Assembly (NCBI GenBank): GCA_020525365.1
Contig: JAIZOF010000001.1
Coordinates: forward strand, 1 to 64,000
Origin: Sulfurovum sp.
GTDB taxonomy: Bacteria > Campylobacterota > Campylobacteria > Campylobacterales > Sulfurovaceae
Length of the DNA stretch: 64,000 bases
Direction of reading: 5' to 3'
The position numbers were made by a program, and so were the translations under genes. The notes below the pieces were generated by a model. That model ran no database searches. It saw only the letters and a program-made list of their open reading frames with translations, and was not told the DNA's origin. Positions 1 to 64,000 of this stretch are shown here, one piece after another (the first letter of the stretch is position 1; every line of letters begins with the position of its first letter).

Positions 1-21
1 CTACTATCTACCTTCTAGTTT

Positions 22-780
22 TTATTCTAAATATTTATTTTTAGCAATTTCATATGCTGTAGCACTATTTTTTCTAATGCAGCGGATAGATAATCCATAT
101 ATAGGAAAACCTGGACGAAAATTTACACCTTTACCACTTGTGGTACGAAAATACCGAGCAAGTCTCCTTGTTTCATCAAACTCAGATGTCCAATAGTAAC
201 CACGTTCACCCATTTCTGTTAGACGTGCACCTTGGGCTTCTGCAACACGAATACCTGATGTTGGTAATTTTAATACCGAAGTATAGGCACCTTCGGTATC
301 GTTACTTTTCCAAGTATGATATTCATTTTCCCACTCCTGCCTAGTTGGTACCCTAAATCCATTAGGGCATATACCTTTTCCATCAGTTTTCAATAGAAAA
401 GCTGTTCTTTTTGATCCATTATCATCCACTCCATCAGCTACCCAATCACTATCTACTGCTCTTACAATAAAATTACTATTTGGGTTTTCTAGCGTTGTTG
501 CTAGAACTGATGTTGTTTTTGATGTCTTGTCTTCATGGCCATCAGCTTTTCTGCCCCACTGAAAATAATCACCATAAGACAGTGTATCTGTAATAGATCT
601 GGCTACTCTTGTAGCACCCAGATTTCTATCTAACCATACTTTATGTGTTGTGTTATTAATAACACATCCATATTTATTGCCATTGTATGTAGTTGAAAAA
701 TTAGCATCGCATACAGATTTACAGCCTACTAAAATTAATGATACAAATATCATTATTATTGAGAATGAGTTAAAATTCAT
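22..780 (-). CDS. FISUMP-domain lipoprotein
   Basis: Predicted secreted lipoprotein of about 252 residues. I place the start at the ATG at 778-780, because AAGGAAG lies 8-9 nt upstream of it; an ATG 24 nt earlier lacks this. The N-terminus is hydrophobic and ends in a lipobox (LVGC), so lipid anchoring is expected. The body has the marks of the Fib_succ_major (FISUMP, TIGR02145) family: WLDRNLGA, DYFQWGR, CPNGFRVPT followed by a Glu/Trp-rich turn, YYWTS, and a closing SIRCIRK. FISUMP domains are common in surface proteins of uncertain role. The gene lies downstream of the AAA ATPase with a 150-bp gap and may have its own promoter. The function is unknown; the domain call is firm. Confidence 0.8.
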   Translation of the reverse strand: MNFNSFSIIMIFVSLILVGCKSVCDANFSTTYNGNKYGCVINNTTHKVWLDRNLGATRVARSITDTLSYGDYFQWGRKADGHEDKTSKTTSVLATTLENPNSNFIVRAVDSDWVADGVDDNGSKRTAFLLKTDGKGICPNGFRVPTRQEWENEYHTWKSNDTEGAYTSVLKLPTSGIRVAEAQGARLTEMGERGYYWTSEFDETRRLARYFRTTSGKGVNFRPGFPIYGLSIRCIRKNSATAYEIAKNKYLE

Positions 781-932
781 AGATATTCTTCCTTCATCTA
801 TCAAAATAACTTACATACTTAACATAATCTATATTTAAGATTTTTTATATAAAGCATTTGTATGCTCAATACTATTTACCCTCAATAAACCTTAATAGCA
901 ATATATCATTATTTTTATTCTTTTTGATATCA

Positions 933-2666
933 CTAAACCTTAAATCCCATACTTTTAGTGCCATCGAAACTACTGCCAAGTTCTTTTTCAATCTCTTCAA
1001 GAAAATCATGGTTACCAAAAACTGACTCTTTGCGTACCGCAACCTTGTAGGCAGTATTTCGAATAATAAGATTGATCTGTCCACCAGTTAGCTCATATTT
1101 TGCCAGTATTTCTACATCAAAATCTTCTGTATAGTCTGCTTTTTCAGGCAACATAAACTGCCAAAGTCTCAAGCGCTGTTTTTTACCTGGCTTCCTAAAC
1201 TCAATCTTATAGTTAAATCGTCTTGAAAAAGCTTTGTCAATATTGCCCAATAGATTAGTAGTAGCAATAAGTATCCCCTCAAAACATTCAATCTGCTCAA
1301 GAAAGATATTCTGCATCTGATTATGCATCTTATCAGCACTGCTACTAACTCCTTCACTTCTAGAACTCAAAAACTGGTCAGCTTCATTAAGCAACAAAAT
1401 AGGTTCGACCTTTGCTTTAGCACTAAGCTCTTTAAAATCATCAAAAATACGGCGAACATTTTTCTCACTCTCTCCTACATACATTGATAAGATTTTTGAG
1501 CAGTCAAAAGAGAGAATAGGTTTTTTCAGTGTCTTGGCAAGACTCATTGCAGTCATTGTCTTACCTGTACCCGCTACCCCATAGAAGATAATGCGCGCAT
1601 CAATACTCTTACGCTTGTCTTTAATACCCCACTCACGCAATTTTTTAAATACCTCTTTGTCAACTTGTTTTACTACATTATCAAGTGTCTCACGGGTCTT
1701 AGAGTGGAGTACCACATCGTCAAGTGTTGTCTCGGGCTTGAGGTATTCAAAAAGCTCTTGCTCTTTAACTAATGCATCAAGCTTAAGTTTGGTAACTGTT
1801 TTTTTCTTTTTAGGGTGAATAATACGTTGCATTACCTCTTCTTGAAGATAGAATGAACGGCTTACTCCACCAAACATATTGAGGATCTCTTCATAGTCAA
1901 TAATTCCCTCAATAATTAGCTTGGCACCATCTTCAAGTAGGGCACGATTCTTGATCTTCTCGTACTCATCGAAGCTAATTAGTTCAATCAGTGTGTTCAT
2001 ATCACGAAACTGCCCTTCACCCCCACTGTACTCTTCTTTCAAAAGGGCAAGAAAAATACGTTGTTCTTTTTCATCAAGTTGCTTTTCTTTAAAAAACTCC
2101 TCAACAATAATAGGTGTTTGGGTAATTTTGATACGCTCCTCGATACGTTTTGTCAATAGTGTCAACTTATTTTTAAGCCTACCAATATTCAATGAGTTAT
2201 TAGTAAACTCTTGTTTATAAGTAGCAATCTGATGTAGCAGTGCAACCATATCAAACTGATCTTGTAGATACTCTAGGTGATCGGTATAAGGCTTTATTTC
2301 TGGTAAAAATATTTCTAATGACCCTTTTTCAAGTAGGCGGAGTAGTGACATACTCGGTGTTACTGAAGTATTAATAAGTTCCAACTGCGAAGAGTCATGT
2401 GCTTTAACCTGCCCAAAACTCACCTGTATAAACCAGCCTAGATCAAGTAGATTCTTTACTAGTGGTAGCTTCTTAAGATAAAGATAGGACTTTCCCCGAA
2501 AATTTTCCTGCAACATATCCAATACCGATATCTCCTCTGTTCCCTGAACATACCGACAGCAAACATACTGGATCAGTTTTGCTTCCACTTCGGTACACTT
2601 TAAATGCTTGAAGATACAGCTCTTCTTTATCTCTTTGGCTTCTATAAAATCAATTAGGTGCTTCAA
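933..2666 (-). CDS. AAA-family ATPase with N-terminal winged-helix-like region
   Basis: 577-residue P-loop ATPase. The C-terminal third is a classical AAA module: Walker A GVAGTGKT at residues 363-370, a GESEKN segment near 398-403, Walker B LLLNEAD at 424-430, and a sensor-type ATTN followed by an RRF pair. The first 350 residues are helical and charged with no recognised enzyme domain. The family resembles single-gene AAA proteins thought to remodel proteins; the substrate is unknown. The start codon is TTG, preceded by AGGA about 9 nt upstream; no ATG fits. The gene is divergent from the DUF1566-pts genes, and the space between them holds a perfect inverted repeat that may place two promoters back to back. 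Confidence 0.85.
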   Translation of the reverse strand: MKHLIDFIEAKEIKKSCIFKHLKCTEVEAKLIQYVCCRYVQGTEEISVLDMLQENFRGKSYLYLKKLPLVKNLLDLGWFIQVSFGQVKAHDSSQLELINTSVTPSMSLLRLLEKGSLEIFLPEIKPYTDHLEYLQDQFDMVALLHQIATYKQEFTNNSLNIGRLKNKLTLLTKRIEERIKITQTPIIVEEFFKEKQLDEKEQRIFLALLKEEYSGGEGQFRDMNTLIELISFDEYEKIKNRALLEDGAKLIIEGIIDYEEILNMFGGVSRSFYLQEEVMQRIIHPKKKKTVTKLKLDALVKEQELFEYLKPETTLDDVVLHSKTRETLDNVVKQVDKEVFKKLREWGIKDKRKSIDARIIFYGVAGTGKTMTAMSLAKTLKKPILSFDCSKILSMYVGESEKNVRRIFDDFKELSAKAKVEPILLLNEADQFLSSRSEGVSSSADKMHNQMQNIFLEQIECFEGILIATTNLLGNIDKAFSRRFNYKIEFRKPGKKQRLRLWQFMLPEKADYTEDFDVEILAKYELTGGQINLIIRNTAYKVAVRKESVFGNHDFLEEIEKELGSSFDGTKSMGFKV

Positions 2667-2690
2667 TGCATACTTTCCTATTTTCTTTTC

Positions 2691-2724
2691 AGTATAGCAA
2701 AGTTTTGTTTTGATTTGCTATACT
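2691..2724. promoter_or_regulatory. Divergent symmetric promoters in an 11-bp perfect inverted repeat
   Basis: The arms AGTATAGCAAA (2691-2701) and TTTGCTATACT (2714-2724) are exact reverse complements separated by 12 bp. Each arm contains TGCTATACT, an extended -10 box, one facing each divergent gene. The predicted starts are near 2731 (plus) and 2684 (minus). The symmetry could also be an operator. The palindrome is seen directly; promoter function is inferred. Confidence 0.5.
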
Positions 2725-2763
2725 ATATTTATTAAAAAACTAAAAATTGATTAGGAGGTTGCT

Positions 2764-3177
2764 ATGCCTAAGCTTATACTGCTCTTTACCTTTGGTGCTA
2801 CACTACTATTTTCTGAAGCAACAATGGTACGTGACACCCGAACTGGTCTAATGTGGGAAGATACATCACATACAAAAGAGACAAAAATCACTCATCCACG
2901 TGCTAAAGCCTACTGTCACCAACTAAAACTTGGTAATTTTAGTAATTGGCGACTGCCAACCATTAAAGAACTCTTAAGTATCGTTGACTATAACCGTATA
3001 GAACCAGCAACTCTTAAAGTTTTTGACTACATCAAGGAAGACTCTTTCTACTGGACATCCACACCTGTTGCCAAAGAAGATGATGAGTTTTGGGGTATTA
3101 ACTTCAAACACGGGGAAAGTAGTAGAGCTTCAGAATATTATGACCGTTATGTACGTTGTACTAGAAATATAAAATAA
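2764..3177 (+). CDS. Secreted DUF1566 (Lcl C-terminal-like) protein
   Basis: 137-residue protein with an N-terminal hydrophobic signal segment (about residues 1-19) and a DUF1566 domain: a TRTGLMWED motif near residue 26, WRLPTIKEL in the middle, FYWTS and a final YVRCTR. The strong ribosome site AGGAGG lies 5 nt before the ATG. The next gene begins 3 nt after its stop, so it appears to be the first gene of the plus-strand pts operon. DUF1566 proteins are usually exported and of unknown function. A link to GlcNAc uptake rests only on position. Confidence 0.8.
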   Translation: MPKLILLFTFGATLLFSEATMVRDTRTGLMWEDTSHTKETKITHPRAKAYCHQLKLGNFSNWRLPTIKELLSIVDYNRIEPATLKVFDYIKEDSFYWTSTPVAKEDDEFWGINFKHGESSRASEYYDRYVRCTRNIK

Positions 3178-3180
3178 CCA

Positions 3181-5001
3181 ATGTTCTTATTTAATCGACT
3201 CTTTGCCAAAAGCCATACAATTGTATTGCATATTCTCTCATCTAATGGGTTTCATTTACGCCCTGTAGCACAATTTACTACTGAAGCCAAAAAGTTCTCT
3301 TGTAGTGTTGAAGCAGAGAGTCGTGGTAAAGTTATCAATGCTAAAAACCTCAATGAACTTCTATCACTCAACCTTGATAAGGGTGATCATTTTGATCTCA
3401 TCTGTAGAGGAACGGATGCTGATAAGGCCATAGAAAAACTTTCTCAAGTCTTTGAAGCACTCATGGAAAAAGAACCTGAATACAATACTATAAAGGAGAC
3501 CAGAAATCATTATGATGGTACTCACTTAAATGGAAAAATCATTGTGTCTGGGGTTACGATTTCCTCATTATGGCACTACAGTAAAACTACTACAAAGAAA
3601 ATAACTGGTACAGTATTTTCTGAAGCAATTACTATGAGTATTGCTGAATTAGAGTATCTCTACATCACACATCAGGCTCAAGCTGATAATACAATCTATC
3701 TTGCCCAAAAAGTATTACTTGAGTCCCTCGCACACATCAATTCACTTCATGATTTTGAAAAATATATAATACAAAAAAGCGAAGCACTTCATGGTGGTAA
3801 AATGGAGGCAAAGATTGTCGATTACCAAGATATTCTTCAGCGAGTCAAAAGACACCTAGGCTACCATACTACAATAAACTACCCTTCCAATACATTCATA
3901 CTAGTTGCAGAGGATCTTCTTCCTTCGCAAATAGAAGCATTACCAAAGCAAGTACAGGGGGTTGTTCTCAAAAATACATCACCCGCCTCCCATACTGCTA
4001 TTCTACTACGTGCAACGGGAATTCCATCTCTAATCATTCAGGAGAATTTACCACAGATAGAGGAGAGTGTTATCCTCGATGCATACAGTGGTACACTTGT
4101 TATATCTCCAACAAAAGAAGATATATGTAAAGCTCAAGCATGCATCAGTCAAGAAAAAGAGACTTTAAATACAGCCAATCAAAAACGTTTTGAAAAAGCA
4201 GTCACATCTGATGGTATCTCTGTCAAAATACTTGCCAACATCACTGATGTTACTTCAGCAAAGATTGCTAAAAATTCAGGTGCGGAAGGGATTGGGTTGC
4301 TGCGCACTGAGTTTCTTTTTAAAGAGAAACTTCCTTCCTTTAAAGAACAACAAGATATCTATAAGGCTATTTTTAATCTTTTTGATGACGTAACCATACG
4401 TACCCTCGATGTGGGAGGGGACAAGTCATTGCCTTATATTGACATTCCTCAAGAGAATAATCCATTTTTAGGTATCCGCGGTATTCGCCTACTTAAAACT
4501 CACCCAGAACTTATTGAAGCACAATTACATGCCATCTTTATTGCCGCAGAAGGCAAGGCACTTAAAGTGATGTTTCCCATGATTGCTACTGTAAAAGAGT
4601 TCAATGAAGCCAAGCATTTTGCACAGAAAATAGCAAAAAAGCATCATATTAATATTGATAACATTATGTTTGGTATCATGGTAGAAATACCTTCTGTTCT
4701 CTTTCAGATAGAGGCATTCAACGAGATAGTCGATTTCTACTCCATTGGTACTAATGATCTCAACCAATATCTATTTGCCATCGAACGAACCCATCCTTTG
4801 CTAACCCTAGACCCATATTCACAAGTACTCTTTGATACTATCAAGAAGATTCACAAAGAGGCAGATAAGCCTATCAGTATCTGTGGAGAAATAGCTAGTG
4901 ACAGCAAAGTAGTGCCTTGGCTAATCACACATGGTATCACTACACTCAGCCTTTCAGCACAGAAAATTCCCACTATCAAGGAGACTATCCGACATGTTTA
5001 A
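3181..5001 (+). CDS. ptsI: HPr-enzyme I fusion of the phosphotransferase system (PtsHI)
   Basis: 606-residue cytoplasmic protein that takes phosphate from PEP and passes it to sugar-specific enzymes II. Residues 11-95 form an HPr domain with the phospho-histidine at H25 in GFHLRP. The rest is enzyme I: the active-site His is H271 in SPASHTAIL, the PEP-binding segment GIGLLRTEFLF is at 370-380, and the catalytic Cys lies in ICGEIASD near the C-terminus. No separate HPr gene is nearby. No ribosome site precedes the ATG, which lies 3 nt after the DUF1566 stop, so translation is probably coupled. It overlaps nagE by 8 nt. The two-domain arrangement is clear from the motifs. Confidence 0.92.
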   Translation: MFLFNRLFAKSHTIVLHILSSNGFHLRPVAQFTTEAKKFSCSVEAESRGKVINAKNLNELLSLNLDKGDHFDLICRGTDADKAIEKLSQVFEALMEKEPEYNTIKETRNHYDGTHLNGKIIVSGVTISSLWHYSKTTTKKITGTVFSEAITMSIAELEYLYITHQAQADNTIYLAQKVLLESLAHINSLHDFEKYIIQKSEALHGGKMEAKIVDYQDILQRVKRHLGYHTTINYPSNTFILVAEDLLPSQIEALPKQVQGVVLKNTSPASHTAILLRATGIPSLIIQENLPQIEESVILDAYSGTLVISPTKEDICKAQACISQEKETLNTANQKRFEKAVTSDGISVKILANITDVTSAKIAKNSGAEGIGLLRTEFLFKEKLPSFKEQQDIYKAIFNLFDDVTIRTLDVGGDKSLPYIDIPQENNPFLGIRGIRLLKTHPELIEAQLHAIFIAAEGKALKVMFPMIATVKEFNEAKHFAQKIAKKHHINIDNIMFGIMVEIPSVLFQIEAFNEIVDFYSIGTNDLNQYLFAIERTHPLLTLDPYSQVLFDTIKKIHKEADKPISICGEIASDSKVVPWLITHGITTLSLSAQKIPTIKETIRHV

Positions 5002-6370
5002 CCTATCTCAACATATTGGTAAGGCACTGATGACCCCCATTGCTATTCTACCTGTAGCGGCATTACTGCTTCGTCTTGGATTTGGTGATATTTTTGAAGG
5101 ACAAGTTGCCCTTATAATGAAAAGTGCTGGAGAGGCTATCTTTTCCAATCTTGACCTACTTTTTGGCATCGGTATTGCCTATGGACTAGCAAAAAATAAT
5201 GATGGAGCAGCAGCACTTTCTGGAGCCATTGGCGTGTTTATTGCCAAAGCAGTCTATATGAACATTGACAATACGGTTAACATGGGGGTTTTTGTCGGCA
5301 TTATTATCGGGGTAGTTACAGGGATACTTTATAATCGCTATCATACTATTAAACTGCCTGAGTTTCTTGGATTCTTTGGAGGAAAACGTTTCATACCTAT
5401 CATAACTGCTCTTGTTGCTATTATCGTAGGAGTACTTTCTGGCTACTTTTGGCACTATGCACAAAATGGTATTGATGCTTTTTCTAATACTATCATTGGG
5501 TTGGGTGAAATAGGTACCTTTATCTATGGTGTACTTAATCGTCTACTGATTCCCCTAGGGCTACACCATATTCTCAACTCAGTCTTCTGGTTCCAGTTGG
5601 GTGAGTATAGTTATCTCAAGGATGGCGTACAAGTAGTTGCCAACGGTGATCTACACCGCTTCTTTGCCGGTGATCCAAGTGCAGGCATTTATATGTCTGG
5701 TTTCTATGTGGTAATGATGTTTGGTCTACCTGCTATTGCATATGCAATTTATCTTAATACTCCCAAAGCCCATCGCAAGAAAGCTGGTGCCATCCTTGCA
5801 GGAGTTGCATTTACCTCATTCTTGACAGGTATCACCGAACCATTAGAGTTTCTCTTTCTTTTTGTTGCACCAGTACTCTTTGTTATCCATGCCCTCTTGA
5901 CTGGGCTTGCACTTGCCATAGCCCAAGGACTCAATATTCATGCTGGATTTGGCTTCTCTGCTGGTCTCATTGACTACCTCATCAATTACAAACTTGCTAC
6001 TCACCCTCTCCGACTTGTTATGTTGGGGCTTGCATTTACTCCTATTTACTTTATTGTCAGTTACTATACCATTAAGATATTCAAACTCAAAATATTTGAA
6101 ACCGAATCCTCCCATAAAAATAGTGAAGATGCAGATAAAACTGTGACTGCCTTTATTAAAGCCTTGGGCGGTATTGATAATATTATAAACACCGATGCTT
6201 GTATTACTCGTTTACGAATGAGTGTTAAAAGTAGTCATAATTTAAAAGATGAAGATTTCATAAGGCTGGGGGCAAAAGGAGTTATCAGACCAGATAAGCA
6301 TTCAATCCAAATTGTACTTGGCACAAAAGCAGAAGGTATAGCAGAGAAAATTAAAGTATTGACTACTTAA
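4994..6370 (+). CDS. nagE: PTS GlcNAc-type permease, IIC-IIB (NagE)
   Basis: 458-residue inner-membrane permease that imports and phosphorylates an amino sugar. It has an N-terminal IIC part with many hydrophobic segments and characteristic stretches (LLIPLGLHH, FFAGDPSAGIYM, GITEPLEF). A C-terminal IIB domain carries the phospho-cysteine near residue 403 in DACITRLR. No IIA domain is fused; the IIA gene is next door on the other strand. I chose the ATG at 4994, inside the last codons of ptsI, because the protein then begins like other family members; an upstream start would add 21 unrelated residues. GlcNAc specificity follows from IICB similarity and from the nearby nagA; glucose cannot be fully excluded. 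Confidence 0.88.
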   Translation: MFNLSQHIGKALMTPIAILPVAALLLRLGFGDIFEGQVALIMKSAGEAIFSNLDLLFGIGIAYGLAKNNDGAAALSGAIGVFIAKAVYMNIDNTVNMGVFVGIIIGVVTGILYNRYHTIKLPEFLGFFGGKRFIPIITALVAIIVGVLSGYFWHYAQNGIDAFSNTIIGLGEIGTFIYGVLNRLLIPLGLHHILNSVFWFQLGEYSYLKDGVQVVANGDLHRFFAGDPSAGIYMSGFYVVMMFGLPAIAYAIYLNTPKAHRKKAGAILAGVAFTSFLTGITEPLEFLFLFVAPVLFVIHALLTGLALAIAQGLNIHAGFGFSAGLIDYLINYKLATHPLRLVMLGLAFTPIYFIVSYYTIKIFKLKIFETESSHKNSEDADKTVTAFIKALGGIDNIINTDACITRLRMSVKSSHNLKDEDFIRLGAKGVIRPDKHSIQIVLGTKAEGIAEKIKVLTT

Positions 6371-6406
6371 TATCCTCAATACTTTATTGTTGCTACAATA
6401 GTAGCA

Positions 6407-6877
6407 TTAGGTTACCTTCATTACAACATCACCACACTTAACAATAGATAACTTTTTCTCTATCTGCTGAACATCACTCTCTTCAGAGATAATAATAGGA
6501 GTGATAATGTCTCTGGCATGTATCACAATATAATCCAAGTCAACTTTAATTACCGGATCACCTGCAGTAATGCTATCACCCTCATTAACCAAACGTTCAA
6601 AGCCTTTTCCTTCAAGTGCTACCGTCTCTAACCCAATATGTACCATCACTTCAAGATCTTTGTCACTTTTAATACTATAAGCATGATTGGTTAAAAATAT
6701 CTTGCTAACAGTACCACTAATTGGGGCACAGAATATATCTCCTATAGGCTTGATGGCAACCCCATCTCCAACCATTTTATTAGCAAATACCTCATCTGGT
6801 ACTTCGGTAATATCAACCACCTGTCCATCAATAGGCGAAACTACCTCTCTTAGCTTTCGTTTGAATAATTTGAACAC
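6407..6877 (-). CDS. crr: PTS enzyme IIA, glucose/GlcNAc type
   Basis: 156-residue IIA(Glc)-family protein. The active pair is H65 and H80, the latter in VMVHIGLETV, with the usual SPIDG motif near the N-terminus. It would relay phosphate from HPr to the IIB domain of NagE. The start is GTG with AAAGGAG 7 nt upstream, lying inside the 3' end of nagA (28-bp overlap), so the two are co-transcribed. It converges on nagE with a 36-bp gap that contains a short hairpin (TATTGT/ACAATA) but no good T tract. Confidence 0.9.
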   Translation of the reverse strand: MFKLFKRKLREVVSPIDGQVVDITEVPDEVFANKMVGDGVAIKPIGDIFCAPISGTVSKIFLTNHAYSIKSDKDLEVMVHIGLETVALEGKGFERLVNEGDSITAGDPVIKVDLDYIVIHARDIITPIIISEESDVQQIEKKLSIVKCGDVVMKVT

Positions 6878-8010
6878 TGTATACTCCTTTGGTATTTAAC
6901 CTCTCCTTCTACTATGGTTGTTATAATATTCAAATCTTTATCAAAAATAACCAAATCAGCATCATAACCTAACATAAGTTTTCCCTTTTTTAATCTAAGT
7001 TTTTCTGCCGGTAGTTGTGTTACACTTAAAATTGCTTCTGGAAGTGTCATTTCTGTATATTCTACCATATTTCTAAGGGCTTCATTCATGCGTAGCACAC
7101 TACCTGCTAGAGTACCATCAGCAAGTGCTGCTTTACCCTCCGATACAGTAACATCTCTTCCTCCAAGATCATATCTACCACACTTCATACACCCAGCACG
7201 CATTGCATCGGTAATAAGTATTAGATGCCCTTTTTTCATTTGATGGCTTAAGTGTAAATGATGGGGGTGTACATGTATTGTATCAGCAATAATATCTGCT
7301 GTAACTTCATCTCGGTCAAAACAGGCACCCACAATCCCTGGTCTTCGATGATGGTATGAAGACATGGCATTAAATAGGTGTGTTACGTGGGATACCCCAG
7401 CATCAAATGCTTTTATGCTCTCATCATAATTTGCTTTTGAATGCCCAATACTCAAAATTAGTTCAGGATATCTCCTCTTCATCATTTCAATAAATGCCAT
7501 ACCCTGCGCTACCTCTGGTGCCAATGTGATTATACGGATAATATCAAGATAAGGCTCTATCCATTCACTCTGTGGAGACTGTATATAGCATTTATCCTGT
7601 GCACCATTTTTAGAGGCATTGATAAATGGTCCCTCAAGGTGTGCACCAAGGATCTGTGCACCAGATAATCTACCAAGAGAGGCTTTGATGTTTGCCAATG
7701 CCGCCTCTATCTTCTCTTGACTCATAGTCATTGTTGTTGCAAGAAATGCTGTTGTTCCTGTCTGTAGAAGTGTTTTTGAGAGTGTTTCAAGTGCTAAAGG
7801 GGTAGCATCCATTACATCTACACCACCACTGCCATGGATATGTATATCAATAAATCCAGGGCTTACATATGCCCCTTTAGCATCAATAGTGTCTACATCA
7901 TTAATATTGATATTGCTATCAATATCTATAATCTTATTGTTAAATAAAAGTATCTGGTCTTCAATAACCTTATTGCCTATAATCAATTTGGCATTGATAA
8001 GTGCTGTCAT
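6850..8010 (-). CDS. nagA: N-acetylglucosamine-6-phosphate deacetylase
   Basis: 386-residue amidohydrolase that removes acetate from GlcNAc-6-P in the cytoplasm. Visible motifs are the HxH pair (H57, H59 in DIHIHG), HLEGPF with the metal-binding Glu near residue 130, SIGHS, a VTHLFNAM His and the LITDAM catalytic Asp. Length is normal for NagA. It lies 27 bp after nfo and overlaps crr, in the lipoprotein-nfo-nagA-crr operon. No nagB deaminase is seen in this window, so the next step (to fructose-6-P, or recycling to cell wall) is encoded elsewhere or differs. Confidence 0.93.
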   Translation of the reverse strand: MTALINAKLIIGNKVIEDQILLFNNKIIDIDSNININDVDTIDAKGAYVSPGFIDIHIHGSGGVDVMDATPLALETLSKTLLQTGTTAFLATTMTMSQEKIEAALANIKASLGRLSGAQILGAHLEGPFINASKNGAQDKCYIQSPQSEWIEPYLDIIRIITLAPEVAQGMAFIEMMKRRYPELILSIGHSKANYDESIKAFDAGVSHVTHLFNAMSSYHHRRPGIVGACFDRDEVTADIIADTIHVHPHHLHLSHQMKKGHLILITDAMRAGCMKCGRYDLGGRDVTVSEGKAALADGTLAGSVLRMNEALRNMVEYTEMTLPEAILSVTQLPAEKLRLKKGKLMLGYDADLVIFDKDLNIITTIVEGEVKYQRSIQCSNYSNES

Positions 8011-8037
8011 GATACTCTACACTTTTTATTGATAAAA

Positions 8038-8928
8038 TTAAGTTTCAATAAAATCATACAATGCCTTAATCTCCTCCGTCCATATCTCCTCATTAATAGT
8101 CTCTAATACCAATGGAATATCATCCATTCTTGGATCATTCATAATAAAATGGAACGCATCCCAGCCAATTTCACCAAATCCTAGTGAATGGTGACGGTCT
8201 ACACGTGATCCAAGTGGTGGCTTGGAGTCATTAATATGCATCCCCATCAAATATTCAAATCCAACAATATTGCCAAATGTATCCATTGTCTTATCATAAG
8301 CTTTACGGGTACGCAAATCATATCCTGCAGTGAAAGTATGACAGGTATCTAAACAAACACCCACACGACTTTTATCCTCAACTTTCTCTATGAGGTGTGC
8401 CAAGTGTTCAAATTTATAGCCAAGATTGCTCCCTTGCCCAGCAGTATTCTCAATAACCAACTTAACACTAGAGCCTTCTGTTGCCTCTATGGCAAAATTA
8501 ATTGACTCAGCAATAATATCAAGACAATGTATTTCTGCTTCTATCAACTTCTCTTCATAATGTGCGTCATGTTTAGATATCTTAACAAGATGAGAGCCTG
8601 GATGAAAATTGAGCTTCTCTAGCCCCAACTGTTCACATCGTTTTAACTCATCAATAAATGCTTCACGAGATTTCTCTAGCTTATCTGTTTCAGGATGCCC
8701 AAGATTAATCAAGTAAGAATCATGTGGAAGCACATGCCTAGAAAGGATACCACTTTTTTCAAGATTTGACTTAAATGCTTCAATAGAGGCTTCCGTCAGT
8801 GGCTTAGCAACCCACTGACGCTGATTCTTGGTAAAAAGAGCAAAGGCTTTTGCCCCTATATGCATTGCATTAAGAGGCGCATTCTCTACTCCTCCACTGG
8901 CACTCACATGTGCTCCTACAAATTTCAT
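8038..8928 (-). CDS. nfo: Endonuclease IV (AP endonuclease)
   Basis: 296-residue zinc-dependent AP endonuclease of base-excision repair. It opens with the family signature [13 protein letters not shown] and contains the metal-binding stretches [26 protein letters not shown] and a late LETIN. Length matches the family. It starts 3 nt after the upstream lipoprotein gene, so the two are one transcript that continues into nagA. Confidence 0.95.
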
Positions 8929-8931
8929 TTG

Positions 8932-9423
8932 TTACCCTTTGGATTTTTTAATCTTCATCACTATATGATTGATTGTATCATGGAAGGTCATTTCATGATT
9001 TAAAACACTGTATACAATATTATATTTATTGCCATTTGTTAATTTTTGTGTAAAGCCATTATCTTCTTTAACTACATTTTTCCCATCCATTAATGGTTGT
9101 CCACGAAAAATATTTTCAATAATATTATCTGGATAAAATGGTGAGAGTGCTTGCTCATTGAGTGATGCTTTGTTTATACAGTTAAACATACCACTACACA
9201 CAGTATCTTGCGTAATATACAAAGAAAACAGTGCCTGACCATTTTCATAGATTTCAATTTTTATTTTATCTTCACCCTCATAGATAAACCCCTGATAGGC
9301 ATAGTGCATAGTTGGTGTTCTTAGTACCATAAGTGCACTATGCTGCTTAGTATAAACATGGGGTTCTTTGATACATCCACTAATAAAAACTACAAGAAAT
9401 AGAAGAAAGAATGTAAACCGCAT
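8932..9423 (-). CDS. Conserved lipoprotein of unknown function
   Basis: 163-residue protein with a signal sequence ending in a lipobox (ISGC, Cys near residue 17), so it is expected to be lipid-anchored in the envelope. The mature part is mostly polar with a beta-rich look and two further cysteines (VCSGMFNC). I do not recognise the family. GAGG sits 8 nt before the ATG and TACAAT about 25 nt before it, so this is probably the first gene of the operon continuing into nfo, nagA and crr. Confidence 0.7.
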   Translation of the reverse strand: MRFTFFLLFLVVFISGCIKEPHVYTKQHSALMVLRTPTMHYAYQGFIYEGEDKIKIEIYENGQALFSLYITQDTVCSGMFNCINKASLNEQALSPFYPDNIIENIFRGQPLMDGKNVVKEDNGFTQKLTNGNKYNIVYSVLNHEMTFHDTINHIVMKIKKSKG

Positions 9424-9483
9424 AAGAACCTCGTTTTTTAGTATTGTACCGACATTTTAATAACAACTTAAGGATTGTGTTTA

Positions 9484-9489
9484 TATAAT
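9484..9489 (+). promoter_or_regulatory. -10 box for the tRNA cluster
   Basis: TATAAT lies about 20 nt before the first tRNA-Glu, with no clear -35 box. A start near 9496 would leave a short leader. Inferred from position and sequence only. Confidence 0.45.
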
Positions 9490-9508
9490 TCCGTCCACAA
9501 GTTGTTAT

Positions 9509-9583
9509 GGCCCCTTCATCTAGCGGTTAGGATTCCAGGTTTTCATCCTGGCCACAGGAGTTCGAGTCTCCTAGGGGTCACCA
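9509..9583 (+). tRNA. tRNA-Glu (anticodon TTC), copy 1
   Basis: 75 bases including encoded CCA. The acceptor stem GGCCCCT pairs with AGGGGTC with one G-T pair. The anticodon stem CCAGG/CCTGG encloses a loop with TTC. The T loop TTCGAGT is standard. Confidence 0.96.
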
Positions 9584-9610
9584 CTTGTTTTTCTGCATTT
9601 TTGTTGTTAT

Positions 9611-9685
9611 GGCCCCTTCATCTAGCGGTTAGGATTCCAGGTTTTCATCCTGGCCACAGGAGTTCGAGTCTCCTAGGGGTCACCA
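9611..9685 (+). tRNA. tRNA-Glu (anticodon TTC), copy 2
   Basis: Identical in sequence to the copy ending at 9583. The duplication includes a few flanking bases (GTTGTTAT before, CT after), giving a 102-bp tandem unit. Confidence 0.96.
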
Positions 9686-9749
9686 CTATTTACAATCTCA
9701 TACTTTAATAGTTTTTATAGGCAAAATGGAAATAATTATATTGATATTT

Positions 9750-9825
9750 GGGTCCTTAGCTCAGCTGGGAGAGCGCTTCGCTGGCAGCGAAGAGGTCGTC
9801 GGTTCGATCCCGATAGGATCCACCA
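9750..9825 (+). tRNA. tRNA-Ala (anticodon GGC)
   Basis: 76 bases with encoded CCA. The acceptor stem GGGTCCT pairs with AGGATCC, the anticodon stem CTTCG/CGAAG encloses a loop with GGC, and the T loop is TTCGATC. It reads GCC and GCU codons. Confidence 0.95.
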
Positions 9826-9907
9826 ACCAAACTCATTTACTAATTTATTAATATTTTTCTTAATTATGAACTATACGGGAATAAGAGTATTTTATTGTCT
9901 TTATATA

Positions 9908-11557
9908 TTAGCTCTCAAATATTACCAACTCACCCTTTTTTAACTTTGGCAAAATATCAATCTTGATTTTTCTAATCTGGTACATTTTTTCTGTAGAAGA
10001 GAGATTTTTCTGTCGAGGAAGATTTCTAAGTTTCTCTTCATAGTAGGCTTGAAGCATCTGTACTAAAGCCTGTTCTAACTCCTTCTCATCCATTACTTTG
10101 ATATTTTCATCAAGTGAAAGCCCTACTAGTTTTGGATGCTCTTTTTCTCCCCTTATGAATGCCTCTAAAAGCTCCACATATCTCCCAAAAAACTTCACAT
10201 CAACTACATCTAATACAAAATCAACCAATTTTGGCTTCTCTAAAAGTGTTTTCAGAATACTTAACTGTGCTATATCATCTTTAGCCTGAGAGAAGTTCTC
10301 TCTAGCTTTGGCAGACTGTGCTTGCACACCAAACATAGTAGGTGATACACCTATAAGTGTTGCCGCTATGGGAAGATAGGCATCTCTAATAATGGGTGTT
10401 AATCTAAAAAGAAATTGCTTGACAACACCAAATGCTACCTCTTTAGAACGTGGATCATTCAAATTATGCTCCTCGACCATTTTTTCTAACACAAAAGGAA
10501 TAATTGGCTTAGCTTCACGTAAGAGTTTTGTCACCATTGTGCTTTGTCCTTTGGCAATAAGGTCAGCAGGGTCTTGTCCATCAGGGAAAAGTACCACTCC
10601 ACCATCAAAACCACTATAAGAAAGCATTTGTGCTGCCTTAAGTGCTGCGGCTACTCCTGCTTTGTCTCCATCATAGGCAAGAGTAATTTTTGGTTCTCCT
10701 TTGCGAAGTAGTGGAAGGTGTTCGCTTGTCAAGGCCGTCCCCAGTGTTGCCACCGCTTCAGTAAAACCTGCTTGATGGAACATTACAACATCAAGGTAAC
10801 CCTCACATACAATTAACTTTTTGTTTTTGTAGATACTTTCTTTAGCAAGATTGTAGCCATAAAGTAAACGAGATTTGTTAAAAAGTTTAGTTTGTGGTGA
10901 ATTGATATATTTTGCCGGATGATTGGTGATGGTACGACCCCCAAATCCAACTGCTGCACCATTAGGAGAAAAAATAGGGAAAGTAATGCGTTCAACTAAA
11001 CGCGCATAGTAACCACCATCTTCCCCTTGTGCAATAATCCCTGCTTCAGTTGCTTGCGGGCGCGGCAAGGAGGTAGAATCGAGAAACTGCATCACCAATC
11101 TACCTTCAGGTACATACCCAATGCCAAAACGCTCAATAGCATTCTGAGAAATACCTCGTTCATGTAAGTAATTCTTTGCTATTTTATTTTGCTCAAGATT
11201 CTTCACATACCAGTGTTGAATTACTTCAAGCAGTCGCTTGGAACTAGAGTAATCTGAACTACCTTTAATATAATTAAGTGAGAAATTAAACCCTGAAGCA
11301 ATCTTCTCGATTGCCTCTGGGTAGCTTAGCTTCTCAATTTCCATCACAAACTTAATAGCATCACCACCTACCCCACAGCCAAAGCAGTGGTAAATCTGCT
11401 TAGAGGGGCTTACTACAAATGATGGTGTCTTCTCTCCATGAAAAGGGCAGTTTGCCTTATAATTTGTGCCTGCTTTTTTAAGCTCTACATAGTTACCAAC
11501 AATATCAACAATATCAATGATATTTTTGAGAGATTCTATGGAGGATTGATCAATCAT
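9908..11557 (-). CDS. dnaG: DNA primase
   Basis: 549-residue replicative primase. The N-terminal CHC2 zinc finger has C37, H40, C58 and C61. The catalytic core includes the Toprim segment: the metal-binding Glu in VCEGYLDV and the Asp pair in LAYDGDKAG. The C-terminal part is the helicase-binding region, variable as usual. The TATAAT box on the minus strand ends 6 nt before the ATG and no Shine-Dalgarno is visible, so the transcript may be leaderless. It is divergent from the LapB-like gene with only 33 bp between starts. Confidence 0.95.
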   Translation of the reverse strand: MIDQSSIESLKNIIDIVDIVGNYVELKKAGTNYKANCPFHGEKTPSFVVSPSKQIYHCFGCGVGGDAIKFVMEIEKLSYPEAIEKIASGFNFSLNYIKGSSDYSSSKRLLEVIQHWYVKNLEQNKIAKNYLHERGISQNAIERFGIGYVPEGRLVMQFLDSTSLPRPQATEAGIIAQGEDGGYYARLVERITFPIFSPNGAAVGFGGRTITNHPAKYINSPQTKLFNKSRLLYGYNLAKESIYKNKKLIVCEGYLDVVMFHQAGFTEAVATLGTALTSEHLPLLRKGEPKITLAYDGDKAGVAAALKAAQMLSYSGFDGGVVLFPDGQDPADLIAKGQSTMVTKLLREAKPIIPFVLEKMVEEHNLNDPRSKEVAFGVVKQFLFRLTPIIRDAYLPIAATLIGVSPTMFGVQAQSAKARENFSQAKDDIAQLSILKTLLEKPKLVDFVLDVVDVKFFGRYVELLEAFIRGEKEHPKLVGLSLDENIKVMDEKELEQALVQMLQAYYEEKLRNLPRQKNLSSTEKMYQIRKIKIDILPKLKKGELVIFES

Positions 11558-11563
11558 AACAGT

Positions 11564-11585
11564 ATTATATCGAATTTGGTATAAT
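11564..11585. promoter_or_regulatory. Back-to-back TATAAT boxes for dnaG and the LapB-like gene
   Basis: TATAAT on the minus strand at 11564-11569 is followed by 6 nt and the dnaG ATG. TATAAT on the plus strand at 11580-11585 is followed by 5 nt and the ATG at 11591. Neither gene has a ribosome-binding site. Standard spacing from -10 to +1 would put both transcription starts at or next to the A of the start codon. The boxes are seen directly; leaderless transcription is inferred. Confidence 0.6.
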
Positions 11586-11590
11586 CTAGT

Positions 11591-12634
11591 ATGGAATATA
11601 TTCTCCCCACCTATGACGATCCACTATTTAGTATCCTCCTTATTATCATTATCAGCCTTATTATTGCTGTAGTGACATATGCATGGGGTCTTTATAAGCA
11701 ACAAAGGGAGGCAGGGAACCTACTAAAATTTCTTGATAAGTTTGACAGTGCTGAGTGTGCACTTGATACTGCAGATATGGTCTTTGAAGAACATATGTTC
11801 AAACCACTAACACTTCTTGCAAAAGCATTTGAAAACTCTGGAGAGTATCACAAAGCAATTAATATCTATCTCTATCTCATCAAAAATATTGCCAATGAAC
11901 TGACAAAAATAGAGTTAATGGAAAGGCTAGGTACAACTTATCTGCATGCTGGCTTTTTAGAGCGTGCTCGTACAATCTATATTGAAATTCTTAGGAAAAA
12001 CCCTCGAAACAAAAAAGTACTTTATGGGCTAGGGGTTGTTTATGAAATAATGCACAAGTATGAAAAGGCTAAAGAAGTACTTGAGCCTCTACATCTTCTT
12101 GGGGAAGATACCTATATTCTAGAAAAATTTCTTCAATTCTCTGAACTTTCAAACAATCATCATCTTTCAATCAAAAAAAAACTTTTAATACTAAGCAATT
12201 TTCTCAAAGAAGAACCTAGTTTCTACAGATATATTATTGATTTCATGCTTCGACTTGATACTAGGGTTGCATGGGAAAACATCGATACTGAGCGTATTAG
12301 GGAGATACTCGATATCTTATGGTACTTACCAAATTCACAACTCGATTTAGATATAATTACAGCCGATACGCGACTCTCAACACTTTATTATGCCAAAGGA
12401 TATCTACAAAAGCCAATAGCCAAGAGTGGTATATTTATACTTGATATGATTGCAAAGGCAAAAGAGAATGGATTTAAAGGAGGAGATCTTCAGTTCTCCT
12501 ACTTGTGTAAAAAATGTAAACAGAGTTTCCCTGTCTCATTCAAACGATGTCCTAACTGTATGGCAATTAATTCTATAAAAGTCGAGGAACAAATTGCAAA
12601 AATACGTACGCAAACAGATTACTCTCTACTCTGA
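11591..12634 (+). CDS. LapB/YciM-like TPR protein with C-terminal zinc ribbon
   Basis: 347-residue membrane-anchored protein. An N-terminal transmembrane helix (about residues 13-32) is followed by tetratricopeptide-type helical repeats over residues 50-200 and a rubredoxin-like CKKCKQ...CPNC zinc ribbon near residues 308-326. This is the same architecture as LapB (YciM), which links lipopolysaccharide synthesis to LpxC breakdown in enterobacteria; whether that function holds here is unknown. It overlaps rnhA by 41 bp. See the dnaG promoter entry for its start signals. Confidence 0.75.
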   Translation: MEYILPTYDDPLFSILLIIIISLIIAVVTYAWGLYKQQREAGNLLKFLDKFDSAECALDTADMVFEEHMFKPLTLLAKAFENSGEYHKAINIYLYLIKNIANELTKIELMERLGTTYLHAGFLERARTIYIEILRKNPRNKKVLYGLGVVYEIMHKYEKAKEVLEPLHLLGEDTYILEKFLQFSELSNNHHLSIKKKLLILSNFLKEEPSFYRYIIDFMLRLDTRVAWENIDTERIREILDILWYLPNSQLDLDIITADTRLSTLYYAKGYLQKPIAKSGIFILDMIAKAKENGFKGGDLQFSYLCKKCKQSFPVSFKRCPNCMAINSIKVEEQIAKIRTQTDYSLL

Positions 12635-13040
12635 TGGTTCCAGTTTGGGCAATCCTGGTCCTGGTGGGTACGGTGGCATTCTTGAGTACAATGGTTATTG
12701 TAAAGAGTATTATGGAGGAGAGGAATATACCACCAATAACCGTATGGAACTTCTTGGTGTTATTGAAGGCTTAAAGATGCTTAAGGAGCCCTGTGATATC
12801 ACAGTAGTATCAGACAGCTCCTATGTTATTAAGGCAATTAATGAATGGCTTGAGGGATGGGTAAACAAAGATTTTAAAAAAGTTAAAAATATTGATCTCT
12901 GGAAAAAGTACCTTGAAGTTGCTAAACCTCATCATATTAAAGGTATTTGGGTGCGTGGGCATAATGGACACCCACAAAATGAACGGTGTGATCAACTAGC
13001 ACGCACTGAAGCTGAACGCATACAACAAAACCTAACATAG
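12594..13040 (+). CDS. rnhA: Ribonuclease HI
   Basis: 148-residue enzyme that cuts the RNA strand of RNA-DNA hybrids. The four acidic catalytic residues are seen in [19 protein letters not shown] and RCDQLA; the basic handle region lies around residues 88-100. I take the TTG at 12594 as start because GAGG lies 6 nt upstream and no later ATG precedes the first catalytic Asp. The gene begins inside the upstream LapB-like gene and is followed 8 bp later by rnc. Confidence 0.92.
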
Positions 13041-13048
13041 GAGCTAGG

Positions 13049-13720
13049 ATGACAGACTATAGTCGATTAGAAAAACGACTGACCTACACATTCCAAAATA
13101 AGCAATTAATTATTGAGGCCTTGACACACAAAAGTCATAAAAAGCCTTATAATAATGAACGGCTTGAATTTCTTGGAGATGCGGTACTTGACCTTATTGT
13201 CGGTGAATATCTTTTTCATAAATTTCCCAACTCTAATGAAGGAATACTCTCTAAAATAAGAGCCTCTTTGGTTAACGAAAGCGGTTTTGCGCTACTAGCA
13301 CGTGCTATGGATTTGGGTAAATATATCTATCTTTCTGCTGCAGAAGAAAATAATAATGGGCGCAACAAACCCTCCTTACTTTCTAATGCATTTGAGGCAG
13401 TTATTGGTGCAATCTATCTTGAAGCAGGGCTAGAAAAAGCTAAAGAGGTTACTATTGCCCTACTCGAATCAGCACACCCTAGGATAGATCTTGATGCCCT
13501 CTCAAAAGATTACAAAACTGCTCTTCAAGAGTTAACGCAAGCAACCCATGGGGTGATACCACAATATGAGATGCTTGGTTCCTTTGGTCCTGATCACAAA
13601 AAAGAGTTTGAGGTTGCCGTGATACTTAATGACGAGATCATTGCTACTGCTAAAGGAAAGAGTAAAAAAGAAGCACAACAAAAAGCTGCACAGATTGCAT
13701 TGGGGGTATTGAAGAGATGA
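13049..13720 (+). CDS. rnc: Ribonuclease III
   Basis: 223-residue double-stranded RNA endonuclease that processes rRNA and mRNA. The RNase III signature [13 protein letters not shown] lies near residue 37, with the second acidic site in [13 protein letters not shown] near residue 112. A C-terminal double-stranded RNA-binding domain ends in [15 protein letters not shown] precedes the ATG. It overlaps aroC by 4 bp (ATGA), so translation is coupled. Confidence 0.95.
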
Positions 13721-14793
13721 ATACTTTTGGAAAACGACTAACCTTAACCACTTTTGGAGAGTCTCATGGCAAAGCGATAGGATGTATTCTTGATGGCATA
13801 CCTGCTGGGCTAAAAATAGACAAAACCTTTATTCAGTCAGAATTAGATAGACGCAAGCCAGGGAAAACAAAGCTGGAGACTGGACGTAAAGAGGATGACA
13901 AAGTAGAAATCCTTTCTGGTATCTTTGAAGGAGTATCTACTGGCACTCCTATTGCAATGATAATCTTCAATACTGATCAAAAAAGTAAAGATTATGACAG
14001 TGTCAAGAATCTTTTTCGTCCGGGACATGCTGACTTTACTTACTTTCATAAATATGGGCTACGTGACTACCGTGGTGGTGGACGCTCCTCTGCACGAGAA
14101 ACAGCAGCCCGTGTTGCAGGAGGTGCTATTGCCAAACTAATACTTAAAGAGGTGGGAGTAAAAATAGAGAGTGGTCTATGTGAAGTTGATGGCATTAAAG
14201 CCGAGATTATTGACTTTTCTCATGCTCAAAACTCTAAGCTCTGTGCACTTGACCCAATGAAGGAGAAAGTACAAGAAGAGGCAGTTCTTGCAGCAAAAGA
14301 GGCACATGATTCTGTTGGTGGCGTGGTACTCACCCGTGCTACCGGTATCCCTGTAGGTCTAGGGGAGCCACTCTACTACAAACTCGATGCGATACTTGCC
14401 GATGCGATGATGGGTATCAATGCCGCCAAAGCAGTTGAGATTGGTGATGGTGTGGCAAGTACGCACCTCAAGGGAAGCCAGAATAACGACGAGATCACTC
14501 CCAAAGGGTTTGCAAGCAACCATGCAGGCGGAACCCTTGGCGGCATCAGTAATGGTGATACTCTCATTGTTAAAACCCACTTCAAACCGACCCCTTCCAT
14601 CTTTCAGCCACAGCAGACCATAGACAAAAAGGGCAACCCTGTCACACTCGAACTCAAAGGACGCCACGACCCTTGTGTTGCCATTCGCGGTGCTGTGGTA
14701 ACTGAAGCGATGATGGCACTTGTACTTGCTGATATGGTGCTGCTCAATATGGGTAGAAAAATGGAACACATTACAACACTTTATCAACAATAA
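13717..14793 (+). CDS. aroC: Chorismate synthase
   Basis: 358-residue FMN-dependent enzyme for the last shikimate step, EPSP to chorismate. Family signatures are present: TTFGESHG at residues 8-15, the RPGHAD region, [17 protein letters not shown] near residue 123, and RHDPCVAIR late in the chain. Full length. It is the last gene of the lapB-like-rnhA-rnc-aroC run; its stop codon abuts the stop codon of convergent rnhB with no gap. Confidence 0.96.
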
Positions 14794-15357
14794 CTATTTA
14801 AAAAGCATAATCTCATCAAGCCCCTTTACATAAAAGCTTTTACGGTGAATGAAGCATCTGCCGTATCTTAGCAATGCTTCATAGTGTGCCTTGGTTGCAT
14901 ATCCTTTATGGCGTTCAAAACCATACTTTGAGTATATGTTTGCCATTTCAATCATCTCCCTATCACGTGTCACTTTTGCCAAAATACTTGCTGCTGAAAC
15001 TTCTGGTATTTTTGTATCAGCTTTGACCATGGTCTTAATATTTGCAACACCAAAAGTACTATTGCCATCAAAAAGATAGTGTGCTTTAGGCAGTTCCCGT
15101 TGTATCTGCCTTAGACCCCTTGAAAGACATTTTGAGATACCTATAGTATCAATCTCTTCTGGTGAGAATCGAACAATACAATAGTGTGCTACTTGGATAA
15201 TTTGCGAAAAGAGTATTTCCCGTCTCTTTTCACTTAGTTGTTTAGAGTCTGCCAATCCATCTATCTTCTCTTTCAGTATGACACCAGTCATTATCAGTGG
15301 TCCTGCAAGTGGTCCACGACCTGCTTCATCAATACCACAAAGAGGTAGCCTATCCAT
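14794..15357 (-). CDS. rnhB: Ribonuclease HII
   Basis: 187-residue type 2 RNase H that removes single ribonucleotides from DNA. Key motifs are GIDEAGRGPLAG at residues 8-19 and an Asp in KADTKIPEVSAASILAK. It overlaps the end of recQ by 8 bp and is probably co-transcribed with it. Two RNase H enzymes (HI and HII) therefore lie within 3 kb of each other. Confidence 0.95.
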   Translation of the reverse strand: MDRLPLCGIDEAGRGPLAGPLIMTGVILKEKIDGLADSKQLSEKRREILFSQIIQVAHYCIVRFSPEEIDTIGISKCLSRGLRQIQRELPKAHYLFDGNSTFGVANIKTMVKADTKIPEVSAASILAKVTRDREMIEMANIYSKYGFERHKGYATKAHYEALLRYGRCFIHRKSFYVKGLDEIMLFK

Positions 15358-17128
15358 TTAATAGCCCTAAAAACTTCTCTCCATACCGTTCAAATTTTAC
15401 CTCTCCAATACCATGTACCTCTAGCATCTCCTCTTTATTTTTTGGTTGTTTAGCACTGAGCTCTTTGAGGGTTTTGTCAGAAAAAATAATATAAGGGGGC
15501 ATATTGTTATGTAATGCTATCTGCAAACGTAGATTTCTAAGTTTATTATAAAGTTCAATATTATAATCATCAACGTTAGGTACTTTGTATTTAAGAACAT
15601 TTTGCTTAATGCTCAACCGTTCTTTTTTAAGTAAAATTATATGCATTCCCTTTAGTACTTCTGCCCCAAATAGTGTCAATTTGTAAACCTTAAACTCCCC
15701 TATATTTACTGCACCAAGCTCTAGTAACTTGTCACCAATAGTCAACCATTGTGCCTTAGTATATTTTTTACCAATACCATAAACACTCAGATTGCTATGT
15801 CCATTCTGTAGTACCCGTTTCTCCTTGCTTCCTCGAAGCACATCAATAATATAATGTAGTCCAAACTTCTGCTCAGTACGAATTATGGTTGAGAGTAGCA
15901 TCTGTGTAGCTTCGGTAATATTGACCTTCTCAATTTCATGTATAGTACAGTTGTCACACTTGTCAACACAAGGTTCAATACAATCATCAAAGTAAGTTGC
16001 AATATTCTGGTGACGACATCTCTCACTATTGGTATAACGTACCATGCTCTCAAGCTTATTGAAGGCGTGTTCTTTGTAGGGTGTATCTGGTAAATCATTT
16101 ATGAACATCTTCTGTTGTACGATATCTGCAGCAGAAAAAAGTAATAGTGTTTCAGACTCTAATCCATCACGCCCTGCACGTCCTATCTCTTGATAGTAAT
16201 TCTCAAGTGTCTTAGGCATGGTCATATGCACTACAAAGCGGATATTAGATTTGTCAATGCCCATTCCAAAGGCAATAGTTGCCACAACAATCTGTATTTT
16301 ATCTATTACAAAGTTATGATAAGTACTATTCTTCTTCTCTGCTGAAAGTCCTGCATGATAAGGGTATGCTTTAATGCCTTTGCCTTGAAGATAGTTTGCT
16401 ACTGATTCAGTTGATTTACGAGAAAGGGTGTAAATGATACCAGATTCCCCATCATGCAACTTCAAAAAATTAATTAACTGCTCTTTACCATCTTTAATAC
16501 GGTGCCTAGCATATATAGTTAAATTCTCTCGAAAGAGTAATCCACGTACTCGCTTAGGACTTTGTAATCCAAGATTAGCAATAATATCTTCTTCAACTGT
16601 TTTGGTTGCTGTAGCAGTAAAGGCAGCAATAGGAATAGTAGGAAACTGTGCCTTAAGTAACGACAGCTTACGATAGTTCTCTCTAAACTCATGCCCCCAC
16701 TCACTTACACAGTGTGCCTCATCAATAACAAAAAAGTTAATCTTTAAATTATGCAATATATGAAGAAAGTGAGTATTGGTCAACCGTTCTGGTGCAACAT
16801 AAAGTAATTTAACTTTACCGTACCGTAATTGTGCTTCTATCTTCTGGCTCTCTTCGGCATCTTGCATCGATGAGAGCATAACTGCAGTAATACCATTGGC
16901 TTTCAGGGAAGCTACTTGATCATACATCAATGCCAATAGTGGTGAAATCACTACTGTCACACCTTCCATCAACAAAGTAGGAATTTGATAACAAAGTGAT
17001 TTTCCACCTCCAGTAGGTAAAATCATCAGTACATCTTTTTTATCTACAATTGTGTCAATCACCTCTTCTTGTAGTGGTCGAAACTGTTTGTGCCCAAAAT
17101 AGTCTTTAAGTATCTCAAATTTGCTCAT
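15350..17128 (-). CDS. recQ: ATP-dependent DNA helicase RecQ
   Basis: 592-residue 3'-5' DNA helicase. Walker A is PTGGGKS near residue 37, the DEAH box is in VIDEAHCVSEWGHEFR, and motif VI is in EIGRAGRDG. The four zinc-binding cysteines (SERC, EPC and DKCDNC) and a winged-helix RQC region follow, and an HRDC domain fills the last 80 residues, including EVHGIGEVK. It is the complete three-domain form. Confidence 0.95.
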   Translation of the reverse strand: MSKFEILKDYFGHKQFRPLQEEVIDTIVDKKDVLMILPTGGGKSLCYQIPTLLMEGVTVVISPLLALMYDQVASLKANGITAVMLSSMQDAEESQKIEAQLRYGKVKLLYVAPERLTNTHFLHILHNLKINFFVIDEAHCVSEWGHEFRENYRKLSLLKAQFPTIPIAAFTATATKTVEEDIIANLGLQSPKRVRGLLFRENLTIYARHRIKDGKEQLINFLKLHDGESGIIYTLSRKSTESVANYLQGKGIKAYPYHAGLSAEKKNSTYHNFVIDKIQIVVATIAFGMGIDKSNIRFVVHMTMPKTLENYYQEIGRAGRDGLESETLLLFSAADIVQQKMFINDLPDTPYKEHAFNKLESMVRYTNSERCRHQNIATYFDDCIEPCVDKCDNCTIHEIEKVNITEATQMLLSTIIRTEQKFGLHYIIDVLRGSKEKRVLQNGHSNLSVYGIGKKYTKAQWLTIGDKLLELGAVNIGEFKVYKLTLFGAEVLKGMHIILLKKERLSIKQNVLKYKVPNVDDYNIELYNKLRNLRLQIALHNNMPPYIIFSDKTLKELSAKQPKNKEEMLEVHGIGEVKFERYGEKFLGLLNG

Positions 17129-17186
17129 AGCAAAAGTGTAACGTGTTTTAAAAAAGAGTGGGATAAAATATGTCAGATTGTCATAT

Positions 17187-17870
17187 TTAGAAGAATTTAT
17201 AGCCTACACCCCATACTGGGTGAAAATAGTTATGCATACTGTTGGGATCTATCTTGTATTTAAGGCGGTTGATAGCGACATTGATAGCATTATCATTAAC
17301 CCTCTTACTTTCACTGCCCCACACCTCTTCTCTCAGATAGTCACGTGTCAATGGTTTATCAATATTATTAAAAAAGGTATAAAGAAGTCTAAACTCAAGG
17401 TTAGTTAATAGGACTTCATTGCCATCAGAAATAATAGTTTTCTGACTAAAATCAAGTATAAGTCCCTTATGTTTGAGACGTTCCTGCTTTTGCATAGCAC
17501 CTGAGCGTTTTAGTAATGCCTTGACACGAAGCACCAGTTCCTTAGGGCTAAAAGGTTTTGTCATGTAGTCGTCACCACCTACTTCAAAACCTGTCTCAAG
17601 ATCTACTTCTTTATCTTTAGCAGTTAAGAAGATAACTGGAATATCGTAACCAATCTCACGTAAATAAGCAATAAAATCACTTCCCTCTGTTCCAGGTAGG
17701 TTACGGTCAATAATCATAAGTGCAGGGATTTCTTCCTCAAGAAACTGCTCTACATTTTCAGTTGAGAGAAAACCAGTAACGGCAAACCCCTCTTTCTCAA
17801 GATGATACTCAATGAGTTCAAGAATATCTTCTTCATCTTCGATAATAACAATCTCTATGTTTATCTGCAT
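17187..17870 (-). CDS. OmpR/PhoB-family response regulator
   Basis: 227-residue two-component regulator. The receiver domain (1-120) has the acidic pocket IEDEED, the phosphoacceptor D55 in IIDRNLPG, and the conserved Lys in MTKPFSP. The C-terminal winged helix includes NVAINRLKYKID. Minus-strand TATAAT (17877-17882), preceded by TGC, ends 6 nt before the ATG and there is no ribosome site, suggesting a leaderless transcript. No histidine kinase is adjacent. The nearby PiT phosphate permease makes a phosphate-response role possible but unproven. Confidence 0.88.
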   Translation of the reverse strand: MQINIEIVIIEDEEDILELIEYHLEKEGFAVTGFLSTENVEQFLEEEIPALMIIDRNLPGTEGSDFIAYLREIGYDIPVIFLTAKDKEVDLETGFEVGGDDYMTKPFSPKELVLRVKALLKRSGAMQKQERLKHKGLILDFSQKTIISDGNEVLLTNLEFRLLYTFFNNIDKPLTRDYLREEVWGSESKRVNDNAINVAINRLKYKIDPNSMHNYFHPVWGVGYKFF

Positions 17871-17876
17871 AAAAGT

Positions 17877-17885
17877 ATTATAGCA
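17877..17885 (-). promoter_or_regulatory. Extended -10 box directly before the response regulator
   Basis: The minus strand reads TGCTATAAT and then six bases to the ATG. The standard spacing puts +1 on the A of the start codon. The box is seen directly; promoter function is inferred. Confidence 0.6.
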
Positions 17886-17935
17886 TATTGGAGGCTTGTG
17901 CTATAGAAACAAAATTATTTTTAGGAGGGGCTTGC

Positions 17936-19474
17936 CTATGCCACAAACCCTTTGATTATGTAAAAAATAAGTGCTGAGAGTATGGCCGCAGCAGGAACAG
18001 TGATAATCCATGCCGCAACAATTTTTTTAACCATACCACGCTTAATATAGTTCTCTTTAATTGCCTTTTTGAGCTTCTTGACTGCTCTTTTTTGCTCTTT
18101 ATGCTTTTCAATAAGTATTAGTTTTTTTGTTGGATCTTCATTGGTACAAGCATTAAGGTCAGCTTTAAGTATATGTAACTTCTCTATTTCCCCTTGAAGC
18201 TTCTGCTGATTCTCTCCCATATTTTTACTATCAAGCCATTCTCGTAAAAATCCAACACCAAAAACAGCACCTACTGCAATATGTGTTGAAGAGACAGGCA
18301 AGCCAAGCTGAGAAGCAATGACTACCGTAATTGCTGCTGCCATCATGATGGAAAAAGCACGTATTTGATCAAGCTCAGTAATTTCAGAACCAACTGTCTT
18401 GATAAGTCTAGGACCAAAAAGTGCCAGTCCAATAGAGATACCAACACCACCAATTACCATAACCCAAAGAGGAATTGCTGCTTTTTTAGAGACAGCAAGA
18501 TTAGTCAGTGCATCATTGACTGCTGCAAGTGGACCAACGGCATTGGCAACATCATTGGCACCATGTGCAAAACTAAGCATTGCCGCAGCAAAAATAAGTG
18601 GGATAGTAAAAAGTAGGTTGATATCTGTACGACTACCTTCCATATTCCCAATACGACTAATAACACGAGGTTTAACAAAAAAGAAAGTAATAGCTCCACC
18701 AATCATACCAAAAATAAGTGCTACGCCAAAAGTAGGTTTTTTTGTCTGTGGTAGAAATGAGAATACTTCTGTTAAATCTTTCCAAACATGCTTAAGCCCC
18801 TTAAGTGTCAAATAGGTTAAAAAAGCTGTTGCCATGATTGCTACCAATACAGGTACAACTTTTTTTGCTGCAGTAACCCTATCTTCTTTGTAAAGAATTT
18901 GTGATTTGACAACATAAAGAAATATTGCTGCTATCGCACCACCCAATACCGGTGAGATAACCCATGATGCAACAATTTTTCCCATAGTTCCCCAAGAGAC
19001 AATAGCAAATCCACCTGCAGCAATTCCACCTCCAAGTACACCACCCACAATAGAGTGGGTAGTAGAAACTGGTGCTTTGAGCCAAGTAGCAAGATTAAGC
19101 CAAAGCGCAGCAGACAATAATGCAGCAGACATCGCATAGACAAAGAGTAGTGGATCTCCCCCAAAAGCAGCTGGGTCAATAATACCTTTTTTAATAGTAC
19201 CAACAACATCTCCCCCAGCAACAAGGGCACCACCTGCCTCAAAAATAGAAGCAATAACAATTGCACCACCAATAGTCAATGCGCCTGCACCTACTGCAGG
19301 TCCAACATTGTTAGCAACATCATTTGCTCCAATATTCATTGCCATATAGGCACCAAATATTGCTGCAAGAACAAGGAATCCACCATGTGCCATATGAAAA
19401 ACAATACTATTGGTATAGAAAGCAACAACTGTGGCAAATACCGCTCCAAGAATTATTTTGATTGTATTATGCAT
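17936..19474 (-). CDS. PiT-family inorganic phosphate permease
   Basis: 512-residue inner-membrane protein. Two copies of the PiT signature are present, GANDVANNVGPAVGAG near residue 49 and HGANDVANAVGPLA near residue 305, reflecting the internal duplication of the family. There are about 12 hydrophobic segments and a charged cytoplasmic loop near residues 415-480. Expected role: low-affinity phosphate uptake coupled to cations. It lies downstream of the porin gene with 55 bp between, so phosphate may pass through both; this is inference from position. Confidence 0.92.
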   Translation of the reverse strand: MHNTIKIILGAVFATVVAFYTNSIVFHMAHGGFLVLAAIFGAYMAMNIGANDVANNVGPAVGAGALTIGGAIVIASIFEAGGALVAGGDVVGTIKKGIIDPAAFGGDPLLFVYAMSAALLSAALWLNLATWLKAPVSTTHSIVGGVLGGGIAAGGFAIVSWGTMGKIVASWVISPVLGGAIAAIFLYVVKSQILYKEDRVTAAKKVVPVLVAIMATAFLTYLTLKGLKHVWKDLTEVFSFLPQTKKPTFGVALIFGMIGGAITFFFVKPRVISRIGNMEGSRTDINLLFTIPLIFAAAMLSFAHGANDVANAVGPLAAVNDALTNLAVSKKAAIPLWVMVIGGVGISIGLALFGPRLIKTVGSEITELDQIRAFSIMMAAAITVVIASQLGLPVSSTHIAVGAVFGVGFLREWLDSKNMGENQQKLQGEIEKLHILKADLNACTNEDPTKKLILIEKHKEQKRAVKKLKKAIKENYIKRGMVKKIVAAWIITVPAAAILSALIFYIIKGFVA

Positions 19475-19529
19475 AAACCTTCCTTTACAGTCTTATAATG
19501 TTTAGCAAAAAGTATTGCAGCTCGTTATA

Positions 19530-20642
19530 TTAGAACTTAACAATACAGTCAAGTTGTACACGCTTATAGTCTGGCTTTATCCCAACAATTTTACTTTTAC
19601 TCTCATAATATTTATTAAAGAAAAAATTACCTGCAAAATAGAGATGTTTGCTCATTTTATATTTTGTACGTATTGCATGCCCTTTGGCTGCTGTACCACC
19701 ACCAAAGTTATCTGAATCAGAGTATGCTCCAAGGACTGCATCTTCTTGAATATTAGTATAGGAGTACTTGACCTGCCACTCTCCAATATGCTTGGCTTTA
19801 CCAAGTTGAAATGCAAGATCATACCCAAAATTATTACCGCTCACGGCAATATTATATGCAGCTGATGCTGCAACCTTAAGTGGCATACCAAATACATTGC
19901 CAAATTGCAATTCTCCAAATCCCTCTACGATATGATAATCATTGGCATAGATACCATTTATAACTGTATTACCTTTATTTTTACCAAAAATTGGTGTATT
20001 GTCTTTTAGTCCATCATAGTAATAAATACCAGTACCCGTATACAATTTAGCAAAGTTAAATTTAGTTTTATACACATACTGTGCAATAAAAAGATTGACA
20101 CTATTTTCAGCAACAGATTTTTCTTCCATAGTAGGCTGATTTACCCCTATTGTAATAGTCTGTGTCCTATCTTTGTATTGATAATTTATTCCATTCATAG
20201 AAATATCATTATCCCAAATGAGCTGAGACTTAATAGGTCTATACATCATATAGGGCTCTCTACCAATTTTCATAGTAGTATTTCCTGATTTATACACAAG
20301 TCCTAAAGTATTTAACCTAAGTGATTGAAAAAAGTAATCACCCATTGGCTCATCGGTATGAAAAGTTTGGTTCCCTGATGTAGGGTTACCAAAACCACTT
20401 CGCATTCCTGCATTGATATAGAGAGAATCAATAAGATTAATTTTTGCACCAAGTCTTAGACGATATCTGGTTCTATATTTATTTTCTTTATCATCTCTTT
20501 CAATACTCTCATACCTTAATCTTAGATCACCTTTAAGTGCTATTCTTTTTATCTCTTTTATTTTTTTATGTGGGCGCTCAATATCTCCACCTGACATTCC
20601 TGCCGACGCTACTACTGTGACCAAGAGTATAATTTTTTTCAC
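19530..20642 (-). CDS. Putative outer-membrane porin
   Basis: 370-residue protein with a short signal sequence, then alternating polar and hydrophobic stretches typical of a beta barrel (for example LKGDLRLRYESI and YRTRYRLRLGAKI) and a C-terminal Phe (VKF), the usual barrel-assembly signal. The start is GTG with AAGGA 9 nt upstream. It resembles the anion-type porins of Campylobacterota, but the solute is not evident. Confidence 0.75.
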   Translation of the reverse strand: MKKIILLVTVVASAGMSGGDIERPHKKIKEIKRIALKGDLRLRYESIERDDKENKYRTRYRLRLGAKINLIDSLYINAGMRSGFGNPTSGNQTFHTDEPMGDYFFQSLRLNTLGLVYKSGNTTMKIGREPYMMYRPIKSQLIWDNDISMNGINYQYKDRTQTITIGVNQPTMEEKSVAENSVNLFIAQYVYKTKFNFAKLYTGTGIYYYDGLKDNTPIFGKNKGNTVINGIYANDYHIVEGFGELQFGNVFGMPLKVAASAAYNIAVSGNNFGYDLAFQLGKAKHIGEWQVKYSYTNIQEDAVLGAYSDSDNFGGGTAAKGHAIRTKYKMSKHLYFAGNFFFNKYYESKSKIVGIKPDYKRVQLDCIVKF

Positions 20643-20755
20643 GATATGTAATCCTTGTCTATATTTTGAATAATATAAGTATAAAAAAAAAGAATTACAG
20701 AATGATTACAATAAAATAAGACATATAAAGCTTTTTAGTAGTTGACCAAATTATA

Positions 20756-21283
20756 TTAGTCGCAATATGCCGCATATCTTGCGCCATGCTCTTCGAGATA
20801 CTTTTTCATCTGCTTTTGTCCAAGCTTTCGGGAGTAATCCAATGGGCTCATTCCAGCCCTATCAGTAGCATTGATATCTCCTCCACCATCAAGGAGTATC
20901 TGCATCATCTCTATATCAGAAAAACAAGCAGCAAGTATAACCGGTGTAATGCCACTCTTTCGTTTAGTGGTATTGAGATTAAACCCCTGGTCGATACAAT
21001 ACCGGATAACATCTTTACGTTTAAACTTAACCGCTATATCAAGTGCAGAAACACCATCACTGTCTGTGGCATACAGGTCAACACCATTTTCAAGCATTAT
21101 TTCAATAAATGCCAAAGAGGCATATTTTCGGATAGCATAAAAAAGTGGAGAGATATTATCATAATCCTCCAAATCATACTCTTCACCTATAAGAATAGAC
21201 TTATTTAAATCAACTCCTTCTTCAATCAAGGATTTTAGTTGAGCAATTGAATCATTCTCTATGGCTTCGGTTAATAGATTCAT
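20756..21283 (-). CDS. Ankyrin-repeat protein
   Basis: About 175 residues, almost wholly made of four to five ankyrin repeats; the clearest are DGVSALDIAVKFKRKDV, GITPVILAACFSD and AGMSPLDYSRKLGQ. There is no signal peptide, so it is probably a cytoplasmic protein-binding scaffold. I start it at the ATG at 21281-21283 because AAAGGA lies about 7 nt upstream; an ATG 21 nt earlier has no such site. Its partner is unknown. Confidence 0.8.
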   Translation of the reverse strand: MNLLTEAIENDSIAQLKSLIEEGVDLNKSILIGEEYDLEDYDNISPLFYAIRKYASLAFIEIMLENGVDLYATDSDGVSALDIAVKFKRKDVIRYCIDQGFNLNTTKRKSGITPVILAACFSDIEMMQILLDGGGDINATDRAGMSPLDYSRKLGQKQMKKYLEEHGARYAAYCD

Positions 21284-21372
21284 CTTTTTTCCTTTTGTAA
21301 CCAATTTGTAACTACTCTACGTTACGATGGCATATCTCATTAAAGAGATACATTTAAAAAGAAGGAGAAGCA

Positions 21373-21498
21373 ATGAAACTGAGCAGAATACTTCGGCATA
21401 TTGTTAAAGCAGAAGGTAAAAAAACCATAACTGCTAAAACAATTATCAAACTTAAAAACTCACGTGAGTTTAGCTATTTAATAGATACTAAACGTTAG
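21373..21498 (+). CDS. Small basic protein, 41 aa
   Basis: A short ORF coding for a 41-residue Lys/Arg-rich peptide beginning MKLSRILRHIVKAEGKK. AGGAG sits 7 nt before the ATG, which is unusually good for a chance ORF. It lies between the starts and stops of two minus-strand genes (ankyrin and ybaB), and its stop codon abuts the ybaB stop. A hairpin (TATCTC/GAGATA, 21333-21350) lies upstream. The peptide looks like a nucleic-acid-binding or regulatory microprotein, but I recognise no family. Confidence 0.5.
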   Translation: MKLSRILRHIVKAEGKKTITAKTIIKLKNSREFSYLIDTKR

Positions 21499-21810
21499 TT
21501 ATGGACCAAATGGGCTTATCCCGCCAAACATCCCCATTGCTTGGGACTTTCTGTTATCCTCTACCATCTTATTAATATCATTCATCGCTGAGATGAGTAA
21601 AATCTGTAAAGATTCCTTATCCTCTAGTAGTGAATTATCAATATTTAGATCAATAATCTCACCCATGCCATTAGCACGTATTTCGACCATTCCGCCTCCA
21701 GCTCTTGCCGTTAATTCTATACTTTTTTCTTGCTCTTGCAACTCTTTGGCTTTTTCTTGCATCTGAGACATAACTTCAGCCATCTTGCTCATATCAAAGT
21801 TACTAAACAT
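21499..21810 (-). CDS. YbaB/EbfC nucleoid-associated protein
   Basis: 103-residue member of the YbaB family: a helical, Met/Gln-rich N-terminus (MSKMAEVMSQMQEKAKEL) followed by the typical ELTARAGGGMVEIRANG region. Family proteins form dimers that bind DNA. Its ATG overlaps the panD stop (TAATG), so translation is coupled to panD. Confidence 0.9.
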   Translation of the reverse strand: MFSNFDMSKMAEVMSQMQEKAKELQEQEKSIELTARAGGGMVEIRANGMGEIIDLNIDNSLLEDKESLQILLISAMNDINKMVEDNRKSQAMGMFGGISPFGP

Positions 21811-22178
21811 TATGTTAGCCCCTTAAATGTCTGCGCAATCGTATTGTCATCATTAAGGATAACAATCTTGGGCTCATGAGCTTCTGCTTCCTCTTCACTC
21901 ATACTTGCATAGGCAATAATGATAATCTTATCTCCCTTGTGTACCTTTCTTGCAGCTGCACCATTGAGACAAATATCACCCTTACCACGCTCACCAGAAA
22001 GAATATAGGTAGAAAAACGTTCACCATTATTAATATTGACAATATCAATCTTTTGTCCTATGCGCATATTGGTAGCTTCAAGAAGATTTTGATCAATCGT
22101 AATGGAGCCTACATAGTTAAGATTTGCATCAGTCACAGTTGCTCTATGCAGTTTAGAATAAAGCATAGTAATATTCAT
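21810..22178 (-). CDS. panD: Aspartate 1-decarboxylase (proenzyme)
   Basis: 122-residue pyruvoyl enzyme making beta-alanine for pantothenate. The self-cleavage site is G24-S25 in NYVGSITID, exactly where family members have it when the start is the ATG at 22176-22178; AGGA lies 6 nt upstream. A longer reading frame would add 17 non-conserved residues. Confidence 0.93.
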
Positions 22179-22301
22179 TATGTTCCTACCTAATATCATT
22201 AAATTACTAGAATTATACCAATATTTCAATCTATAATTATATAGTAATTGTAAAGAGATTATAAACTAGGTCTAGTTTACTTTTCTAAAAAAGACTTTTG
22301 T

Positions 22302-22679
22302 TTATTGTGCCATCTGAGATGGAGGAACCGGCTCACCCCACATCTCTTCAGAAATCACATACTCTTCAACCACAGTGCCACCAATAATATGCTCATCAAT
22401 AATACGGTCGATCTTCTCTTTTGTTAACCCTACATACATCGTATGACCAGGCTCTACAAGCATTACTGGACCTTGTTGGCAACGGTTAAGACATCCTGTC
22501 TGAATTGGCTGAACTGTCCCAATAATTCCTTTCATCATCAGTTGTTGTGCTAAATGCTGAAAGAGTTGCTGACTCTCAGGATCACTCTGGCTCACACAGC
22601 TTGGTTTTGGCATACCTGGAGGTGCTGATTGTTGACATTTGAAAATATAGAAGGCTGGTTGTGGCACACCTTGCATCAT
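22302..22679 (-). CDS. Thioredoxin-like [2Fe-2S] ferredoxin
   Basis: 125-residue protein with four cysteines spaced like thioredoxin-fold [2Fe-2S] ferredoxins: C15, C28, C63 and C67, the last two in TGCLNRC. It probably carries electrons or senses redox state in the cytoplasm. It is divergent from the FmdE-like gene, and the 149-bp gap contains a CRP/FNR-type palindrome plus a perfect 6-bp hairpin (GGAGTA/TACTCC, 22710-22724), so the two sides may be controlled together. Confidence 0.82.
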   Translation of the reverse strand: MMQGVPQPAFYIFKCQQSAPPGMPKPSCVSQSDPESQQLFQHLAQQLMMKGIIGTVQPIQTGCLNRCQQGPVMLVEPGHTMYVGLTKEKIDRIIDEHIIGGTVVEEYVISEEMWGEPVPPSQMAQ

Positions 22680-22750
22680 TATAGTTCCTTTTACATTTAG
22701 TTTTAATTGGGAGTATTTTACTCCTAAATACTTAAATAGGGATTAATTAG

Positions 22751-22772
22751 TAGATTGATACATGTCAATCTA
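22751..22772. promoter_or_regulatory. CRP/FNR-type operator
   Basis: Arms TAGATTGA and TCAATCTA are exact reverse complements separated by 6 bp. The core TTGATACATGTCAA (22755-22768) differs from the FNR consensus TTGAT-N4-ATCAA at one base. A TATAAT box at 22791-22796 predicts a start near 22803, putting the site centre at about -41.5, the standard class II activator position. The palindrome and spacing are seen; the regulator is inferred. Confidence 0.65.
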
Positions 22773-22790
22773 CTATTAAAATTTTTAAAC

Positions 22791-22796
22791 TATAAT
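22791..22796 (+). promoter_or_regulatory. -10 box of the FmdE-like/hemerythrin operon
   Basis: TATAAT lies 33 nt before the ATG of the first gene. No -35 box is evident, as expected where a class II activator sits over that region. Confidence 0.6.
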
Positions 22797-22828
22797 CCCA
22801 TACCTATAAAAAATAAAGGGATTTCTTA

Positions 22829-23431
22829 ATGAAACATCCTAACTTTTTCAATAAAGTTCCAACCATTTTGCTCCAAGATCCGCTTAGTGACTTTCTTGGT
22901 GTTTTCAAAGAAGGCAAAGTGGAGATTAGCTATCTAGAGTGTGCCAAGCTTGCAGGGCACTCTTGTCCCACTGTTGCTGGTGCATACCTCATGACACTCA
23001 AGGGGCTAGAGAAACTCTATTCTAATTCTTTACCTCAGCGTGGCATGATCCATGTCTCTATGTGCAACAAGGAGGATGAAGGTGTCACTGGTGTCATTTG
23101 TAATATTATTTCATTTATTGTTGGTGCTAGTGGTATTGGTGGCTTTAAGGGCATACAAGGGAACTTCAGTAGAAATAACTTAGTAAGTTATAATATAAAA
23201 ATGGAAGGTGAGGTTAAACTAACTCGGCTTGATACCAATAAAAGTGTAGTACTCAGCTATAACTCTTCTATCATACCAAGTGATCCAAAAATGAAGCAAC
23301 TAATGGGGAAAAATCTTCAAGGACTTGCTTCGTCAGAAGAGAAAATAGTATTTGGAAAACTATGGCAACAGCATGTTGAAAAAATCTTACTTTCACAAGA
23401 ACTTTGGAATAAAATGATTACCATACATTAA
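22829..23431 (+). CDS. FmdE-like domain protein
   Basis: 200-residue soluble protein. Residues 35-60 contain ECAKLAGHSCPTVAG, similar to the His/Cys metal-binding motif of the FmdE (formylmethanofuran dehydrogenase subunit E) superfamily; a further Cys follows in HVSMCNK. Outside methanogens such proteins are of unknown role. AAAGGG lies 9 nt before the ATG. It is the first gene of a run with hemerythrin, DUF2249 and a polytopic membrane protein. Confidence 0.65.
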   Translation: MKHPNFFNKVPTILLQDPLSDFLGVFKEGKVEISYLECAKLAGHSCPTVAGAYLMTLKGLEKLYSNSLPQRGMIHVSMCNKEDEGVTGVICNIISFIVGASGIGGFKGIQGNFSRNNLVSYNIKMEGEVKLTRLDTNKSVVLSYNSSIIPSDPKMKQLMGKNLQGLASSEEKIVFGKLWQQHVEKILLSQELWNKMITIH

Positions 23432-23444
23432 GGAGAGAAGCTAA

Positions 23445-23885
23445 ATGAGTATTTTACAATTTATGACCAATGAGCACAGAGAGTGTGATACAATATTCGC
23501 AACAGCAGAGCAAGCAGTTGCAAACAGTGATTGGGAAATGGCAGAGAAAGCCTTTTTGAGTTTTAGCAATGAGACATTAATACATTTCAAACGTGAAGAG
23601 GAAGAACTATTCCCTGCTTTTGAAACACAAACAGGTAATATGCAAGGACCTACACAGGTGATGCGTTATGAGCATGAACAAGTTAAAGGGCTTATTGGCA
23701 AACTGGCTGAAGCAATGGAAGCCAAAGACAAAGATGCCTATCTTTCACTCTGTGAATCAATGATGATTTTACTTCAGCAACATAATATGAAAGAAGAACA
23801 GATGCTTTATGCCATGTGCGAAAGACTCTTATCGCCTAACTTCAAGGAGGAGACACTTGAAAAGATGAAACAGGTAGTGCTATAG
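23445..23885 (+). CDS. Hemerythrin-like diiron protein
   Basis: 146-residue four-helix protein with hemerythrin iron ligands: His in TNEHREC, His and Glu in HFKREEEELFP, His in YEHEQVKG, and His and Glu in QQHNMKEEQM. Such proteins bind oxygen or nitric oxide, or repair iron centres. AGGAGAG precedes the ATG and the gene is 13 bp after the FmdE-like gene. The site at 22751 would place it under redox control. Confidence 0.88.
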   Translation: MSILQFMTNEHRECDTIFATAEQAVANSDWEMAEKAFLSFSNETLIHFKREEEELFPAFETQTGNMQGPTQVMRYEHEQVKGLIGKLAEAMEAKDKDAYLSLCESMMILLQQHNMKEEQMLYAMCERLLSPNFKEETLEKMKQVVL

Positions 23886-23888
23886 TCA

Positions 23889-24149
23889 ATGTCACACTTC
23901 AAAAAGATCTTCTTTGATGCAAGAGAACTTGAACATCCTATCCCTTTAGAGCGTTCTATTGCCATATTGAGAGAGCTTGGAAAAGTCAATTTCTTCTATA
24001 TGATTCACCGCAAAAACCCTATTCCACTTATCGATATGGCAAGTGAACAGGGGTTTATGGTATTAAATAAAGAAGATAAGAATGGCACATGGCATATTCT
24101 TATCACGCATAATCCTGAACTCAATCTCGAAGAGCTCTGTGATGTTTAG
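23889..24149 (+). CDS. DUF2249 protein
   Basis: 86-residue protein of the DUF2249 family, with DARELEHPIPLERSIAIL near the start and a short alpha/beta body. These small proteins often neighbour hemerythrins and nitric-oxide-related genes in denitrifying bacteria. It starts 3 nt after the hemerythrin stop and overlaps the next gene by 8 nt. Its biochemistry is unknown. Confidence 0.75.
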   Translation: MSHFKKIFFDARELEHPIPLERSIAILRELGKVNFFYMIHRKNPIPLIDMASEQGFMVLNKEDKNGTWHILITHNPELNLEELCDV

Positions 24150-25428
24150 TCAGCAGGGGCTCTCACTTGATCAGGCACCACCTATTTCAGTTGTTCTCCG
24201 TTTCTTTCTTAGTGGTGCACTCTTTGGGATTTTCTCAGGGATTTTCATACTCTTTTTTGGTATAAAGATTTTTGATACCAATAGTACTGAAGCAATTATT
24301 CTCACACATACTCTAACGTTGGGTGTAATGCTCTCTTTTATGTTTGCTGCACTCTTTCAGATGCTTCCAGTTATTGCTGGTGTCAAACTTACTGCCCCTA
24401 CAGTGAAAGCTAGTTTAGTACAATTTCCACTCATATTTGGCGTACCAATTCTCCTGTTTGCTTTTTATACACATAAAAGTATTTTTTTTGTTATAGCTTC
24501 TTTATTGCTTGGCGTTAGCATACTAAGCATTGCCTTTATAATGCTCAAAAATCTTTTAAAATTACCTAACCATAGCACCTCATCTAAGGGAATAACCATT
24601 GCCCTTGTCTCCCTTATTATCTTAACAATACTTGCACTCTATCTTACATCAACACTATCTGGTTTCATTCAAGGGTCACACTATGCACAGTTCAAAGTAG
24701 CACACTACTCTTTTGGGCTCTTTGGTTGGGTCATAGTACTCATTATCTCTATCTCCTTTCAAGTTATCGAAATGTTCTATGTCACCCCCTCTTACCCTAA
24801 AGTTATTAGTCAATATCTTCCATTGACACTGCTTGTCATACTAATAACCACAATCATAGCAGTAACTTTCATGCCAAATAGCTGGCTATTTTCTCATTTA
24901 ATAATTGCGCTTCTATTGACACTCTATGCACTCTTGACACTTAAACGTTTGACACAGAAAAAACGTCCTCTAGTAGATGCAACTGTTTGGTTTTGGCGAC
25001 TAGGACTCACTATATTAATTGTTAGTATGAGTATCATGCTTATCACACCTTTTTGGGATATAGCACCTTTACGGTCACTCTCTTATATATTTTTTAGTGG
25101 ATTTTCTTTGAGTATTGTCTTTGCCATGTTTTACAAGATTGTCCCTTTTTTAACATGGTTCCATCTCAACTCACAAGGATACTTTACTGCACCAATGATG
25201 CATGAGGTCATCCACCCCCAAACTGCAATGAAACATCTCTATATTCACATAGGAGTATTATTAACTTTCGTATTATCAGTATTTGCTGCACCACTCATCT
25301 ATATTGCAGGTATATTGACATTACTATCATTTGGGTGGATGCTATGGCAGATTGTCTATGCATGGAAACTTTATTTATACATACAAAGAACAGGGAAGAA
25401 ATTTAACATGAATATAAGAGGAGAGTAA
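24142..25428 (+). CDS. Polytopic membrane protein, NnrS/haem-copper-oxidase-subunit-I-like
   Basis: 428-residue membrane protein with about 12 hydrophobic segments. Several His residues lie in or next to them (HTLTLG, HYSFGLFGW, WFHLNS, HIGVLLTF), which suggests haem or metal binding as in NnrS proteins and oxidase subunit I. I start it at the ATG at 24142, overlapping the DUF2249 stop; a longer frame would add 20 non-hydrophobic residues. The context (hemerythrin, DUF2249, CRP/FNR site) fits a nitric-oxide or low-oxygen role. The assignment to NnrS is tentative. Confidence 0.6.
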   Translation: MFSQQGLSLDQAPPISVVLRFFLSGALFGIFSGIFILFFGIKIFDTNSTEAIILTHTLTLGVMLSFMFAALFQMLPVIAGVKLTAPTVKASLVQFPLIFGVPILLFAFYTHKSIFFVIASLLLGVSILSIAFIMLKNLLKLPNHSTSSKGITIALVSLIILTILALYLTSTLSGFIQGSHYAQFKVAHYSFGLFGWVIVLIISISFQVIEMFYVTPSYPKVISQYLPLTLLVILITTIIAVTFMPNSWLFSHLIIALLLTLYALLTLKRLTQKKRPLVDATVWFWRLGLTILIVSMSIMLITPFWDIAPLRSLSYIFFSGFSLSIVFAMFYKIVPFLTWFHLNSQGYFTAPMMHEVIHPQTAMKHLYIHIGVLLTFVLSVFAAPLIYIAGILTLLSFGWMLWQIVYAWKLYLYIQRTGKKFNMNIRGE

Positions 25429-25435
25429 AAAGAGT

Positions 25436-26734
25436 TTATTTCCTGTTCTCTAAAAGCTCCCGTACTACTTTGCGATCATCAAATGGATACTTCACCCCTT
25501 TTATCTCCTGATAAGTCTCATCACCCTTACCAAGAATAAGTAATACCTCATTAGGTTTCAATGTATCAAGAGCCATTTTAATAGCAAGTCGTCTGTCAGG
25601 ACAAGCAGTGACATTCTCTTTGCCTACAAGCCCAACAAGAATATCTTCAAGAATTTGTTCAGGTACCTCATCACGTGGATTGTCTGAAGTAACATAGATT
25701 TTACTAGCATATCGTCCAGCTACTGCACCCATATTTGGGCGTTTCTTTTTATCACGATTACCGCCAGCACCAAATACTACTGAAATATCACGATCCTTCA
25801 TTGACTCAAATACCGCACACATCCCATCATCAGTATGGGCAAAATCTACAATAATAAGTGGATCAGCACTGATAACTTCCATACGTCCTGAAACTCCTGC
25901 AAAATACTCAACTACTTCACAAATCTCCTTAAGTGAACGTTTAAGAAGTAGATGTACCGAACCAATGGCTGCCATTAGATTGGAAAGATTAAAAAGTCCT
26001 ACCATTGGAGAGTGGAAAGTTACCTCCTCTTGCATATATTTAAAACCTGCGGTAATACCATCAAGCAAAGAAAATGCCTGTACCTTATAAGTTGCCGGCT
26101 CATCTATCCCGTAACTGTAAGCATTCTTCCAGTTATAGCTTATATGCTTAATATCATCCTTATTTAAAAGTTTCATTGTATCATCAGCAAAGAAAAGGCT
26201 CTTAATACGACGATACTCTTCAATGGTACCATGGTAGTCAAGATGATCACTGGTGACATTGGTATGCACCTTCAGTGCAAATGCAATCCCTTCAATACGC
26301 TTTTGATGAATGGCATGAGAGCTAACTTCCATAATAAAGTAACTACACCCTAGATCATATGTCTGCTTCATATTGTACAGTGTCTCCAGAATAGAGGGTG
26401 TAGTCATACTCTTCTCTTCAATACGCTGCTCCTGCGCAAAAAGTCCTCGTGTGCCCTGAAGTGCTGGCTTCTCACCTAGGTCGAGTAGAAAGGAGTATAT
26501 TGCTGCAGTTACAGTGGTTTTTCCATTTGTACCAGTTACTCCCACAACATGAATAGTATCAAGCCCCCAAAGCTTAATCAGCTCTTGAGGTTTAATATAT
26601 ACTGGTTTCTTATTTAATTTTTCATAGTGAGGGGTATTTTGTGCTGTTTTTAGAAAAAGTGTATCTGGGTCGAGCTTGGTTGTATTGTCTGTAATGAAGG
26701 CATACCCCTCTTTTAGCCCAAAGGGGAGTTTCAC
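25436..26734 (-). CDS. murE: UDP-MurNAc-L-Ala-D-Glu:meso-DAP ligase
   Basis: 432-residue Mur ligase adding the third residue of the peptidoglycan stem. The ATP site is GVTGTNGKTT near residue 65. The substrate motif DNPRDE shows that the residue added is meso-diaminopimelate rather than lysine. It is shorter than the E. coli enzyme mainly at the N-terminus. Its ATG overlaps the stop of the upstream gene by one base. Confidence 0.95.
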   Translation of the reverse strand: MKLPFGLKEGYAFITDNTTKLDPDTLFLKTAQNTPHYEKLNKKPVYIKPQELIKLWGLDTIHVVGVTGTNGKTTVTAAIYSFLLDLGEKPALQGTRGLFAQEQRIEEKSMTTPSILETLYNMKQTYDLGCSYFIMEVSSHAIHQKRIEGIAFALKVHTNVTSDHLDYHGTIEEYRRIKSLFFADDTMKLLNKDDIKHISYNWKNAYSYGIDEPATYKVQAFSLLDGITAGFKYMQEEVTFHSPMVGLFNLSNLMAAIGSVHLLLKRSLKEICEVVEYFAGVSGRMEVISADPLIIVDFAHTDDGMCAVFESMKDRDISVVFGAGGNRDKKKRPNMGAVAGRYASKIYVTSDNPRDEVPEQILEDILVGLVGKENVTACPDRRLAIKMALDTLKPNEVLLILGKGDETYQEIKGVKYPFDDRKVVRELLENRK

Positions 26735-27312
26735 TATTTTACCCCTTTAACTATATTGTAAAGTGCCAATACTTCTTGGTCATTGCCAAAAAGACTACTT
26801 GTAGTATCAAGATAATTAAGTGCTATCTCATCAAAACCCTCTTTGGCAAGGCGGGTAACAAAGTCGATAAACTGATCTTTATCAGTAATTACCACCTTAG
26901 TAGAAAACATAATATCTTCAAATGCTTGTTTAAAACTACCTCGGCTTTTGACAAGTGCAAGAAAGTCACTATAGCGGATACCATCTCCATACTCTACCTG
27001 CTCTTGTATTGGGTCAACCAATAGTTTGCTTAGTTGTATCTTAGCAGTAGAGAGTGATTCAATAAGTCTATCTATAATATCTGCTGCATTTTCACGCTCC
27101 TGCTTGATCACTTGATAGTAATCAAAAAGTGCCTGTGCCTCTTTATCACTCTCAATACCAAGATCACTCAAATAGACACCAACTTTTGCCTCTTCCATTG
27201 CTGGATAGTCCCTTAAGAGCAATCCATAGGTTTGCAATGCCATACGATAGTTGCCTTCTAAAAACTCTTTCTCTGCACGTTGTAACATTAGATTAGGGTT
27301 AACTTTTCTCAT
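26734..27312 (-). CDS. Conserved hypothetical protein, TPR-like
   Basis: 192-residue helical protein with no signal peptide. The N-terminal 45 residues read like a single tetratricopeptide pair (AEKEFLEGNYRMALQTYGLL), followed by a charged helical body. I recognise no enzyme motif. It sits between nfu and murE with one-base spacing on each side, so it is part of that operon. Confidence 0.7.
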   Translation of the reverse strand: MRKVNPNLMLQRAEKEFLEGNYRMALQTYGLLLRDYPAMEEAKVGVYLSDLGIESDKEAQALFDYYQVIKQERENAADIIDRLIESLSTAKIQLSKLLVDPIQEQVEYGDGIRYSDFLALVKSRGSFKQAFEDIMFSTKVVITDKDQFIDFVTRLAKEGFDEIALNYLDTTSSLFGNDQEVLALYNIVKGVK

Positions 27313-27313
27313 A

Positions 27314-27592
27314 CTACCCCAATTGGTTCAGTTTGTCTTCAAAACCCTGTGGTACATTTATTACAGTTAGGTCTGGATGAATCAATGTCTTCAATTGTCT
27401 CTCTACTCCAAACTTTAGTGTCGTACCACTACTCCCGCAACCTATGCATGCACCTTGTAACTGAACATAGACTTTGCCACTTTTAATATCAATTAACTCA
27501 ATATCGCCTCCATCCAATTTAATTGAAGGTCTCACCTTCTCTATCACATCTTTTACTGGCAACAAAAGCTCTTCATCTGTAAATGGAATCAA
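27314..27592 (-). CDS. NifU-like C-terminal (Nfu) Fe-S scaffold protein
   Basis: 92-residue stand-alone NifU C-terminal domain. The CxxC cluster-binding pair lies in ACIGCGSS, within the usual LDGGDIEL and VQLQGAC framework. It probably carries Fe-S clusters to target proteins. It is the first gene of nfu-hypothetical-murE on the minus strand. Confidence 0.9.
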   Translation of the reverse strand: MIPFTDEELLLPVKDVIEKVRPSIKLDGGDIELIDIKSGKVYVQLQGACIGCGSSGTTLKFGVERQLKTLIHPDLTVINVPQGFEDKLNQLG

Positions 27593-27737
27593 TATTTCTC
27601 CTTTAATCTATTTGTATTCACAATCTATACAATTATATCAAATATAGCGTTATCTTACTCTTTATGAAGTTTATACACTAAAAGTATTCTATTGTCAATG
27701 GAGTTTTGTATTGGTTTTATAAAAATTTGTAGATTTG

Positions 27738-27761
27738 TACTCAAGGCAAAGCCTTAAAGTA
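27738..27761 (-). terminator. Probable terminator of the ribosomal-protein cluster
   Basis: On the minus strand TACTTTAAGGC and GCCTTGAGTA form a 10-bp stem with one bulge and a 3-nt loop, starting 15 nt after the rplQ stop. The following tract is A/T-rich (ATTTTTAT further on) rather than a clean T run, so termination may be partial. Confidence 0.5.
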
Positions 27762-27775
27762 CGAAGAATGAATCA

Positions 27776-28126
27776 TTATACGAGTTCGATAATTGCCATA
27801 GGTGCTGCATCACCTCTTCTCATGCGTGTTTTAATAATACGTGTATAGCCACCATTTCTATCTACATATTTTGGTGCAATTTCAGTAACAATTTTATTAG
27901 TACACTCTTTGTCTTGTAGCATTGCAAAGATTGCTCTATGCGCATTAAGGTCACCAGATGATGCTTTTGTAATCAATTTTTCATAATAACTTCTCAGCTC
28001 TTTTGCTTTTGGAAGTGTTGTCTCAATTCTACCCTCTTTTGTCAACGCAATAGAGAGATTTTTAAATAGTGCTGCTCTATGAGAAGAGGTTCTATTTAGT
28101 TTACGGTATCCATGCTTATGTCTCAT
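27776..28126 (-). CDS. rplQ: Ribosomal protein L17
   Basis: 116-residue 50S protein beginning [17 protein letters not shown], the family signature. Last gene of the cluster, 20 bp after rpoA and just before the hairpin at 27738. Confidence 0.97.
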
Positions 28127-28146
28127 ATTTATCCTTTTTTGGCAAC

Positions 28147-29148
28147 TTATACTTTAAGTTGCTCAATTTTTTTTACAAGATTTACTCTTGTACTCTCTTT
28201 AAGTTCAAACGTAGAACCATATCCTTGCTCAACAAGACACTCATTTATCTCATCAAAAGATTTCTTACCAAGATTCTTAATATTTTTAATATTATTCTCA
28301 CTCATCAACACAAGCTCACCAAGATATTTAATGCCTGCTCTGTCAAGTGAGTTAAATGAACGTGCACTCAAACCAAGAGAATCTACAGTCTGAAGAAATG
28401 GTTTAAGCTCATTATCATCTCCACTTCTTCTTAGGGTTGGTGCAGAAATATCTACATCCAATACACCACCAAAGACAGACAACTGCTTATTCATCACTTC
28501 TAGTGCATTAGTAAATGCCTCTACTGGACCAATCTGCGCATCTGTTTCAATATCAAAAGTAATCTTCTCAAAACTTGGATTATCTTCAACCAAAACTGGG
28601 TCAATCTTATAGTTAGCTTTTCTTACTGGTGTAAAAAAAGCATCTAATGCAATTGCATCAGGTGCCACTTCATCTCTCATCTCCTCACTTGGTACATATC
28701 CAATACCTTTTGCAATAACAACAGTAAAGTTAAGTTCTGCATCCTCATTGAGTGTTGCAAGAGGAAGATTGCCGTTGACTACTTCAATTTGATCATTATT
28801 AAGATCTTGTGCCGTTACTTCCTTGTGTCCAGAAAAACTATATTTTAGCTCTACTCTGTCACTTTCATCTTTAATTTTAAAACGAATATTTTTAAGGTTA
28901 ATAATAAATACAGCTACATCTTCATGCATACCTCTAATGGTATCAAACTCATGTGCCGTACCTTCAATCTTTATAGAAATTGGTGCATACCCAATGGATG
29001 ATCCAAGAATCAAACGTCTGAGTGGATGCGCAAGAGTAACAGCATAGCCACTCTCAAATGGATAGGCAATAATCTCAGCACGGTTTTTGCTAATCTCATT
29101 GACCTCTACCTCTGTCGGCATAAATGGTGCAACTTTAATTTTTCTCAT
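28147..29148 (-). CDS. rpoA: RNA polymerase alpha subunit
   Basis: 333-residue alpha subunit. The N-terminal assembly domain has [14 protein letters not shown] near residue 42, and the C-terminal domain has the helix-hairpin-helix [14 protein letters not shown] used to contact upstream DNA and activators. Complete length. Lies between rpsD and rplQ as in other alpha operons. Confidence 0.97.
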
Positions 29149-29168
29149 TCACTAGCCTTTGCTTACGA

Positions 29169-29795
29169 TTATTTAGAGTATAGCTCAACGATTAAACGCT
29201 CTTCTACTGGAATTGCAATTTCATCTCTTTCGGGAATTCTTGAAAAGATACCAAAAAGTTTTTCTTTATCAACATCAACCCACTCAACTATACCTGTCTG
29301 ATTTGTTAACTCAATTGCCCTAAGAATCTGTGGATTGTTTTTACTCTTCTCTCTAATCTCAATTTTTTGACCAGATCTAACTCTATAGGAAGGAATATCA
29401 ACACGCTTACCATCAACCAGTATATGACCATGATTGACAAACTGTCTTGCAGATGCCCTTGTTGTTGCAAATCCCATTCTATAGACAACATTATCAAGCC
29501 TCTGCTCAAGTAGTTGTACTAGAATGGCACCCGTGTTACCCTCTTTCCTATTAGCCTCTTTAAAAAGTGTTCTAAACTGTTTTTCAGAAACACCGTACAT
29601 AAATTTTGCTTTCTGTTTTTCTTGGAGCTGAAGCCCATATTCACTAATCTTTGCTCTTCTTTGACCATGTTGCCCAGGTGCATATGGTCTTTTCTCAAGT
29701 GCAGACTTACCAGCAAGTCTTCGCTCACCTTTAAGCCCAAGATCAACACCAAGTCTTCTTTCTAATCTTTCTACCGGACCTCTATATCTTGCCAT
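29169..29795 (-). CDS. rpsD: Ribosomal protein S4
   Basis: 208-residue 30S protein beginning [16 protein letters not shown], with the S4 RNA-binding domain ([16 protein letters not shown]). In many bacteria S4 represses the alpha operon by binding its leader; the long leader before rpmJ (30666-30805) would be the place to look here. No cysteines form a zinc knuckle, so it is the non-zinc type. Confidence 0.97.
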
Positions 29796-29797
29796 GC

Positions 29798-30172
29798 TTA
29801 TACCCTTCTCTTCTTAGGTGGTCTACAACCATTGTGTGGAAGTGGTGTAATATCCTTAAGGAACGTTACTCTAATTCCCTCTGTCGCACCAATTGCCTTC
29901 ACCGCCGTATCTCTACCAGAACCTGGACCTTGTACTTTAATCCCCACCTCTTTAATACCATGCTCTTTTGCTTTATTCATTGCATCAGCAACTGCCTCAG
30001 TTGCTGCAAAAGGTGTAGATTTCTTGGAGCCCTTAAAGCCAAGTGCTCCTGCAGAACTCCAACAGATAACATTACCCATTTCATCTGTTACAGTAATTAC
30101 TGTATTGTTAAAGGTAGCTGCCACATATACGACACCTTTAGCAATACTCTTTTTTACTTTTTTCTTTGCCAT
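29798..30172 (-). CDS. rpsK: Ribosomal protein S11
   Basis: 124-residue 30S protein with the family ending [19 protein letters not shown]-type tail (here [18 protein letters not shown]). It sits 2 bp before rpsD. Confidence 0.97.
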
Positions 30173-30186
30173 ATTCTACTACTCCT

Positions 30187-30549
30187 TTATGCTGCACCGA
30201 CAGTTTTACGCTTACCTTTTCTAGTACGCGCATTTGTCTTTGTTTTTTGCCCACGAACAGGAAGACCTCTTCTGTGTCGAAGTCCTCTATAGTTACCAAG
30301 ATCCATCAATGCTTTAATATCAAGTGTCACTTTTTTACGAAGATCTCCCTCTACCATAACATGCTCTTGGATATCATTACGAATTGTTGCTGCTTCTGCA
30401 TCGGTAAGCTCGTGAACTCTCTTGTCACAACTGATACCTGTTCTATCAAGAATCTGTCTTGACGTTGTCAAACCAATACCATAGATATATGTTAATGCAT
30501 ACTCTATTCTCTTCTTTTGTGGTAAATCAACACCTGCAATACGTGCCAT
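30187..30549 (-). CDS. rpsM: Ribosomal protein S13
   Basis: 120-residue 30S protein beginning [14 protein letters not shown] and ending in the basic [13 protein letters not shown] tail, all typical. It follows rpmJ by 2 bp. Confidence 0.97.
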
Positions 30550-30551
30550 AC

Positions 30552-30665
30552 TTATCCTTGTCTCTGTTTATGTTTTGGATTTTTACAAATCACGCGTACA
30601 ATTCCTTTGCGCTTAATGATCTTACAATCATCGCACATCTTCTTAACCGATGGTCTAACCTTCAT
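30552..30665 (-). CDS. rpmJ: Ribosomal protein L36
   Basis: 37-residue 50S protein: [19 protein letters not shown] with the zinc ligands CxxC and a later Cys/His ([10 protein letters not shown]). The ATG at 30663-30665 has GGAG about 6 nt upstream. Zinc-binding form. It is the first gene of the alpha-operon part and follows a 249-bp gap with its own promoter. Confidence 0.96.
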
Positions 30666-30817
30666 GGTGACTCCTATAAATTTTTACACCTCTTTTGCGT
30701 GGATATATGAGTTTAAGATATCCAATCCTTGAGTGACCAGTGTAAATCAATCAAAAATTCTTCTCGCAGTTCCCTAGTTAACATACCCTTTGCAGAGTAA
30801 TAGGGACAGGGATTATA
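30666..30817 (-). promoter_or_regulatory. Alpha-operon promoter and ~140-nt leader
   Basis: Minus-strand TATAAT at 30812-30817 predicts a start near 30805, leaving a leader of about 140 nt before rpmJ. The leader contains a hairpin whose arms GGATAT and ATATCC bracket an 11-nt loop (near 30697-30720). The length and structure suggest feedback control of S13-S11-S4-alpha synthesis, but no known leader fold was matched. Confidence 0.5.
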
Positions 30818-30914
30818 CCGAAAAAATTCTGTATTTTTGCTTACGCGTAGATTTTATGTGAAATAGGTTGCCCTTAATTCAAAAAGATATAGTAGTGGAA
30901 TCCTGCCTTTAGCT

Positions 30915-31133
30915 CTATTTATATCTAAATGTAATACGCCCTTTGTCGAGGCTATAAGGGGTGAGCTCAATCTTAACCTTATCTCCTGGAAGGATCTTAA
31001 TATAGTGCATACGCATCTTTCCTGCAATATGACACAAAATAACATGTCCATTATCAAGCTCTACCCTAAATGTTGCATTTGGTAATGCCTCAACCACTTT
31101 ACCATCAATTTCAATTACATCATCTTTTGCCAT
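30915..31133 (-). CDS. infA: Translation initiation factor IF-1
   Basis: 72-residue OB-fold protein beginning [20 protein letters not shown] and ending RITFRYK, standard for IF-1. It lies 18 bp after map and before the 249-bp gap upstream of rpmJ. Confidence 0.97.
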
Positions 31134-31151
31134 ACAATTCCTTCTCTTTTC

Positions 31152-31922
31152 TTATATGTCAGAAGCTACTGCTTCAGTCAATATGACTGCCTTGCCATCA
31201 ATCACTGCTACTTGATGCTCATAGTGTGCTGTACGCAATCCATCTTCACTCATAACCGACCACCGATCTTCCATTAGAACTGGATTACCACTCTTTTGAC
31301 AAACCATTGGTTCAAGACAAAAAACCATCCCATTTTTAATCTTGGGACCCTGATTAGGCTTACCTTCAAGATAGTTAGGAATATTGGGCTCATCGTGTGG
31401 CTTAGTACCAATACCATGGCCACAATAATCACGAAGTGGCACAAAGCCTGCACCAACAATATACTCTTCAAGAATTTTAGTTAGCTCCTTAAAACGCATA
31501 CCTGGTCTAATACTATCAATTGCCCAATAAAGTGCACCCTTGGCACAGTCAATCAGTTTCTGATCCTCATTGGATATATCACCAATCGCCATAGTAATTG
31601 CTGCATCCCCAAAATAGCCATCATATTTTGTACCAATATCCAAGCCAAGTATATCACCCTCTTTAACAACCGTATTATCCGGAACACCATGAATACAAAC
31701 CTCATTGAGCGAGGTGCAAACAGAACCAGTAAAACCGTATAATCCCTTAAAGGAAGGGGTTGCACCCTGTTCTCGAATATAAGATTCGCCACATAGATCA
31801 ATCTCTTGCAATGTCATACCAGGTTTAATGGTATTTTGAAGATATTGAAGTGTATTTCCAACAATCTCACCTGCTCTTTTGAGTGTGGCAATCTCATCAG
31901 GTTTTCTAATAGCAATTGCCAC
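31152..31922 (-). CDS. map: Methionine aminopeptidase, type I
   Basis: 256-residue enzyme removing the initiator Met. The five metal ligands are visible: Asp in LGLDIG, Asp in FGDAA, His in CGHGIG, Glu in CLEPMV and Glu in HYEHQV. The start is GTG overlapping the secY stop (TAGTG). The family-typical position is between secY and infA. Confidence 0.96.
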   Translation of the reverse strand: MAIAIRKPDEIATLKRAGEIVGNTLQYLQNTIKPGMTLQEIDLCGESYIREQGATPSFKGLYGFTGSVCTSLNEVCIHGVPDNTVVKEGDILGLDIGTKYDGYFGDAAITMAIGDISNEDQKLIDCAKGALYWAIDSIRPGMRFKELTKILEEYIVGAGFVPLRDYCGHGIGTKPHDEPNIPNYLEGKPNQGPKIKNGMVFCLEPMVCQKSGNPVLMEDRWSVMSEDGLRTAHYEHQVAVIDGKAVILTEAVASDI

Positions 31923-33184
31923 TATAAACCTACATTGCCTAATGTATTATATTGGTTCATCGTACGCTGTGCTTCAATCTTACGCATAGTATCAAGTGCA
32001 ACCTGTACAATAATGAGTACTGAGACCCCACCAAAATAGAAACTTGCTCCCATACCAGAGATAACCGCAAAGGGTACTGTTGAAATAATACCAAGATAAA
32101 CTGCTCCTGAACTAGTTAGACGACTTGCTACTTCATTCAGAAACTCCTTGGTATGCTCGCCCGGTCTAACACCAGGAATAAAACCGCCCTGACGCTTAAG
32201 GTTATCTGCAATATCTTTTGCATTAAATGCGATAGAGGCATAGAAGAATGCAAAAAAGATAACTAAAATAAATGTTGTTATATTAAAGGTAACTCCACCT
32301 GGTGCCAACGTATCAGCAATTGCTGTCAAGTACTTATTGGTACTTGACTGAAGTACCGTAAGTGGAAACATTAGTATTGCTGAAGCAAAAATTGGAGGAA
32401 TTACACCTGAGAGATTAACTTTAATTGGAATATAGTTCATCACTCTTTTGTTCTGATTCTGCATAATTGTTTTACGAGAATAGGAGATTGGCACACGTCT
32501 CTCCCCAAGCTCTACATAGATAATTGCAAGAATTGTAATCAACATAATCACAAGAATACTAAGTACAACAAGGAAATTCATCTCTCCTGCATTTACTGCC
32601 CTAATAGTATTTCCAATTGCAGAAGGAAGCCCAGAAACAATACCAGCAAAGATAATAAGGGAGATACCATTACCAATACCCTTCTGTGTAATCTGTTCAC
32701 CAATCCACATCAATAACATTGTTCCTGTCAACATGGAAAAGGTTGTCAATACTGTAAATAACATTGGGTCAACCATTACTGCACTTTGCCCTGCACGTCC
32801 TGTCATACCTTGAAGCCCCATAGAAACACCAATAGCCTGAACAACCGTAATGAAGATAGTAAAGTAACGAATAATTTGCATATATTTCTGCATACCATCA
32901 CGCTCTTTTTTCATTTGTCCAAGTGCAGGGAAGGTAGCTGCAAGAAGCTCCATAACAATGGAAGCTGTAATATAAGGCATAATACCAAGGGAGATAATAC
33001 TTAGACGAGAAACTGCATTTCCAGAGAACATATTCATCATCCCAAGGGCATTGTTTGAATTATTATCAAAGAACTCTTTAATAACACCTAAATCAACACC
33101 AGGTGTAGGAATATAGGCTAAAACTCTGTACGCAAAAAGAAATCCTAATGTAATTAGGATTTTTTGAGTTAAGGCATTACCCAT
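31922..33184 (-). CDS. secY: Protein translocase subunit SecY
   Basis: 420-residue channel subunit of the Sec translocon, with 10 hydrophobic segments, YIPTPGVDL in the first loop and GERRVPISYSRK in the middle cytoplasmic loop. Complete length. It lies 2 bp after rplO. Confidence 0.97.
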   Translation of the reverse strand: MGNALTQKILITLGFLFAYRVLAYIPTPGVDLGVIKEFFDNNSNNALGMMNMFSGNAVSRLSIISLGIMPYITASIVMELLAATFPALGQMKKERDGMQKYMQIIRYFTIFITVVQAIGVSMGLQGMTGRAGQSAVMVDPMLFTVLTTFSMLTGTMLLMWIGEQITQKGIGNGISLIIFAGIVSGLPSAIGNTIRAVNAGEMNFLVVLSILVIMLITILAIIYVELGERRVPISYSRKTIMQNQNKRVMNYIPIKVNLSGVIPPIFASAILMFPLTVLQSSTNKYLTAIADTLAPGGVTFNITTFILVIFFAFFYASIAFNAKDIADNLKRQGGFIPGVRPGEHTKEFLNEVASRLTSSGAVYLGIISTVPFAVISGMGASFYFGGVSVLIIVQVALDTMRKIEAQRTMNQYNTLGNVGL

Positions 33185-33186
33185 AA

Positions 33187-33585
33187 TTATTTTCCACTTG
33201 TTGTAATAGTGTTATCTTTAATCTTGCTAGCAAGATCTTTGGCAGATGCACCAATAAGCTTAACTCTTTTAACAGTTTTCTGAAGCTTATGGACTGACTT
33301 AATACTCTCAAGTGTAATCTCATCAAGTTCTGCAACTACTTTAATCTTCTCAACATTAATCACATATGGTTTCTCTACTTTAGAAGTAAAACCAATTTTT
33401 GGTAACCTCTTTTGAAGTGGCATCTGACCACCCTCAAAACCCCTTTTTTTACTATAACCTGATCTTGCTTTCTGACCTTTATTACCACGACCTGCCGTCT
33501 TGCCTGTTCCTGAGCCCTGTCCACGACCTACTCTTTTTCTATTACGAGTAGAACCTGGTGCGGGCTGTAAGTTATGTAGACCCAT
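33187..33585 (-). CDS. rplO: Ribosomal protein L15
   Basis: 132-residue 50S protein. The start is the ATG at 33583-33585, with AAGGGG upstream; it begins [12 protein letters not shown], and a longer frame would add 15 extra residues. The Gly/Lys/Arg-rich N-terminus ([17 protein letters not shown]) is typical. No rpmD lies between rpsE and this gene, as usual for Campylobacterota. Confidence 0.95.
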
Positions 33586-33595
33586 ACTATACCCC

Positions 33596-34045
33596 TTACG
33601 CTTTGATTCTATTAAGTGCTTGAATAGCACATCTTACCAAGTTATTTGGATTGTTAGAACCGATAGATTTGCAAAGCACATCTTGTACACCTGCAAGCTC
33701 AAGTACTGGACGAGCAGCACCACCGGCAATAACCCCTGTACCTTCACTCGCTGGCCTAAGCACAATTCTACTTGCATTAAATTTGTGCTCAATATCGTGA
33801 GCAATGGTAGTTCCCTTAATGTTGATCTTTACAAGATTTTTATGTGCATCATCAACTGCTTTTTTGATTGCATCAGGAACTTCTTTGGCTTTACCAAATC
33901 CATACCCAACAGTCCCTTTTTTATCACCAATAACAACAAGTGCAGTAAATCTAAAGCGTCTACCACCCTTAACAACCTTGGTAACACGACCGATATTAAC
34001 AATAACTTCTTCAAACTCTTTTTCAATCTCTTGATTTTCCATCAT
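33596..34045 (-). CDS. rpsE: Ribosomal protein S5
   Basis: 149-residue 30S protein with the S5 signature [19 protein letters not shown] and the later [18 protein letters not shown]. It sits 10 bp before rplO. Confidence 0.97.
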
Positions 34046-34051
34046 GTTTCC

Positions 34052-34408
34052 TTAAAACTTAATTCCAGCTTCTCTAAGACCATCTGCAAATGCAGCAACA
34101 ACACCATGATAAAGATAACCATTTCTGTCAAAGACTACAGTCTTAATCTTATTAGAGGTAAGGCTCTTAGCCATCTCAGCAGCTACTTTCTTTACATCTT
34201 CTCTGTTAGACTTAAGACCAAGTTTACACCCATCTACTGCTGCAAGTGTTACACCCGCATTATCATCAATCGCCTGTGCATAAAAATGTTTATTAGACTT
34301 ATAGATAGTCAATCTTGGAATCTCTACTGTTCCAAAAATCTTGCCTCTTACCCTTGCTTTTCTTTGAGCACGAAGTTTATTTTTTCTTTTTTGAACACTT
34401 TTTAACAT
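34052..34408 (-). CDS. rplR: Ribosomal protein L18
   Basis: 118-residue 5S-rRNA-binding protein, with basic N-terminus [16 protein letters not shown] and the ending LREAGIKF. It sits 6 bp before rpsE. Confidence 0.97.
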
Positions 34409-34419
34409 ACTATTGCCCC

Positions 34420-34956
34420 TTACTTACCAGCTGCTTTACCAGCTTTTCTGATGATCACTTCATCTGTATACTTCACACCTTTTCCTTTGTAAGGCTCAGG
34501 TGGTCTAAACGCTCTAATCTCTGCTGCAGCCTGACCTACCACCTGCTTATCAGTACCGGAGATAGTAATAATATTCTTATCAACCTTCACTTCAAGACCT
34601 TCAGGGATATCATAATTAATATCATGGGAGAATCCAAGCTGAAGATTGAGTACCTTGCCCTGCACTGCTGCCCTATAACCTACACCATTAATTTCTAGAG
34701 ATTTTGTAAATCCTTTATCAAGGCCCATAATGATATTATTAAAAAGTGCTCTATAAGTACCCCAGTAGGCTGCTGATTGCTTATCCTCACCTTTTCTGGT
34801 AAAACTTACTTCATTTCCTTCAATACTCATATCAACACGTCCATGTGTCTCAAGTCTCTTCTCAAGATTGCCTTTCTTAGCCACGAGAGTTGTACCATCG
34901 AGAGATACTTCAATACCACTAGCGATAGTGACTGGTCTTTTTCCTATTCTTGACAT
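34420..34956 (-). CDS. rplF: Ribosomal protein L6
   Basis: 178-residue 50S protein beginning MSRIGKRPV, with the C-terminal signature [11 protein letters not shown]. It sits 11 bp before rplR. Confidence 0.97.
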
Positions 34957-34966
34957 TCTTGTCTCC

Positions 34967-35362
34967 TTACCAAATACTACAGATTACTTCGCCACCGATA
35001 CCGCGTTTATATGCTTCATCATTGGCAAGTACGCCCTGGCTTGTTGAAACAACCAGTGTGCCGTAACCATTTTTAAATGTTCTAATCATATCCTTGCCCT
35101 GATGAACACGTCTACCAGGCTTGGAGATCTTTTTGATTTCACTAATAACACTTCTGTCATTGTCATCATATTTCAATACCACCTTAATGGTCTTCTTGTT
35201 CCCATCTTCTTTCACTTTATAACTCTCAAGGTATCCTTTTTCTACAAAGATTTTTACAGTTGCCTCAATTGTGTTGGAGTGAAGAAGTGTTGTTACATCT
35301 AGTCTTCTTTGAGCAGCATTTCTGATACGAGTCAGAGAGTCTGCAATAATATCTGTCATCAT
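34967..35362 (-). CDS. rpsH: Ribosomal protein S8
   Basis: 131-residue 30S protein with DSLTRIRNA near the start and the signature [20 protein letters not shown] at the end. Two Met codons in a row begin the frame; either could start it. Confidence 0.97.
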
Positions 35363-35374
35363 CTTTTCTTCTCC

Positions 35375-35560
35375 TTACCAGCTTGCTTTTCGCATACCAG
35401 GAATAAGGCCTTCATTGGCCATCTTTCTCAAACATACACGACACAGACCAAAATCTCTATAGACAGAGTGAGGTCTTCCGCAAATGTTACATCTTGTATA
35501 TGCCTGAACAGCAAACTTAGGTTTTCTCTTCTGCTTTGCAATCATTGATTTCTTAGCCAT
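35375..35560 (-). CDS. rpsN: Ribosomal protein S14, zinc-binding type
   Basis: 61-residue short S14 with the zinc ligands in CNICGRP and CRVCLRK. Its start overlaps the rplE stop by one base. Confidence 0.96.
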
Positions 35561-36105
35561 TAGTTTCTCCCTTTAGCAAAAGGCATACCAAGTTTTTCTA
35601 AAAGGGTAAATGCCTCTTTATCATCTTCAGTACTTGTGACGATAGTAATGTTCATACCATGTGTCTTGATAATGCTATCAAAATCAACTTCTGGAAACAT
35701 TAGTTGCTCCTGAAGACCAAAGTTGTAGTTACCACGACCATCAAAACCTTTTCTTGATACACCTCTAAAGTCTTTCACTCTTGGTAGGGCAATAGAGACT
35801 AACTTATCAAAGAAGTTATACATATTCTCACCTCTAAGTGTTACTCTAATACCAGAAGGTGCACCCTCTCTTGCCTTAAAACCTGCAACAGATTTTTTGG
35901 CATTAACAATGACTGCTTTTTGTCCCGCAATCAAAGAGATAGTATCTGCCATATTGGCAATAAGTTTGGAGTCTGTTCCCTCCTTACCTGCACCTACAGA
36001 AATTACAATCTTTTCAAGCTTAGGTGTCTGCATCGAGTTTTTAATCTCACACTCTTTACGAAGTGTAGGTACGATGTCATTGTACTTTTGCTTCATTCTA
36101 CTCAT
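35560..36105 (-). CDS. rplE: Ribosomal protein L5
   Basis: 181-residue 5S-rRNA-binding protein, with [11 protein letters not shown] and the loop [18 protein letters not shown]; it ends in LLEKLGMPF. It sits 4 bp after rplX. Confidence 0.97.
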
Positions 36106-36109
36106 AGGA

Positions 36110-36358
36110 TTAGCCCTCTACTTTTTTTACATTGGAGATATGAATTGGCATCTCTTTGTTGACAAATCCACCCTCTTTATTCTGTTCACTTGGCTTAATG
36201 GCTTTTTTTACCATCTTGCAACCTGAAACGATCACTGCATCTTTTTTTATTAGTGCCTGAAGAACTTCTCCAGTCTTGCCTTTATCATCACCAGCGATGA
36301 TCATTACCTGATCACCTTTTTTGATTTTAAGTTTTTTATTTTTAGTTATTTTGGCCAT
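36110..36358 (-). CDS. rplX: Ribosomal protein L24
   Basis: 82-residue KOW-domain protein. The start at 36356-36358 is chosen because GGAGGT lies 6 nt upstream; the ATG two codons earlier would be too close to it. It overlaps the rplN stop by one base. Confidence 0.95.
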
Positions 36359-36726
36359 TACCATACCTCCGGTGCAAGGGATACAATCTTCATAAATCCC
36401 GCATATCTTGTTTCACGACTAACAGGACCAAATATACGTGTACCAATAGGCTCTTTCTTATCATCAATAATAACTGCTGCATTATCATCAAATCTAATGA
36501 GTGATCCATTCTCTCTTTGGATCTCTTTTTTTGTTCTCACAACAACTGCCCTGACAACCTTACCTTTTTTTACTTTTCCAGTAGGGAGTGCTTTCTTAAC
36601 AGAGGCGACAATAACATCACCCACAGAAGCATACCTCCTTTTAGATCCGCCAAGAACCTTAATACACATAATCTCTTTTGCTCCAGAGTTGTCTGCAACA
36701 TTCAATCTAGTAAATCCTTGGATCAT
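36358..36726 (-). CDS. rplN: Ribosomal protein L14
   Basis: 122-residue 50S protein beginning [18 protein letters not shown], with the usual IFGPVSRE near the end. It overlaps rpsQ and rplX by one base each. Confidence 0.97.
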
Positions 36727-36974
36727 TACACCTCTCCTCTCTTCACAATCTCAAGAAGTCTGAAACTTTTTGTCTTGGAGAGTGGTCTGCATTCAATTGC
36801 TGTAATCGTATCTCCAATATTGATATCATTCTTCTCATCATGAACAAGATATTTCTTAAATCTTTTTACTGTCTTGTGATATCTTGGATGGAGTACGCGT
36901 CTCTCAACCAGTACGGTTGCTGTCTTCTCTCCAGCCTTTTTAATCACAGTTCCTTGTATTTGTCTTTTTGGCAT
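36726..36974 (-). CDS. rpsQ: Ribosomal protein S17
   Basis: 82-residue 30S protein. The start is at 36972-36974 with AAGGGG upstream; the longer frame adds nine residues not found in the family. Signature: [14 protein letters not shown]. Confidence 0.95.
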
Positions 36975-36984
36975 CAATGACCCC

Positions 36985-37176
36985 TTACTTCGATCTTGCA
37001 ACAGTTAGTGCTGTTTGGATTCTAGCGATATCTTTTTTCGCTATTCTCAACTCTGAAGTGTTTGTTAACTGCATAGTCTTCTGCTTTGCATTCAGTGTAA
37101 ACAATTCAAATTTCTTCTCTTTGAGCATCGCTTCAAGTTCTGCAATACTTTTATCTTTCATATCAATATATTTCAT
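36985..37176 (-). CDS. rpmC: Ribosomal protein L29
   Basis: 63-residue helical 50S protein with [18 protein letters not shown] and the [12 protein letters not shown] signature. Its start lies 14 bp inside the end of rplP. Confidence 0.95.
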
Positions 37177-37588
37177 TACTGTCCTTTGAAGTGATAATTT
37201 TGCACTTAAATGGCAGCTTATGGATTGCTAGTGTTAATGCTTCTCTTGCAAGAGACTCCCCAACGCCTGCCATTTCAAAAATAATTCTTCCAGGCTTGAT
37301 ATTCATAACCCATCTATCAACAGCACCTTTACCTTTACCCATTCTTGTCTCAAGAGGTTTGGCCGTTAAAGGTTTGTCTGGAAATACACGAATCCATGTC
37401 TTACCAGTTCTGTTAATTCTTCTTGTCATTGTAATACGTGCTGCTTCAATCTGGCGAGAATCAATTCTTCCAGCCTCTACCGCTTTGATTGCAATATCAC
37501 CAAACTCAATCTTATTACCACGGAAGGATTTACCACGGTTACGACCCTTCTGTTGCTTTCTCCATTTGGTTCTTTTAGGCATCAACAT
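37163..37588 (-). CDS. rplP: Ribosomal protein L16
   Basis: 141-residue 50S protein beginning [25 protein letters not shown] lies 7 nt before this ATG, which supports the first Met over the one two codons later. Confidence 0.97.
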
Positions 37589-37590
37589 AA

Positions 37591-38289
37591 CTATTCACCT
37601 CTTCTTCTAGATGGTCTTCTGCCACCTTTTTTCTCTTCTTTTGGCTCAGCTTGAATACCCTTTGCAAGTACTTCACCTTTGAATATCCACACCTTGATCC
37701 CAATAATCCCATATGTAGTTTGTGCTTCTGCAAAACCATAGTCTATCTTTGCTCTAAGTGTATGTAGAGGTACACGACCTTCAAGATACCACTCAGTTCT
37801 TGCCATTTCTGCACCACCAAGTCTACCTGCTACAGAGACTTTAATCCCTTTTGCTCCTGACTTAAGTGCACCCTGAATTGCTTTTTTCATTGCACGCCTA
37901 AAAGCAACACGACGCTCAAGCTGTGTTGCAATATTCTCTGCTACAAGCTGACCAGAAGCTTGAGGACGTTTCTCCTCTTTGATATTGATAGCAATCTCTT
38001 TTCCAAGCATTTTTGTTAATGTCTTTTTAAGCTGCTCAATATCAGCACCTTTCTTTCCAATGATAATACCTGGACGTGCAGTAACAATGTTAATTCTCAG
38101 TTTTTTAACTGTTCTTTCAATGATCATATTAGAAACACCTGCATAGAAAAGCTCTTTTTTCAGGAACTTTCTAATCTTATAGTCTTCTGCAATGAAATCA
38201 GCTGCTCTTGTTTTTGCAGGAAACCATCTTGATTCCCAGTTTCGGTTGATTCCTAATCTAAGACCTATTGGATTGACTTTTTGACCCAT
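37591..38289 (-). CDS. rpsC: Ribosomal protein S3
   Basis: 232-residue 30S protein. The start at 38287-38289 gives the canonical [13 protein letters not shown], with GGAGG 8 nt upstream. The KH domain has [14 protein letters not shown]. The C-terminus is a basic Arg/Lys tail. Confidence 0.97.
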
Positions 38290-38290
38290 A

Positions 38291-38629
38291 TTATGCGTCC
38301 TCCCCATCTTTTTTCGCTGGACCAACTTCTACAAGAATGTGTGCTGTTGGTTTCAAGATTCTTGACGCAGTACCCCTTGCTCTAGGTCTCCATCTTTTCA
38401 TGACCGCTGCCTTATCAACTCTGCATGAAGTAATCTCTACCTCTTCTGGATCATAATTACCATTGGCTACGGCCGAAGCAATCACTTTAGAAATAATACC
38501 TGCTGCCTTATTTGGCATAAACTCCAAAGATGCTAGTGCAAGTTCTGCACTCATTCCTTGTACTTCCCTTGCAACTAGTCTCGCTTTTGTAGGTGAGACT
38601 CTTACAAATTTTAATAGTGCTCTACTCAT
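38291..38629 (-). CDS. rplV: Ribosomal protein L22
   Basis: 112-residue 50S protein. The start at 38627-38629 gives [18 protein letters not shown] and lies 1 bp after the rpsS stop. The signature [13 protein letters not shown] is near the end. A longer frame running into rpsS is not supported. Confidence 0.96.
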
Positions 38630-38630
38630 C

Positions 38631-38909
38631 TTACCCCACCTTCTTCTGAACAGAGCCTTTATGACCCTTAAAAGTTCTTGTTGGTGCAAATTCACCAAGC
38701 TTGTAACCTACATGGTTTTCAGTAATAAACACAGGTACAAACTGTCGTCCATTATGCACATTGATTGTCAAGCCAATAAACTCTGGGAAGATTACAGATC
38801 TTCTTGACCAAGTCTTAATTGGCTTGGTAGAATTCTCTTCTTTTGCCTTAAGTACTTTTTTCATTAGATGACCATCGATGAATGGACCTTTTTTTAACGA
38901 TCTTGCCAT
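38631..38909 (-). CDS. rpsS: Ribosomal protein S19
   Basis: 92-residue 30S protein beginning [12 protein letters not shown], with the signature [18 protein letters not shown]. Confidence 0.97.
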
Positions 38910-38920
38910 ATCTTAGCCCC

Positions 38921-39748
38921 TTACTTTTTTCTCTTGCTAATAATAAGTTTATCACTAGCTTTTTTCTTACGCGTCTTGTAACCCTTTGTTGGCATACCCC
39001 AAGGAGATACTGGATGACGACCAGAGTTGGTTTTACCCTCACCACCACCATGTGGATGATCAATTGGGTTCATTGCAGAACCACGTGTCTGTGGTCTAAT
39101 ACCAAGATGCCTACTTCTACCTGCTTTACCAATAACAATATTAGAAAAGTCTTCATTGCCAACAGTACCAATGGTTGCAAGACACTCACCAAGGATATAT
39201 CTCATTTCGCCAGAAGGCAGTCTAAGAGAGACATACTTTCCATCTCTACCCATAATCTGTGCATAACCACCAGCAGATCTTGCAATCTGTCCACCATGAC
39301 CTGGGCTCATTTCAATATTATGTACCAATGTACCCACTGGAATATTTTTTAGTTTCATTGCATTGCCAGTCTTAATATCAAGCCCTGCTTCTGCAGACAT
39401 AATCTTATCCCCAACTTGTAACCCTTTTGGCTGAAGGATATATCTTCTGTCACCATCTGTGTACTTGACAAGACAGATTCTACAGTTTCTATATGGATCA
39501 TACTCAATTGTTGCAACTGTACCCTCTACACCAAACTTATTTCTTTTAAAGTCAATAATTCTGTAGAGTTTTTTTGCGCCTGCTTCTCTGTGACGAGAAG
39601 TAATCCTACCGTTACTATTTCTACCTGCAGATCTAGGAAGATTCTTTAGTAGAGCCCTAACACTTGCTTTGGCAGTAATGTCCCCACTGTCAAGGTTAGT
39701 CATGTAACGACGGGAAGGTGTAGTTGGTTTATATGTTTTAATTGCCAT
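38921..39748 (-). CDS. rplB: Ribosomal protein L2
   Basis: 275-residue 50S protein near the peptidyl-transferase centre. It begins [16 protein letters not shown] and has the signature [18 protein letters not shown]. Confidence 0.97.
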
Positions 39749-39757
39749 CTTCTATCC

Positions 39758-40039
39758 TTATACCGCTAAACTTTCAATTTTTGCATCTTCAGGAAGCTTG
39801 ACATAGAATTTTTTCGTGTCAGGTCTTTTGCCTTCAATGCCTTTAAATCTTTTTACTTTACCATTCACTCTCATAGAATTTACTCTCAGTGGTGTAATGC
39901 CAAAGAACTCTTTAAAAACTTCCTTCAGGCTATTTTTAGTCATCCTTGGAGTTGTTTGAACTACAAGAATACTCTCTTCCTGAAGAGCCAAGCTCTTCTC
40001 TGTATACATAATTGATTTGATATCAGTAATATCTGCCAT
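39758..40039 (-). CDS. rplW: Ribosomal protein L23
   Basis: 93-residue 50S protein at the tunnel exit, beginning [16 protein letters not shown] and containing [15 protein letters not shown]. It sits 9 bp before rplB. Confidence 0.96.
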
Positions 40040-40040
40040 C

Positions 40041-40634
40041 TTAAGCCTCTTTTGTCAATTTATCAAATACAGCTTTTTCAATCACTATAGAGTGATATGC
40101 TGCTGCAAGGTAAGCGTTAAACTCATTCGCTTCAATTAAATATGCATTCTGAAGATTTCTGAATGCAAGAAATGTTTTGTCATCAATCATCTCTTTAACC
40201 ACAAGAACATCTCTTTGCTTTAAGCTATTTACAAATGCTGATGCATCTTTTGTTTTACCAGACTCAACAGTAATGCTATCTGTTACAAAAAGAGTGTCAT
40301 TCGCTGCTTTTTCAGCCAATGCATGATAAAGTGCAAGTTTTTTCTGCTTTTTATTAACCTTCAGATCATAGTTTCTATTGGTACTTGGACCAAATGCAAC
40401 ACCACCGCCTACAAAGATAGGAGATCTTTTTGAACCTGCCCTTGCACGTCCTCCACCTTTTTGAGCCCATGGCTTCTTACCGCCACCTCTTACTGCAGAC
40501 CTATTTTTTGTCTGTGCTGTATTTGCCCTGAGTCCTGATGCATACGCTTTACAATAGAGGTAAAGATTATGTGGGTGAACCTCAAGAAACGCCTGTGGAA
40601 GGTTAGTTGTCTTAATAGTTGTTACTTTACTCAT
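40041..40634 (-). CDS. rplD: Ribosomal protein L4
   Basis: 197-residue 50S protein with the loop motif [19 protein letters not shown]. In some bacteria L4 also controls the S10 operon; no such site was matched here. It overlaps rplC by 4 bp. Confidence 0.97.
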
Positions 40635-41212
40635 TTAACGATCCTTACCAATCCTCTGGCACCACTATGACCAGGAATTGAACCTTTTAGTACTAAGATG
40701 CCATTCTCAGCATCGAATGAAATAACTTCATTTTTGACTGTGACTTTAGTGTTTCCATACTGTCCAGGCATTTTTTTCCCTTTTTGTACACGCCCTGGCC
40801 ACTCAGCATTACCAATAGAACCGATACGTCTACCAAATCTATGTCCGTGAGATCCTGGTCCACCACCAAATCCATGACGCTTCATACCGCCTTGGAAACC
40901 TCTACCCTTTGTATTGAGTGATGTTTTAACCGTAGCTGCTTCTGCCAATGGTGCAAGACTAAGATCTCCTGCTTCAGTACCCTCTGCCACCTCAATGGTT
41001 GTAAATTTGTTAAACTCTTTAGAGATTCCAAACTTTGTCTGTTGACCTTCAATTGCTTTATTAATCTTCTTAGAAGAGTTATATGCCACAAGTGCTTTTC
41101 CGTCTTCTCTGACTTCACACACTTTTATATCAATGACCTTAAGAAGCGTAACAGGAACACTTGGTACGTCAACTGTTCTGCTCATACCAATTTTTTCTAC
41201 AATAAATTCCAT
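40631..41212 (-). CDS. rplC: Ribosomal protein L3
   Basis: 193-residue 50S protein with the signature [18 protein letters not shown] and a C-terminal [13 protein letters not shown]. It sits 9 bp after rpsJ. Confidence 0.97.
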
Positions 41213-41221
41213 CCTCTACTC

Positions 41222-41533
41222 CTACTTATCCATTGATCTAATTTCAACTTCAATCTCAGGTGCAAGATCCAGTTTCATCAGTGAATCGATGGTATCTGAA
41301 GTCGCTGAAACGATGTCGATCATTCTTCCATGAATACGAATCTCAAACTGTTCGCGAGAATCTTTATTCACGTGTGGTGATTTGAGTACAGTATAACGCT
41401 TAATCTTAGTAGGCATTGGAATTGGGCCCCTAATCTCAGCACCTGTACGCTTGACTGCATCCACAATGGCAGCAACTGATCTGTCTAACACACGGTGATC
41501 ATAAGCCTTAAGCTTCAATCTAATCTTTTCCAT
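41222..41533 (-). CDS. rpsJ: Ribosomal protein S10
   Basis: 103-residue 30S protein beginning [19 protein letters not shown], with the signature [13 protein letters not shown]. It is the first gene of the cluster, with AAAGGGTAAAA upstream. Confidence 0.97.
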
Positions 41534-41623
41534 TTTTACCCTTTAAAGAACTCGTTAGCAGAGCAAAGCTCAGGTGCCTAAACACAGGGCGTAACACCCC
41601 CTAACCTATTTTTAGGAACGCGA

Positions 41624-41652
41624 ATTATATCTAAACTTTTCAAAAGAGACAA
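41624..41652 (-). promoter_or_regulatory. Promoter of the S10 cluster
   Basis: Minus-strand TTGTCT (41647-41652) and TATAAT (41624-41629) are separated by 17 bp. The predicted start gives a leader of about 85 nt before rpsJ. Confidence 0.65.
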
Positions 41653-41671
41653 TGGTTTTTAGTCCATTTGT

Positions 41672-41679
41672 GATACAAT
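41672..41679 (+). promoter_or_regulatory. Extended -10 box before the ATPase gene
   Basis: TGATACAAT (extended -10) lies about 45 nt before the GTG start, back to back with the S10 promoter. Confidence 0.45.
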
Positions 41680-41725
41680 ATATAAATTTATTTCCTTATT
41701 AAAAGGAAACTTTGGAGTATTTAAG

Positions 41726-42619
41726 GTGGATTTACTCGAGTACTATCATGAACATTTACCGCAAAATAGTAGCTACATAATAAGAAAAACACTTATCCCA
41801 AATATGGGAGATGTGAACCTTTATGGTGCTAGGGGCTGTGGCAAGACTGCACTCATACTTGACTACCTTTATGCATATGAAGAAAAAGCTCTCTACATCG
41901 ACTTAGAGGATCCAAATCTTATCCTCAATACTTTTGATACTCTGCCACTACAGGCATTCATAAAGGAGTATCATATTAAAGTACTCATTCTTGACCATTA
42001 TGAAGAGGGAATGCTTGAAACTTTTCCAACTATTAATCGTCTCATACTACTTAGTCGTATACCAGTACAACAGGAGCGTTTTACACCTGTGCAACTCTTC
42101 CCACTTGACTATGAAGAGTTTCTTGCTTTCGAGCATGGTAGGTCAACAACCATTGCACTTAACCACTTTCTTAAAGCCGGTACATTGCCCAACATGGCAC
42201 AACACAAAACCAATACCACCCTTGTAATGAAGCAATTTTTTCAGCAGCAGTTCTCTCCTAATGAACAGTCACTCATTCTTATTCTTGCACGCTACAATGC
42301 CCAACCTATGACCATCCACCAGATCTACAGTTTCACCAAAGAGCATTTTCGTATCTCTAAAGATTTTGTCTATAGTGCCATAAAACGCTTTCAAGAGGAG
42401 GGGCTAATCTACTTTATCAATAATGCTATCAAGCGTAGTGGAAAAAAGATGGTCATGTATGACTTTGCCTTTGTAAAGTATCTCACTGCTGGACAACCTT
42501 TTTGTAGCTTTTACGATCTTGCTCTCTGTTGTGTACAGGTGGTTTTCATGTTTCATGGATTTAGTGAGCCTTGGGCTATTTTCTCTAAGGTCTTTCATAG
42601 TATACTATTCTCATTGTAA
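41726..42619 (+). CDS. AAA_14-type P-loop ATPase, C-terminus disrupted
   Basis: The first ~260 residues form a P-loop ATPase of the AAA_14/DUF4143-like group. Walker A is GARGCGKTAL near residue 35, a Walker-B-like LILDHYE lies near 87, and a winged-helix-like C-terminal part contains HFRISKDFVYSAIKRFQEEG. The start is GTG with TTTGGAG 8 nt upstream. From about 42500 the reading frame enters a Phe/Cys-rich tail that does not belong to the family. An inverted, noisy copy of 42365-42500 at 63.7 kb continues differently (a frame reading roughly PTDTMIALTLL). The true 3' end is therefore probably not shown here. Confidence 0.7.
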   Translation: MDLLEYYHEHLPQNSSYIIRKTLIPNMGDVNLYGARGCGKTALILDYLYAYEEKALYIDLEDPNLILNTFDTLPLQAFIKEYHIKVLILDHYEEGMLETFPTINRLILLSRIPVQQERFTPVQLFPLDYEEFLAFEHGRSTTIALNHFLKAGTLPNMAQHKTNTTLVMKQFFQQQFSPNEQSLILILARYNAQPMTIHQIYSFTKEHFRISKDFVYSAIKRFQEEGLIYFINNAIKRSGKKMVMYDFAFVKYLTAGQPFCSFYDLALCCVQVVFMFHGFSEPWAIFSKVFHSILFSL

Positions 42620-43060
42620 ATCTAAACCACTTTCTAACCCAGTAATTGAACTAATCCCTCTTTAAAGTTAGCAATTTCAACCTATTTATTTTAGTCCAAA
42701 ATAAGCCAAGGTTTTGCCATGTTTTACATGGTTTTATCATTGAGTTAAAGACAGGATAGGCATATATCCGACAAAAAATAATTTTGCCTGCAATCTCGTC
42801 CTGAAAGTTATTAGTATCGGAGGAAGCTCAACAAAATAAATAAACATAAAGATTATAAAATTGATTTTTTAGATGAATAGTGTCACAAGAGGAAGAGATT
42901 ATCAGTACAAGTTTATTGTGTTCGATTTTATATCGTGACAAAAGGTTATTGAGGAAATATTGCTTTTTTTTCATGATCTACGCAGAAGTTAAATTGTTCT
43001 TGATGCAATAATGAATCTCCTGCTTTGCTTTGGTAAAAGAGATATTGGATATCTCATTAG
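42500..43060 (+). repeat. Left arm of a ~570-bp inverted repeat
   Basis: It matches the reverse complement of 52354-52935 over its whole length, with many 1-3 base indels between the copies. Landmarks are AATTGAACTAATC, TTTTAGTCCAAAAT, a CCATGT/ACATGG hairpin followed by TTTT, and GTCACAAGAGGAAGAGATT. There is no transposase frame and no terminal repeats, so I do not call it an IS. The two arms bracket the lectin-PPC pieces. Confidence 0.7.
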
Positions 43061-43720
43061 TGTATTCTAAGTACACACATCATTTAGATATTTCAATATA
43101 AAAAATCTTCTTCAATGGAATTATTGCTTTTATTATCGTAATTATATGGAATATTTCCTATTTTGTTAAAGTATATTTTGAAAGATGTGGAAATGACCAA
43201 AAGAATTAGCTAAAAACTTGATATTAGGCGTAAACTGGACTCATGGGAAGAAGAAACGTCGGAGGTAATGCGACTTATTAAGTTAGTTAGCCGCAGAACA
43301 ACATACAAGGATGTCAGATGTTGACAGAGTTAAAAAATAATATTATAAGTCAAGGCAGCAGCCACTTAATGTTAAAAAAAGATCAGAGTTTTACTAGGTA
43401 TAGAACTGGAACCAATGATGTGGTAAAGAGTTTTGTGTAAGCTTTTGGAGGAGATCAGGTCAGTATTAGTGCAGTTGGATATTTAAGTTCTTCTCTGGAG
43501 GCATTTGGGAAATACATTACAAGAAATTTATAGAAAAGCAGGAGGATCAAACTGATAACCTCTGTAGAACTGACAGAAGCAGACAGTAATGCAATTGAAC
43601 AAAAGGTCTTAGCAAGCAAGAAGTATGTGAAAACTGGGATCAATACCATTATTGAAAAATGAATTTAAAGAAAATGTGGGAACAGGAGTTACTAAGTTAT
43701 CCTAACGAAATAGGAGGCTT
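43061..43720. other. Indel-rich stretch, gene content unresolved
   Basis: No reading frame stays open. Short plus-strand runs around 43555-43650 (VELTEADSNAIEQKV) faintly resemble the C-terminus of an ATP synthase delta subunit, but this is too weak to name. The right edge at 43721 is a sharp junction to a clean block also found at 47764 and 49098. Confidence 0.4.
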
Positions 43721-45086
43721 CAAAATGAGACACAAGTACATAACTGCCAGCCAGTAAAGCACTACTGTGTTTTACTTTCACATAGTATGTTCCAGCTGTG
43801 ACACTTTTTGAGATTTTAAAGTTACTATAGGCTGAACCATTATCATCAGATGCAATCTGATGACCATTTGCATTCAAAAGAGTTCCGTATGTATCTGTTA
43901 AGCCGGTTGTCTTTACAACCAGTGTTCCTCTACTGTGGATTTGGATTTTAAAGAAATCTACATCCCCATCTACTTCAATGCGCCCCTGCGTTGTACTGTT
44001 TGGATTGATGGGTTTTGCTGTACTTCTGGTATTGCCATAATCATCAGATATAAACTGAGAAATAAGCGTATAATAACCAATTGATGAAGCACTACTGTGT
44101 TTTACTTTCACATAGTATGTTCCAGTTGAGACACTTTTTAAGATTCTAAAGTTACTATAGGTTGAACCATTATCATCAGATGCAATCTGATGACCATTTG
44201 CATTCAAAAGAGTTCCGTATGTATCTGTTAAGCCGGTTGTCTTTACAACCAGTGTTCCACTACTGGGGATTCGGATTTTAAAGAAATCTACATCCCCGGC
44301 TACTTCAATGCGCCCTTGTGTTGTACTGTTTGGATTGATAGATGTTGCTGCAATTCTACTACTGGTATGATCATCAGGCACAAAATGAGACACAAGCGCA
44401 TAAGAACCAATTCCTGTAGGACTATGATGTCTCACTTTCGCATAGTATGTCCCAGCTGTGACACTTATTGAGATTCTAAAGTTATGACCTGAACCACTGT
44501 TGTCATCCAATGCAAGCTGGGCACCGCTTCCGCCTAAAAGGGATCCATATGTATCTGTTGAGCCAGTTGTATTGATAATTAATGTTCCTCTTTTTCCACT
44601 AGGGATTATGATTTTAAAATAATCTCCACTTCCAGCTGCTTCAATACGCCCCCGTGTTGTACTTTTGAGAGCTATGGGTGTTGCTGTATTGTTACCATGA
44701 TCATCAGAACCACCTGTTCTAGGCGATGGTATATAAAATTTTTGATTGATGCCACCATGACAACGCCATAAAATAAGATCTGTTCTGTTTCCCCCATGAA
44801 CATCTAAACATTTATGAGAAGCAATATGTAAAAACCGTTTTGTTTTATCAAGATAAGAGAATATTTGTTCTGCACTATTTGGTTGACACCGAGTATATGT
44901 TATTTTTGATCCATTACTATATGATTGGGCAGTTAAACACTTATTGGTTGAAGGGTCTCTTAGTGACCTGTTTGAAGTATAGATCAATAACTGATTTGCA
45001 CTTGAAGCATTACACGTTCGTTTTTTAGCATAGTCCCCAACGTTGGTGATGCATCCCCCACCAAATGCACGTGTAGATACTTTCAA
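43692..45086 (-). pseudogene. Lectin-PPC protein fragment (piece A)
   Basis: Open minus-strand frame of 464 codons without a genuine start or end. It begins inside a ricin-B-type lectin domain (STRAFGGGCITN to YIPSPRTGG, about 135 residues, with QxF/QxW-like repeats NQLLIY, EQIFSY and NQKFYI), then three PPC domains of ~100 residues each with GDxDxFKI...GTYYVKVKH cores. Bases 43721-44691 look identical to 47764-48734 and 49098-50068, and 44692-45081 to 51423-51812. Both ends run into unrelated noisy sequence, so this is a mosaic piece rather than a gene. Confidence 0.7.
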
Positions 45087-45340
45087 ATGATTATATAGAT
45101 GGGCTTGTTGCTATTAAGTGTTTAGATGAGGGTGTGGATATTCCAAGTGTTGAGTGCATTCATCTTGGCAAGCAGTTCCTAATCCAAGAGTTTATTATTC
45201 AACGAAGAGAGACGAGTGCTTAGACAAGTAAAGAAACTAATTAAAAAATTTGCATATATTTATGACTTCTTAGTCATACCAAACCCAGAAAAAGATAATC
45301 TCTTGATCCGGAACCTATAAAAATGGAGAGAAACTATCTT
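45082..45340 (+). pseudogene. Helicase fragment (superfamily 2), indel-rich
   Basis: Translating the plus strand with frame changes gives VAIKCLDEGVDIPS, then FIIQRRE, then a run like PRKR/LDPEPIKMERNYLEK. These match helicase motifs V and VI of DEAD/ResIII-type proteins. Only about 80 residues are present and at least four frameshifts are needed. It is inserted between two lectin-PPC pieces at sharp edges. Confidence 0.5.
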
Positions 45341-46014
45341 GAAAAAGATATACCTTGTGTTTGACCTGCTTGGGTAGGTGTAAAACGAGATATCAGTGAA
45401 TAAGGACCAGTTGCCGCAGAAGAATGGAGTTTCACTTTTACATAATACGTTCCAGCTGTCACCCTTTTTGAAATTCTAAAGTTACGGCCTGAACCACCAT
45501 TATCATCTAATGCAATTTGATCCCAGTTTGCATTTAAAAGGTATCCAACTGTATCTGTTGGTCCAGTTGTATGAACAACCAATGTTCCTGTACTAGGGAT
45601 TCCAATTCTAAAGTAATCGTTATCCCTGGCTATTTGAAGACGTCCTGGTGTTGTACTATTTGGGTTGATGGCTGTTGCTGTATACACGTAACCGCCATGA
45701 TCAGATTCAAGGCTTATATCTAACCAATACGTACCAATTCCCGAAGAAGAAGGGTGTTTTACTCTCACATAATATGTTCCAGCCGCTACACTTCTTATGA
45801 TTAAAAAATTATGACCTGAACCACCATTGTTATCTGCTGCAATTTGACTACCATCTGCATTGTAAAGGTATCCAACTGTATCTGTTTGTCCAAGTGTCTG
45901 GATCATCAATATGCCTGTACGAGGCATTACAACTTTAAACCAATCCTCATCTCCAGCGACTTCAATGCTTCCTGATATTCTACCGTTCAGCCTTGTGGTT
46001 GTTGCTGCATTCAT
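45334..46014 (-). pseudogene. Lectin-PPC C-terminal fragment (piece B)
   Basis: Clean minus-strand frame of 226 codons holding two PPC domains (GDEDWFKVVM... and RDNDYFRIGI...) and a C-terminal tail ending TQAGQTQGISFSR. Bases 45697-46032 match 50416-50751. It looks like the true C-terminus of the gene whose N-terminal parts are at 51128-52309: a noisy plus-strand relative at 55.8-56.44 kb has the two parts in this order. The first Met is only an internal codon. Confidence 0.65.
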
Positions 46015-46032
46015 ACTATTGCCATGATCATC

Positions 46033-46789
46033 TATAGATAGTCCTAAAACGATATGAATAAAATTTTAAGCAAAAGAATTAAAGAAGTATTTCTTTTTGA
46101 TGAGGAAGCAATGATGATAAGTTAACTAGACCGGAAGATAAAGATATGAAGATGGTATTAAAAAATATTATGGGGATTACTATCTGTAGAAAAGGGATTA
46201 AACACACAAGAAGCTAAAAATACGAGCTGGTGGATAAAATAAAATTCAGAAGGTGAAGTTTCTCCATATGAAAGAAGAAGATGGGCTTATTACCAGAACT
46301 AGATGAATATAAAATTAAACTAAAAAATAATAAACAGAAAGAGAACCAAACTTGCTGAGAAAGAAAAAGTTCCAGATGAATTAAAAAGTGTTGAAGAGCG
46401 AAAAAACATGAAAAGCTGAAAATTGAAAGGAGACTGCCTTAGAAGAGTATAATTTTGAATATCAGAATTAATTGAAAGAAAAAGGTCTTATAAGCAAAAA
46501 GGCATATCTCGCTTCTTTCAAGTGACTTAGTACTTTGAAAATGCATCAGTTTAGATGAAAAAGAAAAGAGGTGAACTGCCGTCAGGTATTCGGGAACCAG
46601 TTTACATACAGAGATCTCTCGTGATTGCCACATATGTGTGCATCTTTAGTTAAGGAGATGTTCATGTGGAGCATCTGAAAGTCTTTTCGCAAATGTTTGA
46701 AGAAAAAGTGTCGAAGATGGATTCTAAGATTGAATTGCTTTTACAGATAAAATGTCAGATGTGAAAAAACTTAAAGAAAAGCTTTTAAC
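46033..46789. other. Indel-rich stretch, unidentified
   Basis: No open frame. Fragments on the plus strand are Lys/Glu-rich (for example KSVEERKNM and KEKRGELPSGI) and resemble a coiled-coil or nuclease-associated protein, but I cannot name it. Both edges abut clean lectin-PPC blocks. Confidence 0.35.
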
Positions 46790-47110
46790 AGCAATATGTA
46801 AAAACCGTTTTGTTTTATCAAGATAAGAGAATATTTGTTCTGCACTATTTGGTTGACACCGAGTATATGTTATTTTTGATCCATTACTATATGATTGGGC
46901 AGTTAAACACTTATTGGTTGAAGGGTCTCTTAGTGACCTGTTTGAAGTATAGATCAATAACTGATTTGCACTTGAAGCATTACACGTTCGTTTTTTAGCA
47001 TAGTCCCCAACGTTGGTGATGCATCCCCCACCAAATGCACGTGTAGATACTGGAGAAGCATATGTTTGTGTTACTATAAAAAACAGCAACAATCCTATAA
47101 CCTTTTTCAT
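46724..47110 (-). pseudogene. Lectin-PPC N-terminal fragment (piece C)
   Basis: It has the ATG at 47108-47110 with AAGGGGGA upstream, a signal peptide (MKKVIGLLLFFIVTQTYAS), then about 90 residues of the ricin-type lectin domain, broken off at 46790 where noise begins. Bases 46790-47154 match 51989-52353. It retains the family leader and promoter at 47141-47225. Confidence 0.7.
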
Positions 47111-47140
47111 CAAAATCCCCCTTACTTAATTAATTTTATG

Positions 47141-47225
47141 ATTAGTACTGTTATTACAATACACCCTTAGATAAACATACCATTGTACCACAAGCAAAAC
47201 GGCAATAATCTTACAAAATAAATAT
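47141..47225 (-). promoter_or_regulatory. Conserved leader and promoter of the lectin-PPC family
   Basis: On the minus strand TTGCCGTTTTGCTTGTGG precedes TACAAT (47182-47187, with TG three bases before), then TTTATCTAAGGGTGTATTGT. The same string, with small changes, stands before the plus-strand genes at 53968 and, less clearly, 56711 and 60202. There is no strong -35 box. Confidence 0.55.
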
Positions 47226-47228
47226 GTT

Positions 47229-47282
47229 CAGTGGAAGTACCAAGGAAGTCAATGGTGTTATGAAAAAACACCACTTCCACTG
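47229..47282. repeat. Nested inverted repeat at a PPC gene end
   Basis: CAGTGGAAGT (47229-47238) and ACTTCCACTG (47273-47282) are exact reverse complements. Inside them GGTGTT (47254-47259) and AACACC (47267-47272) form a second pair. It lies where the PPC frame ends early (GSGVFS, stop), so it may be a join artefact or a terminator. Confidence 0.4.
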
Positions 47283-49066
47283 GTGAAAAGAACCAATGTT
47301 CCTCCACTGGGGATTTGGATTTTAAAGTAATCTTTATCATTAGCTACTTCAATGCGCCCCTGTGTTATGCTATTTGGCTCGATGGGTGTTGCTCCACCTC
47401 TACTGTCGTCATGATCATCAGGCACAAAACGAGACACAAGCAGATAATCACCGGTTGATGAAGGGTTACGGTGTTTTACTTTCACATAATATGCTCCAGG
47501 CATCGTTATGAGCTTTGAGATTTTAAAGTTATTGCCTGAACCACTATTGTCATCAGATACAATTTCTCTGCCACTTACGCTAGAAAGGTATCCTTGTGTA
47601 TCTGTTGTTCCAGATGTATATATAATTAATTTTCCTCCTCCGTCAGGGACTCGGATTTCAAAGTAATCTTCATCCCCAGCAAAGTCAATGCGCCCCCGTG
47701 TTGTACTGTTTAGGTCTATGGATGTTGCCAGACTTCTGCTGTCACCATGATCATCATCAGATACAAAATGAGACACAAGTACATAACTGCCAGCCAGTAA
47801 AGCACTACTGTGTTTTACTTTCACATAGTATGTTCCAGCTGTGACACTTTTTGAGATTTTAAAGTTACTATAGGCTGAACCATTATCATCAGATGCAATC
47901 TGATGACCATTTGCATTCAAAAGAGTTCCGTATGTATCTGTTAAGCCGGTTGTCTTTACAACCAGTGTTCCTCTACTGTGGATTTGGATTTTAAAGAAAT
48001 CTACATCCCCATCTACTTCAATGCGCCCCTGCGTTGTACTGTTTGGATTGATGGGTTTTGCTGTACTTCTGGTATTGCCATAATCATCAGATATAAACTG
48101 AGAAATAAGCGTATAATAACCAATTGATGAAGCACTACTGTGTTTTACTTTCACATAGTATGTTCCAGTTGAGACACTTTTTAAGATTCTAAAGTTACTA
48201 TAGGTTGAACCATTATCATCAGATGCAATCTGATGACCATTTGCATTCAAAAGAGTTCCGTATGTATCTGTTAAGCCGGTTGTCTTTACAACCAGTGTTC
48301 CACTACTGGGGATTCGGATTTTAAAGAAATCTACATCCCCGGCTACTTCAATGCGCCCTTGTGTTGTACTGTTTGGATTGATAGATGTTGCTGCAATTCT
48401 ACTACTGGTATGATCATCAGGCACAAAATGAGACACAAGCGCATAAGAACCAATTCCTGTAGGACTATGATGTCTCACTTTCGCATAGTATGTCCCAGCT
48501 GTGACACTTATTGAGATTCTAAAGTTATGACCTGAACCACTGTTGTCATCCAATGCAAGCTGGGCACCGCTTCCGCCTAAAAGGGATCCATATGTATCTG
48601 TTGAGCCAGTTGTATTGATAATTAATGTTCCTCTTTTTCCACTAGGGATTATGATTTTAAAATAATCTCCACTTCCAGCTGCTTCAATACGCCCCCGTGT
48701 TGTACTTTTGAGAGCTATGGGTGTTGCTGTATTGACATTATATCCATAATCATTGGGTATAAAATGAGATACAAGTGCATAAATACCTGTTCCCGTAGTA
48801 CCACTGTGTCTCACTTTTACATAGTATGTTCCAGCCACTGTGATGAACTTTGAGATTTTAAAGTTATGGTTCGAACTACTTATATTATCATTGGATGCAA
48901 GCTGGACACCACTTGCATTGTAAAGATATCCTTTTGTATCTGTGGTGTCAGTTGTCTCTACAACCAGTGTTCCGGTACGAGGGATTACGATTTTAAACCA
49001 ATCTACGTCCCCAACTTTATTAATATGTCCTAATGTTGTGCTGTTTAGGTCTATGGATGTTGCTGT
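47258..49066 (-). pseudogene. PPC-repeat protein piece, 3' part (piece D)
   Basis: Open minus-strand frame with six PPC domains (about 100 residues each). Each has a GD-D-F/Y-F/K start, a GTL/LVV...TDT-G core and a YYVKVxH end. The frame has no start: at 49066 it meets the second copy of a 1334-bp duplication in a different frame. Removing one duplicate would join it to the frame above and give about 791 residues. The 3' end breaks in mid-domain at 47258. Confidence 0.65.
47733..49066. repeat. 1334-bp tandem duplication, first copy
   Basis: It appears base-for-base equal to 49067-50400 and abuts it exactly, head to tail. The length is not a multiple of three, so the join shifts the reading frame. 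The unit spans four PPC domains and parts of neighbouring ones. Confidence 0.85.
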
Positions 49067-50967
49067 CTTCTGCTGTCACCATGATCATCATCAGATACAA
49101 AATGAGACACAAGTACATAACTGCCAGCCAGTAAAGCACTACTGTGTTTTACTTTCACATAGTATGTTCCAGCTGTGACACTTTTTGAGATTTTAAAGTT
49201 ACTATAGGCTGAACCATTATCATCAGATGCAATCTGATGACCATTTGCATTCAAAAGAGTTCCGTATGTATCTGTTAAGCCGGTTGTCTTTACAACCAGT
49301 GTTCCTCTACTGTGGATTTGGATTTTAAAGAAATCTACATCCCCATCTACTTCAATGCGCCCCTGCGTTGTACTGTTTGGATTGATGGGTTTTGCTGTAC
49401 TTCTGGTATTGCCATAATCATCAGATATAAACTGAGAAATAAGCGTATAATAACCAATTGATGAAGCACTACTGTGTTTTACTTTCACATAGTATGTTCC
49501 AGTTGAGACACTTTTTAAGATTCTAAAGTTACTATAGGTTGAACCATTATCATCAGATGCAATCTGATGACCATTTGCATTCAAAAGAGTTCCGTATGTA
49601 TCTGTTAAGCCGGTTGTCTTTACAACCAGTGTTCCACTACTGGGGATTCGGATTTTAAAGAAATCTACATCCCCGGCTACTTCAATGCGCCCTTGTGTTG
49701 TACTGTTTGGATTGATAGATGTTGCTGCAATTCTACTACTGGTATGATCATCAGGCACAAAATGAGACACAAGCGCATAAGAACCAATTCCTGTAGGACT
49801 ATGATGTCTCACTTTCGCATAGTATGTCCCAGCTGTGACACTTATTGAGATTCTAAAGTTATGACCTGAACCACTGTTGTCATCCAATGCAAGCTGGGCA
49901 CCGCTTCCGCCTAAAAGGGATCCATATGTATCTGTTGAGCCAGTTGTATTGATAATTAATGTTCCTCTTTTTCCACTAGGGATTATGATTTTAAAATAAT
50001 CTCCACTTCCAGCTGCTTCAATACGCCCCCGTGTTGTACTTTTGAGAGCTATGGGTGTTGCTGTATTGACATTATATCCATAATCATTGGGTATAAAATG
50101 AGATACAAGTGCATAAATACCTGTTCCCGTAGTACCACTGTGTCTCACTTTTACATAGTATGTTCCAGCCACTGTGATGAACTTTGAGATTTTAAAGTTA
50201 TGGTTCGAACTACTTATATTATCATTGGATGCAAGCTGGACACCACTTGCATTGTAAAGATATCCTTTTGTATCTGTGGTGTCAGTTGTCTCTACAACCA
50301 GTGTTCCGGTACGAGGGATTACGATTTTAAACCAATCTACGTCCCCAACTTTATTAATATGTCCTAATGTTGTGCTGTTTAGGTCTATGGATGTTGCTGT
50401 ATCTATACGATTACTATGATCAGATTCAAGGCTTATATCTAACCAATACGTACCAATTCCCGAAGAAGAAGGGTGTTTTACTCTCACATAATATGTTCCA
50501 GCCGCTACACTTCTTATGATTAAAAAATTATGACCTGAACCACCATTGTTATCTGCTGCAATTTGACTACCATCTGCATTGTAAAGGTATCCAACTGTAT
50601 CTGTTTGTCCAAGTGTCTGGATCATCAATATGCCTGTACGAGGCATTACAACTTTAAACCAATCCTCATCTCCAGCGACTTCAATGCTTCCTGATATTCT
50701 ACCGTTCAGCCTTGTGGTTGTTGCTGCATTCATACTATTGCCATGATCATCAGAACGTTGTAGTGTAAAGTTTACAACAAGTGTATAACGACCTGTTCCC
50801 CCAGAAGAATTGTGTTGTACTTTTACATAATATGTTCCAGCTGTTACACGCTCTTCAATGTTAAAGTTAGAATATGAACCAGCATCATCATCCAATGCAA
50901 TACGGCCACCACTTGCATTTAAAAAATATCCCAATGTATCTGTTGACCCAGTTGTATAAATAGTCAA
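49051..50967 (-). pseudogene. PPC-repeat protein piece, 5' part (piece E)
   Basis: Open frame of 638 codons with PPC domains only. It begins inside a domain: the frame is open upstream to a TAA near 51066, and no signal peptide is attached. At the duplication join it runs out of frame (GDSRRQQHP, stop), whereas piece D continues GDSRSLATS. Predicted to be an envelope or secreted protein like the rest of the family. About 75 bp of unrelated sequence (51060-51135) separates it from the lectin piece above. Confidence 0.65.
49067..50400. repeat. 1334-bp tandem duplication, second copy
   Basis: Second copy of the unit at 47733-49066. The inner 971 bp (49098-50068) also occurs at 43721-44691. Confidence 0.85.
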
Positions 50968-51127
50968 TTTTCCTGCACTAGGGATTACGATTTTATAGTA
51001 ATTGCTATCTCCAGGTAATTTAATATTTCCTGATGTTGTACTGTTTCGACTTATAAATTACGCCCCTCTTTGCCCATTGCTCAACTAGGTGCATATGGGA
51101 CCACTACAAGTAACTGATACATAGCCT

Positions 51128-52309
51128 TCAGGGAGGTCCCGAAGAAAAACTGTGATGTCTCACTTTGACATAATATGTTCCAGCTGTTACATTTTGTGAG
51201 AATTTAAAGTTACGATTTAATCCACTATTATCATCACCAACAAGAGTGAATGAACCCTGTGCGCCAAAAAGGCATCCGTATGTATCTGTTAATCCAGTTG
51301 TATTTACAATTAATCTTCCCGAACGAGGGATTACAATTTTAAACCAATCTTCATCTCCAGCTAGTTCAATACTTCCTGATGTTGTACTATTTGGTTTTAC
51401 AATTGTTGCTCTACTTCTATCATTACCATGATCATCAGAACCACCTGTTCTAGGCGATGGTATATAAAATTTTTGATTGATGCCACCATGACAACGCCAT
51501 AAAATAAGATCTGTTCTGTTTCCCCCATGAACATCTAAACATTTATGAGAAGCAATATGTAAAAACCGTTTTGTTTTATCAAGATAAGAGAATATTTGTT
51601 CTGCACTATTTGGTTGACACCGAGTATATGTTATTTTTGATCCATTACTATATGATTGGGCAGTTAAACACTTATTGGTTGAAGGGTCTCTTAGTGACCT
51701 GTTTGAAGTATAGATCAATAACTGATTTGCACTTGAAGCATTACACGTTCGTTTTTTAGCATAGTCCCCAACGTTGGTGATGCATCCCCCACCAAATGCA
51801 CGTGTAGATACTGGAGATGTTGTACTATTTGGTTTTACAATTGTTGCTCTACTTCTATCATTACCATGATCATCAGAACCACCTGTTCTAGGCGATGGTA
51901 TATAAAATTTTTGATTGATGCCACCATGACAACGCCATAAAATAAGATCTGTTCTGTTTCCCCCATGAACATCTAAACATTTATGAGAAGCAATATGTAA
52001 AAACCGTTTTGTTTTATCAAGATAAGAGAATATTTGTTCTGCACTATTTGGTTGACACCGAGTATATGTTATTTTTGATCCATTACTATATGATTGGGCA
52101 GTTAAACACTTATTGGTTGAAGGGTCTCTTAGTGACCTGTTTGAAGTATAGATCAATAACTGATTTGCACTTGAAGCATTACACGTTCGTTTTTTAGCAT
52201 AGTCCCCAACGTTGGTGATGCATCCCCCACCAAATGCACGTGTAGATACTGGAGAAGCATATGTTTGTGTTACTATAAAAAACAGCAACAATCCTATAAC
52301 CTTTTTCAT
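51128..52309 (-). CDS. Secreted protein with two ricin-B-type lectin domains and a PPC domain (partial)
   Basis: Starts at the ATG at 52307-52309, with GGGGGA 6 nt upstream (an in-frame TTG precedes it). A signal peptide of about 20 residues is cut near TYAS. Then come two lectin domains of 146 residues that look identical, from an exact 438-bp in-frame duplication. Each has CITNVGDY, NQLLIY, KCLTAQ, EQIFSY, KCLDVHGG and NQKFYI, the beta-trefoil pattern of sugar-binding ricin-B domains. A PPC domain (GDEDWFKIVI to YYVKVRHH) follows, then the frame breaks at 51128. Predicted to be exported and to bind carbohydrate; the target is unknown. Confidence 0.75.
   Translation of the reverse strand: MKKVIGLLLFFIVTQTYASPVSTRAFGGGCITNVGDYAKKRTCNASSANQLLIYTSNRSLRDPSTNKCLTAQSYSNGSKITYTRCQPNSAEQIFSYLDKTKRFLHIASHKCLDVHGGNRTDLILWRCHGGINQKFYIPSPRTGGSDDHGNDRSRATIVKPNSTTSPVSTRAFGGGCITNVGDYAKKRTCNASSANQLLIYTSNRSLRDPSTNKCLTAQSYSNGSKITYTRCQPNSAEQIFSYLDKTKRFLHIASHKCLDVHGGNRTDLILWRCHGGINQKFYIPSPRTGGSDDHGNDRSRATIVKPNSTTSGSIELAGDEDWFKIVIPRSGRLIVNTTGLTDTYGCLFGAQGSFTLVGDDNSGLNRNFKFSQNVTAGTYYVKVRHHSFSSGPP
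51378..51815. repeat. 438-bp in-frame duplication, first copy
   Basis: Appears identical to 51816-52253 and directly adjacent. 438 is 146 codons, so the frame is kept and the lectin domain is doubled. Confidence 0.85.
51816..52253. repeat. 438-bp in-frame duplication, second copy
   Basis: Second copy of the 51378-51815 unit. Its lectin part recurs at 44692-45081 and, partly, at 46790-47154. Confidence 0.85.
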
Positions 52310-52353
52310 CAAAATCCCCCTTACTTAATTAATTTTATGATTAGTACTGTTAT

Positions 52354-52935
52354 CAATATCTCTCTTTTACCAAAAACAAAACAGGAGATCTATTTATTGC
52401 ATCCCAAAGTGAATTTACTTCTCTTGCGTGAATCCTTGAAAAAAGCAATAAGCCTATCATGCCTTTTATGCACGATATAAAATCGAACATAATGAAACAG
52501 TAGCTGATAATCTCTTCCTCTTGTGACACTATTCTATCTAAAAAATCAATTTTTATAATTTTATGTTTATTTACTGTTGAGCCTCCTCCGGATACGAATA
52601 ATCTCAAGGACTATGAATTGCAGGCAAAGTATTTTTTGTCGGATAACTATGCCTATCCTAAATCTTTAACTCAATGATAAAACCATGTAAACATGGCAAA
52701 ACCTTGTCATTTTGGACTAAAATAAAATGAGTTGAAATGCTTAACAAAAAGAGGATTAGTTCAATTAATGGAGTTAGAAAAGTAGTTTAGATTTACAATG
52801 AATGTATCTATGAAAAGAATCTTAGAAAAATAGCCTCAAGGCTCACTAATCCAAGAGCATGGAAAACCGACTCTACCTGTGAGAGAACAAGATCATAAAA
52901 CTACAAGGAGGCCAGCAATAGGTAAGAATTTAGAT
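52354..52935 (-). repeat. Right arm of the ~570-bp inverted repeat
   Basis: Reverse complement of 42500-43060 with frequent small indels. Its inner edge falls exactly where the promoter of the lectin gene should be, so that gene's own promoter is replaced here. There is no gene within it. Confidence 0.7.
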
Positions 52936-52939
52936 ATTA

Positions 52940-53620
52940 ACGATGAACAGTGGTGGGAGTTAGAGGTATTTGAAGTGTAATATATTGCAGTTAAAATGGA
53001 AAAAATACTCAATGAAAAAATGGTAGCTGATAACGATGGTCAAGGTTTGATTTAATTGCTGAGTGCAATCCACGGGTGCAATTATTGCTGGGTTGAGCAA
53101 GGGTAGATGCAGTTGTCTTTGTGAGATGTATAAGGAATACAATGATTTTGGAAAAAATATGAGGAAAGATTCCCTTTCAATATTTTCCTTTTCGCTTTTT
53201 GTTCAAATATAAATCAACCAATCTTGAAGCAATGTAAATACTTTGGAGATGGCACATTTGAAGATGTCAAACTGATTTGATAGTGACATCTGTTGATGTG
53301 CCAAGATGATACGACTTTACAAGACAGATCGTTTAACAACATACTGGACAGGTGTTTAACACAAATGCCCTTTTGGCTTCAGTGCTGCACCACATACTTT
53401 AAGGTTGATAGAAGGTCCAAAGCATTCGGACTACTTGGTTGATGGAAGTATTGCTGCCAACAACCCATCACTGCAGTTATTGACGCATTACAACTTGAAA
53501 ATAAAAGATAAAGATGGCTCCCGCCTCTATATCAGTTTATAGTCTTATTGTCAATGGGTACTGGAAAGGTTGATGCATTGCCATGTGACTTATAGATATT
53601 CTTCCATTTTAACCACTTTT
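52940..53620 (+). pseudogene. Patatin-like phospholipase, indel-rich
   Basis: With frame changes the plus strand reads, near 53040-53130, a damaged GTSTGAIIAG (serine nucleophile motif GxSxG) and LCEMYKEY; then YFGDGTFEDVK near 53240; and SRLYIS followed by LLSMGTGKV near 53520-53575. The order fits a patatin-like lipid acyl hydrolase. At least six frameshifts are needed. A second, shorter piece lies at the window end. I suspect sequencing error more than gene decay. Confidence 0.55.
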
Positions 53621-53967
53621 TACGCTCTTGACGTAATGCATTTAAATCCACCACTATCCTTCAATTTATCAAAGTAGAGCGTACAACATTGCTGTCTGCT
53701 ACTTTTTTAGATAGGCTTTTTTAATTTTTATATCAAATAGTGGTCTATCAGTGGCACTCGTTGTTACATTTTCTATCTTTTTAACAGTCTTCTTCTGGAT
53801 GATGTGACTCGAGACATTGCGTAAATTGATAAGTTGAACCGAAAGGCAAATAGCTGAATCAAAACACATTTGCCGTTTTGTTTGTGTTACAATAGTCATT
53901 TTATCTAAGGGGTGTATTGTGGTTACTAATCAATACAAATGAAAAATCAATCAGTGGGAGAATTTTG
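53621..53967. other. Gene-poor stretch with family leader
   Basis: Mostly without an open frame. The leader of the next lectin-PPC gene occupies 53868-53967, including TACAAT at 53888-53893 and ATCTAAGGGGTGTATTGT; the equivalent minus-strand leader is at 47141-47225. Confidence 0.45.
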
Positions 53968-56440
53968 ATGAAAAGGTTATAGGATTGTTGCTGTTTCTTA
54001 CCCAGCAACGAGTATGTGTCTTGCTACCGATGACCATAGTGACGTTAGGATATTGGCACTCTCCAATCAAACAGTACAACACCAGGGCGCATTAACACAA
54101 TTAAGGATGTAGTTTTATGTTTCAGACTTTTTTGGTTAAAAAGTATGGGATAGAGAAGGTCAATGGTTTTTTCAAGGAGTACTCTAAGCAGTATTTTCCT
54201 TTTGGGATCAATAAGATGGTAACTTAAGTAATAACTTTAGAATCTCAGAGAAGTGTAACAGCTGGAATATATTATATAAGGTTAGACACCTTTTATATGA
54301 CGAACAGTACTTATTAAGCTTGTCTCAGTTTACATCTGACAGAGGTTCCAGCAATACAACGCAAAACCACGGATATCTACACGTGCATTTGGTGAAGTGC
54401 ATCACAAAGTTGAGCTATGCTAAAACAAACCTGTAATGATTCAACACACATAGAACTTGGAGTATGAATAATCACTCAAAACTCGCCTGAACCACTTCAA
54501 GCAATCAATGTTTAACAGTTTCAATCACATGACAATGGTCAAAATAGTATTTGCTCGTCTTGAAGAAAGTAACTAAGAGCAAAACTTTCTTATCATAACG
54601 ATACTACACAAGTTTATCCATACTGTCTTTTCTAATAAGTGTTTAGATATTCATGGAGAAACAGAACAGACCTTATTTTATGGAGTTGTCATGGTGGGTG
54701 TTAACCAGTAATTTTATGTACAGCCTGAGGTACACAGCTGGTCAATACAGATTAGTTCTGCATCGCAGAACCTATTAATACAGAATCACAAGTATCTACA
54801 TGCGGTGGAGGATGTATCACAAGGTTGGAGAACTATGCAAAAGACGAACTGTGGTACTAGTAATCAGTCGTTAACCTATACTTCAAACAGGGCATAGAGA
54901 CCTGCAAGCAATAAGTGTTTAACTTTGCCCAATCTAATAATAGTCAAAATCTTTAATGTCAAAATAGTGACCAGTATTCATATCTGAAACTCGTAAGTTT
55001 TATGTGCTTCTCGCCATGTTTTAGATATTCATGGAGGAAACAAAACAGATCTTGTTACATGGCGTTGTCATGGTGGCACAACAAAAATTTTCATCGCCTA
55101 GAACAAGTGGTTCTGATGATCATGGTAATGATAGGGTAGGAGCAACTTAGTTGTAAAACACATGAGTACAACATCAGGAAATATTGAACTAGCTGGAGAT
55201 GAAGATTGGTTTAAAGTATATCCACCGTTCGGGGAAGATTATTGTAAATACAACTGGATTAACAGATACATGAGATGCTGGTGCCTGGGAGTTCATCCTG
55301 TTGGTGATGATAATGATGGATTAAATCGTAACTTTGGTGCTCACAAAATGTAACAGCTGGAATACATATTATGTCAAAGTGAGAGAGACATCACAGTTTT
55401 CTTCGGGACAGTCGCTATTCGCTTGTTGTAAACTTTATATTACAAGTTCTGATAATCATTAGTATGAAGTAGAATACTGCAGCAATACCTGTAAGTCAAT
55501 AGTACAACATCAGGAAATATTAAATTACCTGGAGATATGAGTACTATAAAATCGTAATCCTAGTGCGAGAAAATTGACTATTTAATACAACTGGGTCAGC
55601 AGATACATTGGGATATTTTTTTTTAAGAAATGCAGAAGTGTTGAAATGTGTGCATTGGATGAGATGCTGGTTCATATTCTGCTTTAACATTGAAGGCGAT
55701 GGCAGCTGGAACATATTATGTAAAGAGTACAACACAACTACTGGGGAACAGGGGTGTTAGCTTGTTGTAAACTTTACACTACAACGTTCACAGTGATCAT
55801 GGCAATAGTATGAATGCAGCAACAACCACAAGGCTGAACGGTAGAATATCAGGAACATTGAAGACAGCTGGAGATGAGTTGGTTTAAAGTTATGTGCCTC
55901 GGCACAGGCATGATGATGAATCGAACACTTGGACAAACAGATACAGTTGGATACCTTTACAATGCAGATGGTAGTCAAATTACAGCAGATAACAATGGTG
56001 GTTCAGGTCATAATTTTTAATCATAAAGTGTAGTAGCTGGGTATATTATGTGAGGTAAGACACGAATCTCTTCAGGGGTGGTGCGTGTTGGTTGAATAAG
56101 TAACCAGATCTGATCATGGCAGTTGATGTATGCAGCAACAGCCATCAACCGTGAGTACAACACTGGGACGATGTGTGTGGGGATAACAGTGCTAGGGTGG
56201 GTGGTAGGAACATTGATTGTTCCTTCAACCTGGACCGACAGACACCAGTTGGATACCTTTTAAATACAAACTGAGATCAAATTGCATTAGATGATAATGG
56301 TGGTTCTGGTAGTAACACTGGGAATTTCAAAGGTGACGCTGGAACGTGTTATGTAAGTGAAACTCCATGCTCTGCGACAACTGGTCCTTATTCACTGATA
56401 TCTCGTTCTACCGCAGGTCAAACACAAGAGTATAGACAAT
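53968..56440 (+). pseudogene. Lectin-PPC gene 1, plus strand, indel-rich
   Basis: The ATG at 53968 begins a damaged signal sequence like MKRLIGLLLF, followed by a PPC domain, two lectin domains (STRAFG-like starts at 54376 and 54793, and DVHGG-like ends at 54650 and 55030), then PPC domains to about 56440 (end near LISR..AGQTQ). The domain order matches the clean minus-strand pieces 52309-51128, 50967-50420 and 46014-45334 read together, so this shows how the intact gene should run. Single-base losses occur roughly every 10-20 bases. Confidence 0.55.
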
Positions 56441-56710
56441 TCTTTACATCACCCAGGGCTCCAGTAATATGGGACAGGCAGCAACAGGGCACAACATATA
56501 GGAAGATAATTGATCACTGTATTCCCAGAAAAAGACTTAACAGAAGAAGGAGCAACAAGCCTCTTCTCTTCTCTTCAGAAAACCTCAAGATGCTTTCGCG
56601 CAGCATACATCACATAGTGTTTACCATTTTGTTTATTACAGTCTGTTTATCTAAAGATATATGGTATTTGCTCGTCAATAAAAGTAACCTCGATTAAGGA
56701 AGATTTTTAT

Positions 56711-58860
56711 AAAAGGTTATAGGATTATTACTATTTTTATGGCAACACAAGCATACACTATATATGCTACCAACGATCTTCATGGCAACAGTAGAAACAC
56801 AACACCATCAACCCAAACAATTATAACACACAGGCGCATTGAAAGGACTGAGATGCGAACTACTTTAAGTGTTATCCCTCGTGGAGGGAGGAACACTGGT
56901 GGTTAAGACAGGAGCTTAACAGATACCAAAGGATACCTTTACACTGCAAGTGGTGGTCCAAATTGCATCTGATAACAGTGGCTTGGACACTATTTAAAAA
57001 TGACAAAGGGTAAGAGTGGATTTTATACTACGTCGAAGTGAAACACCATCTTTTCATCAGTTAGCAACTATACTTATCTGATTACCTGGGATGACCGCGG
57101 CGGCCGGTGAAACGCAGCGGCGCGTAGCCCAGGCGGTATCTGCGGGCGTTGAGAGGACCAGTCTGGACTGCTTTGGTGTTGTCCTGGGTGGAGCGCTGAT
57201 TGGTTGAGACGGCAGACCAGCAGATGCCGGGATGCTGCGGTCGGTGGTCAAATTGCATCTGATGATAGCAGTGGCTTTGGACACTAACTTTAAAGTGACA
57301 AAGGGTAAGGCCTGGAACGCCGTGAGTGAAACGCCGTAATACTTCGTCGGTTGGCAGCCTTGTGCTTGTATCGCAGTTTGCCCAACGACCATGGCGGCAG
57401 TGAAACACAGCAGCACCCATCAGCCCCAAACAGTATAACACACGGGGCGCATTGAAAGGGCCAGAGATGCCAGACTGCTTTAAGGTATCCTGTCGTGGAA
57501 TGGAGCCACTGGTGGGTTAAGACAACGGGCTTAACAGATACTGGATACCTTTACTGCAGGTGGTGGTCAGAATTATCTGATGATAACAGTGGCGTTCTTT
57601 AAAATGACAAAGGGTAAAGGCGGAACATACTGCGTCAGGTGAAATGCCGTAATACTTCATCGGTTGGCAACTGCTGTATGGGTTTTCCCAACGACGCCAG
57701 CGGCAGTAGAAACACGTAACCTCCCATCAGCTGACAGTGCCAACACACGGGCGCATTGAAAGGAGCTAGAGATGCAGACTACTTTAAATTGTATCCCTCG
57801 TGGAGGAACACTGGTAGTTGAACAATAAAGGCAGATACCAGATGCCTTGCACTGCAGGTGGTGGATCGTGCATCTGGTAATGGCGTGAAACTTGGACACT
57901 GCTTTAAAATGACCAAAAGGGTGGGGCTGGAACATACTACGTCAGAGTGAAACACCGTGTACTTCATCAGTTGGCAACTAACATGCTTTGTCTGGTTTAC
58001 GCAACGACCATGGCAGCAGTAGAAACACAGTAACATCTATTAAAACGGTATAACACACAGGCATTGAAGGGAGCTGGGATGCAGACACACTTTAAAATTG
58101 TTATCGTGGAGAGCACTGGTGGCAGGCAACAGATGCAAGGACCTTGCTGGTGGTGATCGGAAATTGCATCTGATGATAACAGTACTTGGACACTAACTGT
58201 GACCAAGGGTATTAAGAGGCTGGAACGTACTACGTCAGAGTGAGCACCGTGGTCTTCATCAGTTGGCAACTATATGCTTGTCTGAATTTATACCCAACGA
58301 CCGTAGCAGCAGTGAGCACAGCAGCTCCATCAGCCCAAACGAAAGTATAACACGGGCGCATTAGAGCTAGAGATGCAGACTACTAAAATTATCCCCCTCG
58401 TGGAGAGAACACTGGTGGTTAAGACAACGGGCTTAACAGATACCAGAGATACCTTTTGCAGGTGATGATCGATAAATCTGATAATAGTGGCAGACACTAA
58501 CTTAAAATGACAAGGGTAGGAGCTGGAACATACTACGTCAGTGGCTGTAATCTTCATCCCAGTTGGCAACTATATGCTTGTCACAGTTTACTGCCCGGCG
58601 ACCGTGGCAGCAGTAGAAACGCAGTACCATCAGCCCAAACGGTAGCTTGCACGGGCGCATTGAAGAATAGAGATGCGAACCACTTTAGTGTTGTCGGAGG
58701 AGCACTTGGTGGTTAGACAACTTGAGGCTAACAGATACCAAAGATATTACTGCGGTGGTGGTCCGTGCATCTGATAACAGTGGCTTGGACACTAACTTTA
58801 AAATGACAAAGGGTAAGGCTGGAACATGCTACGTCCGTGAAACACCGTGACTATAGGCAT
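56711..58860 (+). pseudogene. PPC-array gene 2, plus strand, indel-rich
   Basis: A damaged signal sequence (ATG lost, KRL/IGLLLF-like) is followed by at least seven very similar PPC units. A marker string resembling GGTGGTCAAATTGCATCTGA recurs near 56952, 57243, 57561, 57859, 58150, 58461 and 58754, giving a spacing of about 300 bp (100 codons). No lectin domain is evident. The unit at 57090-57240 is strongly shifted toward G and C. Confidence 0.5.
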
Positions 58861-59190
58861 TGACAGGATACCCCCACTGCCAATACCAAAGTGCCCAAAT
58901 CAGTGTGCCAAGAAATGAGTAAGCCCAACCTGCAGGCAGTTCATTCTTGTATTCACCAATACCATCCCAATTTTCTTCAGCAAGTTCACCCTAGCATGTT
59001 ATCCTCGTGGAGAACACGGTACTGTTGTATCTTGTGGTCACAGAAAAAACCTCTTCCTTCAAGAAAACCTAAGGCCTCTTGTGGCGATTGTATAGTCATA
59101 AGATTATTGACTCTTTATATGTTAAATAGCCTTTTGTTGGATAAAGTGTATTGTAATGACAATATAAATAGAATCAATTAAAGGAATTTT
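58861..59190. other. Unresolved stretch between genes 2 and 3
   Basis: No supported gene. It has a few PPC-like words (CCTCGTGGAGAACACGG) and, near 59140-59190, an A/T-rich leader ending in AAGGAATTTT before the next start. Confidence 0.35.
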
Positions 59191-60060
59191 GTGAAAAGAG
59201 CATAGGATTATCATTTCTTGTAGCAATGGTATCTGCAAGCATATTCAGTTCTTTCAAATATCTACACATGCATTTGGTGGTAAATGTTGAAGGTGTGCAC
59301 AAGAACAAACTTGTAATAATGGCTCAAATAAAATCAGTTATTGACAATGACAAACTTGATACACTAGAAGCCCTTTGACCAATCAATGTTTAACTGCTCA
59401 CCCATCATTTAAGAGTGGGGTAAAAATAATTAATACTCAATGTCAGAAGATAGTCAAGCCTGACTTTTGTTTATAGCAGTAATACCAAGATTTTTATATC
59501 CTGCTGCAGTGTCTGAGAAAGCAAAAATGAATCTTACTTTGGATAGTTGTGAGTGAGCTAAAAGTCAGATTTGATGTGCAGCCAATTAGATACTCTGAGG
59601 AGGGTGGTCAAGCCTTTTAAAAGTACGGAGTAAGATATTGAGAAGGCGCATCTAACCTGAAGGTAGTGATACCTCCAAAAAATTGCAGGGCTTGATAAAA
59701 AGTATCACGAATGAAGTATCTAAGTTAAAGATAGTATTTCCAAAATTTATAGAGTCTGGCAAGGTATTTCGAAAAACTTCCTGACTGAAAGACGTGTCTC
59801 AAAAACTCATAGTCAATAAAGATTAAAGACAAAGTTTCTAAATGAAGATAATATCTCAAAGCTTATAAAATCACAATAAAAAGACATTGAAGACAAGTTT
59901 CTAGGCTGAAGGTAGATCATCTCAAAATTTGTAAGAGTTTGATAAAAAGATGAGTATCTAGCACAGAGACAATGCAGGTAGTGTCAGTATGATTTTGAAA
60001 AACTCCGTACAAGTAAAATAACTTCAGATCTAAATCACTCCAAAATTGCTCTAAAGATTT
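59191..60060 (+). pseudogene. Lectin plus coiled-coil gene 3, indel-rich
   Basis: A GTG start after AAGGA opens a damaged signal sequence (LSFLVAMVSASIFS). A lectin-like start (STHAFGG-like) follows near 59260. From about 59640 to 59960 a ~60-65-bp unit repeats at least five times, reading roughly KVSKLKDSISKLIES, a coiled-coil-like pattern. A final PPC domain is not visible. This architecture differs from its neighbours. Confidence 0.4.
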
Positions 60061-60201
60061 CCCATTACCAATCTTCAACTCTTTTGGTTTGCCATATTTA
60101 ACTTTTAGGTGTGACCTTTGTCTATGCTAAATAATGGGGTTCTATCTAAGGTATGTAGGTGATTAACAATAAAAATAAAAAATCAACGAAGGAGGATTTT
60201 C

Positions 60202-62570
60202 ATTGAAAAATATAATAGGATTATTACTATTTTAGCAACAACAGTATGTGTCTTTTGCTACGGATGACCATGAAACGATAGGGCATCATAGCACCATCAA
60301 TCAAAACAGTACAACACGAAGTCGTATTAATACGAAGGAGATATAGTGCTGGGTCAAATACCTAGGCAGGAACACTGGTTTTTTGTACCTTCTTTTGCTA
60401 GATACAGTTGGATACCTTTACAATGCAAGTAGTGGTCAAATTGCATTGAGTAGGTATCATGGTCAGGTTGGCGTAATTTTAAATCAGAAAGAACAGCTGG
60501 AACATATTAGCAAAAGTTAGAGACTTTCTTGGTATATGTTGGTTCTTATACGCTTGTTTGTGATTGCAGCTGATAACCATGGTGATAATTACATGGTACA
60601 GTGACAATCATCAGCCCAAACAGTACAACCTGGAGTGCGTGATAAGTCTATAAGATTGAGGTAGAGACAGAGATTATTGCAAAATCCAATCCCTCATGCA
60701 GGCACATTAACTCTTTACACAATTGGATCCAGCAGATACGAATACGTATCTTTATGATGCAAATAGTTTATACAAGCGAGCAAGTAGCAATAAGAGTATG
60801 AAAGTAACAGCTGGAACATATTTTGTCAATCAGTGGGCAATTCTGTTGAGATAGCAGAGCAGTATGCCACTTATCTCGTTTGCACCTTGCTAAGCTAAGC
60901 AGTGTACAAGATGAGGTGTAACTCAGGACTTTGAAATGACTGCAGAATCAATCCTAGTGCAGGCACATTGACCTTTGTATGGATCAGTAGTTACCTATGG
61001 ATACCTTCTAGATGCAAATGGTGAACCTCAGATGGTTCATGGAATAACTTTAGAATTTCCAAGAGTATTATCCTTTGTTATATCATGTGAGAAGTTGAAG
61101 CACTGTAATCCTCTTGAGACAGGTTCTTATTCAACAGTGTCTCAGTTACCTTAAACAGATTTTAGAAATTTTATAATACATAATTATAATATCTACATGT
61201 GCATTTGGTAGTAGATGCATCACACTGTATTGGAACTATGCAAAAAACAAACTTGTAATGCTTCAATTACAGCAAAGTGGGTATAGTAACAATCACGTAA
61301 AAACCTTCGACCAATAAATGTTTAACTGGTTACATATATCATGCGACAAGAATAAGGTATACTCCGTGTAGCGCGCAACCCAGCACAACTATTTTCTTAT
61401 ATTAGGGCAACCGACAGTTTGTATACCTACTTCTAATAAGGTGTTTAGATGTTCTTGGAGGAAATGAGAACCAGATCTTATTTTATAGCGTTATACCATG
61501 GTGGCCTCAGTGTAATTTTATACAGTCCAATGCAGATAACTCTGCTGTGTGCATGGTAACAATAACATCAACCTTATCGATAAATAGCACAGCATTGGGA
61601 GACATTTAGAGCAGATGGGGATGAAGGTGCTTTAAAGTTGCAATCCTAGTGGAGGAGGAACACTGGTTGTACCTTACATTGGATCAGCAAATACATGGAT
61701 ATCTTTATAGTGCAGGCTTGGTGAGCAAGTGCGGTGGTGTTGATGGTGGTTCCAGGTTTAACTTTGGGGTACAAAAGTGTATCGGCTGGGGCTGTTGCCC
61801 AGTAAAGCGATTCTTCTGCACCATCGACTGGTATCTGGCTGTCGGTTACGCAGCCAGGCAAGATCCAGCGCAGGACTCTGGATCAGCTTTGAGTGACTCT
61901 AGTGATGACCATGGTAATATTATACATCAGCAACACCCTGTCAACACAAACAGTACAGCATCAGAAGTATTGGAAACAGGTGGGGACAATGATTGTTTTA
62001 AAATTACAGTCCTAGTGGAGGAGGAACGCTGGTTATGTAACACGACTGGATCAATAGGTATATGGACGTCTTTGTGCAGAGTATTCAATTGCAGTGAATG
62101 ATGGTGGCTCAGGCACTAACTAGAATCTTAAAAGTGTAACTTGTGGCACATATTATGTAAAAGTAGACACTTTTATTCTTCATTGGCAATGTTGTACTTG
62201 TTTCTCAGTTTACACCTGGCCGACACAGGGTTTCTAGAACCAATACCAGCGGTGACCATGGTAACAATGGCATCAACAGTAAGTCCAACTAGTACAACAT
62301 GAGGTCACCTGTGTAGCCGAGACAGTGATTACTTCAAAGTTGAAATTCCTGGTGGAGGAAGAACATTGGTTATAAACTACAGCCGAGATCAACTTAGTAC
62401 ATACGGATACCTTTTACGTACGAGAGTGAACAAATTGCATCAATATTATGGTCATTCTTTGAAAATCTCTACAAGGTAACGCTGGAATATTATATAAAAG
62501 TAGAGGCTATATTTCCAGAAACTATTTTCACTTGTTTCTCAGTTTTGATAGTCAGTAACTTGGCTTTATA
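60202..62570 (+). pseudogene. Lectin-PPC gene 4, plus strand, indel-rich
   Basis: GGAGG precedes an ATTG/TTG-type damaged start at 60202. A signal sequence (KNIIGLLLF, then ATTVCVFA) leads into PPC domains to about 61150, a lectin domain (STCAFGS-like at 61192, KCLDV-like near 61440), then PPC domains to about 62570. A clean hairpin at 62588 lies just beyond, consistent with a natural gene end. Confidence 0.5.
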
Positions 62571-62587
62571 GCATAAAGAATATTTCT

Positions 62588-62612
62588 ACAGCACCTCAAT
62601 AGAGGGTGCTGT
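62588..62612 (+). terminator. Hairpin after lectin-PPC gene 4
   Basis: ACAGCACC (62588-62595) and GGTGCTGT (62605-62612) are exact reverse complements around a 9-nt loop. Only short T runs follow, so intrinsic termination is likely but not certain. Confidence 0.5.
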
Positions 62613-62817
62613 AAGTACTTTATATTCTTAAATAAAGACTCGGCAGTAAATCATGAAAATATGAGATATATTTTGCCTAAGTTGATGAGCAGGTAAAGCA
62701 AGGACTGATTATAATTATCACATTCGAGATAGGTTTTCATAAGGAAACTGGTAGTAATTGTTTATAGTTTGTTGTATTAAGATTTTGGTGATAATTAAAA
62801 GTGAAATGCTTGTGGCA

Positions 62818-62903
62818 TGGCAGAGAGGAAGGATTCCGAACCACTCTGAAGGGCTTACCTACCGAAGGTTCCAGTCGTGCTGCTTCGACAATAGTACCTC
62901 TCT
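62818..62903 (-). tRNA. tRNA-Ser (GGA anticodon), damaged
   Basis: Read on the minus strand: acceptor AGAGAGG pairs with CCTCTCT, an encoded GCCA end is present, the anticodon arm reads CACGACTGGAA with GGA, and the T loop is a broken TTCGGAATC where TTCGAATC is expected. Bases are missing from the D arm and added in the T loop. It is recognisable but could not fold normally as written. Confidence 0.6.
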
Positions 62904-63039
62904 GAAAAAAAACCTCTTTCCGGATAACTTTGCAGCACATGAGAGAGGCCTTTGCTACGTTCCGTCTGACCAATTCCCCTTCGGTCTCATTGCCACAGTA
63001 CTGAGGCGGAAGCAATTATGGCAAGTGTAACAACTGGTA

Positions 63040-63400
63040 GTAATGTTTGTCCCTCTGAAATAAAGTCACAAAGGGTGATTGACAGTGTCGTACATCTTGT
63101 AAGTCATGCCTTCACCTCTAATGCGGTGTCCAAGGTGTCCACTACAGTTTACACAGACGATCTCGTTCGTCGACCATCTGCATCAGGAACCTCTTTGACT
63201 ACTCCCTCTATGGCATCATCAAAACTTGGTAAAGCCAGTACTGAGTCAGGGTAGCATTTGAGGAAAATGGCGGTGTGTTACATTGCCGACATAAATAGAT
63301 GCCTTCTTCTTTATGGTCCCAGAACTTTCAGTAAACTTAGTGTTTTGTGCCTTTGTGTAAAATGATATATTTTCTTCTTCGGTTGTGTGTTGTAAGCCAT
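63040..63400 (-). pseudogene. msrB: Peptide methionine sulfoxide reductase MsrB, indel-rich
   Basis: The minus strand has AAGGAG before an ATG at 63398-63400. Frame-shifted translation then gives the SelR-domain markers: YxCRQCN zinc pair, PSFDDAIEGVVKEVPDADGRRT, and CVNCSGHLGH with the second zinc pair. The expected catalytic RxCxNS ending is only approximate. Intact MsrB reduces methionine-R-sulfoxide. The intact ribosome site and motifs argue that the gene is alive and the sequence is faulty. Confidence 0.6.
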
Positions 63401-63689
63401 GGTATACTCCTTATGGTTTTATTTTGAGTCTTTGGCAGTAGCATATATATGTTGTAGAAGTATGAAAGAGGCAGAGAGCACGCTGCTCCTTTTCTGTATG
63501 TCACTGTGCCACTCGCGAAGGTAGGCTAAAGTTTATCTTTCTATATTAAGGTATAGCTATTGGCGATGGTGATAATGGTAACTCTGGGAGATGGCATATT
63601 TTGAAGATACCAAATTTTATGTTGCGCCTTGACTAAAAGTTTCCTCACTCTCAAAATTTGGGGATATTAGGTTCATTCTCTTCGGTGAT

Positions 63690-63905
63690 ATAGCCATGCA
63701 TACTAGTGTCTTAAAAAGTAATATAATGCTTAATAGGGTTAGGGCGATCATGGTATCGGTAGGTATAAAGGTTGTCAGCAGTGAGATACTTTACAAAGCA
63801 AGTCATACATGACCATCTTTTTCACTACGCTGATAGCATTATTGATAAATAGATTAGCCCCTCCTCTTGAAAGCGTTTTATGGCACTATAGATTAAATCT
63901 TTATT
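63690..63905 (-). repeat. Inverted noisy copy of the ATPase gene 3' part
   Basis: 63775-63905 is the reverse complement of about 42345-42500 of the ATPase gene with several single-base losses. On the minus strand it continues beyond the 42500 break point, offering an alternative ATPase C-terminus. Confidence 0.6.
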
Positions 63906-64000
63906 GATTTAATTGCTGGAACATCCACGGGTGCAATTATTGCTGGGTTGTTAGCCCAAGGAGTAAGTGCGGTTGAGGTTTGTGAGATGTATAAAAAAGA
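63905..64000 (+). pseudogene. Start of a second patatin-like fragment
   Basis: The plus strand reads LIAGTSTGAIIAGLLAQGV and then VCEMYKK to the window edge: the GxSxG nucleophile region of patatin-like lipases, cleaner than the copy at 53 kb. It is joined directly to the inverted ATPase piece without its own N-terminus. Confidence 0.55.

Follow-up and report, generated by a model that had tools for sequence, protein, structure and literature searches.

A conserved phosphotransferase system of Sulfurovum and its probable role in the salvage of N-acetylglucosamine

The window, a stretch of 64,000 nucleotides from a Sulfurovum genome, carries the genes of a complete phosphotransferase system (PTS) whose permease is probably a transporter of N-acetylglucosamine (GlcNAc), together with the deacetylase NagA (Table 1). 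This GlcNAc PTS is a conserved trait of its family and not a peculiarity of one genome. Because GlcNAc import is complete but comes without the usual burning enzyme, recycling into the organism's own cell wall is the most likely use. Judging from the gene content, we consider it likely that the PTS is anabolic and salvages the sugar into UDP-GlcNAc. We incline, by a little more than even chances, to the more specific reading of a salvage PTS with a fused HPr–enzyme I (HPr-EI) and without a deaminase branch, one that handles a single sugar, dates back to the ancestor of several genera in the family and spends PEP on regaining GlcNAc for UDP-GlcNAc.

Table 1. Genes of the PTS region and its flanks, in positions of the window
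Feature	Position	Strand	Basis
Lcl_C-domain protein	2764-3177	+	Pfam Lcl_C 96.6 bits, over cut-off
HPr-enzyme I fusion (606 aa)	3181-5001	+	Pfam PTS-HPr, PEP-utilizers and PEP-utilizers_C over cut-off
NagE-clade PTS IICB permease (458 aa), probable GlcNAc transporter	4994-6370	+	best NCBIfam model TIGR01998
Crr-type PTS IIA	6407-6877	-	PTS_EIIA_1 155.5 bits
NagA, N-acetylglucosamine-6-phosphate deacetylase	6850-8010	-	TIGR00221 354.5 bits, over cut-off of 225.65
nfo (deoxyribonuclease IV)	8038-8928	-	NCBIfam equivalog 473 bits

The complete uptake and deacetylation route described in the earlier note is indeed present, with HPr-EI, the NagE-clade IICB, IIA and NagA all encoded. The HPr-EI fusion exceeds the cut-off of the NCBIfam model TIGR01003 (49.1 against 47.9 bits) and stays below that of the EI equivalog TIGR01417 (312.6 against 341.7 bits). 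It therefore contains a divergent EI, which was identified by its domains, residues and fold matches, model matches having also been found. The phospho-sites HPr His25, EI His271 and EI Cys568 are conserved, and the active-site His, His and Cys are kept in 45/45 full-length relatives of the fusion. In the permease, Cys403 of the IIB domain is invariant in 16 aligned rows, and in IIA the phospho-site His80 and its partner His65 align to the pair of the solved IIA 3our; we take each of these residues to have the role known from its family. A missing phospho-site had been named as a finding that would speak against the route, and those of HPr, EI, IIB and IIA are all intact. The regulatory serine of HPr is not conserved, being Ser in some relatives and Asn in the window protein. 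The IIA itself scores above the cut-off of TIGR00830 (146.4 against 97.5 bits) and below that of the equivalog PRK09439 (172.1 against 212), and the closest solved relative of NagA is 2vhl.

The permease gene was taken to start with the ATG at 4994, which overlaps the HPr-EI stop by 8 bp and has AAGGAG at 4978-4983; a longer open reading frame from 4931 is a mechanical call and was not preferred. On the other strand, nagA overlaps the IIA gene by 28 bp. The two gene pairs converge with 36 bp between them. The convergent split noted earlier was thus confirmed, though it is not unusual, as IIA is found on the downstream side and the other strand in 28 of the 47 related loci that leave 1 kb or more for it. 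Scans for promoters and terminators gave a weak signal (23 against 20.1 expected and 4 against 3.1 expected, respectively). In one close pair dN/dS is about 0.07-0.21, which indicates purifying selection; the comparison of the window with locus L066 is saturated.

With TIGR01998, the NagE equivalog, the permease scores 524.9 bits against a cut-off of 553.2, which is reached in none of the 397 genomes of the phylum; the label NagE-clade was therefore used instead of the equivalog name. Two PtsG-type rows share a residue that is not that of E. coli NagE at 114 positions; of these, the window protein matches NagE at 34 and PtsG at 29, with another residue at 51. Since equivalog cut-offs were missed and this residue count is nearly tied, the substrate call rests on the phylogeny and the linkage to NagA. 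In the tree, where E. coli NagE is flagged as a long branch, the permease groups with NagE and not with PtsG (support 100/98). Its identity is 47.1% to E. coli NagE and 38.5% to PtsG, and it is NagE-type at all nine positions that are fixed in 10/10 NagE-clade rows and different in both PtsG rows.

It could be argued that the permease mainly serves glucose or another hexose, with NagA handling internal GlcNAc-6-P from wall recycling. Such a function would fit the missed TIGR01998 cut-off and the mixed residue count, the position of the permease gene divergent from a glycogen synthase gene in the relative G392 (locus L026, same contig as L104), a glycogen synthase gene about 7.7 kb away in locus L103, and the genome G283, which keeps NagA alongside a PtsG-type permease. 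We nevertheless regard it as improbable in view of the placement in the NagE clade, the higher identity to NagE, the nine fixed positions and the retention of NagA wherever the native PTS occurs.

As the earlier note had stated, most of the phylum is without a sugar PTS: any HPr is found in only 24/397 Campylobacterota genomes, and the full set of HPr, NagE, IIA and NagA in 17, all of one family. Within the family the same 17 of the 30 sampled genomes hold the native NagE, HPr and IIA as well as NagA over cut-off, so that the oddity implied for this genome disappears. These genes being widespread in Campylobacterota, which had been put forward as a refutation, applies within the one family and not beyond it. 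NagA is kept in all 17 genomes with the native PTS, whereas NagE, HPr, IIA and over-cut-off NagA are absent in 12/30, two with weak NagA-like matches. The one genome with NagA and a different, glucose-type PTS is G283, which also has zwf-pgl-edd. Its PTS was rejected as a native system, as the permease exceeds the PtsG cut-off and clusters with E. coli PtsG in the tree, and the HPr-EI part carries a fused IIA.

The NagE proteins of the family make up a single clade, set on a long branch close to the NagE of Firmicutes and E. coli, in a tree whose outgroups were the best 80 of a longer match list from one pattern-limited scan. Recent acquisition by the window's genome was rejected on the basis of this tree and the distribution within the family. 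The species tree was a single-gene tree of GlmS covering 29/30 genomes, and strong support was obtained for 10 of its 26 inner branches.

According to the proposed route, PEP would phosphorylate the EI half of the fusion, and the phosphoryl group would pass from EI via the fused HPr and IIA to IIB in the NagE-like permease, by which GlcNAc would be imported as GlcNAc-6-P. NagA would then strip the acetyl group, and the resulting GlcN-6-P, without a recognised deaminase toward glycolysis, would join the product of GlmS and be converted by GlmM and GlmU to the UDP-GlcNAc that peptidoglycan and lipopolysaccharide require. The GlcNAc might be released in the periplasm as the cell turns over its own wall, involving a NagZ-like GH3 enzyme, or come from chitin and wall debris of neighbours.

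The absence of nagB nearby, already pointed out in the earlier note, extends to the whole genome of the window, in which PF01182 finds no NagB at E <= 0.001. The sole PF01182 match among the 30 family genomes, in G283, was rejected as NagB because it is pgl (6-phosphogluconolactonase), situated between zwf and edd; PF01182-type NagB is consequently found in 0/30. The window's genome encodes as SIS proteins GlmS, one KdsD-like protein and one GmhA-like protein, with no candidate for a SIS-type deaminase among them; the protein at 94280 was rejected as NagB-II, as it has a single SIS match and is KdsD-like by eye. Neither a PF01182 NagB nor, in the window's genome, a SIS-type NagB-II thus marks the system as a catabolic nag system. 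GlmS occurs in 29/30 family genomes, and GlmS and GlmM are both encoded in the window's genome. There is no ROK protein in this genome and hence no ROK-type kinase bypassing the PTS. In a single locus, that of G392, glmU follows HPr-EI on the same strand after 46 bp. The chitinase search proposed together with that for nagB gave GH18 in 0/30 genomes, whereas GH3 is present in 26/30. The GH3 protein of the window's genome is NagZ-like, with 186.7 against an equivalog cut-off of 207, and has a signal-like start by eye, so that it is apparently secreted.

In favour of salvage we count these findings on NagB and SIS proteins, GlmS and GlmM, glmU, ROK, GH18 and GH3, as well as the intact parts, their co-inheritance, the purifying selection and the presence of nagB in a Firmicute cluster that has the same parts (L122, see below). 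Entry into cell-wall synthesis, suggested earlier as the fate of GlcN-6-P, would be the best remaining one. Against it count the missed equivalog cut-offs of NagE, EI and GH3, the nearly tied residue count, the observation of the glmU linkage in one locus only and the FadD-type neighbours of nagA described below. GH3 is also equally common in genomes without (10/12) and with a PTS (16/18), and the deacetylation by NagA is wasteful for pure salvage, because GlmU re-acetylates.

Catabolic use of GlcNAc through an unrecognised GlcN-6-P deaminase or a reversed GlmS, feeding central metabolism and nitrogen needs, would be in line with most known nag systems, in which NagA precedes catabolism. FadL- and FadD-type genes separate nfo from nagA in many relatives, the FadD-type gene adjoining nagA in 13 of 17 loci with room. 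This linkage of nagA-IIA to genes of the fatty-acid-scavenging type hints at a mixotrophic scavenging regulon. We still consider catabolism unlikely, given that PF01182-type NagB and GH18 are lacking in the 30 family genomes and that no SIS protein is left over in the window's genome. The one relative in which sugar-catabolic genes were noticed, G283 with zwf-pgl-edd, has a glucose-type PTS, and pgl, which PF01182 covers, is absent from the other 29 family genomes. Also considered was a system that chiefly senses or regulates the PEP/pyruvate state, with sugar import secondary, since in other bacteria PTS proteins take part in regulation and Sulfurovum types are mostly known for an autotrophic life. 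It appears very improbable, as a complete permease, IIA and NagA were found as partners, all co-inherited.

Compared with known systems, the salvage PTS proposed here shares a NagE-clade permease, a Crr-type IIA and NagA with the nag system of E. coli, in which GlcN-6-P goes onward via GlmM and GlmU. Work of Plumbridge from 2009 reportedly describes NagE-dependent recycling of periplasmic GlcNAc in that system. In E. coli, however, nagB and nagC lie beside nagA, IIA is fused in NagE, and HPr and EI are separate, whereas in the window's genome HPr-EI is one protein, IIA stands alone and NagB is lacking. The cluster nagB-ptsH-ptsI-nagE-IIA-nagA of L122, a Thermoanaerobacteraceae MAG, has the same parts (NagE 48%, IIA 43% and NagA 40% identical) but differs in separate HPr and EI, in its arrangement on one strand and in a NagB over its cut-off. 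For Caulobacter crescentus, clusters are described whose NagE-type PTS and NagA can serve the recycling of peptidoglycan; they differ by a NagB homolog and a TonB-dependent receptor and in one case also a hexosaminidase (PMC13046382). Mycobacterium smegmatis is reported to recycle GlcNAc by PTS import, NagA and passage of GlcN-6-P to the wall via GlmM/GlmU; this organism also has NagB, and its permease is described as PtsG (PMC12617635). In the open-licence literature none of the matches listed dealt with this PTS in Sulfurovum.

PTSs are usually taken as signs of sugar catabolism. In a vent study, PTS sugar uptake stands in a pathway cluster of which many members score complete in several Sulfurovum MAGs (PMC6899741). 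If the system serves salvage only, a complete PTS score in such MAGs should not be taken as heterotrophy, and an autotroph would save costly amino-sugar synthesis by drawing GlcNAc from cell walls, its own or those of its neighbours.

Two flanking genes lie outside the PTS. The span regarded as PTS in the earlier note began at 2764, where a separate gene encodes an Lcl_C-domain protein that is no PTS component but a passenger or accessory. It has a signal-like start as judged by eye and ends 3 bp upstream of HPr-EI, with which it is possibly on one transcript, and it precedes HPr-EI in 12 of the 41 related loci with room for it. At the other end, nfo is a conserved neighbour.

We conclude that the PTS genes listed below form a real, conserved and probably anabolic GlcNAc phosphotransferase system (PTS).

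Genes of the PTS locus in the window
Feature	Position	Strand	Remark
Lcl_C-domain protein	2764-3177	+	
HPr-enzyme I (HPr-EI) fusion	3181-5001	+	HPr, mobile and PEP-binding domains above Pfam cut-offs
IICB permease	4994-6370	+	
Crr-type IIA	6877-6407	-	converges on the plus-strand genes
NagA	8010-6850	-	converges on the plus-strand genes

The earlier note had held that most of the phylum is without a sugar PTS, and the wider survey bears this out: HPr was found in just 24 of 397 Campylobacterota genomes, six of them outside the window's family. The NagE model matches 18 of the 397, all in this family, and its cut-off is reached by none. Among 30 sampled family genomes, 17 have the native set (HPr, NagE, IIA and, in each, NagA above its cut-off). 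In 12 genomes HPr, NagE and IIA were not found and no NagA exceeded the cut-off; two of these (G131 and G207) have weak NagA-like matches. The thirtieth, G283, has NagA, a permease scoring 709.7 against a PtsG cut-off of 647, and an IIA-HPr-EI protein, with zwf-pgl-edd on a separate contig from its PTS; this combination (L040, L196) has the appearance of a switch to glucose catabolism. Three HPr loci outside the family (L042, L045, L053) were examined and named by eye. They hold other PTSs of the phylum: two fructose-type IIBC-HPr-EI clusters and, in genome G291, an IIA-HPr-EI protein. The fructose-type clusters belong to one genus, in which HPr occurs in five genomes and two loci were examined.

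Of the best 80 related loci, a set from which entries of the window's own genome or one very close to it may be missing, 59 are Campylobacterota records. Many carry Sulfurovum in their title (Sulfurovum sp. AR, L125, among them), some just Campylobacterales, Campylobacteraceae, Epsilonproteobacteria or Campylobacterota. Gene order was counted in these 59, the denominators being loci with enough room. HPr-EI lies directly 5' of NagE in 46 of 58 loci, IIA lies 3' and in the opposite orientation in 28 of 47, NagA is next to IIA in 20 of 25, and in 13 of 17 NagA has a FadD-type gene beside it; these counts vary with the room required and the strict distances, and some misses reflect wider spacing, as in locus L100 (HPr-EI at a distance of about 1.3 kb). 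The window has no FadD/FadL-type gene in the interval from nfo to nagA. Four of five genomes of group g4 carry a NagA-IIA pair apart from HPr-EI-NagE (L187-L190), with nfo alongside in all four and FadD-type genes in three; in the fifth (L033) all parts are in one place. In genome G392 the four parts are spread over four contigs, NagE being divergent from glgA and HPr-EI standing 46 bp ahead of glmU, an adjacency seen in no other scanned locus. A FadD-type ligase and NagA share a single 895-aa frame in genome G364 (L039:12434-15121), an apparent fusion.

The HPr-EI fusion was modelled from the window protein and 39 relatives (mean pLDDT 86.8, pTM 0.61). In the predicted structure strands and helices follow one another as in HPr, a linker spans roughly residues 97-113, and the PEP domain is present; residues 146-225, the region where EI binds HPr, are predicted as four helices. 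Enzyme I chains were the top solved-structure matches, and domain orientation is not fixed because the TM-scores against the full-length ones among them are only 0.42-0.65. From the best 80 loci, 45 fusions were picked by length (590-660 aa) and full coverage, partial and longer ones being excluded, and all 45 retain the active-site His, His and Cys; the Cys was recognised by a first motif in 38 and reads SLCGE in the remaining 7. All four genes are under purifying selection (dN/dS about 0.07-0.21; one close pair, G263 versus G220). In the draft genome G218 the HPr portion of the fusion gene is frame-broken (L027:7764-8036).

In a NagE tree of 42 rows, a branch with support 100/100 sets apart 19 rows (the window's family and its named relatives); their stem is long, at 1.5 changes per column. 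These rows share a clade (100/98) with Clostridium, Selenomonadaceae and Thermoanaerobacteraceae sequences and with E. coli NagE, which is itself long-branched; the tree program flags this join. The earlier note had proposed such a phylogeny on the question of origin. The trait, carried by 17 of the 30 family genomes, is not limited to the window's genome. In a tree built from GlmS, every genome with the native PTS lies within one group of 21 (86/83), which includes three PTS-less genomes of group g5, PTS-less G315, and G283. A single gain followed by losses fits this distribution; the label needs four changes and most branches are weak. A Thermoanaerobacteraceae locus (L122) carries the full cluster nagB-ptsH-ptsI-nagE-IIA-nagA with separate ptsH and ptsI, whereas in the window HPr and EI are fused and nagB is absent. 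A cluster of this type would give the family's form if nagB were lost and ptsH became fused to ptsI; the order of these events we infer.

The window's permease is 47.1% identical to E. coli NagE versus 38.5% to E. coli PtsG. GlcNAc as substrate is favoured at the sequence level by the best family model (NagE), the clade, this identity, nine fixed NagE-clade positions and the presence of NagA in every native genome. It is not certain because the NagE cut-off is missed and because, at 114 positions that distinguish the PtsG-type rows from E. coli NagE, the permease agrees with NagE at 34, with PtsG at 29 and with neither at 51.

In such systems the phosphoryl group passes from PEP over EI, HPr and IIA to IICB, giving GlcNAc-6-P, from which NagA forms GlcN-6-P. 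Two papers describe these steps for Caulobacter, E. coli and mycobacteria (PMC13046382, PMC12617635). The window's system would take the same course, with NagA converting the imported GlcNAc-6-P to GlcN-6-P; the sole recognised exit would be GlmM and next GlmU (putative in the window's genome). GlmM of this genome scores 520.6, above its cut-off, and GlmS is present in 29 of 30 family genomes, missing from draft G387. The lack of nagB, noticed earlier for the neighbourhood, extends to the whole genome (99.86% complete), where a PF01182 search gave no match. The sole PF01182 match in the 30 family genomes was rejected as NagB; it is pgl (188.2 against a cut-off of 124.45). The SIS proteins, named by eye in the window's genome only, are GlmS, KdsD-like and GmhA-like. 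ROK proteins are absent from this genome and occur in 16 of the 30 (15 above cut-off). For chitinases, a check proposed in the earlier note, GH18 was searched and found in none of the 30 family genomes. GH3 occurs in 26 (16 of 18 with any PTS, 10 of 12 without); that of the window's genome has, by eye, a hydrophobic signal-like N-terminal stretch and falls short of the PRK05337 cut-off. The nearest published mention found is in a vent study (PMC6899741), where PTS sugar uptake appears in a list of pathways, many of which are complete in several Sulfurovum MAGs.

Elsewhere in the window, the minus strand of 43692-52312 is repetitive, with arrays of a 330-bp unit (8.6 and 2.2 copies), two copies of a 438-bp unit that are 100% identical, and recurring near-identical ORFs. 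This region may encode a surface protein that evolves fast, or it may be an artefact of assembly. Positions 52300-64000 hold just three ORFs of at least 110 aa across about 11 kb, all doubtful; the ORF at 61649-62101 looks, by eye, like a frame-broken fragment of the repeat protein.
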